Source: a virus. From it: a DNA stretch of 36,995 nucleotides. How positions within the stretch are numbered: position 1 is the stretch's first letter; each line of letters starts with the position of its first letter. A program made the translations under genes and the position numbers. The notes under the pieces are model-generated. The model was given only the letters and a program-made list of their open reading frames with translations, was not told where the DNA came from and did not search any database. Below, piece after piece: positions 1 through 36,995 of this stretch. The stretch lies in IMG/VR virus record IMGVR_UViG_3300025674_000142, positions 1-36,995 of that record; one strand, given 5' to 3'.

Positions 1-42
1 GAAGATTGTTGCCCAAATAATTATGGAGAAGATGATGAGTGA
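1..42 (+). CDS. 3' end of an unidentified gene (truncated by window edge)
   Basis: An open frame runs from the first base to a TGA at 40-42 and encodes the last 13 residues, EDCCPNNYGEDDE. It overlaps the start of the next gene (ATG at 35) by 8 nt, the same tight packing seen throughout this arm, which supports it being a real gene end. The tail is acidic with a Cys pair. Nothing more can be said about function. Confidence 0.45.
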   Translation, partial: EDCCPNNYGEDDE

Positions 43-277
43 ATATAAATACACATATAGATTTAGTGAGCAGACAGTAGATACTAGATACTACAAAGTA
101 GAATCTAATAAGAAACTAACCTATCATGAGATGCAAGATATAGCATGGTCAGCAGAGCAACTAGAAGGTAGTTCTTATAAAGATGAAGATGGTAAAGCTA
201 CCTTTGAAGGTACTGAGTATGGAGATGATGCACAGTATCAAATGGAAGAAGGACAGGAGGACTTAGTAGATGATTAA
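35..277 (+). CDS. small acidic hypothetical protein
   Basis: 80-residue protein, unrecognised. In-frame ATGs lie at 23, 32 and 35; the one at 35 is chosen because GGAG at 25-28 sits about 6 nt upstream, giving a start MSEYKYTYRF. The C-terminal half is strongly acidic (many D/E after about residue 45). No membrane segment, signal peptide or metal motif is visible. It overlaps the next gene (glutaredoxin, start 270) by 8 nt, so the two are probably co-translated. Function unknown. Confidence 0.75.
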   Translation: MSEYKYTYRFSEQTVDTRYYKVESNKKLTYHEMQDIAWSAEQLEGSSYKDEDGKATFEGTEYGDDAQYQMEEGQEDLVDD

Positions 278-509
278 ATATATTATATACACACAAAAGA
301 ATTGCGTATACTGTGCAGAGGCCAAGTCATTACTAGATGATATGGAAGAGGTATACGAAGAGAGGGTATTGGATACTAAAGAAAAGATAAAAAGATTTAA
401 AGAGGCCGGACATAAAACTGTACCACAAATCTTTCTACACATAGGAGGATTTCATGAACTAGAAGAGTTTATATTTGAAGGTAAAAAAAAGGAGAGAAAG
501 AATGACTAA
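270..509 (+). CDS. glutaredoxin
   Basis: 79-aa glutaredoxin-like thiol oxidoreductase. An N-terminal beta strand leads to the redox motif CVYC (C12, C15). The cis-proline motif TVP (residues 50-52) and a GG pair (59-60) before the last helix match the glutathione-binding fold, and the length is normal for a minimal glutaredoxin. By family, phage glutaredoxins (e.g. T4 NrdC) reduce ribonucleotide reductase, so a link to the class II RNR at 9780 is plausible but inferred. The lysine-rich C-terminus (EGKKKERKND) overlaps the start of the next gene. Confidence 0.9.
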   Translation: MIKYIIYTQKNCVYCAEAKSLLDDMEEVYEERVLDTKEKIKRFKEAGHKTVPQIFLHIGGFHELEEFIFEGKKKERKND

Positions 510-843
510 AGAATATTTTATAGACGAGCCTACATTTTTAGAATTAAGTTGTGAACTTGCAGATAGAATGTTACAGAAGAAGGCCGGCAAAGACTATGAT
601 AGTTTTATAACTGTAGATAAAAAAGGTGTGGAGATATATACTGATGAAGCACAATTATTATTTGAAGAATACCTACAAGAGGTTACAGATATTTTAATAT
701 TAAATAATATATGTCCAGATGATATTGAAGAAGATATAGAGTTTATGCCTGACTTAAAGTTGGTAGATGCTGTACAACCAGAAGCAAAGATACTACCATT
801 TAAAGGTAAGATAGGTGCTATCTCAGGAGATAAAGATGAGTAA
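502..843 (+). CDS. acidic hypothetical protein
   Basis: 113-aa protein of unknown function. The ATG at 502 is preferred over upstream starts because GGAGAGAAAGA lies directly before it, giving MTKEYFIDEP. The sequence is acidic, with a D/E-rich stretch near residues 80-95 (PDDIEEDIEFMPD), and shows no transmembrane segment or known motif. It overlaps the glutaredoxin gene upstream by 8 nt and the zinc-finger gene downstream by 8 nt, so it belongs to the same transcript. Confidence 0.75.
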   Translation: MTKEYFIDEPTFLELSCELADRMLQKKAGKDYDSFITVDKKGVEIYTDEAQLLFEEYLQEVTDILILNNICPDDIEEDIEFMPDLKLVDAVQPEAKILPFKGKIGAISGDKDE

Positions 844-1000
844 AAAAATTAAATGTCATAGATGTAAAAAGAATGAAGCATATCCAGAAGATATGGAGAA
901 CAATGCATCTAATCTTTTATTATGTGATGACTGCTATACAGAACTAAGATACTTAATGGCAGACTATTTAAATATAAATATTCAGGAGATTAATATATGA
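836..1000 (+). CDS. CxxC...CxxC zinc-finger miniprotein
   Basis: 54-aa protein with two CxxC pairs (C7/C10 in CHRC, C30/C33 in CDDC) about 20 residues apart, the pattern of a four-cysteine zinc ribbon. The ATG at 836 follows AGGAGA at 826-831 and gives MSKKIKCHRC. The C-terminus (residues 34-54) looks helical and hydrophobic. Such miniproteins often bind nucleic acid or host proteins, but no specific role can be assigned. It overlaps both neighbours by a few bases. Confidence 0.75.
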   Translation: MSKKIKCHRCKKNEAYPEDMENNASNLLLCDDCYTELRYLMADYLNINIQEINI

Positions 1001-1176
1001 GTAAAAGAATATTAAAAGCAGTAAGAGAAGCTAGCATATCTATAGCATCTTGTTTAGATGAACCTAGTGAAGTAACTAAAAAAGATTTAGAACATATACA
1101 AGACCAGATAACTAAGATAGAAAATTATTTAACACCTTTTTATTTAGAAGAGTTAGAGGAAATAAAGAATGAGTAA
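997..1176 (+). CDS. small helical hypothetical protein
   Basis: 59-aa open frame (MSKRILKAVR... to ...EEIKNE). Its start overlaps the previous stop as ATGA, and CAGGAGAT at 983-990 is a good ribosome-binding site. A basic N-terminus is followed by a charged, probably helical stretch (about residues 27-45) and an acidic tail. Not recognised. Overlapping starts on both sides and coding-like composition support it as a real gene in the early small-gene run. Confidence 0.65.
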   Translation: MSKRILKAVREASISIASCLDEPSEVTKKDLEHIQDQITKIENYLTPFYLEELEEIKNE

Positions 1177-1345
1177 ATTAAATTATAAAGAAATAAAACA
1201 ACGAATAAATGTTATTGAAGATAGGTATTACAAAGGTTGGAAACAATCTGAAGAATGGTGGAGAGTTACTGGAGATGTAAACTCAACCGATAGAAGATTA
1301 TGGACTTACTATCACAACCTATTGAATAGGAGTTGCATAGAATAA
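1169..1345 (+). CDS. small hypothetical protein, Trp/Tyr-rich
   Basis: 58-aa frame starting at ATG 1169, overlapping the upstream stop by 8 nt, with GAGGAAATAAAGA before it as ribosome-binding site. It contains five Trp and several Tyr (KGWKQSEEWWRV; RLWTYYHNLL) and is basic. Unrecognised; the aromatic/basic mix would fit a protein- or nucleic-acid-binding miniprotein, but that is speculation. A promoter at 1333-1361 overlaps its last codons, so this is probably the last gene of the first transcript segment. Confidence 0.65.
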   Translation: MSKLNYKEIKQRINVIEDRYYKGWKQSEEWWRVTGDVNSTDRRLWTYYHNLLNRSCIE

Positions 1346-1361
1346 ATATCTATGGTATAAT
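1333..1361 (+). promoter_or_regulatory. sigma70-type promoter, extended -10
   Basis: TTGCAT (1333-1338), a 17-nt spacer and TATAAT (1356-1361) preceded by TATGG, i.e. an extended -10 of form TATGNTATAAT. The same -35 hexamer and spacing recur at 11714-11742. It lies in the short gap between two small genes and would start transcripts near 1368 toward the genes at 1376/1485 and beyond. Confidence 0.7.
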
Positions 1362-1375
1362 AAGGATAGAAAATT

Positions 1376-1507
1376 ATGATAAAAATAAAACAAATAATTA
1401 GAGTACCTTATGTTGTGTTAAATAATTTACTTGACACAAGATATAGGAGAAAGATTATGAAGAAAAATAAAAGGAGAAAGAAAAATGTTTCTAATAGCAC
1501 ATTATAA
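1376..1507 (+). CDS. very basic small ORF (uncertain)
   Basis: 43-aa frame, MIKIKQIIRV... ending in a highly basic stretch KKNKRRKKN. If the promoter at 1333-1361 is used, the ATG at 1376 would sit only about 8 nt into the transcript. An in-frame ATG at 1457 has a better ribosome-binding site (AGGAGAAAG) and would give a 16-residue basic peptide. It overlaps the next gene (start 1485) by 23 nt. It may be a genuine basic miniprotein or only a leader region. Confidence 0.35.
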   Translation: MIKIKQIIRVPYVVLNNLLDTRYRRKIMKKNKRRKKNVSNSTL

Positions 1508-1697
1508 ATTTATGTCAAGTAAAAATTTAAGAAGGTGTGAATGGACTGAGAAATTTCCTATTGACCAATTAGTTGATGAAGAAAATAAAGTATTAACTTT
1601 TAAAACTGAGAAGGAAGCGAAGGAGGCAATGGTATCTTGGGGAGTTGATTTAGGTTTAGCCGAGGAGTCCGGTGTAGTGATAGAGAGAATACAATGA
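1485..1697 (+). CDS. small hypothetical protein
   Basis: 70-aa protein, start ATG 1485 after a strong AAGGAGAAAG site (1471-1480). It begins MFLIAHYKFMSSKNLRRCEW and has a mixed charged middle (TEKEAKEAMVSWG). No known motif. Its stop overlaps the next ATG as ATGA at 1694-1697. It is probably the first well-translated gene after the 1333-1361 promoter. Confidence 0.7.
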   Translation: MFLIAHYKFMSSKNLRRCEWTEKFPIDQLVDEENKVLTFKTEKEAKEAMVSWGVDLGLAEESGVVIERIQ

Positions 1698-1786
1698 TAT
1701 GTGCACAGTTCACATTATATTTTTTTCTTGGTGGAATTTTAGTAGGAATGTTTATAATTTTATTAGCTTATTTATTAGCTAGATAG
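1694..1786 (+). CDS. 30-aa single-TM membrane peptide
   Basis: Open frame MICAQFTLYF... ending LLAR, start overlapping the previous stop (ATGA). Residues 6-28 are almost entirely hydrophobic with two Gly (FFLGGILVGMFIILL), a clear membrane-spanning helix with an Arg at the end. GAGAGAAT lies upstream as ribosome-binding site. One of several membrane micropeptides in this region; such early phage peptides can act at the host membrane, but no function is assigned. Confidence 0.55.
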   Translation: MICAQFTLYFFLGGILVGMFIILLAYLLAR

Positions 1787-1794
1787 GAGTAACA

Positions 1795-2022
1795 ATGTAC
1801 GACCCAGTAGTATTAAATATATTAGAAAAGAATGTTAAGGATTTACAAGAACAATTAGTAAATGCTAACAAAAGAATTAAAAGATTAACAGACGAGAACT
1901 ATAAGTTAAGAAGAGAAATAGAATTAGTAAAAGATAATGGTAAAAGAATTATCAATGATAAAGGAAGTGCGTGGATAGGAGATGCTGAGATGCCTGATGC
2001 CGGCCATTTAAAAGATGAGTAG
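1795..2022 (+). CDS. coiled-coil hypothetical protein
   Basis: 75-aa protein starting at ATG 1795 after TAGGAGT. Residues about 8-48 show heptad-like spacing of hydrophobics between charged residues (ILEKNVKDLQEQL; RIKRLTDENYKLRREIEL), resembling a leucine-zipper coiled coil. The C-terminal 25 residues are glycine/acidic (SAWIGDAEMPDAG). It is likely an oligomerising protein; a DNA-binding bZIP-like function is not supported because no separate basic region stands out. Overlaps the next gene by 8 nt. Confidence 0.7.
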   Translation: MYDPVVLNILEKNVKDLQEQLVNANKRIKRLTDENYKLRREIELVKDNGKRIINDKGSAWIGDAEMPDAGHLKDE

Positions 2023-2155
2023 TGATAGAGATAGGAGATTAAAGGCTACAGGTTCTTGGTTTCAAAATCCAAAGAGAGTTAAATACTTATGGGTAAATAA
2101 TATATTTCCTATATTATTACTTGTAAGTTTATTTATTTTGTTATATAATTATTAG
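2015..2155 (+). CDS. 46-aa protein with C-terminal membrane anchor
   Basis: Open frame MSSDRDRRLK... ending in a hydrophobic helix (residues about 28-44, FPILLLVSLFILLY). The N-terminal half is basic and soluble, so it should sit on the cytoplasmic face, tail-anchored. The ATG at 2015 overlaps the upstream stop. Followed directly by TTAGGAGAATTAAG, the ribosome-binding site of the next gene. Unrecognised. Confidence 0.6.
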   Translation: MSSDRDRRLKATGSWFQNPKRVKYLWVNNIFPILLLVSLFILLYNY

Positions 2156-2165
2156 GAGAATTAAG

Positions 2166-2351
2166 ATGCAGAATCTTTGGGATAAAGATGAGAAGAGAAT
2201 GTACAGAAAATTATTTAAAGAATATAAACGAGAAGGTTGTTCAAATGAAGAGGCAAGTATGCTAGCGAAACAGGATTGTAAAAATAGTATTGGCCTTGAT
2301 ATTTATTCAGCAGAATTAGTATATAATAAAACTTTAAAAGATTTTGATTGA
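2166..2351 (+). CDS. small charged hypothetical protein
   Basis: 61-aa protein, start ATG 2166 after TAGGAGAATTAAG. Rich in K/R and D/E and predicted helical (KRMYRKLFKEYKREG; NEEASMLAKQD) with two Cys (residues 25 and 38). No membrane segment or recognised family. It is the last gene before the AT-only stretch and overlaps the -35 element of the promoter at 2348-2375. Confidence 0.7.
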   Translation: MQNLWDKDEKRMYRKLFKEYKREGCSNEEASMLAKQDCKNSIGLDIYSAELVYNKTLKDFD

Positions 2352-2375
2352 CATTATGAAAAAAGTTATTATAAT
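2348..2375 (+). promoter_or_regulatory. consensus sigma70 promoter upstream of the replication genes
   Basis: TTGACA (2348-2353), a 16-nt spacer and TATAAT (2370-2375): both hexamers match the consensus exactly. The predicted start near 2382 lies inside an 84-nt stretch without G or C and would transcribe the 2515 micropeptide and the helicase-primase. Confidence 0.65.
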
Positions 2376-2502
2376 AATTAAATATATATATAATATAATT
2401 AATAATTATTTATTAAAATATATAATAAATATATTTATATTATTAATATCCTTATGGGTATTATATATATTTATTATGATGATATATTATACATTTAAAT
2501 AA
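2356..2502 (+). CDS. possible 48-aa membrane peptide (may be spurious)
   Basis: Frame MKKVIIIIKY... ending MMIYYTFK, nearly all I, Y, N, L and K in the first half. That is what random reading of AT-only DNA gives, so coding is doubtful. No ribosome-binding site precedes ATG 2356, and the start lies upstream of the predicted transcription start of the 2348-2375 promoter. The second half (residues 26-45) is a convincing hydrophobic helix. An untranslated AT-rich regulatory or origin region is the alternative. Confidence 0.3.
   Translation: MKKVIIIIKYIYNIINNYLLKYIINIFILLISLWVLYIFIMMIYYTFK
2366..2449. other. 84-nt stretch with no G or C; candidate origin / unwinding element
   Basis: Every base from 2366 to 2449 is A or T, and the following 60 bases are also very AT-rich. 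It lies immediately upstream of the helicase-primase operon and carries the -10 of a consensus promoter. In T7 the primary origin is likewise an AT-rich segment downstream of promoters ahead of early replication genes (established knowledge); an origin role here is inference. No clear iterons were found. Confidence 0.45.
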
Positions 2503-2514
2503 AGGAATAAAAAT

Positions 2515-2592
2515 ATGTGGTTAGAAATATTAATAATATACACAGTAATATACACATTCATAGGGTTGAATAACTCTGCGAGTATGTTATAA
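2515..2592 (+). CDS. 25-aa membrane micropeptide, coupled to helicase-primase
   Basis: Frame MWLEILIIYTVIYTFIGL followed by NNSASML, start ATG 2515 after AAAGGAATAAAA. Residues 2-18 form a hydrophobic helix. Its TAA shares one base with the ATG of the helicase-primase (TAATG at 2590-2594). As the helicase ATG has no ribosome-binding site of its own, translation of this ORF probably delivers ribosomes to it. It may thus be a coupling leader, a membrane peptide, or both. Confidence 0.55.
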   Translation: MWLEILIIYTVIYTFIGLNNSASML

Positions 2593-2593
2593 T
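2566..2593 (+). promoter_or_regulatory. extended -10 promoter overlapping the helicase-primase start
   Basis: TTGAAT (2566-2571), a 16-nt spacer and TATAAT (2588-2593) preceded by TATGT, giving TATGTTATAAT, the same extended -10 form as at 1356, 7000 and 11737. The -10 contains the A and T of the full-length ATG (2592), so transcripts from it (start about 2600) could only make the shorter helicase form starting at 2724. Confidence 0.5.
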
Positions 2594-4232
2594 GCAAAGT
2601 AAATGGATAAGTAGAGGGAAGTGCCCATGTGGTAATTCCAGCAATGGATATAACATACATGCTGATGGTCATGCCTTCTGCTTCTCCTGTCAAAAACGAT
2701 TTAACAATGTAGGAGAGGCAAAAATGGAAGCGAAAGTTGTAGATATACAAAACAAAGTTTCAAGTACCGGTGATTATGGAGGTCTGGGAGATAGGAGAAT
2801 AACTGAACAGACTGCCAGAAAGTATAGGACAAAAATAAAAACGAATGGTTCTATTATTTCACATCACTACTATGAATATTATAACACTGAAGGTAGCCAT
2901 GTTGCTACTAAGGTACGACAAGTAGAAGGAAAAAGAATATGGTCTCAAGGAGATATGACTGATGCCTTATTGTTTGGACAGAATCTATTTAAATCTGGTG
3001 GTAAATATATTACTATCACTGAAGGTGAGATAGATGCCATGTCTGCTTATGAGATGTTAGGAAGTAAGTGGGCAGTAGTATCAATAAAGAATGGAGTTCA
3101 AAGTGCAGTGCAGAATTGTAAGCAACACCTAGAATACTTAAATACTTTTGAGAATGTGGTGGTTTGTTTTGACAATGACAAGCCTGGGATTGAAGCATCT
3201 CAAAAGGTTGCTCAGTTATTTGAACCTAACAAATGTAAGATTGTAAGACTAGAACACAAAGACCCTAATGAATATCAGAAGATGGGTAAGGCTAAAGACT
3301 TTATACAAAACTGGTGGAGTGCAGAAGCATACACACCGGCAGGTATAATGAACTTATCCAGACTAGGAGAATCATTATATGACGAGAAGGATTGTGAGAC
3401 TATACCTTATCCTTGGAGTGCCATGAATGAAAAAACATATGGCATGAGGACAGGAGAATTAGTTACCTTTACATCTGGTGCAGGCATGGGTAAGTCTTCT
3501 ATCATGCGTGAGTTAATGCATCACATACTTAGAAACTCTGGTGATAACATAGGTATATTAGCACTGGAAGAGAGTACAAAGAATACTGCATTTAATATTA
3601 TGTCAGTTGAGGCCAATGAAAGATTATACATCAAAGAGATAAGAAATAAATTCTCAAGAGAACAATTAAATAAATGGCAAGAAGACACGATAGGTTCTGG
3701 TAGGTTCTTTGCCTTTGACCACTTCGGTTCTATAGGTAATGATGAGATACTATCTAGAGTTAGATACATGGCAAAGTCTTTGGATTGTAAGTGGATATTC
3801 TTAGACCATTTATCTATCTTAGTTAGTGGACAAGATGATGGAGATGAGAGAAAATCTATTGATGTATTGATGACTAAGTTGCGTTCACTGGTAGAAGAAA
3901 CTGGTGTAGGTCTTCTCTTAGTATCACATCTGCGTAGACCTTCAGGAGATTTAGGCCATGAGAATGGTAAGGAAGTAACTCTATCACATCTAAGAGGTAG
4001 TGCTAGCATTGCACATCTATCCGATAGTGTGATAGCATTAGAAAGAAATCAACAGGCAGAAGATGATGTCATAGCTTGTACAACAACGATTCGTATTCTA
4101 AAAAATAGATACACAGGAGAGACAGGTGTATGTTCTTACTTGCATTATGATAAAAACTCTGGTAGAATGTCACAAATAGACAATCCTTTTGAAAATGATT
4201 TAGAAGGAACAACAACAGGAGTTCAATTATGA
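2592..4232 (+). CDS. T7 gp4-like DNA primase-helicase
   Basis: 546-aa replicative primase-helicase closely resembling T7 gp4 (566 aa). In order: zinc-binding domain with C11, C13, C30 and C33 (first pair CxC, not the CxxC of T7); Toprim primase with EGEID (E144-D148) and DNDKPG (D194, D196); RecA-like helicase with Walker A SGAGMGKSS (295-303), catalytic E326 in LALEES, Walker B IFLDH (D405), VSHLRRP, and LRGSA with SDSVIALERNQQ at the end. It unwinds the fork and primes lagging-strand synthesis for the polymerase at 4530. The start at 2592 is TAATG-coupled to the upstream micropeptide; an internal start at M45 (2724) has a strong site. The C-terminal tail is only mildly acidic and lacks the terminal Phe by which T7 gp4 contacts its polymerase. 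Confidence 0.95.
   Translation: MQSKWISRGKCPCGNSSNGYNIHADGHAFCFSCQKRFNNVGEAKMEAKVVDIQNKVSSTGDYGGLGDRRITEQTARKYRTKIKTNGSIISHHYYEYYNTEGSHVATKVRQVEGKRIWSQGDMTDALLFGQNLFKSGGKYITITEGEIDAMSAYEMLGSKWAVVSIKNGVQSAVQNCKQHLEYLNTFENVVVCFDNDKPGIEASQKVAQLFEPNKCKIVRLEHKDPNEYQKMGKAKDFIQNWWSAEAYTPAGIMNLSRLGESLYDEKDCETIPYPWSAMNEKTYGMRTGELVTFTSGAGMGKSSIMRELMHHILRNSGDNIGILALEESTKNTAFNIMSVEANERLYIKEIRNKFSREQLNKWQEDTIGSGRFFAFDHFGSIGNDEILSRVRYMAKSLDCKWIFLDHLSILVSGQDDGDERKSIDVLMTKLRSLVEETGVGLLLVSHLRRPSGDLGHENGKEVTLSHLRGSASIAHLSDSVIALERNQQAEDDVIACTTTIRILKNRYTGETGVCSYLHYDKNSGRMSQIDNPFENDLEGTTTGVQL
2711..2726 (+). promoter_or_regulatory. internal ribosome-binding site and start for a short helicase form
   Basis: AGGAGAGGCAAAA directly precedes ATG 2724 (M45 of the primase-helicase), in frame. 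The full-length ATG has no such site. Starting here removes the whole zinc-binding domain, the same architecture as T7 gp4B, which starts at M64 just after its zinc domain. The product would be 502 aa. Confidence 0.6.
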
Positions 4233-4546
4233 AATGTTATAACTGTGGAACAGAATTAACTTGGGGAGGAGACCATGATTGTGAAGAAGACGAAGACCAT
4301 GCTATAGTTACAAACTTATCTTGTCCTGAGTGTGAGGCTTTTCATTTAGTATATTGGGGTCACAAAGGAGAAGAAGAAGATAAACAACTTTGGATAAAAG
4401 GTTATAAAGAGTGGTTAGATAACAAAAAGGAAAAAGAACCAGAGATGTGGGAGCATTATTGTGATACAGAAAAAAGTATGATGGAAGTAGGTAAAGGAGA
4501 GCCTTGTAACTGGTGTGGAAAGGAAGAGAATGAAAGTAATCCTTGA
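4229..4546 (+). CDS. zinc-ribbon protein of unknown function
   Basis: 105-aa acidic protein with three CxxC pairs: CYNC (C3/C6), CPEC (C32/C35) and CNWC (C93/C96), plus C18 and C78, so one or two zinc ribbons are likely. Its ATG overlaps the helicase stop (ATGA) and its end overlaps the polymerase start, placing it inside the replisome operon. The middle (about residues 48-85) is charged and Trp-rich. Not recognised as a named family; a nucleic-acid or replisome accessory role is only suggested by position. Confidence 0.75.
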   Translation: MKCYNCGTELTWGGDHDCEEDEDHAIVTNLSCPECEAFHLVYWGHKGEEEDKQLWIKGYKEWLDNKKEKEPEMWEHYCDTEKSMMEVGKGEPCNWCGKEENESNP

Positions 4547-6176
4547 TATAGAAACAGATGGTTTTAATCCTAGTAAGATACATTGTATTGTAGCAAAGAA
4601 TGTAGATACTAATTTGGTTACTGTATTTGACCCAGATACTATGTATAGTTTTAATAGCTGGGCTAAGAAAGTAGATAAGTTTATCATGCATAATGGTTTA
4701 TCTTTTGATGCACCGGTTCTTAATAGGTTGTTAGGTACAGGAATAACACCAGATAAAATAATAGATACATTAATTTTGTCACAGTTATTTAATCCTATCA
4801 GAGAAAAAGGACATAGCCTTAGAGCATGGGGAGAAAAACTAAACATGCTTAAAGGTGGAGAAGATGTAAACTTTTCTAAGTATGATTTTAATATGTTGAA
4901 TTACTGTAAACAAGATGTAGAAATAACACATGCTGTCTATAATGAATTAGTAAAAGAAAGCAATGGTTTTTCTCAGGAGTCTTCAGACCTTGAACATAAT
5001 ATAAGATTAATACTAGACCAACAAGAGAAGAATGGTTTTGCTTTTGATATGATGAAGGCACAACAGTTATTAGCAAAACTAAAAGAAGATATCTATGACT
5101 TAGAACAATGGTCACTGGAAGAGTTTGAACCTACCATTGTAGAGATGAAGACTAAGACAAAAGAAATTCCTTTTAACATTGGCTCTCGTCAGCAGATAGC
5201 AGACAGGTTAATGAAGAAAGGTTGGAAGCCTAAACAGTTTACAGATAAAAAGAATATTATTATTAATGAAGCTGTTTTAAAAACAATTAAAGAGCCAGAG
5301 TTAAAACTTACTGCAGAAAGATTTTCAAAGTATTTTTTACTACAGAAAAGAGCAGTAATGGTAGAGTCTTGGATTGATGCCTGCGATAATGATAATAGGG
5401 TACATGGTAAAGTAATGACACTACGTACTATTACAGGTCGCATGGCACATAACTCACCTAACATGGCACAAGTACCGGCTGTATACTCACCATATGGTAA
5501 GGACTGCAGAGGGTTGTGGACTATATCAGACCCTATGAAATATAAATTAGTAGGTACTGATGCTAGTGGTTTAGAGTTACGTTGTCTTGCTCACTATCTT
5601 AATGATACAACTTATACTGATGAGATATTGAATGGAGATATACATACAAAGAACATGGAGCTAGCAGGCCTAGCAAATAGAGACCAGGCGAAGACATTTA
5701 TATATGCCTTTCTTTATGGAGCTGGTGCAGAGAAAATAGGTAAGATAGTAGGAGCTGGAAAGGAGCAGGGAAATAGTTTAATAAAAAGATTTCTATCTAA
5801 CTTACCATCACTAAGAAGATTAAGAGAACAAGTAGAAAGTGTAAGTAGAAGAGGTAAGATAAAAGCTATTGATGGAAGATACTTAAAAGTTAGAAGTCCA
5901 CATTCAGCATTGAATACTCTTCTGCAAGGAGCAGGTGCTATTGTTTGTAAGCAGTGGTTGTTACATATTATAACGAGGGTATATAATAAAAAACTTGATG
6001 CAAAATTAGTAGCTTCTGTTCATGATGAGTATCAATTTGAAGTGGCTAACAAAGATGTAAATGAATTTTGTAGTATCACTAAGATTGCTATGAAAGAAAC
6101 TGAGAAGACATTGAAGTTAAGATGTCCTTTAGATAACGATTACAAGGTAGGAGTAACATGGGCAGAAACACATTAG
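4530..6176 (+). CDS. T7-type family A DNA polymerase with 3'-5' exonuclease
   Basis: 548-aa replicative DNA polymerase. ATG 4530 is chosen over GTG 4515 because it puts DIETDGF right at the N-terminus, as in T7 gp5, after AGGAAGAG. Exonuclease motifs: D6/E8, NGLSFD (N55, D60) and YCKQD (Y125, D129). Polymerase motifs: A TDASGLELR (D344), B RDQAKTFIYAFLYG (R384, K388, Y392), C HDE (H498, D499). Tyr at 392 matches T7 Y526; Tyr/Phe here is associated with virulent phages. T7 gp5 is 704 aa; much of the difference lies in the thumb, where the 76-residue thioredoxin-binding insert is absent (only about 20 residues separate the flanking helices near 195-220). Processivity must be achieved otherwise. 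It sits downstream of primase-helicase and overlaps the next gene. Confidence 0.95.
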   Translation: MKVILDIETDGFNPSKIHCIVAKNVDTNLVTVFDPDTMYSFNSWAKKVDKFIMHNGLSFDAPVLNRLLGTGITPDKIIDTLILSQLFNPIREKGHSLRAWGEKLNMLKGGEDVNFSKYDFNMLNYCKQDVEITHAVYNELVKESNGFSQESSDLEHNIRLILDQQEKNGFAFDMMKAQQLLAKLKEDIYDLEQWSLEEFEPTIVEMKTKTKEIPFNIGSRQQIADRLMKKGWKPKQFTDKKNIIINEAVLKTIKEPELKLTAERFSKYFLLQKRAVMVESWIDACDNDNRVHGKVMTLRTITGRMAHNSPNMAQVPAVYSPYGKDCRGLWTISDPMKYKLVGTDASGLELRCLAHYLNDTTYTDEILNGDIHTKNMELAGLANRDQAKTFIYAFLYGAGAEKIGKIVGAGKEQGNSLIKRFLSNLPSLRRLREQVESVSRRGKIKAIDGRYLKVRSPHSALNTLLQGAGAIVCKQWLLHIITRVYNKKLDAKLVASVHDEYQFEVANKDVNEFCSITKIAMKETEKTLKLRCPLDNDYKVGVTWAETH

Positions 6177-6595
6177 AACCAAAGACAGAAGATAGAAAGA
6201 AGTTTGATTTAGATTTACAGTATGGGCAAGTAAAAGAAAAGATTGTTGCCGACATGCTACAAGATAAGAAGATAGAAGTAAAATCTGAAAGAGGTATGTG
6301 GTTAAAGACAGGTAACATTGCGATTGAATATGAAAGCTATGGTAAACCTAGTGGTATTAACGCAACCAAAGCAGACTACTGGTTTCATAATCTATGTGTG
6401 GGAGACCAAGTATATGGTACACTAGTATTTGAAACTAAGATGTTAAAGAGAATTGTTAATACATCTATCAATGAGAATCAAGTTAGAAGTGTATCTGGTG
6501 GAGACCATAATGCAAGTAAGATGTATCTAATGAATATACAGAATCTTTTTTCTCAAAATATAATTAAAAATTCAATAGGAGATATTAATGACTGA
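6158..6595 (+). CDS. PD-(D/E)XK-like nuclease or Holliday-junction-resolvase-like protein
   Basis: 145-aa protein starting at ATG 6158 after TAGGAGT, overlapping the polymerase stop. A helix (QVKEKIVADML, about 23-33, with E27) is followed by a strand carrying E40-V-K42 and a further strand (GNIAIEYE), the layout of small PD-(D/E)XK nucleases. The segment GKPSGINATKADYWF fits restriction/resolvase-type folds, in which the substrate is branched or double-stranded DNA. T7 carries its junction endonuclease (gp3) among replication genes, so position fits. The family assignment is from motif layout only. Confidence 0.55.
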   Translation: MGRNTLEPKTEDRKKFDLDLQYGQVKEKIVADMLQDKKIEVKSERGMWLKTGNIAIEYESYGKPSGINATKADYWFHNLCVGDQVYGTLVFETKMLKRIVNTSINENQVRSVSGGDHNASKMYLMNIQNLFSQNIIKNSIGDIND

Positions 6596-6968
6596 AGAAG
6601 AATTAAAAAAACAATATAATGAAGATTTAAAAAAAGAAAATAATCGTTTAAAGGTAGGAATTAAAACTAAAGATTTAGACTCTTTAAAAAAAGATTTAAT
6701 AGAACAGAGAGAAAAATATTTTACTCTAGTGGCATATGCTAGAGGTGTTTTTCCTGATATATCAAAAAAAATAGAAGATATATTTCCTCAAGAGACTAAA
6801 AAGTTTAAAAACTCTCCAGACTTTAATCATGGTTTTAACAGTGGATGTCTTGCTTCATTTCGTTTTATTCTTAATTTAATAGTAGAAGACCCTACTGGTG
6901 ATAATAAATATGATTACTTAAAAAATAAACTTGATGAATTAAAAGAGTTTCCAAAATTAAGTACATAA
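6588..6968 (+). CDS. hypothetical protein, helical
   Basis: 126-aa protein, start ATG 6588 after ATAGGAGAT, overlapping the upstream gene by 8 nt. The N-terminal 60 residues are charged and coiled-coil-like (LKKQYNEDLKKENNRLK; LDSLKKDLIEQREKYF); the rest has aromatic/hydrophobic segments (FNSGCLASFRFILNLIVEDP). No known motif. It is the last gene before the SSB promoter. Lower G+C and heavier Lys/Asn use than neighbours hint at a more recently acquired or weakly constrained gene. Confidence 0.7.
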   Translation: MTEEELKKQYNEDLKKENNRLKVGIKTKDLDSLKKDLIEQREKYFTLVAYARGVFPDISKKIEDIFPQETKKFKNSPDFNHGFNSGCLASFRFILNLIVEDPTGDNKYDYLKNKLDELKEFPKLST

Positions 6969-6975
6969 AAAAGTG

Positions 6976-7005
6976 TTGACAATGCATAGTAAAATATGCT
7001 ATAAT
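6976..7005 (+). promoter_or_regulatory. strong sigma70 promoter of the SSB gene
   Basis: TTGACA (6976-6981), an 18-nt spacer and TATAAT (7000-7005) with TATGC before it (extended -10). Both hexamers are consensus. It lies in the 66-nt gap between the hypothetical gene and the SSB gene; the predicted start near 7012 leaves a short leader with GGAGT before ATG 7034. Confidence 0.8.
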
Positions 7006-7033
7006 ATAATTTTATTAACAAAAAGGAGTACAC

Positions 7034-7504
7034 ATGAGTGTAATTAGTGGAACAGCTTATTGGGCGAGCATTACAAGCCCAAATACAACCTTTGATGCAG
7101 ATGGTACATGGAGTATTGATGTAGCTAATTTAGATGCAGATAACAAAGCTATCGCAGAGAAGGATGGTTTAATTATTAAAAACAAAGGTGATGACAGAGG
7201 AGACTTTGTTAACATTAAAAGAAACGTCAAGAGAAAAGATGGTAACTTAAATACTGCACCGGAAGTTCTTGATGCTCAGAAGAGAACTATGATGAGTACG
7301 TTAGTAGGTAATGGTTCTAAAGTAAATGTACTATACTCTACATATGAGTGGAAGTTTAAAGGGAGAGCTGGAGTATCAGCTGACCTGAAGAAAGTACAGG
7401 TAGTCGATTTAGTTCCTTATCAGGGTGATGCAGATGATGCATTTGATGTAGTACCTGATGGTTATTCTGCTGAAGCAGATGAAAAAATTCCTTTTGCCTC
7501 TTAA
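7034..7504 (+). CDS. gp2.5-like single-stranded DNA-binding protein
   Basis: 156-aa OB-fold ssDNA-binding protein of the type found in T7-like marine phages. The core has alternating beta strands and aromatic/basic residues (TAYWASITSP; DFVNIKRNVKRKDG; YEWKFKGRAG), and the C-terminal 25 residues are acidic (DADDAFDVVPDG), as expected for the tail by which T7 gp2.5 contacts polymerase and helicase. The last residues are IPFAS, so the terminal aromatic residue of T7 gp2.5 is only approximated by the Phe near the end. It has its own promoter (6976) and terminator (7515), consistent with the high amounts of SSB needed during replication. Confidence 0.8.
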   Translation: MSVISGTAYWASITSPNTTFDADGTWSIDVANLDADNKAIAEKDGLIIKNKGDDRGDFVNIKRNVKRKDGNLNTAPEVLDAQKRTMMSTLVGNGSKVNVLYSTYEWKFKGRAGVSADLKKVQVVDLVPYQGDADDAFDVVPDGYSAEADEKIPFAS

Positions 7505-7514
7505 CTAAAGGATA

Positions 7515-7551
7515 GTGGGAGACTGTTTGGCTGAGCAGTCTCTCACGTTTT
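7515..7551 (+). terminator. Rho-independent terminator after the SSB gene
   Basis: An 11-bp stem, GTGGGAGACTG (7515-7525) pairing with CAGTCTCTCAC (7536-7546) with one G-U pair, a 10-nt loop and then GTTTTA. The T-run is short (4 T), so some read-through to the exonuclease gene at 7556 is likely. Confidence 0.75.
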
Positions 7552-7555
7552 ATAT

Positions 7556-8413
7556 ATGAAAAAAATAGATACAATAGTAGAAGATATATATGGTTTGTTT
7601 GAGAAGAAGAACGAACATCTTACTGAGAAAGAAGTAGATAAATGTATAGATGATTTTGCTAGCTCGGTTAAAGTGCATGTAAAAGACTTCTTAAAACAGA
7701 TGCCTCAAGATAAACCTAGGTTAAGATTATCAACTATAGGTAGACCAGATAGGCAACTGTGGTATGATTTTAAACAGCCTCGCACCGAGTCTTTTCCACC
7801 TAGTACCAGGATTAAGTTTCTCTATGGTTATATCCTAGAAGAACTATTAATTATGCTTGCCTCTATCTCTGGACATAAGGTAACTCAACAACAGAAGCAA
7901 GTAGAAGTGGAAGGAGTTAAAGGACATCAAGATTGTTTTATAGATGACGTATTAGTAGATTGTAAGAGTGCCTCTGGTAGAGGATATAATAAATTTAAAT
8001 ATAATAATTTATCAACTGACGACCCTTTCGGATACATTCCTCAGATATCTGCATACGCAGAAGGTAATGGAGTAAATGAAGCCGGCTTTCTAGTTATTAA
8101 TAAATCTACAGGAGAACTATGTTATACAAAAGTACATTCATTGGAGATGATAAATGCTAAAGAAAGAGTTAAGAAGATTAAAGAAGTGGTTAAGTCTGAT
8201 ACTGCACCGGACAAATGCTACCCTGCTGTTGCTGATGGCAAGTCTGGGAATTATAAGCTTGCTACTGGTTGTATTTATTGTAGTCATAAGCATACTTGTT
8301 GGAGTGATGCTAATAGTGGTGAAGGACTTCGTGCTTTTAATTATTCAACTGGTAAAAGATATCTCACACATGTTGAGAAAGCACCTAACGTAGAGGAAGT
8401 ACATGATAAATAA
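7556..8413 (+). CDS. Cas4/RecB-like PD-(D/E)XK exonuclease with probable Fe-S cluster
   Basis: 285-aa nuclease. Motif I region GYILEELLI (E95/E96), motif II GHQD (H124, D126), motif III DCK (D135, K137) and the RecB-family QxxxY (Q163, Y167). The C-terminal cysteines C221, C239, C242 and C248 (GCIYC...TCW) match the Cys cluster that binds Fe-S in Cas4/AddB-type nucleases; an N-terminal Cys (C30) is also present. In T7-like phages this fills the place of the gp6 exonuclease, degrading host DNA and processing recombination ends. ATG 7556 directly follows the SSB terminator, and no strong ribosome-binding site is seen. The end overlaps the homing endonuclease by 11 nt. Confidence 0.85.
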   Translation: MKKIDTIVEDIYGLFEKKNEHLTEKEVDKCIDDFASSVKVHVKDFLKQMPQDKPRLRLSTIGRPDRQLWYDFKQPRTESFPPSTRIKFLYGYILEELLIMLASISGHKVTQQQKQVEVEGVKGHQDCFIDDVLVDCKSASGRGYNKFKYNNLSTDDPFGYIPQISAYAEGNGVNEAGFLVINKSTGELCYTKVHSLEMINAKERVKKIKEVVKSDTAPDKCYPAVADGKSGNYKLATGCIYCSHKHTCWSDANSGEGLRAFNYSTGKRYLTHVEKAPNVEEVHDK

Positions 8414-9104
8414 TCATTGGACTTGTTATGGCACAGAAAAATCTTTTGTGCCTAACGAGGATAAGTTTGGTTTTGTTTATATTATAACAAACACTAAGAA
8501 TGATAAAGCCTATGTAGGATGTAAACAATATTACATAGGTAAATCTAAGAAGCAATCTAGATGGCAGACTTATACAGGTTCTTCTAAATATTTAAATGAA
8601 GATATTAAAAAGATAGGTAAAAAATATTTTACATTTGAAGTAATAGCAGAGTATAAAAACAAAAGAAGTTTACGTTACTATGAGATGTACTATCAAGTAA
8701 AGTGGAATGTTCTTACTGCTACTATAGAAGGTAGTGATAATCCTGCATTTTATAATTCATATGTTGGTGGTAAGTTTTATAGACCTATTGAAAGTTATAT
8801 GCCTCATACAGAAGAAACTAAAATAAAAATGAGTAAAGCTCAAACAGGAGAAAAACATCCTCTGTATGGTAAAAAACATACAGAAGAAACTAAAAATAAA
8901 ATGCGTGAAGCTAAATTAGGAGAAAACAATTATTGGTATGGTAAAAAACATACAGAAGAAACTAAAAATAAAATGCGTGAAGCTCACACAGGAGAAGACA
9001 ATCCTATGTATGGTAAAAAACATACAGAAGAAGCTAAAAGAAAAATAAGTGAAGCTCGTTTAAAAAGAATAACAAAAGTAAAATATATTGACAATGAAGA
9101 ATGA
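8403..9104 (+). CDS. GIY-YIG homing endonuclease with NUMOD3 repeats
   Basis: 233-aa free-standing homing endonuclease. N-terminal GIY-YIG nuclease: VYI (25-27), YVG (37-39), catalytic Arg in SRWQTYTGSS (R53), catalytic Glu in RYYEMYYQ (E94) and the closing Asn (N118). From about residue 134 four tandem copies of a 24-residue NUMOD3 DNA-binding module follow (consensus YGKKHTEETKNKMREA). It would cut a specific DNA site and spread by repair. The ATG at 8403 has GAGGAAG upstream and overlaps the exonuclease stop; its end overlaps the next gene by 11 nt, so it is embedded in the operon without breaking a reading frame. Confidence 0.9.
   Translation: MINNHWTCYGTEKSFVPNEDKFGFVYIITNTKNDKAYVGCKQYYIGKSKKQSRWQTYTGSSKYLNEDIKKIGKKYFTFEVIAEYKNKRSLRYYEMYYQVKWNVLTATIEGSDNPAFYNSYVGGKFYRPIESYMPHTEETKIKMSKAQTGEKHPLYGKKHTEETKNKMREAKLGENNYWYGKKHTEETKNKMREAHTGEDNPMYGKKHTEEAKRKISEARLKRITKVKYIDNEE
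8864..9050 (+). repeat. 72-nt-period tandem repeats inside the homing endonuclease gene
   Basis: A 49-nt stretch at 8864-8912 recurs identically at 8936-8984, exactly 72 nt later; diverged copies precede (about 8805-8850) and follow (about 9008-9050). They encode the NUMOD3 modules. Perfect identity of the two middle copies suggests recent duplication or gene conversion. Confidence 0.85.
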
Positions 9105-9116
9105 ACCTGATATAAT
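9088..9116 (+). promoter_or_regulatory. consensus sigma70 promoter inside the 5' end of the HTH-like gene
   Basis: TTGACA (9088-9093), a 17-nt spacer and TATAAT (9111-9116) preceded by TGA: a full consensus match with optimal spacing. The start near 9123 lies downstream of ATG 9094, so the transcript would mainly serve the DUF3310 gene and the RNR. Confidence 0.6.
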
Positions 9117-9444
9117 ACAGATAGAAAACTTATTCTATTCTGAACCTTACAACTCAGAGAAGAGATTGTTTTTGTCTGTAATACTACAAGCATTATTAGA
9201 TGTATCAAAGAATGTTATTACATCTAATGATAAAGTAAACAAAGCACGAGCTGAGTCCTGGTTCTTTGCAGAGGTTGGAGTAACTTGCGAGAACTTTGAA
9301 ACAGTTTGTGGTATGGCAGGAGTAACACCAAGTAAAGCTAGGTCATTTGCTTACAAGGTTATTAGGGCAGACAATAAGAAGTTTTTAAGAAATAGAATAA
9401 GAAGTGTATTAAGAGGCGACAATGAAAAAGAAAATGACGTTTAA
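9094..9444 (+). CDS. HTH-like DNA-binding protein (putative)
   Basis: 116-aa protein. ATG 9094 is preferred over TTG 9088; it overlaps the homing endonuclease end. The stretch about residues 66-90 (NFETVCGMAGVTPSKARSF) reads as a helix-turn-helix, with AGV at the turn and a following recognition helix, and the C-terminus is basic (FLRNRIRSVLRG). It could be a phage transcription regulator acting on the promoters in this arm, but that is inference. No ribosome-binding site is seen, so translation may depend on coupling with the upstream gene. It overlaps the next gene by 23 nt. Confidence 0.6.
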   Translation: MKNEPDIIQIENLFYSEPYNSEKRLFLSVILQALLDVSKNVITSNDKVNKARAESWFFAEVGVTCENFETVCGMAGVTPSKARSFAYKVIRADNKKFLRNRIRSVLRGDNEKENDV

Positions 9445-9793
9445 AGAAAGTTTTTATAAATTATATTCTGATATGAGAAAGGTAGAAGAGGATAGAGATA
9501 TGGGACAAATGGATGAGGCAATAAGAGAGACAGTTAAACAACAAGGTTTTAAGAAAACAAATATAAAGAAGGAAGCTATTATAGCTACAGATAGACAGGT
9601 AGGTGGAGACCATTATAAGACTTGTAAGATACAGCCTGTTGATTATATTGTAGAAAATAACCTGACATTTCTTGAGGGTAATGTAGTAAAGTATATTACA
9701 AGACACAGAAGAAAAGGTGAAGGTGCTAATGACATTGAGAAAGTAATACATTATTGTGAACTAATATTGGAGAAAGATTATGGCAGGAAATAA
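9422..9793 (+). CDS. DUF3310 / T7 gp1.7-like nucleotide kinase
   Basis: 123-aa protein. Residues 58-117 match the DUF3310 pattern: GGDHYK (61-66), IQPVDYI (70-76), NNLTFLEGNVVKYITRH (79-95) and a lysine-rich, helical end (IEKVIHYCELIL). T7 gp1.7 has this domain and has been described as a nucleoside monophosphate kinase. The N-terminal 55 residues are charged and helical and outside the domain. Position directly before the RNR (14-nt overlap) supports a role in the dNTP supply. Confidence 0.8.
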   Translation: MKKKMTFKESFYKLYSDMRKVEEDRDMGQMDEAIRETVKQQGFKKTNIKKEAIIATDRQVGGDHYKTCKIQPVDYIVENNLTFLEGNVVKYITRHRRKGEGANDIEKVIHYCELILEKDYGRK

Positions 9794-11705
9794 CTATTTA
9801 CCTACAGAGTATCAGACATTTATACATGCGTCTAGATATGCACGTTGGTTAGAAGAAGAAGGTAGAAGAGAAACATGGATAGAAACAGTATCTAGATTTA
9901 GTAACTTCTTTCAAGGACATTTAGATAAAAATCTAGGTGTTGTCTTACCTCCAGAAGTATGGAGAAGAATAGAAGATAGTATTATAGGATTACAAGTTAT
10001 GCCTTCTATGAGAGCATTGATGACAGCAGGGCCTGCATTAGAAAGAGAAAACATCTCTGGATATAATTGTTCTTATACTCCTATAGATAGTCCACGTTCT
10101 TTTGATGAGATACTTTATATACTTATGAATGGTACAGGTGTAGGTTTCTCTGTTGAAAGAGAAGGAGTTTTAAAATTACCTACTATACCTCATAGAGAGT
10201 TTGAACAAACAGAAGATGTTATATCTATAGCTGATTCTAAAGAAGGATGGGCCAGAGGATTTAGAGATTTAATATCTTTTCTTTATACTAATAGAATACC
10301 TAAAGTAAATGTAAGTAAAGTAAGACCTGCAGGTGCTAGGTTAAATACTTTTGGTGGTAGGGCTAGTGGGCCTCAACCTTTAGTTAACCTAATTGATTTT
10401 ACTATTAATAAGTTTAAAGAAGCTAAAGGTAGAAAGTTATCTTCTATGGAGTGTCACGATATTGTGTGTAAGACTGGTGAAGTTGTGGTTGTTGGTGGTG
10501 TGCGTAGGTCAGCTCTTATATCTCTGTCTAATTTATCAGACCAGAGATTAAGAGTTGCTAAGTCTGGTGCTTGGTGGGAGACAAATCCTGAGAGAGCATT
10601 AGCTAATAACTCAGTAGCATATACAGAAAAACCTGATGTAGGTATGTTTATGAAAGAATGGTTAGCATTGTTTGAAAGTAAATCAGGTGAACGTGGTATC
10701 TTTAATAGAGCATCTGCTCAAGAAAAAGCTAAAGAAAATGGTAGACGTAAATCAGACTATGCTTTTGGTACTAATCCTTGTAGTGAGATTATACTTAGAC
10801 CTAATCAATTCTGTAACTTAACTGAGGTAGTATGTAGACCTGCTGATACAATAGAAACTTTAAAAGATAAGATAGAAGTAGCTACTATACTAGGTACAAT
10901 ACAAGCTACACTTACTAACTTTGGTTATCTAAGAAAGAGATGGAAAGATAATACAGAAGAAGAAAGATTATTAGGTGTATCATTAACAGGTATTATGGAT
11001 AATAGTATACTATCTAGAATGAGAAGTACGTTACCAGAAACACTACAAGACATGAAACAGAAAGCTGTGTCAGTAAACAAAGAGTGGTCAGAGAAGTTAG
11101 GTATACCACAATCAACAGCTATTACCTGTGTTAAACCTTCAGGTACAGTTAGTCAGTTAGTTGATAGTGCTAGTGGTATTCATGCTAGACATAACCCTTA
11201 CTATATTAGAACAGTAAGAGGAGATAAGAAAGACCCTTTAACAGAGTTTATGAAAGACCAGGGTATACCTTGTGAAGATGATGTAATGCAACCAAATAAT
11301 GCTGTGTTCTCTTTTCCTATGAAGGCAGATTCTAATGCTGTATTTAGAAATGATATGACAGCTATAGAACAGTTAGAGATATGGAAGTGTTATGCACAAC
11401 ATTGGTGTGAACATAAACCATCAGTAACTATATCAGTTAAAGAACATGAATGGGTTAATGTAGGTAACTGGTGTTGGAATAACTTTGATACATTATCTGG
11501 TATATCATTCTTACCTTTCTCTGACCATACATATCAACAAGCACCTTATCAAGATATAGATAAAGCTACATATGAAGAGCTTGCTTCTAAGATGCCGGAG
11601 AATATTAACTGGTCTGAGCTTAGTAAGTTTGAGAAAGAAGATACAACAAAAGGAGCACAAGAATTAGCATGTACTGCAGGTTCATGTGAGTTAGTAGATA
11701 TATAA
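9780..11705 (+). CDS. nrdJ: class II (adenosylcobalamin-dependent) ribonucleotide reductase, monomeric type
   Basis: 641-aa B12-dependent RNR similar to the Lactobacillus leichmannii triphosphate reductase (739 aa). Matches in order: YARWLEEEGR (20-30); NCSY with the first redox Cys (C97); FGGRASGP (191-198); NPCSEI with C334 and E336; CNLTE with C345 (C334 and C345 align with the reference pair that includes the radical and redox cysteines); KPSGTVSQL; and the C-terminal relay pair C631/C636 (CTAGSC). It makes dNTPs for phage DNA, without oxygen dependence but needing cobalamin from the host. It is shorter than the reference mainly between VGFSVER and EGWARG. ATG 9780 follows GGAGAAAG and overlaps the DUF3310 gene. 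Confidence 0.93.
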   Translation: MAGNNYLPTEYQTFIHASRYARWLEEEGRRETWIETVSRFSNFFQGHLDKNLGVVLPPEVWRRIEDSIIGLQVMPSMRALMTAGPALERENISGYNCSYTPIDSPRSFDEILYILMNGTGVGFSVEREGVLKLPTIPHREFEQTEDVISIADSKEGWARGFRDLISFLYTNRIPKVNVSKVRPAGARLNTFGGRASGPQPLVNLIDFTINKFKEAKGRKLSSMECHDIVCKTGEVVVVGGVRRSALISLSNLSDQRLRVAKSGAWWETNPERALANNSVAYTEKPDVGMFMKEWLALFESKSGERGIFNRASAQEKAKENGRRKSDYAFGTNPCSEIILRPNQFCNLTEVVCRPADTIETLKDKIEVATILGTIQATLTNFGYLRKRWKDNTEEERLLGVSLTGIMDNSILSRMRSTLPETLQDMKQKAVSVNKEWSEKLGIPQSTAITCVKPSGTVSQLVDSASGIHARHNPYYIRTVRGDKKDPLTEFMKDQGIPCEDDVMQPNNAVFSFPMKADSNAVFRNDMTAIEQLEIWKCYAQHWCEHKPSVTISVKEHEWVNVGNWCWNNFDTLSGISFLPFSDHTYQQAPYQDIDKATYEELASKMPENINWSELSKFEKEDTTKGAQELACTAGSCELVDI

Positions 11706-11713
11706 GTTTTTTG

Positions 11714-11742
11714 TTGCATTCATATAAAAAATATGTTATAAT
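11714..11742 (+). promoter_or_regulatory. extended -10 promoter before the exported-protein gene
   Basis: TTGCAT (11714-11719), a 17-nt spacer and TATAAT (11737-11742) preceded by TATGT (TATGTTATAAT). It has the same -35 and spacing as at 1333-1361. It occupies the 71-nt gap after the RNR, one of the few real intergenic gaps in this arm; predicted start about 11749. Confidence 0.75.
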
Positions 11743-11776
11743 AGTAGTATTATAAAAAATAATAAAAAGGAAAAAC

Positions 11777-12025
11777 ATGAAAATAATTTTAGTATTAATA
11801 ATAAGTTTATTTACATTACAATTAAAAGCAGACCCTTGGTTTGATTCAATAGGTTATAGGTATTATCATGATATGGATAATGAACGTAATGGTTCTAAGT
11901 TTAGAAGTTATTTAAAAAAGAAAATGTCTAATGGTAATAACTTAAAGATTGCATATGAAAGAACTAGAAGTGGTATGGGTATGGAAGCAGGTACTGCATT
12001 TATTGATTATGAATTTAAGTTCTAG
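11777..12025 (+). CDS. small exported, possibly outer-membrane-associated protein
   Basis: 82-aa protein with a clear Sec signal peptide: MKIILVLIISLFTLQLKA, cleavage expected after A18 before DPWF. The mature 64 residues contain alternating polar/hydrophobic strands (NLKIAYERTR; GTAFIDYEFKF) and end in Phe, features of outer-membrane beta-strand proteins, though too short for a full barrel alone. Start ATG 11777 after AAAGGAAAAA, under its own promoter. Possible roles are superinfection exclusion at the outer membrane or lysis assistance; neither can be proven here. Downstream are surface-sugar genes. Confidence 0.75.
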   Translation: MKIILVLIISLFTLQLKADPWFDSIGYRYYHDMDNERNGSKFRSYLKKKMSNGNNLKIAYERTRSGMGMEAGTAFIDYEFKF

Positions 12026-12033
12026 GAGACAAG

Positions 12034-12822
12034 ATGAAAATTAGAAATGATATGGATACAGTATATATTGGCTATGACCCTAGAGAACATGCAGCTTATG
12101 AGGTATTAAAGTTTTCTATAGAAATCAGAGCTAAGAACCCTGTAAGAATTGTGCCTCTTAAAAAAGATGCATTGATTAGAAATGGTATGTTCAAAAGAAA
12201 GTCTAACAAGATGGGCAATCAACAGTATGATGAGATAGATGGTAAACCTTTCTCTACTGATTTTAGTTTTACTAGATTTCTTGTACCACATCTAAACTTA
12301 TATGAAGGTATGGCATTATATTTAGATACAGATATGTATTGCTATGGAGATATAACAGAACTATTTGATATGTGTAGAGATAATTATTATCCTGTATGGG
12401 CAGTACATCATAAGTATAATGTAGATAAAGGTGTAAAGATGGATGGTCAGGCACAAGAACCTTATAATATGAAGAACTGGTCTAGCCTTATGATGTTTAA
12501 TTGTGGTCATCATTATTTAGAAAAACTAAGTATTGATGCTATTAATACAGAGAAAGGTAGATGGTTACATACATTTAAATGGTTGCCAGATGAGGCCTCA
12601 GATGTGGGGCAGATACCTGAAGAGTGGAATTGGCTTGATGGTCATTCACCAGAAGATATGAAAGCTAAGATTGTACACTTTACAACAGGTGGACCTTGGT
12701 TTTCTAAGTGGAAACCTAGAGGAACTACTGAAGGTAAGTATGCTGTGAAGTGGTGTGAAGATGCTAGGTGGTTACAAATGAAAGGTATAATACCTAAAGA
12801 AAAGGATTATTTAATAGCATGA
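12034..12822 (+). CDS. GT8-like glycosyltransferase
   Basis: 262-aa nucleotide-sugar-dependent glycosyltransferase of GT-A fold. YIGYDPREH (11-19) is a typical first strand; DTD (98-100, in LYLDTDMY) is the metal-binding DxD motif; HFTTGGPW near the C-terminus matches the second metal/diphosphate loop of GT8-like enzymes. The length is normal for a single catalytic domain. ATG 12034 follows AGGAGAC; an alternative start is M7. It leads a run with a GT/MTase/DUF115 fusion and a methyltransferase, pointing to modification of a phage or host surface glycan (inference). Confidence 0.8.
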   Translation: MKIRNDMDTVYIGYDPREHAAYEVLKFSIEIRAKNPVRIVPLKKDALIRNGMFKRKSNKMGNQQYDEIDGKPFSTDFSFTRFLVPHLNLYEGMALYLDTDMYCYGDITELFDMCRDNYYPVWAVHHKYNVDKGVKMDGQAQEPYNMKNWSSLMMFNCGHHYLEKLSIDAINTEKGRWLHTFKWLPDEASDVGQIPEEWNWLDGHSPEDMKAKIVHFTTGGPWFSKWKPRGTTEGKYAVKWCEDARWLQMKGIIPKEKDYLIA

Positions 12823-13046
12823 GAGAACTATCAGACACATTATATAAATCATTGAGATGTCATTATAAAGCTGAAGTTAATAGAGCATTATATCAACTTG
12901 ATTTAGCATTTCAAAAACCGGTGGCAATAGGAGAACATCCAAAGATAGTAGAAGATTCTATTGTATTAATAAAACAATTAGCTGAAGCTGAAGAAGCTTT
13001 ACAAACATTAGAGAATAACTTTGGAGCATATAATGAAAAAAGTTAA
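12819..13046 (+). CDS. small helical hypothetical protein
   Basis: 75-aa protein overlapping the glycosyltransferase stop (ATGA at 12819) and the next gene's start. Two probable helices (KAEVNRALYQLDLAF; IVLIKQLAEAEEALQTLEN) suggest a helical hairpin or coiled coil. Not recognised. Located between two sugar-transfer genes, it could be an accessory subunit, but this rests on position only. Confidence 0.65.
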   Translation: MRELSDTLYKSLRCHYKAEVNRALYQLDLAFQKPVAIGEHPKIVEDSIVLIKQLAEAEEALQTLENNFGAYNEKS

Positions 13047-15336
13047 TATCGTTACGTCTTTTAATGAAACTATATTAAAAGATACAGCAGTACACTTATT
13101 AAAATCTACTAAAGAAAATTTAGATACTGATATAAATTTAACTTGTTATTACCATGATTGTAAAATAGATGCATACTCTTTGCCTGATTATACTTATAAA
13201 AATTTACATGATGTTAAAGACCATGAAAGTTTTTTAAAAAGATATGCAGAACATGATGGTACAGAAGAAGGTAAGATACCTTACAATGAAAAGTTAGATG
13301 CATTAAAGTGGTCACATAAAGTATTTGCCTTAACTGAGAAAGCATTTGAACTAGCAGAGAAAAGTAAAGATGCAGGTTGGTTAATATGGATTGATGCTGA
13401 TTCTTATTTAAAGAAAAGGTTAACAAAACAAGATGTATTATCTATGTTAAATGATAAAGCAGATATTGTTTATAATCCTGATGAACCATTCTTTATGGCT
13501 TTTAATTTAGATAAACAACCTACTATAGATATACTAGCAGATTTACGTGGTGCATATATATTAGGTGAGATGACTACATACAGAGAGTGGCATGATTATT
13601 ATATCTTATCTAGACTATTAAATATATATCAAGCACATGGCATGAAGATTGAGAAGATAAATGTTATGAATGATTACTTCTATCATTTTGCTGGTAGACC
13701 AGATTTTTCTAAGGTGGCTATAAGAAATGAAAAAGGTGAGAGAGCTTTTCCATTATCAGATAATGTTACTGCTGATATTAAACCTAATAGGTATCAACAA
13801 ATATCTCAGATAATGAGAGAGTATAAACCAAAAACAGTTATAGAAACTGGTACTTGGAATGGTGGTAGAGCTATTGAAATGGCACTAACTGCATTTGATT
13901 ATACAGATACCTTTACATATCATGGTTATGATTTGTTTGAAGATGCAACTATTGAAACAGACCATGAAGAGTTTAATGCAAAGGCACATAATAAAATGTC
14001 TGCTGTTCAAAAAAGATTAGAAGAATTTGCAGAACATATGAAAGAAAATAAAAATAAAACTTTTACATTTGAATTAAACAAAGGAAATACTAGGAACATA
14101 TTAAAAGACCAAAGTGAATGGTTTGATATGGCACTTATTGGTGGTGGTAATAGTATTAAAACTGTAGCTCATGATTATGATTGTGTAAAGAAAACACCTA
14201 TAGTTATGGTTGACCATTACTTTAGAGAAGATGATGATAAGATGGCACCTAATGATGCTTATTGTGGTGTAAATAAACTATGGGATAAATTAAAAGGTAA
14301 TAAAGAAATACGTAAACATGTATTACCTTCTGGTGATAAAGTCAAAGAGGGTGGCTTTACTCATTTTATGATTGTTCTAAATGATAAGAGTTTAGCTAAT
14401 ATTCCTGCTGATTTACAAAGAGTTCCTATTGTAGTTAATCCTAGAGATTGTGTACCTAAAGATTATATACGTGGTAATATAAAAGATAATATGAAATTAA
14501 TACCAGAAAATAAATTTATACAGAAATGTAAAACACATAATGAACATGGTATTATTATTTCTGGTGGACCTAATATAGATTATGATGAGTTAAAAGATAC
14601 TATTAAAAAGTATCCTAATGCTTTAACTATATGTGTTAAGCACGCATATCCTGGTCTTATAAAGAATGGTATAAAACCCAATGCTTGTATACTATTAGAC
14701 CCACGTTCTATTGAAGGTGAAAGTACACATGGTATTAAGAGAAAAGATTTATTAAAAAATCCTGATGCAGATACAAAGTTTTTAGTTGCGTCTATGACTG
14801 ACCCTTCTGTCACTAATTATCTTATAGAAAATAAAGCAGACATATGGGGTTGGCATGCATTCACAGAATCATTACGAGATGATGATGATAGAAAACATGC
14901 AATTAAAAATAATCAAGTAAAGATTAGAGAAGATGTAGGTTTACCTGTAGGTGCTACATTAATTACCGGTGGTACTTGTGCAGCTATGAGAGCTATTGGT
15001 ATGTTACATACTATGGGTTTTAGAAACTTACATTTATTTGGTTTTGAATCATCACTAAAAGAAGACCCTACTGATGATATGAAAAAAGAAACTACTGGTG
15101 CTGATGATGAACCTAAAAGACCAAAGTATTTTCAAGTATCGGTAGACAATAAAGCTTATTGGACTACTGGTGAATTATTAGCAATGGCTCAAGATTGTGA
15201 GAAAACATTTGCTGATAAGACTATGGGTATTAATTATTATTTTTATGGTAAAGATAGTTTAGTATCTGAAATATGGGAGGGTGCACAAAAGAAAGAAACA
15301 TTACCTGATTATAAGGATATGTTAAATGCACAATAG
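13033..15336 (+). CDS. three-domain fusion: glycosyltransferase-like, methyltransferase-like and DUF115-like
   Basis: 767-aa protein; ATG 13033 with GGAG upstream is preferred to TTG 13021. Domain 1 (about 1-235): starts VNIVTSFNE and has DAD (121-123, WIDADSYL), a GT-A-type DxD. Domain 2 (about 250-450): class I SAM-binding-like VIETGTWNGGRA (269-280) with HGYDLFED next, resembling cephalosporin-hydroxylase/methyltransferase folds. Domain 3 (about 505-767): IIISGGPNIDYDEL, ACILLDPR and GGTCAAMRAIGMLHTMGF match DUF115 (MptE/flagellin-glycosylation Maf-like). Together they suggest a single-chain glycan-building or glycan-modifying enzyme. Acceptor unknown; virion proteins, host surface polysaccharide or nucleotide-sugars are possible. 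Each domain call is from motif memory, not a search. Confidence 0.75.
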   Translation: MKKVNIVTSFNETILKDTAVHLLKSTKENLDTDINLTCYYHDCKIDAYSLPDYTYKNLHDVKDHESFLKRYAEHDGTEEGKIPYNEKLDALKWSHKVFALTEKAFELAEKSKDAGWLIWIDADSYLKKRLTKQDVLSMLNDKADIVYNPDEPFFMAFNLDKQPTIDILADLRGAYILGEMTTYREWHDYYILSRLLNIYQAHGMKIEKINVMNDYFYHFAGRPDFSKVAIRNEKGERAFPLSDNVTADIKPNRYQQISQIMREYKPKTVIETGTWNGGRAIEMALTAFDYTDTFTYHGYDLFEDATIETDHEEFNAKAHNKMSAVQKRLEEFAEHMKENKNKTFTFELNKGNTRNILKDQSEWFDMALIGGGNSIKTVAHDYDCVKKTPIVMVDHYFREDDDKMAPNDAYCGVNKLWDKLKGNKEIRKHVLPSGDKVKEGGFTHFMIVLNDKSLANIPADLQRVPIVVNPRDCVPKDYIRGNIKDNMKLIPENKFIQKCKTHNEHGIIISGGPNIDYDELKDTIKKYPNALTICVKHAYPGLIKNGIKPNACILLDPRSIEGESTHGIKRKDLLKNPDADTKFLVASMTDPSVTNYLIENKADIWGWHAFTESLRDDDDRKHAIKNNQVKIREDVGLPVGATLITGGTCAAMRAIGMLHTMGFRNLHLFGFESSLKEDPTDDMKKETTGADDEPKRPKYFQVSVDNKAYWTTGELLAMAQDCEKTFADKTMGINYYFYGKDSLVSEIWEGAQKKETLPDYKDMLNAQ

Positions 15337-15973
15337 AGATAAACCTTCTCAAGATTATGTAGACCTATTAACTGAATATAAAGAATTACATAAAGACCCA
15401 AAGTATTTTAATGGTATATGTTTAGTAACACATTTAAATACAGTAACAAATATTATGGTAGAGGAAGGTGCTAAAAGTTTATTAGATTATGGTTGTGGTA
15501 AAGCTCTTTTATATAATAAAGAAAAATATAAAACAATGAGACTTAATAAACAAGGTCAAGTTTTACCTAAACCTTTACAAGAAATATGGCAACTAGATTA
15601 TCATGCTTTATATGACCCTGCATATCCCAAGCATAGTAAATTACCTAAAGGTAAGTATGATGCTGTAGTATGTACAGACGTAATAGAACATATAGATGAG
15701 AAAGATGTTGACTGGATTCTAGAAGAAATATTTTCTTATAGTAGAAAGTTTGTCTTACTTACTATTGCCTGTTATAAAGCATTAAAAACATTTAAGGATG
15801 GTAGAAATGTACATGTTAATATAAAAAATCCAGAACATTGGAAAGAAAAATTATTACAGTTACATGATAAACATCCACATTTAAATATACATTATAGTTT
15901 AGATGTTGTTGAAGATGAGAACGCAGAAAAGCCGGTGTCAATAACGACATGGGAAAAAATAGAAAGGAAATAA
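15326..15973 (+). CDS. class I SAM-dependent methyltransferase
   Basis: 215-aa methyltransferase. SAM motif I is LLDYGCGKA (52-60); motif IV region is YDAVVCTDVIEHI (111-123), typical of small-molecule or sugar O-/C-methyltransferases. No DNA-methylase catalytic motif (DPPY/NPPY or PC) is seen. It overlaps the upstream fusion gene by 11 nt and probably methylates a sugar product of that cluster (inference). Followed two bases later by the holin gene. Confidence 0.8.
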   Translation: MHNRDKPSQDYVDLLTEYKELHKDPKYFNGICLVTHLNTVTNIMVEEGAKSLLDYGCGKALLYNKEKYKTMRLNKQGQVLPKPLQEIWQLDYHALYDPAYPKHSKLPKGKYDAVVCTDVIEHIDEKDVDWILEEIFSYSRKFVLLTIACYKALKTFKDGRNVHVNIKNPEHWKEKLLQLHDKHPHLNIHYSLDVVEDENAEKPVSITTWEKIERK

Positions 15974-15974
15974 T

Positions 15975-16373
15975 ATGGCACTACTAAGTTTAATTGGACC
16001 TGCTACAAAGTTACTAGGTAAGTTCATAGAAGATAAAGATGTAAAAAATAAACTTGCTCATGAAGTAGCTACAATGGCAGAGAAGCATGCACAAGAATTA
16101 GCTAAAGGACAATTAGCTATAAACAAAGAAGAAGCAAAGTCTGGTAATATATTTATTGCCGGCTGGAGGCCCTTCATAGGTTGGGCATGTGGGGTTGCCT
16201 TAGTGTGGCACTTTATTGCAGCTCCGTTTATTATTTTCTTTGCAGCATTATTTGGTGCAACATTACCAGCACTACCTGAGTTTGATATGGGAAGTTTAAT
16301 GACTGTATTAATGGGTATGTTAGGACTTGGAGGTCTTAGGACTTTTGAGAAATATAAAAAAGTTACTAAGTGA
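15975..16373 (+). CDS. holin, 3TM (GTA-release type)
   Basis: 132-aa membrane protein. An amphipathic N-terminal region (residues 1-55) leads to WRPFIGWACG (about 64-73), the signature of the 3TM holin family associated with gene-transfer-agent release, then hydrophobic segments at about 69-95 and 105-122 and a basic end (RTFEKYKKVTK). It would permeabilise the inner membrane at the end of infection. ATG 15975 follows AAAGGAAATAAT. The neighbours are small membrane proteins that could complete the lysis set, but no separate endolysin is seen nearby. Confidence 0.85.
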   Translation: MALLSLIGPATKLLGKFIEDKDVKNKLAHEVATMAEKHAQELAKGQLAINKEEAKSGNIFIAGWRPFIGWACGVALVWHFIAAPFIIFFAALFGATLPALPEFDMGSLMTVLMGMLGLGGLRTFEKYKKVTK

Positions 16374-16576
16374 AGAAGAAGGTTATTGTTGAAGTGAGTA
16401 TAGAAGAACCATTATGGGACATGTATAATGAATACTCATGTAATCAAATAAAATTAAAGTTTAAAAATACTAGAAAAACTAATAAGCCTGTTATTAATCA
16501 TAGTATATGGATACCAAAAACTTATGAAGAATGGTTTAATAAAATAAAATTTCCCAAGGAGGGACAAAAAAAATGA
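16370..16576 (+). CDS. small basic hypothetical protein (GTG start)
   Basis: 68-aa frame starting with GTG 16370, overlapping the holin stop as GTGA, hence probably translated by coupling; no ribosome-binding site is seen. Basic throughout (KKKVIVEVSIEEP; LKFKNTRKTNKP; FPKEGQKK) with several Trp, no membrane segment. Not recognised. It overlaps the next start. Confidence 0.6.
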   Translation: MKKKVIVEVSIEEPLWDMYNEYSCNQIKLKFKNTRKTNKPVINHSIWIPKTYEEWFNKIKFPKEGQKK

Positions 16577-16734
16577 AACAAACAATTTATTTTGGAGTAT
16601 TAGCACTGATATTAATTCTTGTACTTATATTTGCAAGAACTAGTTCAGAAATAATAGATGAGAATACACCTATTAAAAGCAGTAATGTTCTTGAAAAAGA
16701 ATATGAAAAATACGAAATGAGTAATTACAGATAG
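16573..16734 (+). CDS. small protein with N-terminal membrane anchor (possible spanin-like)
   Basis: 53-aa frame at ATG 16573 with a perfect AAGGAGG site upstream. Residues 4-21 form a strong hydrophobic helix (IYFGVLALILILVLIFA), followed by a charged tail (residues 22-53, EKEYEKYE). An N-in/C-out anchor right after the holin resembles a short inner-membrane spanin, but the tail is short and no outer-membrane partner is evident. Its stop overlaps the next GTG (TAGTG). Confidence 0.65.
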   Translation: MKQTIYFGVLALILILVLIFARTSSEIIDENTPIKSSNVLEKEYEKYEMSNYR

Positions 16735-17006
16735 TGGCAGAGTTTAAGAAACATACCCCTTATAAAACTAAAGATTGGTATCTCAAGTGGGCATCATCTT
16801 TAGTTTTAATTGTGGGTATCATGCTTACATCACATAATATCTACCCATATAATTTATATGTTAGTTCTGTGGGTTTATTAGGTTGGACTATTGTAGGATT
16901 CTGGTGGAATGATAGAGCAATTATGATTGTAAATCTTGTATCACTAGTAATATATGTAACAGGTCTAATCAATTATTTATTATTTACAATGACGAGTATA
17001 GATTAA
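16734..17006 (+). CDS. small inner-membrane protein, about three TM helices
   Basis: 90-aa protein with GTG start at 16734 sharing a base with the previous stop (TAGTG). After a basic start (MAEFKKHTPYKTKDW) come hydrophobic segments at about 17-35, 40-58 and 64-85. It resembles small multi-TM proteins common in marine phage genomes; function unknown. Position between holin and terminase suggests a lysis or membrane role, unproven. Confidence 0.7.
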   Translation: MAEFKKHTPYKTKDWYLKWASSLVLIVGIMLTSHNIYPYNLYVSSVGLLGWTIVGFWWNDRAIMIVNLVSLVIYVTGLINYLLFTMTSID

Positions 17007-17007
17007 T

Positions 17008-17466
17008 ATGGCATTAAATGACCAACAAGAAAGATTTTGCCAGTCGTATATTCTGCATAGGAATGCTTCGGAAGCTGCTAGGGCTGCCGGTTATTCGCAA
17101 GAACATGCAGCACGACAAGGGCATAGATTATTACAAAACGAAGAAGTTGTCGAGAGGATTACAGAGCTCGAACAAAACTTAACTACTGATGTAGATGTTA
17201 TTACTGAGATAGAAAAACAATATGAATATGCTAGAACTAATGGACACACTAACAGTGCGATTAAAGCTCTAGAGTTATTATCTCGAATCAGAGGGACTCA
17301 AGAAGAGAAAGAAGATATGACAGACCCTGTAAAACTTAAAGAAGATTTAGTAAAGTCTGCTAAGATAATGGGTAAAGATTTTTATTTTGATATAGCTAAA
17401 GAAGCTGGGTTTCTAGATAGAGGTAACAAGGTAGACAATGTAGATAATAAAGAACACAAAGAATAA
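17008..17466 (+). CDS. terS: terminase small subunit
   Basis: 152-aa DNA-packaging recognition subunit. The N-terminus carries the terminase_2 HTH signature: LNDQQERFCQSY (3-14), NASEAARAAGYS (19-30) and RQGHRLLQNEEVVERI (36-51). The middle is helical for oligomerisation and the C-terminus is acidic/charged. It binds the packaging site and recruits the large subunit, which is not in this window. Last gene of the + arm; its final 54 nt overlap, antisense, the end of the - strand gene at 17413-17859. Confidence 0.9.
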   Translation: MALNDQQERFCQSYILHRNASEAARAAGYSQEHAARQGHRLLQNEEVVERITELEQNLTTDVDVITEIEKQYEYARTNGHTNSAIKALELLSRIRGTQEEKEDMTDPVKLKEDLVKSAKIMGKDFYFDIAKEAGFLDRGNKVDNVDNKEHKE

Positions 17467-17859
17467 TACACAACCACCTATAATAGTATTCTCTACCATC
17501 TTTCGTTGCTTTCTTCTCTCTTCTAGGATTGCTTCTTTTTTTTCTTTTCTTATCTGTGCTTGTATTCTTAGCACTTCATTCCATGCATTAGGGCCATGAG
17601 ATAGATTTACAAAGTTACGCAATTCTCTTTCCATACGTTCTGCTTCTTTTACAGCAGCAAAAGTTTCTAATGCTTCTTCTTCTACAGAACCAAAAGACCT
17701 ACTCTTTTTTTTCTTATGCCCCTCTTTAACTGCTTGTATAGCACCCATCCATCTGCCCAAATCCTTGGACATACTTTCTACTTGCTTACCTACTTTAAAT
17801 CCTGATACAATAGTTTTGTATGCAGTCGTAGCTATACTTATCGCTGTAACTGGGTCCAT
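17413..17859 (-). CDS. C-terminally membrane-anchored hypothetical protein
   Basis: 148-aa protein, last gene of the structural arm. It begins MDPVTAISIATTAYKTIVSG, has a long charged helical middle (residues about 55-120, EEEALETFAAVKEAERMEREL) and ends in one hydrophobic helix (about 125-145). ATG 17859 follows GAGGCAAAC. Small tail-anchored proteins at this position could be minor virion or late membrane proteins; no function assigned. Its 3' end overlaps the terS 3' end by 54 nt in the opposite direction. Confidence 0.75.
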   Translation of the reverse strand: MDPVTAISIATTAYKTIVSGFKVGKQVESMSKDLGRWMGAIQAVKEGHKKKKSRSFGSVEEEALETFAAVKEAERMERELRNFVNLSHGPNAWNEVLRIQAQIRKEKKEAILEERRKQRKMVENTIIGGCVLFFVFFIIYIVYLVTSI

Positions 17860-17883
17860 GTTTGCCTCTTAATTCTTAATGGA

Positions 17884-19236
17884 TTATATAAATCTTGGTT
17901 CTCTTTTATAGGGGTCTGATTCTATCATGCCTCCTGATTGTTTTTGTTGTTTTAAAAACTCTTCTCTTTTATTTAACATTTCTTCTGCTATTGTTATATT
18001 ATCTTTATCTTTTTTTAAATCTTTATCTAACTCTGACCATTTATATCTAGGACCATTTGCATATTTTTCTCCTTTAAAATAAAAATAATTTCTCATAGTT
18101 GCAGGGTCAAAAGGTAAAGTACTATCATCTCTGTTAAAATATTTTTTAGCTGCAAAACTTTCTTTTCCACCTTTATTTAATTGGTCTATATAAACTGCAG
18201 CAGCAGCAAAATTACTACCAAAAGGTGTTCTTAAAAAATTTTGTCTATCTGTATTTTTTTGTTTTGACTTTTTAATTTTATTTATATCTATTCCTGTTTT
18301 TTCTTTTAATTTATTAACCATCTCTTGAACTTCAGGTATAGGATTATTAAAAAAAACATCATCAAATGTACCATCTGTTACTTGTTGAATACCTCCATGA
18401 CCTACTGATTTTTCTTTCGATAAATTTTTTTTCTTATAAGTTCCTTTATAACTTCCAAATTGTGATTCTTTTTCGGCAGTGTGTAATAAAGTATCTCTAA
18501 GTCTACTTATATTTGAAATTGAATCTTTAGGAACAAACTCAAAAACTGTGTCAAGAACATTATCAACATATGCTTTACCTATGTCTTTATTTTTAAATGG
18601 TATTTTTTTTTGTGAAAACATATCTTGTAAAAAATTATCTTCTTTATTACCAAATTGAAACATAGGACTGTTTTGAAAATTACTGTATCTATCAGATTTA
18701 ACTAAACTAGAAAGACCTGTTTGTTTTTTAAGTTCTTTTTTTTCTTTCTCTAATAAACTTTTTCTATCTTGTTCTGTAAGAACTTTATCATATATGGTAT
18801 CATCTAACTCTCTTTGTTTTGCACCTTGTATTCCTAAATTAACACCACCAAAATCTTCTACAGGTACTGAGTCTACAGGTATAACATCAAAATCTTTTTC
18901 ATTCATAGTATTAGAGTCGAATATACCTATAGTAGACCTTTCATTTATCATAGCTTCATTAGCTAATCTATCTGCCTCTTTTTGTTCTTCTGGTGTCATG
19001 TTTTTTAAACGTGTTAATGTATTTGTTAAGAACTGTGAGTTTGAATTTTTAACTTCAGGAATATTAGTTTCATAAGTTATAGATTTCATTGGTTTTTTTT
19101 CTCTAGTTTGTCCTATTAAACCTCTAAAAAGTTTTAGTAAGTCTTCTTTAAGATTACTAGGTTCTGTTCCTCTTTGTCTTAATGCATTATTTGATGCATC
19201 AGTAATTTGTTGTGCATCCTTTTTACTAAAGTACAT
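17884..19236 (-). CDS. lytic-transglycosylase-like virion protein
   Basis: 450-aa protein, start ATG 19236 after AAAGGATATAG. Residues about 245-300 resemble a lysozyme-fold transglycosylase: a helix with TAEKESQFGSY (candidate catalytic E257 before Ser) and then GHGGIQQVTDGTF (279-291), like the ES...G(L/I)xQ pattern of SLT enzymes. The rest is charged and low-complexity. In T7 this activity is part of the internal protein gp16; here it is a separate gene just downstream of the giant internal protein. It could open the peptidoglycan during DNA entry or serve as the lysis enzyme, since no other endolysin is seen. Confidence 0.65.
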   Translation of the reverse strand: MYFSKKDAQQITDASNNALRQRGTEPSNLKEDLLKLFRGLIGQTREKKPMKSITYETNIPEVKNSNSQFLTNTLTRLKNMTPEEQKEADRLANEAMINERSTIGIFDSNTMNEKDFDVIPVDSVPVEDFGGVNLGIQGAKQRELDDTIYDKVLTEQDRKSLLEKEKKELKKQTGLSSLVKSDRYSNFQNSPMFQFGNKEDNFLQDMFSQKKIPFKNKDIGKAYVDNVLDTVFEFVPKDSISNISRLRDTLLHTAEKESQFGSYKGTYKKKNLSKEKSVGHGGIQQVTDGTFDDVFFNNPIPEVQEMVNKLKEKTGIDINKIKKSKQKNTDRQNFLRTPFGSNFAAAAVYIDQLNKGGKESFAAKKYFNRDDSTLPFDPATMRNYFYFKGEKYANGPRYKWSELDKDLKKDKDNITIAEEMLNKREEFLKQQKQSGGMIESDPYKREPRFI

Positions 19237-19248
19237 AACTATATCCTT

Positions 19249-19455
19249 TCATCTATACACTCTTACGTTTTTATTTTTTAAATCTACTTCTACAGGTTTA
19301 CATATTGCTGTATATCTTTTCTTTGTTACTGGGTCAGCCGGTTGTTTCATTACCCTAGAGGCAAAATATCTACATCTATTAATATCAGCAAACATCATAT
19401 TACTTTCTTGTTGTGCTCTACCTAAGTATATCATTAATATAAATACTGTGGTCAT
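19249..19455 (-). CDS. small protein with N-terminal hydrophobic segment
   Basis: 68-aa protein whose ATG overlaps the upstream stop (ATGA at 19452-19455). Hydrophobic residues 3-12 (TVFILMIYLG) suggest a signal anchor; the rest is polar with two Cys (CRYF; ICKPVEV) and a strand-rich end (KNKNVRVYR). Not recognised. Lies between a membrane/coiled-coil protein and the transglycosylase-like protein. Confidence 0.65.
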   Translation of the reverse strand: MTTVFILMIYLGRAQQESNMMFADINRCRYFASRVMKQPADPVTKKRYTAICKPVEVDLKNKNVRVYR

Positions 19456-19700
19456 TTACCTATTGACCTTCTTATCATATCATCTATCTTACCCTCAAGC
19501 CTATCAAATCTTTGCATGAGTTGTGTCATATCATCTTTAACATCTTCTTTTGTAGCATACATTAATGCCATGTTCTCTTTAGACTTTGCTAGTTCATCTT
19601 TAACTTTACCAATAGAAGCAGACGTAGAACGTATCCACCATAGAAAACCACCTATTGCCATAGTTAATATTGCATTCCATATCATTGTCATATCTGCCAT
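19452..19700 (-). CDS. membrane-anchored coiled-coil protein
   Basis: 82-aa protein with one N-terminal transmembrane helix (about residues 6-23, MIWNAILTMAIGGFLWWI) and a charged coiled-coil tail (VKDELAKSKENMAL; QRFDRLEGKIDDMIRR). Start ATG 19700 after GGAGACTAAG. The layout is common for small phage membrane proteins, sometimes annotated as holin-like or as internal-virion accessories. Function not established. Confidence 0.7.
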   Translation of the reverse strand: MADMTMIWNAILTMAIGGFLWWIRSTSASIGKVKDELAKSKENMALMYATKEDVKDDMTQLMQRFDRLEGKIDDMIRRSIGK

Positions 19701-19701
19701 C

Positions 19702-22700
19702 TTAGTCTCCTATATTTATGTCTGGTAATTCTTCTGTTTGTAAATTTGAATCTTCATATGCTCTTTCTAATGCTAAGAATGTATCTTGAATATTATTAAG
19801 ATATTTAGATATAGCAGGATTGTTTTTAGCTGCATCTCTCAAACCTTGTTTATTAAATACTGGTACTGTAAATTTACCATTCATTAAATTATTTATTTCT
19901 TTATTAGAAAAACCACCAGCAGATTTAATCTTTTTATCTTGTAATATTTTTCTTATCTGTGCATCAGTCATAAAACCTTTTAAATCATTTATCATTTCAA
20001 ATACACCTTGTTGAGCTGCAAATTGTTCTTCTATTGCTTCGTTATAATCTTGCATAATATTTTTTAATTTAATATTTTTATTATTATTAGGATTAGATAA
20101 TCTATCTTTAATATCACCAGATACAGCATTTAATGTACCATTAGCATTTCTCATTAAATTACTAACAGCAAAACCTATTTGTTTTTTAGGTTTATAATCT
20201 TGTTCTTTTAATCCTAATCTAAAAGGATACATAGCTATTGATAAAGGACTTTCTAATCCAGTGGGTTGTATACCTAGTTCTGTAAATGACTTAGATAGTT
20301 TAGCTGTATCACCAAAGTAAGAAGGATTTAAAGAATTTCTAATTCTTGTACCAAGTTCTCCTTTACCTAATGGTGATGATAAAACATTAAATGCATCTTC
20401 TACTGCAGCATCTCCACCAATATCTCTTAATAATTTATATATACCAGGTTCTATTAACTTATAAGTATCTGTTAAAGCCTTTACTGCTCCAGCTTCTGTA
20501 TCAGCTTTAGCATAATTTAAAAATGATAAACCTAATTCTGTTGCCATTGAAAGACCTAAGAAAGGTTCATATGCTTTCTTTACAGCATAAGGAAGTAAAT
20601 CATCTAACTTCTCAGTTACATCTTCACCACTAGCTGCTGCCATCATTAAAGGTGTTATAATATCTAGAACATATTGGTCAGGATTATTATAAGATAAATC
20701 AGTAACACCATAAGTCTCATTACCTTCTTTATCTTTACCTTTAGGTCTTATCTGTAAGGCATGATATTTAGCCCATTCTGGTTGTGTTTTTCTAATACCA
20801 GGTTCTACTTTATCTGTACCCATAACTTCATTATAAGTATAAGCAGCCACAGTAGGAGCTGCAGCCATCATAATTTGTTGTCTTAGTCTACGACTACCGG
20901 CTCTTATTAAACCTTTATTACCAGTTTCAAAACCTTCTCTTAATTCTTCTGCACCTAGTTTTAATATTTGATATTTATTACGTAAGTTCTCTGCAGGAAA
21001 AGCAGTAAAAGCACCTATAACAGGTATGTCTCTCATCTTTTCTAATATCTTAGGTACTCTATCATACACTGGTATTATATTTAATGTTTTACCTGCTGCC
21101 TCTTCCATTAATAAATCATTATCAAATTTATCTAATACTTTTTTTGCTTGTGTTTTACTTAAAAAAGATACATCAGGTAAGTTTTTTCCAAAGTTATCTG
21201 CATATAATCTTCTTTTAAGTTTTTTATCAAACTCTGTCATACCTTTCCAGATATCCTGTGCCTTACCTCTTTCACTTAATAAGGTCATAAGCTTACCTAT
21301 ATCATCTGTTCCAGTATAAGTTCTTTCTGCTGCTCTAGAAAACTTTTTACCTAAACCTGTTCTCTCAACAGAAGACATACCACCAGAAGCAAAGTCTAAA
21401 AATCTTCTACCTAAAAAACCTGCAACACCATCTTCAGTTTCTATTTTTCTAGCATCAGCTAATCTACCTAATATTTGTCCTATCTCTACGTTAGTAGCAG
21501 TAACACCTAATCTATCTGCCATTAATTTAAATTCTTGAAAATCTTTTTTATCTGTTAATACTTTTTGTGCAAACTTTGGTATAGCTTGTAAGTTACCAGA
21601 AGCAGCTACATATTGAGGCACACCTAATGCATTTCTAATATGACCAAAAGGATTATAAACTGTAACACCTTTTTTTAAATAACCATTAGCACCAGAAAAT
21701 AAACTACCTAAAAAAGAACTACCAAATACTGGTTTACTATCTGTTAATACTCTTAACTTTTGTGCTATACTTCTAGGTACAAATAATTGTCCTAACTCTG
21801 GATTAAATAAATCATTTCTTTTTAATTCTATTCCTACATCAGTATCACCTTTTGCTCCTACTAAAGGAACTAAATCTTCATCAGGTCTAAGAGTTTGTGC
21901 TTCTGCTAAACTTTTTGCTTCAACACCTATACCTCTACCTCTTAAACTTCTACCTATTTGGTCTGCTACTAATACATCAGATACAGGTTCTGTAATAGCT
22001 CCTATAGTTGAAGCTGCTCTAACTGCTGGACTATAATTAACACCCCATATCTTTTGTAAGATAGGGTCTATATCTTTTCTTTTCTTTAATGCACCTAATG
22101 TAGTTTCTTTTTTCTTAGGATAAAAAGTATCATATATTCTTCTTTCTGCAAATCTTTCTATACGTGCATTCTGTTCCCCAATATCTATTTTACCTTCTCT
22201 TAAAGGATTAAATGTTTTCTTTAACTCTCCAGTCGATTCAACTTTTTTAGTAACAGGGTCTATTACACCATCACGAATACCAAACTGAACTTGTAAATTT
22301 TTATCTACTTTAATTTTACCTATAAGCTCTGCCATTAACTCATCATTTGCCTCATATCTTCTCCAAAACTTAAAAGGCATTTTTGTGCCTCTATTTTGAC
22401 TTCTAGCAAATATTCTTTTCATATAGTTATCAGGGTCTATATGATATATCTTTTGTATCTTTTCACTTTGTGGGTCTGTATATTTAAATACTTTTTCATA
22501 TACTCTTTTTCTTAAATCTACAAAACTCTTAACAGCATTATACATTCCTGCATCTTCTTCTTGAAGTTTCTGTAGTTGTGCTGTGTTACCCTCCATAGCA
22601 TCATTAACTAAATCTCTTCTTATAGGGTCATCTTTAATAAACCTATCTTCATTTATTTTAATATCATCAATTATTTTTTCTGTGTCTGCTTTAATAGTTT

Positions 22701-23541
22701 TAAATATAGCTTGAGAACCTTCAAAGTTTCTTTGAGTAATCTCATCTACTCCCCCAAAGGGCAGTAAATAGTTTTTCATTCTATTAATATATTGTGCAGA
22801 TGCTTCACCAGCTTTAGTATTTCTAGCTATATTACCTACACCTTTAACACCTTTAATACCAGCTTTACCTATACCTGCTAATGCAATACCAGCTACAGGA
22901 CTTGCTATACCTTCTAATGCACCCTGTGCCAAAGCACTACCTACATTAAACTTACCAGGTTCTCTTCTACCTATAGCCATATCTACATCTTGAGCTTTTA
23001 TGTTTTGTGTAAAACCACCAGCACCTGCAATAGCACCTTCAGCAGCTAAAGTTTTAGCTAATGCTTTTCTTTGTTGATTTTTTGTAAGAGCACTTACTTT
23101 AGCTTTAAGTAACTTTTTGACTCCTGCCTTTGCTGTTTCTTTACCGGCCTGCACAGCAGCAGTACCAGTACCAAATGTAAATGCACCAGCAAGAATAGAT
23201 ATTAAATTAGTAGGGTCAGTAACACCTGCTACTAAATAATCTTTAATTAAACTAGAGGTTGGTGCTGCACCTGCTTTACCTATGCTAGGTAGTTGTTCTA
23301 TTTTAGTTACAGCATTTGCATAAGATTGTTTATTAGCTTCAGACATGTCTTTAACATTATCACCAATAACAAATGTAGATGCAATATTAGTATCAAAGTA
23401 TCTTTTGTTAGTAAGAAATCTATCTAGTATATCTTTTCTATTATCACTAACATTAATACCTTGTGCTTGAAGTGAGTTCCAAGCATCATTAAGAAATTTA
23501 TCATCTCTTAATAGAGAATCATATGTAACTTTTTCTGTCAT
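19702..23541 (-). CDS. giant internal virion / DNA-ejection protein (putative)
   Basis: 1279-aa protein, the largest in the window and close to the length of T7 gp16 (1318 aa). It starts MTEKVTYDSLLRDDKFLNDA. Gly/Ala-rich hydrophobic segments near residues 110-135 (LISILAGAFTFGTGTAAV) and 205-235 (AGIALAGIGKAGIKG) could insert into membranes, and a further hydrophobic Ala-rich stretch lies at about 895-912. Long helical charged regions make up the remainder. By size, composition and position beside other internal-type proteins it is probably ejected into the host to conduct DNA. No enzymatic motif was found; the SLT-like activity lies in the separate gene at 17884. Confidence 0.65.
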   Translation of the reverse strand: MTEKVTYDSLLRDDKFLNDAWNSLQAQGINVSDNRKDILDRFLTNKRYFDTNIASTFVIGDNVKDMSEANKQSYANAVTKIEQLPSIGKAGAAPTSSLIKDYLVAGVTDPTNLISILAGAFTFGTGTAAVQAGKETAKAGVKKLLKAKVSALTKNQQRKALAKTLAAEGAIAGAGGFTQNIKAQDVDMAIGRREPGKFNVGSALAQGALEGIASPVAGIALAGIGKAGIKGVKGVGNIARNTKAGEASAQYINRMKNYLLPFGGVDEITQRNFEGSQAIFKTIKADTEKIIDDIKINEDRFIKDDPIRRDLVNDAMEGNTAQLQKLQEEDAGMYNAVKSFVDLRKRVYEKVFKYTDPQSEKIQKIYHIDPDNYMKRIFARSQNRGTKMPFKFWRRYEANDELMAELIGKIKVDKNLQVQFGIRDGVIDPVTKKVESTGELKKTFNPLREGKIDIGEQNARIERFAERRIYDTFYPKKKETTLGALKKRKDIDPILQKIWGVNYSPAVRAASTIGAITEPVSDVLVADQIGRSLRGRGIGVEAKSLAEAQTLRPDEDLVPLVGAKGDTDVGIELKRNDLFNPELGQLFVPRSIAQKLRVLTDSKPVFGSSFLGSLFSGANGYLKKGVTVYNPFGHIRNALGVPQYVAASGNLQAIPKFAQKVLTDKKDFQEFKLMADRLGVTATNVEIGQILGRLADARKIETEDGVAGFLGRRFLDFASGGMSSVERTGLGKKFSRAAERTYTGTDDIGKLMTLLSERGKAQDIWKGMTEFDKKLKRRLYADNFGKNLPDVSFLSKTQAKKVLDKFDNDLLMEEAAGKTLNIIPVYDRVPKILEKMRDIPVIGAFTAFPAENLRNKYQILKLGAEELREGFETGNKGLIRAGSRRLRQQIMMAAAPTVAAYTYNEVMGTDKVEPGIRKTQPEWAKYHALQIRPKGKDKEGNETYGVTDLSYNNPDQYVLDIITPLMMAAASGEDVTEKLDDLLPYAVKKAYEPFLGLSMATELGLSFLNYAKADTEAGAVKALTDTYKLIEPGIYKLLRDIGGDAAVEDAFNVLSSPLGKGELGTRIRNSLNPSYFGDTAKLSKSFTELGIQPTGLESPLSIAMYPFRLGLKEQDYKPKKQIGFAVSNLMRNANGTLNAVSGDIKDRLSNPNNNKNIKLKNIMQDYNEAIEEQFAAQQGVFEMINDLKGFMTDAQIRKILQDKKIKSAGGFSNKEINNLMNGKFTVPVFNKQGLRDAAKNNPAISKYLNNIQDTFLALERAYEDSNLQTEELPDINIGD

Positions 23542-23543
23542 TA

Positions 23544-25613
23544 TTAACTAGGATTAGGTGTTATTTTTACTTTTTCATCTAAACCCTCAATATCACCAGT
23601 ATTATTAAGTAATGAACTAGGGTCACTTATAGCTATTCTATAATGTTCTTTAGTAATTTGATTATTTGCAAGAGCATTATCTAAGAATTGTCTTTTTTGA
23701 CCAGAACTTAATTTATCATCAGAAGCAATAGCTAAAGCAGTAGTTAATGATTTATTTGCTCTAGTAAGACCTGCAGTTAATTCTTGAGCAGCTACTTGTC
23801 TTTCTTTTAATAAATAATCACGTTCTGCTCTACTTAACTCACCTTGTTTAAATGCTAAGTTAATACTTTGTGTTTCAAGGTCAAACTGGTCTTTAACATT
23901 TTTATCTAATACAGCTAGTTCTTCTCTATCTAATGCCATAATATCTTTTTGAAAATCTTTAGTAGCAGCTACAGCAGATTGACCCATAGATGTTAAACCT
24001 CCTAAGAAGCTACCATCTTTAGGGTCTCTTTTTCCTCTACCAAATCCCATTAAAAAATCAACTTTTGCCTGTGCTTTTAATGCAGCTTTACTTGCTTTTA
24101 TATTCTCTAATCTAGCTGCTTTTCTTTCATCTAAAGATTTTTGAAAATTACTTATATTAGTTGATTGTAATTTTAATGCATCTTGTTCGCTAGGTATTCT
24201 TATTGAATCATCTTTTACTTCTGGTTCTGGTTTTACTTCTGTTTTAATTTCGTCAGGTTTAACTTGAGAAGCAATAGTATCATCTAAGGCTCTAGGGTCT
24301 ACATAATCTGATTTACCTCCAAACTCACCTTCTTCTACAAATCCTGGTGGTATATTATCAGGGTTTGTTTTCTTTATAATTGGTGTTGAAATATTTTCTT
24401 GTTCTATTTCTTGTTTAGGTTGTCCTGTATTTATACCTAATGATTTAAGAAAACTTTTAAAAGAATCAGCTAAATCTTCACCTTGAGATTGTTCTCCTTC
24501 TTCTCTTGGTTCTATCTCATTAACTTGTTTAAACCTATCTGCAAATTTTTCACCTCTAGATTTACCACTAATATCTTCTTCATCTTCTACCATAGGTGGT
24601 CTTCTTCTTTGAGCAGACTCATCCATAATAATACCAGCATCAGCACGTTGTACTACAGGTAAACTAGCTAGGCCTTGTTTAATACCACCACCTTCTTTAG
24701 AAAATAAATTCTTAGCTTGTTGAGCAGTTCCTAAAGCTGTTGTACCAAATGTTAAAGCTCTTTCTATAGGACTAGGATTATATGATTGGTCTGCCATTGT
24801 AGTTTTTGTTGGTGCTAAGAATGGTGAAGCACCTTGAACAAATCCTTGATATTGTGCTAACTGTGATTCTGGAAACTTTCTTTCATCTAAGAACTTCTTA
24901 TATGCCTCATCTAATAATTGTTGTTCTCTCTTTTGTTGTGTTACACCTACAGCTTGTAGACCAGCTAACTCTCTTCTTGATGCTGTATCTTCTATTCCTG
25001 ATAAACTTGTAAGTCCTTCTGCAGCTAATCTTTCTCTCTCTTTTTGGTCAGCAAAAGCTTTCTGTGCATTTTGAAAAGCTGCTAAATCTCCTTTAGATTG
25101 TAAGTCAGCTAATAATCTTGCTTGATTATCTTGTGCTTGTGATTCTAACATAGCAGCTCTAGACCCACCAAAAGAACCAGCATCTACTGCTCTCTTTCTA
25201 AGTGTGGGTAATGTTGTTTGTTGAAATTGTTCTGTTGCCTGTCTCTTAGCAATATCAGTTACTGCTTGTTGATAAGGATTCATAAATGATTGTAAATTTT
25301 CTATTGTAGGAGCATCTATTTGTCCTCTAGTTAATCCTCTAGCCTCTGCAATATTTGCAGCTTGTGAACCTACTAAACCTCTTAGTCCCTCTTCAGCAGC
25401 TAACTGGTCAGGTGACATTTCAGCAAGAGTTTGTCCTTCATATGGAACATACCCTTCATCCATTCTTTGTTTATATAAAGCCTGACCTTTACCTAATATA
25501 TCTTTTATAAAAGGTGCTACCTCTTTTGCTATCTCTGTAGTCTGTACAGTTTGAGGTATTTGCTGTGTTGGTTGTCCTTGTCCTAAATTTAATAATGATG
25601 ATAAGATACTCAT
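23544..25613 (-). CDS. internal virion protein, helical and Gln/Ala-rich (putative)
   Basis: 689-aa protein, start ATG 25613 overlapping the upstream stop as TAATG. The N-terminal half is Ala/Gln-rich and helical (FMNPYQQAVTDIAKRQ; DAGSFGGSRAAMLESQ), a pattern common in marine podovirus internal proteins. The middle (about 350-480) is acidic and proline-rich, probably disordered, and the C-terminus is helical again. It carries SLPVVQ at residues 317-322, shared with the neighbouring 545-aa protein. Probably a core or ejection protein; exact role unknown. Confidence 0.6.
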   Translation of the reverse strand: MSILSSLLNLGQGQPTQQIPQTVQTTEIAKEVAPFIKDILGKGQALYKQRMDEGYVPYEGQTLAEMSPDQLAAEEGLRGLVGSQAANIAEARGLTRGQIDAPTIENLQSFMNPYQQAVTDIAKRQATEQFQQTTLPTLRKRAVDAGSFGGSRAAMLESQAQDNQARLLADLQSKGDLAAFQNAQKAFADQKERERLAAEGLTSLSGIEDTASRRELAGLQAVGVTQQKREQQLLDEAYKKFLDERKFPESQLAQYQGFVQGASPFLAPTKTTMADQSYNPSPIERALTFGTTALGTAQQAKNLFSKEGGGIKQGLASLPVVQRADAGIIMDESAQRRRPPMVEDEEDISGKSRGEKFADRFKQVNEIEPREEGEQSQGEDLADSFKSFLKSLGINTGQPKQEIEQENISTPIIKKTNPDNIPPGFVEEGEFGGKSDYVDPRALDDTIASQVKPDEIKTEVKPEPEVKDDSIRIPSEQDALKLQSTNISNFQKSLDERKAARLENIKASKAALKAQAKVDFLMGFGRGKRDPKDGSFLGGLTSMGQSAVAATKDFQKDIMALDREELAVLDKNVKDQFDLETQSINLAFKQGELSRAERDYLLKERQVAAQELTAGLTRANKSLTTALAIASDDKLSSGQKRQFLDNALANNQITKEHYRIAISDPSSLLNNTGDIEGLDEKVKITPNPS

Positions 25614-27250
25614 TATACTCTCCTCATTCTATTTAATGCTGCTAAACCATCTATTTCTTTTTGTTGTTTCTTTTGTCCTGTTGCTGCCATACGTACATCT
25701 TTAATAGTTTCATCCATTATCTCTGCACCTTCATCTGGATTACCATTACCTAGTAAAGACATTGTATTAGCATCTACCACATACTCTTTAGGACTTACTG
25801 CTAATGTTGCTACTTGTTGGCCATTATCTCGCTCTACAATAGGCATATATACATTATCTCGCATACCATCACCTTGACCTCCAACCATGCCTGAGAACTC
25901 TTTATATCGAACATCTAGGCCATCCTGAGGCATTTGTCCACCATATGCCATACCTATTAAACCACCTGATGCTTTTAAATCTATCATACCACTTAATGGA
26001 TTAACATCTTGAAATGCTGTCTTAATACCACTATCTATATTAGCACTAAGTTTTCCTCTAGGGTCAAAAGAACGATAAGCTTCTGCTAATCTTGCTAAAG
26101 CTATTTGTGTAGGTATTTCTTCTCCAGTTGTTTTATCTAAATATACCATTCTTTCTTTATCAAAATTAGTTACAATATTAGCAGAGTCATAAACTCCAGG
26201 GTCATATTGTGGTACTTCTGGTTGTCCTTGTAAACCACTTAATCCACCTACTACAGCAGTACCTGCAGCTAATTGTCCTGCTGTACTTTCAGGTACTAAC
26301 TTACCTAATACCGGTACATTACTTAACTCTCTACCTAGTAAAGTTCCTGGTTTATCTACACCAGAAAAAGGTCTTGATTCAGCTAATCTTTCAGTAAATG
26401 TTTGTGCTTCAGGTGCTTTCATTAATCCAGGTGTTACATCTTTTCCAACACTTTGAGCAACTTCTGGTTGAGCAGGAGGTAAACCTAATTGTTCTTTAAG
26501 ACCTACACCTTCAAAATCTCCTGTGCCTGCTATTCTTTCTCCTAATCTAGATAGTACAGTTCCTTCTGGGTCATATGCTGTATCTGTTAAACTTTTACCT
26601 ATGTCTCCAAATATACTTGATGATGCTGTATCTGCAACTGGAGCAGGTGCTCCTATAACTGTTGAACCAGGTTGATAACTACTTCTTGTAAAAGCATCAC
26701 CTCCATATTTACTTGTTCCTTCAGCAGCAGGTGTACCTTTCATAGCTTGACCAATTTTTGCACCAGCATATGCTTTACCAGCACTTTGTAAAATATTATA
26801 TGGATTACCTTGACCTTTTGGGTCTTGCATTGCAGCTATACTAGCAGCTATTGCAGCAGAAGCAAAAGGTCCAATACCAGGAATTAACATTGGAGCAGCA
26901 GTTAAAGCAAATCTTCCTATTTTAGATTTTGATAAAGGTCTAATAACAGTTCTACCTAATAGTTTAGCACCAGGAAGTTTATTAAAAGCTCTAACAGCCT
27001 TCTTTAAAAATCCACCAAAACCAGCTTGAACTACAGGAAGACTAACAATACCACCAGAGGCTGCGTATCTCATTGCTTCATTGGGGTCTATAACATCATC
27101 TATTAAACCACCAAAAGCCATATTAGCATACTGTTGGTCTGCCATACTTTGCATTGTCATTGACTGTAAGTTTCTCAGATTATCCATGCCTGTCATTTCT
27201 GGCTGTTGAATATTGTCCCTAAACATTATTAAGTCCTGTAGTCCGTTCAT
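25613..27250 (-). CDS. internal/structural virion protein with Gly-rich motifs (putative)
   Basis: 545-aa protein with TAATG junctions at both ends. N-terminal region Met/Gln-rich, then AASGGIVSLPVVQAG (63-77), a hydrophobic stretch (about 110-135, LTAAPMLIPGIGPFASAAIA), a Gly/Pro/Thr-rich middle, and a C-terminal part with SGGLIGMAYGGQMP, VSPKEYVVDANTM and DETIKDVRMAATG. The last pattern (a short Gly-rich lead, S-P-x-E/K-Y/F-V-V, then a helix) recurs in many marine phage virion proteins of unknown function. Likely an internal protein adjacent to the tail machinery. Confidence 0.6.
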   Translation of the reverse strand: MNGLQDLIMFRDNIQQPEMTGMDNLRNLQSMTMQSMADQQYANMAFGGLIDDVIDPNEAMRYAASGGIVSLPVVQAGFGGFLKKAVRAFNKLPGAKLLGRTVIRPLSKSKIGRFALTAAPMLIPGIGPFASAAIAASIAAMQDPKGQGNPYNILQSAGKAYAGAKIGQAMKGTPAAEGTSKYGGDAFTRSSYQPGSTVIGAPAPVADTASSSIFGDIGKSLTDTAYDPEGTVLSRLGERIAGTGDFEGVGLKEQLGLPPAQPEVAQSVGKDVTPGLMKAPEAQTFTERLAESRPFSGVDKPGTLLGRELSNVPVLGKLVPESTAGQLAAGTAVVGGLSGLQGQPEVPQYDPGVYDSANIVTNFDKERMVYLDKTTGEEIPTQIALARLAEAYRSFDPRGKLSANIDSGIKTAFQDVNPLSGMIDLKASGGLIGMAYGGQMPQDGLDVRYKEFSGMVGGQGDGMRDNVYMPIVERDNGQQVATLAVSPKEYVVDANTMSLLGNGNPDEGAEIMDETIKDVRMAATGQKKQQKEIDGLAALNRMRRV

Positions 27251-27444
27251 TATATTTTCCTTCTATCCATATAGTTTGATTGTGCTTTTGTTTGGTCTGC
27301 ATAAAAATTATTACTAACATTTTTTAAAGGTTCTATCTTTTGTTTTTGACTATACATACCTTGTATAAGGCCAGTCTTACCTTGATTAATATTTTGTATG
27401 TAATTACTTGTATTTATAAAATTAAAATAATCTGTTTTGTTCAT
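27250..27444 (-). CDS. small linker/structural hypothetical protein
   Basis: 64-aa polar protein (Asn, Gln, Tyr and Lys rich; e.g. FNFINTSNYIQNINQ) with TAATG junctions on both sides, so it is surely translated with its neighbours. No hydrophobic helix, motif or known relative. Its place between the tail-related 93-aa protein and the internal 545-aa protein suggests a minor virion or assembly role. Confidence 0.65.
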   Translation of the reverse strand: MNKTDYFNFINTSNYIQNINQGKTGLIQGMYSQKQKIEPLKNVSNNFYADQTKAQSNYMDRRKI

Positions 27445-27725
27445 TAGAAAAAAGCCTTAAATGTTGTTGAAGCTGCAGTGCTAACAAAACCTTTATATTT
27501 ACCAGCACTTGTTGTATACACCACATCACCTTTCTGTGGGTTTGTAATATTACCTGAAGTTACTTCTACTCTTATAGTTGTTGATGGTCTATTATCTACT
27601 TGTGCATCTCGTGCATCTAATTCATTTAATAATGTAGCACCCCATCTTTGCATTTCATTATATAAGTTTCTTATTTCTTCTGTTGGTAAGTTTACGAGAT
27701 TAGATAACTCAGGATATCTTGCCAT
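27444..27725 (-). CDS. small virion protein with coiled-coil start and beta C-terminus
   Basis: 93-aa protein. The first half is helical (LPTEEIRNLYNEMQRWG; LLNELDARDAQVD); the second half is beta-rich and Gly/Thr-rich (GDVVYTTSAGKYKGFV) and ends AFF. Helix plus beta head is typical of small trimeric tail or fibre-connecting proteins. TAATG junctions link it to the stabilisation-like protein upstream and the 64-aa protein downstream. Confidence 0.65.
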   Translation of the reverse strand: MARYPELSNLVNLPTEEIRNLYNEMQRWGATLLNELDARDAQVDNRPSTTIRVEVTSGNITNPQKGDVVYTTSAGKYKGFVSTAASTTFKAFF

Positions 27726-29587
27726 TATCTACCACCATCTTTTTGTAGTCCCATACGTATTGTTCCCCATCTCCAGTTTGTACCGGTGGAATCACAAGAC
27801 ACCCTGATTCTAGCTTGCCTTCCTCGTGCTCGCATACTTATCTTTTCTGTAGTATTAGATATAGTAAAAGGACCTTTCTCAGTTACCTCTTGACTTTCAG
27901 GATATCTTTTAGTCTTAACACTAAATTTTATATTACCTGTATTAATATCATAGTCTGGTATAATTTTATCCATAAACATTAATTCATTACCATCATCTAA
28001 ATCAAAATCTGCTGACTCTATAAAAGAAGTTTGTGCTGCATTGTTTGCTGTATATACAGATACTGGTTCATTATTATATAAGTTACTACCACCTACAGAT
28101 GAACCTGTTGTTATTGTATTTCCAAATACTGTTCTATCTGCAAAGGTTGTAAATAATCCTGTACCATATACCCAGTAATTTTCTTCTGGTGAATGTACTA
28201 CATACTTATTACACTCAGATGAATCAGTGCCTGGATATAACCAGATAATTTCTTTAAACTCAGAGTTAATACCAGCAAACACTTTATCTTTTACATCATA
28301 ATTTAAATCATCAAATATAAATCTTCTTACTGTACAAGGTAAAGTTCTTACTTGACCATCATAAGCATAGAAATTTTCTTCACCCATCCAATAAGATACA
28401 CCATTATAATCAACACCACCATGTGCAGATATCATACCACAGTTACTACCTGCTTGTCTAAAACTAAAAGTAAATGGTGGTCCTGTAAACTGCATTAACC
28501 ATAATGAATTATCTGTCCATATATTAATAGCATTTCTACTTCTTACTGCACCTACTATTTTTGTGCCATCTGTTAATACTGTTTCACCTGATGTAGAACT
28601 TGTACTTGGTACCCAGTTAGTTACATCTTCTTGATTAGACCATCTAACAGTCATAGGGTCAAATGTTCCTGTTGGTGATGATGTGGTATTAAAAGCATTA
28701 CTACCTAAACATATTAAGTGTCTATCATTTGGTGATACAATAATAGAGTTTACAGTTGTTGGTGTTGAGTTTGTAGCACCAGATACTTTTGCTGCTCTCT
28801 CAGGTGTTGCAGAAGCATCAGTATCAAATCTATAAATAGTACCACCTCTTCTATTTGCAATAACATCTTCACCAAAGTTATCTAAACTCCATTGTGTAAT
28901 CTCACTTACAAAATCACTAGAACCTGTAGATGTTGGTTGATTCCATGCTCTTACATTAGAGGCACAAACACCAGCATTATAAACACCAGCACCAAATCCT
29001 AAACCTGCTACAGCTTCAGCAGCTCCAGTTTCTAATAAGAAGTGACAAGTTCCTTGCCCTTGTGAAGTCTGTGCAACACTTGCTGTGGTTACTACATCAA
29101 TAGCAAAAGTATTTGCATTTACAACACTTACTGGAAATACTGAATTAGATAAATCAATATTACCACCTACTTCACTTACACTGGTAAAGAATACAAAGTC
29201 ACCTGTAGTTCTTCCATGTGCTGTTGCAGATACTGTAACTGTATTAGCACTTAATGCTACTGTAAAAGCACTTGATACTGTAACAGAAACAGATACCGGT
29301 GTAATATCTACAATTCTATCACCATCATGTTCAAAGAGTTTTTTCTCTGTACCAAATACAGCTCTTTTTAATCTTCTATTATCTGCAAAAGTTATTAAAT
29401 CTCTAGCATTACCTTCAAAGGTTGCACTAACTCTTGTTTCATATCCACGTATTACTTCTGGTTTACCTGCTCTAAATCGTACTCTATCACCATCATACCA
29501 TTTACCTTCTTCAGCATACTGTGTTGATTCTCTATGAAAACCAGGAGCAATATTATATTTAATAAGTTTTGCGTCAGGATGTGACAT
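27725..29587 (-). CDS. tail/stabilisation protein, P22 gp10-like family (putative)
   Basis: 620-aa beta-rich protein beginning SHPDAKLIKYNIAPGF and continuing with KWYDGDRVRFRAGKPEVIRG, an opening typical of podoviral stabilisation/tail-accessory proteins that cap the portal channel. Later blocks include RHLICLGSNAF, SQGQGTCHFLLE and a repeat-rich beta region consistent with a propeller (WIYPGT-like strands, YWVYGTGLF). The C-terminus SCDSTGTNWRWGTIRMG is also familiar from this family. It probably forms the tail tube or hub below the portal. ATG 29587 is the only sensible start. Confidence 0.65.
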   Translation of the reverse strand: MSHPDAKLIKYNIAPGFHRESTQYAEEGKWYDGDRVRFRAGKPEVIRGYETRVSATFEGNARDLITFADNRRLKRAVFGTEKKLFEHDGDRIVDITPVSVSVTVSSAFTVALSANTVTVSATAHGRTTGDFVFFTSVSEVGGNIDLSNSVFPVSVVNANTFAIDVVTTASVAQTSQGQGTCHFLLETGAAEAVAGLGFGAGVYNAGVCASNVRAWNQPTSTGSSDFVSEITQWSLDNFGEDVIANRRGGTIYRFDTDASATPERAAKVSGATNSTPTTVNSIIVSPNDRHLICLGSNAFNTTSSPTGTFDPMTVRWSNQEDVTNWVPSTSSTSGETVLTDGTKIVGAVRSRNAINIWTDNSLWLMQFTGPPFTFSFRQAGSNCGMISAHGGVDYNGVSYWMGEENFYAYDGQVRTLPCTVRRFIFDDLNYDVKDKVFAGINSEFKEIIWLYPGTDSSECNKYVVHSPEENYWVYGTGLFTTFADRTVFGNTITTGSSVGGSNLYNNEPVSVYTANNAAQTSFIESADFDLDDGNELMFMDKIIPDYDINTGNIKFSVKTKRYPESQEVTEKGPFTISNTTEKISMRARGRQARIRVSCDSTGTNWRWGTIRMGLQKDGGR

Positions 29588-29595
29588 GTATAATC

Positions 29596-30516
29596 CTAAT
29601 CAAAGTTTTTTAATAATGCTGCATCTATTGTTGATGCACTTCTTGTACTATATACTAGTATATCTACATCTGCTGCACCTGTACTTAATGTTGGTGCTGC
29701 TCCAGATACAAATTGATAAGCAGAGTTATAAGATAATGTTCTTGAACCTGTTCCATCTTGTATTACATATATCTGTCCTGTTTGTCCTGCTACTGCATTA
29801 GTAGGTGCTGCTAATGTTCTATTGCCACCTATAGTAACTAAGAAGTTATTACCTAATGCAAAGTCTACTGTTATACTTGCAGCATCTGTTAATGTTGTTA
29901 TTGGATTATAAGCTCTAGCAGATGTTCCTACTTTTAATGAACCTGCTTCTACTACAAAGTCTCCACGTACAGTTGTATTAGCTGTTACTGAAGTTTTTAC
30001 ATATCGTAAATCAGCTATAGATACATCAGGTACATCTGTTGTTCCTGTTCCTATATCTGCATTAGCTGCTGTACCAAAACCTAATCCTTGAGTATTAGTT
30101 GCAAAGACACTTGTACCATCACAAATAACAAGACCTACAGAACCAAAAGGTATAGTATAACCAGAACCACCTGCAGTTTTTATTTTAACAATATCACTAG
30201 CTGTAGTGTTGGCAGACACTTTATTATTAATTACATAACTTTTTGAGTTAGATGGTATCTCTAATGTTATAGTTGTATTAGTTCCACCTACTGAACCTTT
30301 AACTTCAAGAAAGGCAGACCTAGCTGTATCACCTGCACCATTAACTGCAGATAATGTAACTGTTGCTGCTGAACCTATAGATATAGTTGTATATGCTGCT
30401 ATAGCATCATCTACTAAACTAATAACACCATCATTTAATACAACACCCCATGAGTTAGGATTATCTCCATCACCCTGTTTGTTTAACCTTATTCTACTTG
30501 TAAATGTTGATGCCAT
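29596..30516 (-). CDS. tail fibre-like protein with conserved C-terminal head
   Basis: 306-aa beta-rich protein; start ATG 30516 after AGGAGAAATAA. The N-terminus (FTSRIRLNKQGDGDNPNSWG) is a common attachment motif of podoviral fibre proteins. The C-terminal 90 residues, with LAAPTNAVAGQTGQIYVIQD and PTLSTGAADVD, are clearly related to the C-terminus of the 886-aa fibre (LAKPTGCRTGQTGSIFLTQS, PTLSTADGAVD). It probably forms a trimeric fibre or spike; binding target unknown. Confidence 0.75.
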   Translation of the reverse strand: MASTFTSRIRLNKQGDGDNPNSWGVVLNDGVISLVDDAIAAYTTISIGSAATVTLSAVNGAGDTARSAFLEVKGSVGGTNTTITLEIPSNSKSYVINNKVSANTTASDIVKIKTAGGSGYTIPFGSVGLVICDGTSVFATNTQGLGFGTAANADIGTGTTDVPDVSIADLRYVKTSVTANTTVRGDFVVEAGSLKVGTSARAYNPITTLTDAASITVDFALGNNFLVTIGGNRTLAAPTNAVAGQTGQIYVIQDGTGSRTLSYNSAYQFVSGAAPTLSTGAADVDILVYSTRSASTIDAALLKNFD

Positions 30517-30525
30517 TTATTTCTC

Positions 30526-30816
30526 CTATTCAAATATAAATTCTTGTTGACCACCTATAAGACCACAAGTGATTTTATCTATTCCTGTTATCATAATTAA
30601 CCAATTACCTTTATTCTTATTAGTATATAATTCTATAATACTATTATTAGAGGTTACTGAAAAAGCTGTTCTAGTGAGAGCTAATCTATTTTCTAAATCA
30701 TTAACTGCAAAGTCTCTGTCTGCACATACATAAGTTGTTGTAAGTTTTCTATTTATAAATTGATTACTAAAAGATATACTAGTAATAAAAAATAATAGTA
30801 TTACTAGATACTTCAT
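30526..30816 (-). CDS. small exported protein with two Cys
   Basis: 96-aa protein with a signal peptide (MKYLVILLFFITSISFS, cleavage near S17-N18). The mature part has two Cys (C31, C83) that could form a disulfide in the periplasm, and strands such as NWLIMITGI. The ATG shares a base with the stop of the 25-aa ORF upstream (TAATG). An exported non-fibre protein inside the fibre cluster is unusual; superinfection exclusion or an envelope function in late infection is possible but unproven. Confidence 0.7.
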   Translation of the reverse strand: MKYLVILLFFITSISFSNQFINRKLTTTYVCADRDFAVNDLENRLALTRTAFSVTSNNSIIELYTNKNKGNWLIMITGIDKITCGLIGGQQEFIFE

Positions 30817-30893
30817 TAGTTATCACACTCACAAAGCTTACCAAATAATCTTCTTTTAAATTTTTTATAAAAATCTTTTATTCTATCTAACAT
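30816..30893 (-). CDS. 25-aa basic micro-ORF ending in a Cys motif
   Basis: Frame MLDRIKDFYKKFKRRLFGKL then CECDN. It starts inside the 3' end of the 212-aa gene (11-nt overlap) and stops as TAATG with the exported-protein gene. It is very basic with a CxC end. No good ribosome-binding site, so it may be a coupling leader; short ORFs ending in a Cys cluster after a basic helix are seen in marine phages (recollection, not searched). Confidence 0.45.
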   Translation of the reverse strand: MLDRIKDFYKKFKRRLFGKLCECDN

Positions 30894-31521
30894 ACTGCTT
30901 AACATCATAATCATCACTCCATCTGTTTATTCTTGCTACTTCTGTTACATTACCATCACTATCTCTAGTGTCTTCATATAATGCTTTAAAAGCTGCCATA
31001 TCAGAAGCTGCATCTATAGCTGCTTCAATAGCTGCACAGTCTGTTTTAATGTCTCCTACATAGGTTCCAACTGCACTTGGTATAGTTTTACTACTATCAT
31101 ATGCTAATCGTTCTACAAGCCAATTAAATTGTTTTATATAACTATTAGCTTGTCGTTTAGCTTTTTCTTTAGCTATAGATTTTAAACCTAATGTTACTGT
31201 TTGATTGCCTTTGTAATCTAATACTGCATTACCATCTTCATCCACATTATTAGTATCTGTTAATACTTTATCAGTTATAGTATAAGCAGTTGTTACTCTA
31301 TTATTACTAGAATCAAATGTATAGGTAGCTTGTGAAGTATATTGAAATCTATCGTCTCCTTTAGTACCTGTATCCACTACAGGATATATTCCTATAGCAG
31401 CTTTCTCTGCATCTGTATATTTTGTAAACATATTAGATGGATAACGAACCTCACCTATTACCAAAGATTTTGGTCTTTGATATATTTGTTCTATTTTATT
31501 ATCCTTTATTAAAGCCCACAT
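30883..31521 (-). CDS. fibre-associated hypothetical protein
   Basis: 212-aa protein starting MWALIKDNKIEQIYQRPKSL after GGAGATAATAAT. The N-terminal half is beta-like, the second half helical (SIAKEKAKRQANSYIKQFNW; CAAIEAAIDAASDMAAFKAL), resembling tail-fibre-assembly or DUF4376-like proteins that follow fibre genes. It could be a fibre chaperone or a minor tip protein. Identity is tentative; position among fibre genes is the main evidence. Confidence 0.6.
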   Translation of the reverse strand: MWALIKDNKIEQIYQRPKSLVIGEVRYPSNMFTKYTDAEKAAIGIYPVVDTGTKGDDRFQYTSQATYTFDSSNNRVTTAYTITDKVLTDTNNVDEDGNAVLDYKGNQTVTLGLKSIAKEKAKRQANSYIKQFNWLVERLAYDSSKTIPSAVGTYVGDIKTDCAAIEAAIDAASDMAAFKALYEDTRDSDGNVTEVARINRWSDDYDVKQYVR

Positions 31522-31532
31522 ATTATTATCTC

Positions 31533-33347
31533 CTAAAAAGTATTGTTATATTTAAATGGTACATCACCCCATGCCATATAGACGTAAGTATCTCCAGAAC
31601 CATTTAAACTTGCTGCATCTGCCATCACCTTGAAACCATTGCTGAGAAAGTCTACTTTTCTTGCACCTGTTGGCTCTGTTGCTTCTGCATCATTACCATC
31701 CCATCTTAAATGTTTATCTACTAAATTGTATGTATTTCTAGCAGAATCAAATACAAACCATGAATATGCTTCTGTTGCACCTTTAATTACTAACATTCTA
31801 GGTCTAAATCCTGTGTAAACAAATGGTCCATTATTATCTGTATTATTCCCAATATAGCTTCCAAACTTTTGATAACCTTCAACATTATGCCACGCATATG
31901 CAACATAATTCTGACTATTTCCATTTACTCTACCTTCAGTACCTAAAGATATAACAGAGGTAGTAGGTTCTGTATCATTCCAAAAAGCACTAGCAGTACC
32001 TGCAACAGCAGTAGTATTTAAAGCAAGATATTTTGTAGCTCCTAAACTCGTATGATAAACTCCCCAAGTTTGTGAAGAATTTAATCTTTTGGTAAGTATA
32101 AAATCTGGTTTAGCTGATAATCCATGTGCAATAGTGGCATTACTTCCTGTTCCTGTATAGGTTATAATACTAAAACCACCTTTTGTGTTTGCAGATAGTT
32201 TAGTAGCAGGAATAGAACCTGCAAGTGCAGAACCTAAATTTGAGCCATCTATCTTTACAGAACCTGATGTTGGTGTAGCACCTGCTCCTGCTGAATTAGT
32301 TGCTGTAGGTGCTCCTCCACCTTTCCAACACCACGCAACATAAGTATGACTACTAGTCCAATTATATTTATCATTAGTTCCAAGAGTAAAACCATCACTA
32401 GTAAAAGATTGTAGACCATCTGAATCTGTTGCTTCTGCTATATCAACATTTGATTCTATTCTTTTTGTAGCACCTCTTACTGTATCAGTAAGTATATTAG
32501 GATTTGTAAAACTTACTCTTTGTTTAATCCACACGAGGTCAGGAGCAAAGCCAACTCCAGTTACTGCTCTCCCATCTGTTTGATTACCAGTGTAAGGAAC
32601 TACATTAAAATTCTTAGCAGGATAATCGTCTTCAGTTTGTGCAGGGTCTATGTCATCTGATACAGATAAGTTAGCTGAACATAAAGCTAAAAATCCTGTT
32701 GGTGGTGCGTACTTAAAATCACCAAATCCATTACCATCTGCATTACCACCTGCTGATAAAACCCCTCCAAATGTTGAATCTTGTCCAAAGTTAAGGTCTG
32801 GTAATGCTTGTGAACTATAAGTTCCTACACATGGCATTACAGGATTATAAGTTGCAGCAGTATAATCATCTATTGCATTAGCTCCAGTTGTTGGATTACC
32901 ACTTGCTAAATAAGTATTATTAACACCATACCATATTTTTCCTGCATCTACATCTATGGCTATTTGAACAATATCTCCACTTGATACAGAACCAGTTATT
33001 TCAGTAACAGAGGTACTTCCAAATGGCCCTACACCACAACCACTATTATGAACTATTCTTAAAGAAGATAAATTATTACTATCTTCTGTTGTAAGTGAAC
33101 TTATAGAATCTCCACCTGCTCCCATACTATAAAATCCAACTCTAGGCCACCCAGAAGTAGCACCAGTGCTTCTTGCTTCCCAATACCACTTACCACTTGG
33201 TAAACCAAAATTAGTACCTACCCATGATGTTGAACCAGAAGTAGTTGTTCCTCCTAAATTACCCTTAGTTGCTGAATAAGTACCTGGTCCTGCAGGTCCT
33301 TGAACATTTCTAGGACTATAAGTACAAAAATTTCCACTACTTGCCAT
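31533..33347 (-). CDS. receptor-binding candidate with SPRY-like and DUF7483-like domains
   Basis: 604-aa beta-rich virion protein; ATG 33347. Residues about 25-200 read as a SPRY/concanavalin-type sandwich: GKWYWEARSTG, VGFYSMG, then IVQIAIDVDAGKIWYGVNN. From about 225 on, GVGFAPDLVWIKQR, TDTVRGATKRIESN and SHTYVAWCWKGGGAP match a domain repeated in marine phage fibre tips, with a second copy of the same plan (KPDFILTKRLNSSQTW; YVAYAWHNVEGYQKFGSY; FRPRMLVIKGAT). Such multi-domain beta proteins usually bind the host surface. Domain names are from recall. Confidence 0.7.
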   Translation of the reverse strand: MASSGNFCTYSPRNVQGPAGPGTYSATKGNLGGTTTSGSTSWVGTNFGLPSGKWYWEARSTGATSGWPRVGFYSMGAGGDSISSLTTEDSNNLSSLRIVHNSGCGVGPFGSTSVTEITGSVSSGDIVQIAIDVDAGKIWYGVNNTYLASGNPTTGANAIDDYTAATYNPVMPCVGTYSSQALPDLNFGQDSTFGGVLSAGGNADGNGFGDFKYAPPTGFLALCSANLSVSDDIDPAQTEDDYPAKNFNVVPYTGNQTDGRAVTGVGFAPDLVWIKQRVSFTNPNILTDTVRGATKRIESNVDIAEATDSDGLQSFTSDGFTLGTNDKYNWTSSHTYVAWCWKGGGAPTATNSAGAGATPTSGSVKIDGSNLGSALAGSIPATKLSANTKGGFSIITYTGTGSNATIAHGLSAKPDFILTKRLNSSQTWGVYHTSLGATKYLALNTTAVAGTASAFWNDTEPTTSVISLGTEGRVNGNSQNYVAYAWHNVEGYQKFGSYIGNNTDNNGPFVYTGFRPRMLVIKGATEAYSWFVFDSARNTYNLVDKHLRWDGNDAEATEPTGARKVDFLSNGFKVMADAASLNGSGDTYVYMAWGDVPFKYNNTF

Positions 33348-33353
33348 ATCTAT

Positions 33354-34148
33354 TTAACTCCCAAATGTTGGACTATCAAGAACTTGATGGTCTGCACCCA
33401 TGTTATTTGCTGTAAAATCATTATTGTTTCCTGAACTATCATTACCTAAATCTCCTGAATTTTCAAATTTAAGATGAAAACCATTCGTACCAAATGTAGT
33501 TCCACTTGGGTCTTTTGGTATCCACACACCATTCTTACTTTCTGCAAACTGAGTAGGTTCATAAGATTGTCCATCACAATGTATAACCTCTGCCATATAA
33601 CCATTAAAATATTGGCTAGTAGAACCATAATGTCCTATATTCATAGGATAACCAGAATAATTTATTAACGTATCATAGTTTAAAGTAGAAGCAGTATAAT
33701 CTGTAACATCAGTTAATTGTGTTCCATTATGATATAATTTAGTTCTATCTGCACTTGATGATTGTGTCATATCTACTCTAAAAACTAAATGCATCCAAGC
33801 ACTAACATCTCTTTGTAATGCACTATAACCTTTATTAAAATCAAATGAACCACCTGTATATTCATAAGCACGAGTATCTTCAGCATTAGAAAATCTTAGA
33901 CTAAATTCATTTCCACTACTATATGTACCAAAAATAGTTTGGTCTTCTCCTATTGTAATTTTTTTTATCCAAGCACTAAAAGTAAAAGTTTTTCTATTAC
34001 CAGTAGAACTAACTGACCTTGATAGATAAGAAGTACTAGCTTTATCAAACCTAGCTGACTGTTCTATTTGATGGTCATAAAAACTAGCACCACCTGCACT
34101 TGCTGCTGCTGCAGCTCCTGCTAATAAATTATTTTGAAATATTCCCAT
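33354..34148 (-). CDS. LamG/concanavalin-like virion protein
   Basis: 264-aa protein whose ATG (34148) overlaps the fibre gene's stop as TAATG. After an N-terminal Ala-rich segment (LLAGAAAAASAGGASFYD), the pattern KTFTFSAWIKK, FSLRFSNAED, WMHLVFRVD and RTKLYHNGTQLTDV is a typical LamG_3 jelly-roll that binds carbohydrate. The C-terminus repeats GFHLKFENSGDLGNDSSGNN. It is probably a receptor-binding or adaptor protein of the tail, next to the SPRY-like protein. Confidence 0.75.
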   Translation of the reverse strand: MGIFQNNLLAGAAAAASAGGASFYDHQIEQSARFDKASTSYLSRSVSSTGNRKTFTFSAWIKKITIGEDQTIFGTYSSGNEFSLRFSNAEDTRAYEYTGGSFDFNKGYSALQRDVSAWMHLVFRVDMTQSSSADRTKLYHNGTQLTDVTDYTASTLNYDTLINYSGYPMNIGHYGSTSQYFNGYMAEVIHCDGQSYEPTQFAESKNGVWIPKDPSGTTFGTNGFHLKFENSGDLGNDSSGNNNDFTANNMGADHQVLDSPTFGS

Positions 34149-36808
34149 TATGCGTATGCCTGTGAAATTACCATTTGTATATCTCCACCAACTCCATCAC
34201 TAGATGCTGATACAATAATATAATCTAATCTATCTACTGCACCATCTGCTGTTGATAAGGTTGGGTCTGTACCACCTATAAATTTAAAATCTGCGTTATA
34301 TGCCATTGTACCACTTCCTCCACTCTGTGTCAAGAAAATACTTCCTGTTTGTCCTGTTCTACATCCTGTAGGTTTAGCTAGTGTATGTGCTGCTGTAACT
34401 GTTGTACTAAAGTTTTGTGCATTACCAAAGTTTAATGATACTGAAGTTACACCATTAATAGCTGTAGCACAAACAACTGCTGCTGCACTTTTTGTTAATT
34501 GTAATTGTCCTTCTAATGAAGTATTGCCTGATACTCTTACAGTTCCTAAGAAACCAGAGTTACCAGTTATTGTTGTTGTTCCACCTACTTTTAATGTAGA
34601 GTTAATTGAAGCTGTACTTTGTAAATGTGTAGCTCCAGTTACTGTAAGTGTATCATCTATAATTACTGCACCTTCTAATGATGTAGCTCCTGATACTCTT
34701 ACTGTTCCTAAGAAACCTGTATTACCTGTTATAGTAGTAGCACCTGTTACTTTAAGTGTTCCTACTAATTGTGAGTTACCTGATATACATACATCACCAT
34801 CAAATTCTGCTTTACCACCTACTGTTAATGTACCACCTACAGAAGCATTACCTGCTATTGTTGCTGTGCCTCCTATAAAAGCATTACCAGATATACATAC
34901 ATCATTATCAAATTCTACTTTGTCTCCAAATGTTTTATTAGTAAAGGTTTGTGTTGCTGCTATACCTGCTAATGTATCTGCAGTTGCAGGCATTACTAAA
35001 GCTATATTACCAGAGAATGCTGAATGTGGTGGAGCTTTTAATGCAGCATAATGTGCATTACCTGACTCACAATACATTCTAAGTTCTGATTGTGAACCAC
35101 CATTCTTTAAATCAATTATACCACCACCAACACTTACTGTGCCACCAATAATAGCATTACCAGAAACTGACACATCATCTTTAAAATGTGAATAACCTGT
35201 AACACTTAATGTAGAACCAAGTTGTACTGCTCCTGCAATAGTTACATGACCACCTACATTTATATCTCCTGATACAGAAACATCACCTTCAAACTCTGCT
35301 TTACCTGTTGTAATTAATGTACCACCTACTGATGTATTACCATTAATATCTAATGTACTTCCTAATGATACAGCACCACCTATTGTAGTAGTACCACCTA
35401 TATGAACATTACCAGATACTGATACATCATCTTTAAAATGTGTATATCCTACTACTGTAGTAATTCCTCCTACATGTAAAGTTCCACCTATAGTTACATT
35501 ATTAACAGATATGTTTCCTGTTATAACTGCAGGTACATTTGTTAAGTTAGCACCATCTCCAAAGAAAGCTGAAGCACATACTTTAGAACTTACATGAACA
35601 TCTCCTTTAACTGTAACATTACCACCTAATGATACGTTACCTGCTACATCAAGTGTACCACCAATACTTGTATTACCTGATACTCTAACTGTAGTTAAAA
35701 ATCCTGTAGCTCCTGATACTGTAGCTGTACTTAATAAATTAACTGCACCTCCTACAGAAAGTGTTCCTCCTACTGAAGCATTACTTGCTACTGTTAATGT
35801 ACTTGCAAGATTTACTGCTCCTGTTATAGATACTGTACTATTTAAATGTGTAGCTCCTGATACACTTAATGTACCACCTACTTTAGCATTTGAAACTGAT
35901 ATGTTACCTGTAATAGGTATACCTGTAATATTTGTACCATCACCATAAAATGCAGAGGCACATACTTTAGAACTAACATGTACATCACCTTTTACAGTTA
36001 CATTACCTCCTATACTTACATTACCTCCAACATCTAATGTGCCACCTACAGAGGCATTACCTGAAACTCTAATAGCTCCTAAGAAACCTGCTGTGCCTGA
36101 TACAGTTGCTGTGCTTAATAAATTAACAGCACCACCTACAGATAATGTACCACCTATAGTTGCATTACCTACAAGAACTGAATCACCACTAATACAAACA
36201 TCATCATTAAAATCTACCTTATCACCAAATGTTTTATTAAGTAATGTATCTGTAGTAGATGTACCAACTAATGTTGCTGCACTTGTTGGAAGTGTTATTG
36301 TTATATTACCACTAAAAGAACTATGAGGTGGAGCTTGTAAAGCTGCATAGTGAGCATTACCAGATTCACAATATAGTTTTATATTAGATTGTGTGCCACC
36401 ATTTTTAACTTGTATCTCACCACCAGATACCATTATGTTACCACCAATAGTAACATTACCACCTATGGTTGCATTATTAGTAACTATTAAACTAGATACA
36501 GATACATCACCACTAAATGTTAATCCTGTAAGATTAGAACCATCACCATAATATGCAGATGCACAAACTTTATTTGCTATTGCTAAACCACCTGCTACAG
36601 AAGCATCACCTGATACTCCAAAGGTTTGTCCTACAAATAAAGTACCATCTATTTGAGCAGCACTAGTAGCTAATTGTAATGCTGTGTTACCGGCATCACC
36701 ATCTTGTATTGTTGTTAATGTTCCTGTAATTCCTGTATTCGCAGAAGTAGCTACTTTAAGTAACTGCTTATACGTGTTGTTTATTAGTCTTCCTGTTAGT
36801 GTACTCAT
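34148..36808 (-). CDS. repeat-built tail fibre protein
   Basis: 886-aa fibre. ATG 36808 is chosen over TTG 36820 because MSTLTGRLINNTYKQLL is the usual fibre N-terminus and the ATG overlaps the upstream stop (ATGA). The shaft is a long series of short beta repeats (GGTLSVGGAVN, GNVTIGGNI, VSGNASVGG), many recurring. Larger modules are duplicated: an internal block beginning with KNGG and CESGNAHYAAL occurs at residues about 129-208 and 562-640, and KVCASAxxGDGxNxT occurs three times. The C-terminal about 100 residues form a head shared with the 306-aa protein. It likely trimerises as a long fibre. Confidence 0.85.
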   Translation of the reverse strand: MSTLTGRLINNTYKQLLKVATSANTGITGTLTTIQDGDAGNTALQLATSAAQIDGTLFVGQTFGVSGDASVAGGLAIANKVCASAYYGDGSNLTGLTFSGDVSVSSLIVTNNATIGGNVTIGGNIMVSGGEIQVKNGGTQSNIKLYCESGNAHYAALQAPPHSSFSGNITITLPTSAATLVGTSTTDTLLNKTFGDKVDFNDDVCISGDSVLVGNATIGGTLSVGGAVNLLSTATVSGTAGFLGAIRVSGNASVGGTLDVGGNVSIGGNVTVKGDVHVSSKVCASAFYGDGTNITGIPITGNISVSNAKVGGTLSVSGATHLNSTVSITGAVNLASTLTVASNASVGGTLSVGGAVNLLSTATVSGATGFLTTVRVSGNTSIGGTLDVAGNVSLGGNVTVKGDVHVSSKVCASAFFGDGANLTNVPAVITGNISVNNVTIGGTLHVGGITTVVGYTHFKDDVSVSGNVHIGGTTTIGGAVSLGSTLDINGNTSVGGTLITTGKAEFEGDVSVSGDINVGGHVTIAGAVQLGSTLSVTGYSHFKDDVSVSGNAIIGGTVSVGGGIIDLKNGGSQSELRMYCESGNAHYAALKAPPHSAFSGNIALVMPATADTLAGIAATQTFTNKTFGDKVEFDNDVCISGNAFIGGTATIAGNASVGGTLTVGGKAEFDGDVCISGNSQLVGTLKVTGATTITGNTGFLGTVRVSGATSLEGAVIIDDTLTVTGATHLQSTASINSTLKVGGTTTITGNSGFLGTVRVSGNTSLEGQLQLTKSAAAVVCATAINGVTSVSLNFGNAQNFSTTVTAAHTLAKPTGCRTGQTGSIFLTQSGGSGTMAYNADFKFIGGTDPTLSTADGAVDRLDYIIVSASSDGVGGDIQMVISQAYA
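34305..34333 (-). promoter_or_regulatory. possible internal sigma70 promoter for the receptor-binding genes
   Basis: On the - strand TTGACA (34333-34328), a 17-nt spacer and TACAAT (34310-34305), 11 of 12 consensus bases. It lies within the 3' end of the fibre coding sequence, about 160 nt before the LamG-like gene. A chance match in coding sequence is possible. Confidence 0.3.
34889..35125 (-). repeat. fibre module, second copy
   Basis: Encodes fibre residues about 562-640 with KNGGSQSELRMYCESGNAH and NKTFGDKVEFDNDVCISG. It matches the copy at 36185-36424 at the protein level, with many substitutions, so the duplication is old. Confidence 0.8.
36185..36424 (-). repeat. fibre module, first copy
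   Basis: Encodes fibre residues about 129-208 with KNGGTQSNIKLYCESGNAH and NKTFGDKVDFNDDVCISG. Paralogous to 34889-35125. Confidence 0.8.
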
Positions 36809-36993
36809 ATTGAATCCCAATCCCTACCTATTTGTGTTGTGTCGTCATTCCATGTTAATTGTGTTGTATTCCATATTGCATTTCTACCACCATCATCTGG
36901 TCTAGCATTTCTAATTACAGGGTCTTCACTAACATTAGGAGCTTTATTTTGTGGATGATTATGTAAATCATATCGACCATCAAAACAAGTAGG
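36805..36993 (-). CDS. 3' end of an upstream structural gene (truncated by window edge)
   Basis: Open frame entering from the right edge with 62 residues, beginning PTCFDGRYDLHNHPQNKAPN and ending WNDDTTQIGRDWDSI. Its TGA overlaps the fibre ATG (ATGA). The start lies outside the window. Polar, Asp/Asn-rich, with a Trp-containing tail; probably another virion protein, identity unknown. Confidence 0.65.
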   Translation of the reverse strand, partial: PTCFDGRYDLHNHPQNKAPNVSEDPVIRNARPDDGGRNAIWNTTQLTWNDDTTQIGRDWDSI

Positions 36994-36995
36994 AC

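Follow-up and report, generated by a model that had tools for sequence, protein, structure and literature searches.

The window, meaning the whole stretch of DNA that was analysed, comes from a virus record and measures 36,995 bases. Ahead of its fused primase-helicase gene lie three small genes on the same strand (ORF0, ORF1 and ORF2), and a σ70-type promoter followed at once by an uninterrupted run of A and T lies across the junction of the first two (Table 1). The primase-helicase is followed by a DNA polymerase and, further on, by a gp2.5-like SSB, an exonuclease and a ribonucleotide reductase; from ∼17.4 kb onwards the genes, virion proteins among them, are on the other strand. The best-ranked helicase of a named phage was 47.6% identical and all 3405 records were below 60%. 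A nucleotide comparison of positions 1–12000 with the phage collection, from which very near records may be missing, gave no match.

Table 1. Coordinates of the features at the locus and of related sites (window positions unless a contig or locus is named).
Feature	Position	Strand	Remarks
ORF0, upstream gene, 61 aa (MQNLWDKDEKR...)	2166–2351	+	Stop codon inside the −35 hexamer; similar gene in the sister clade
σ70-type promoter, perfect TTGACA-N16-TATAAT	2348–2375	+	Shares bases with the ORF0 stop codon and with the beginning of ORF1
ORF1, 48 aa hydrophobic peptide, one likely membrane span	2356–2502	+	Alternative in-frame TTG start at 2344
A/T-only run, 84 nt	2366–2449		Direct reading and simulation
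AT-saturated segment, from the −10 region through ORF1	2366–2502		Composition
ORF2, 25 aa hydrophobic peptide	2515–2592	+	Preceded by AAAGGA; its stop runs into the start codon of the helicase gene
Fused primase-helicase	2592–4232	+	phrog_239; Toprim and DnaB_C
Second perfect promoter, 18 nt spacer	6976–7005	+	Precedes the gp2.5-like SSB gene (at 7034); not followed by a long AT-only tract
Third perfect promoter, 17 nt spacer	9088–9116	+	No long AT-only tract behind it
ATAGGAAAAACCTAT sites	L089 18377, 18437, 18664; L090 344, 510 (G002 20344, 20510); L086 6275		

Direct reading placed the −35 hexamer, plain TTGACA, at 2348–2353, a 16 nt spacer at 2354–2369 and the −10 hexamer TATAAT at 2370–2375. 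A first-pass annotation of this DNA had reported 2366–2449 as A and T only, a perfect promoter at the edge of this tract and a layout of promoter, AT-only DNA and helicase-primase. The first two statements proved exact, and the layout is real and is kept in the clade of the window and in its sister clade. The second-longest A/T-only run of the window measures only 36 nt. In sequences simulated with Markov models of orders 1, 2 and 5 (100 sequences each) the longest runs were 29, 31 and 37 nt, respectively; the 84 nt run thus far exceeds what composition gives (maximum of 37 nt in 300 simulated sequences). The GC content is 6.3% over 2376–2502 versus 25.8% over 2503–2591, and the 100 bp of lowest stability in the window are 2370–2469 (nearest-neighbour energy, z = 5.4, by composition only).

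The promoter match alone is statistically unremarkable. With one mismatch allowed, the patterns with 16 and 17 nt spacers had two matches each versus 1.09 and 1.25 expected, and over positions 1–19000 there were 96 weaker promoter-like matches versus 98.2 in shuffled sequences. Its weight lies in its conservation, the hexamers and their spacing being identical in all 55 close loci. Perfect (12/12) promoters with spacers of 16–18 nt start at three positions in the window, 2348, 6976 and 9088. Those at 6976 and 9088 have counterparts at similar spacing in contigs G001, G004 and G007, and look like one promoter set.

The close loci were drawn from 80 relatives of the helicase, of which 58 were close (at least 87%); 54 of these and the window itself hold the region, giving 55 loci and 31 distinct sequences, while four close relatives whose upstream part or 5′ end is truncated were left out. 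The ORF1 frame is open in all 31 sequences up to a stop after ...YYTFK, and differences in its length are multiples of three. The start codon is ATG in 20 of the 31, and in the other 11 a TTG in the same frame stands two codons ahead of the GAC within the −35 box. The ratio pN/pS, calculated from uncorrected sums over all pairs with relatedness ignored, was 0.26 for the C-terminal half and 0.85 for the AT-only N-terminal half. By this measure the former appears to be conserved and the latter to be nearly free of peptide constraint. A hydropathy of 2.73 over residues 23–41 indicates a likely membrane span. Inspection by eye found no obvious Shine–Dalgarno sequence before 2344 or 2356, and translation of ORF1 may possibly be coupled to that of ORF0. 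No match to ORF1 was obtained in PHROGs up to E = 1 or in Pfam up to E = 0.1. By these tests ORF1, a prediction from the sequence, is a genuine reading frame, and its dismissal in the first-pass annotation as a mere low-complexity translation of AT DNA does not hold, given the open frames, the retained starts and the C-terminal pN/pS. The same annotation had named conserved peptide sequence with synonymous variation across 2356–2502 as a finding that would count against its reading of the tract; such a pattern is present in the C-terminal half and absent from the AT-only half. An ORF2-like frame is found in 30 of the 31 sequences.

How far the A/T composition is itself kept was assessed from codon choice. 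In the window's copy of ORF1, every one of the 40 codons for F, I, K, L, N or Y consists of A and T. Across the 31 sequences, F/I/K/N/Y codons containing G or C made up 18 of 567 in the N-terminal half and four of 405 in the C-terminal half; elsewhere the same class of codons gave 115/691 in the upstream gene, 56/215 in ORF2 and 1337/4457 in the helicase. A comparison based on the helicase (23 observed versus 158.8 expected) overstates the avoidance of synonymous G and C since G/C codons are commoner in the helicase than in the average gene of the genome. When each ORF1 peptide was recoded with the codon use of the window, the observed G+C lay under the expectation in 14 of 14 representatives of the 31 sequences, with single-sequence probabilities of 0.03–0.31 (codon use of large genes) or 0.006–0.18 (small genes). 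The low synonymous G/C hints weakly at additional selection on the DNA of ORF1. Given the peptide and the codon use of the phage, a run of at least 84 nt has a probability of ∼0.4–1.5% (83 and 306 of 20 000 recodings). The AT-only run can thus be put down mostly to the choice of amino acids, with a modest extra bias added.

The distribution of the arrangement was surveyed over 301 loci with a match, of which 274 were kept (18 were dropped for having less than 350 nt upstream and nine for a cut 5′ end). A locus was scored when the DNA beyond the −10 hexamer of a promoter was A/T-only for 25 nt or more. This was the case in 50/54 loci of the window's clade, 17/18 of the L059 clade, 7/124 of the L070 group and 0/78 of the L080 group. 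Counts per cluster (95% helicase identity) are preferred, since some loci represent one contig twice (for example L072/L111); they were 10/11, 6/6, 2/41 and 0/8, respectively, and two of 49 outside the window's clade and the L059 clade, which are sisters (99/99 support). Promoter-like sites (at least 10/12) downstream in the same loci served as a control, and AT-only DNA was found behind four of 472 such sites, which were not dereplicated.

In 15 loci of the sister clade the tract measures 44–69 nt. Locus L117 had scored 11 nt in the survey since one base breaks the run, and a 60 nt run is present there. Nine of the 15 have no plus-strand ORF of at least 20 residues across the tract; the AT-only DNA is therefore not tied to one peptide. 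The other six have a plus-strand frame of at least 20 residues, hydrophobic as is to be expected from AT-only DNA, starting with ATG in L117 and with TTG in L064, L065, L067, L115 and L109. These frames cross the tract just ahead of the helicase (for example MKKFLTKDNKCSNILLYILL..., with ATG in L117 and TTG in L064) and may be relatives of ORF1 or independent look-alikes. Taken with the survey, the 15 loci make the AT-only leader the more constant element and the peptide the less constant. ORF1 may have arisen in the window's clade, or the sister clade may have lost it in places; the six frames fit either history. In L069 (57 nt) and L070 (a shorter run of 30 nt) extra genes part the promoter and AT tract from the helicase. 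Among named phages, HTVC115P has AT runs between gp22 and the SSB gene, the longest of them 35 nt, no AT run of at least 25 nt was present in the stretches of HTVC103P, HTVC134P and CRP-361 that were compared, and in HTVC027P and HTVC023P the gene order is too different for comparison.

Neutral AT slippage in an AT-rich phage, giving a tract with no function, would account for the low complexity of the sequence, and composition and peptide between them explain much of the run. It is nevertheless a very unlikely explanation: all 31 frames are open although TAA is expected often in random A/T sequence, and the tract recurs at the same site directly behind a promoter in two clades, in contrast to its rarity behind the control sites. 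De novo membrane peptides arising from thymine-rich noncoding DNA have been described in yeast (Vakirlis et al., 2020; PMC7005711, accessible portion). As far as that portion goes, the likeness consists in a hydrophobic one-span peptide from AT-only DNA and in sister loci with no plus-strand ORF; unlike the yeast case, the present one concerns a phage, and six of the 15 sister loci have a hydrophobic plus-strand frame.

The AU-only segment might instead act at the level of RNA, as an unstructured leader of the helicase operon serving translation or RNase cleavage, and in several sister-clade loci (L059–L063) it reaches almost to the ribosome-binding site of the helicase. Against this, the folding energy shows no consistent difference from dinucleotide shuffles (z between −1.96 and 1.22 over 31 sequences, with a mean of −0.47), and two ORFs lie between promoter and helicase in the window's clade; we regard such a role as quite improbable. 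The one Rfam match, to mir-137 at 2085–2128, scored 27.5 bits versus a gathering score of 56.7 and was taken as chance.

The first-pass annotation had likened the layout to the primary origin of T7, in which a promoter of the phage RNA polymerase, an AT-rich tract and the helicase-primase follow one another. There are real points of resemblance: an AT-rich tract lies downstream of a promoter, and the replisome is T7-like (phrog_239 primase-helicase, DNA polymerase and gp2.5-like SSB). A T7 primary origin needs the phage RNA polymerase and its promoters, however, and here the promoter is of the host σ70 type. A profile search for RNA_pol (PF00940) found no match in 20 records, namely the window and 19 contigs of relatives, all of them possibly fragments; in this search the built-in controls matched in 0/14 cases and an added positive control in 2/4 (HTVC134P and CRP-361, both Autographiviridae). 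Moreover, the helicase gene comes immediately after the tract, and the family at large does not share the tract, which is present in just two of the 49 clusters outside the sister clades, and a candidate site shared more widely lies beside the terminase (see below). The T7 reading is accordingly not supported and seems to us extremely unlikely. For comparison, the A/T-rich cluster of T7 is placed at 3761–3821 in the accessible text of PMC12839067. The pelagiphage HTVC027P, which shares a structural protein at 33% identity, is described in the available part of PMC12753301 as having no single-subunit RNA polymerase and relying on the host enzyme.

An origin primed by the host polymerase could be framed along the lines of T4 oriF and oriG. 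The promoter transcript would pair with the AT-only unwinding element as an R-loop; the leading strand would be primed from the 3′ end of that transcript and the displaced strand would load the helicase-primase, the site acting as an auxiliary origin. Several observations are consistent with this: the σ70-type −10 element, the retention of the tract in the nine sister loci with no plus-strand ORF, its staying with the promoter where extra genes intervene before the helicase (L069 and L070), and the two other perfect promoters that have no such tract. The promoter–AT site is also the least stable 100 bp in ten of 15 contigs, second or tied in four and outside the top four in one, in a ranking where most contigs stop short of the terminase side. 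On the other side, the restricted distribution given above (two of 49 clusters) weighs here as well, AT-only RNA:DNA hybrids are weak, and neither a strand switch nor a skew turn is nearby. In G001 one has to go ∼8 kb upstream to meet a strand switch between long genes, if one sets aside a minus-strand ORF of 93 residues (9863–10144) overlapping plus-strand ORFs. Near the tract a search for iterons gave one 12 nt direct repeat pair (2534–2557) and imperfect AT palindromes only.

In the portion of PMC3016281 consulted, oriE, oriF and oriG of T4 are placed near a transcription strand switch, which is not said there of oriA and oriC. What oriF and the present site have in common is a promoter with a σ70-type −10 element followed at once by ∼100 bp of easily melted AT-rich DNA. 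They differ in that the T4 promoters are MotA-dependent and the T4 replisome is of another kind, and in that the present site, known from sequence alone, also encodes a peptide and is mainly limited to two clades. By this analogy an auxiliary origin of the T4 kind is conceivable and rather unlikely. The fuller proposal, in which a marine phage whose replisome is T7-like, and which encodes no RNA polymerase, would use the tract as an auxiliary, host-polymerase-primed origin whose unwinding element doubles as the coding sequence of a membrane microprotein, is improbable; if it were true, one stretch of DNA would be both a melting element and a gene.

Cumulative GC skew, which the first-pass annotation had suggested as a check, shows no turn at the tract. 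Inside the window the skew follows gene orientation, turning at ∼17 kb, and therefore does not locate an origin. In contigs of relatives that extend further, the minimum lies within ∼0.8 kb of the 5′ end of the terminase in all ten terminase-bearing contigs examined (of 11 contigs scanned; a further contig with terminase, G030, lay outside the scan), a turn that is confounded with gene orientation. In the same ten, one of the four least stable 100 bp windows lies within ∼0.5 kb of that end. The pattern occurs in all four groups, including contigs with no helicase tract. In G001 (46 kb, helicase 99.6% identical) it corresponds to 610 bp (L086 5726–6335) with a GC content of 23.3% and A/T-only runs of 50 and 37 nt. 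This region lies ∼8 kb upstream of the helicase, holds the cumulative skew minimum and is flanked by the terminase (minus strand) on one side and the early genes (plus strand) on the other. Its least stable 100 bp window is less stable than the helicase tract (−83.8 versus −85.8). In the nine other contigs examined, too, AT-rich DNA with the skew minimum is found on that side of the terminase.

The main origin could thus be the AT-rich noncoding region 5′ of the terminase, towards the early genes, with the helicase tract having no role in replication; we place this a little short of an even chance. Besides the confounding of the skew, several points tell against it. The minimum falls just inside the terminase in G028 and G034 and near the contig end in G022, a minus-strand ORF (19304–20257) between the terminase and the plus-strand genes of G002 means that the region is not strictly divergent, and regions of this kind also hold early promoters and packaging signals. 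The region is best described as a candidate main origin or early control region, and it appears more likely that the main origin lies elsewhere than at the helicase tract. The palindrome ATAGGAAAAACCTAT occurs five times within ∼2.5 kb of the terminase in G002, once in G001 (as the reverse complement) and once in G006, and a looser form, ATAGG-N5-CCTAT, is also present in G034, G028 and G020; it looks iteron-like or operator-like.

As judged from these comparisons, the arrangement is real and conserved: a promoter of the helicase operon and an AT-saturated leader that in this clade doubles as the gene of a predicted membrane microprotein. We give even chances to the following reading: in a marine phage, the helicase-primase transcription unit is preceded here by its promoter and by a leader that doubles as a small membrane-peptide gene, and the site is not the main origin of replication. 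A main origin beside the terminase is compatible with this reading, and the likelihoods attached to the readings weighed here are overlapping judgements. In both sister clades the promoter straddles the junction of two small genes and A/T-saturated DNA follows directly after the −10 hexamer; in the window's clade this DNA is the variable N-terminal half of ORF1. Host RNA polymerase would start near 2382, a site placed from the consensus alone, and the AT-only leader would melt easily under it. The transcript would cover ORF2, the helicase-primase and the polymerase, and ORF1 would be translated from upstream transcripts because its start codons precede the presumed start site. The run would persist because the N-terminal part of the peptide is almost unconstrained, leaving the DNA free to stay A/T-only and easily melted. 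The sister-clade tracts with no plus-strand ORF mean that the peptide alone does not explain the tract.

We know of no answer to the question of how replication starts in phages whose replisome is T7-like but which encode no RNA polymerase, and among the titles and abstracts listed by literature searches none dealt with the replication origin of a pelagiphage. The helicase tract and the terminase side now stand as two concrete candidates. The locus also presents a membrane peptide predicted to be read from AT-only DNA beside relatives that have the same tract with no plus-strand ORF.

Some further observations were made on the surrounding genes. Tiny hydrophobic peptides are encoded at four places ahead of the helicase (1694–1783, 2015–2155, 2356–2502 and 2515–2592), and an ORF similar to that at 2015–2155 (RRLKATGSWFQ...) is present in several loci of the L080 group. 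Upstream of the helicase in L034 there is an apparent short duplication of the segment comprising the end of ORF1 and the start of ORF2. Elsewhere in the window, 13021–15336 encodes a 771-residue protein with an MptE-like domain (PF01973) and 15975–16373 a GTA-type 3TM holin (PF11351).
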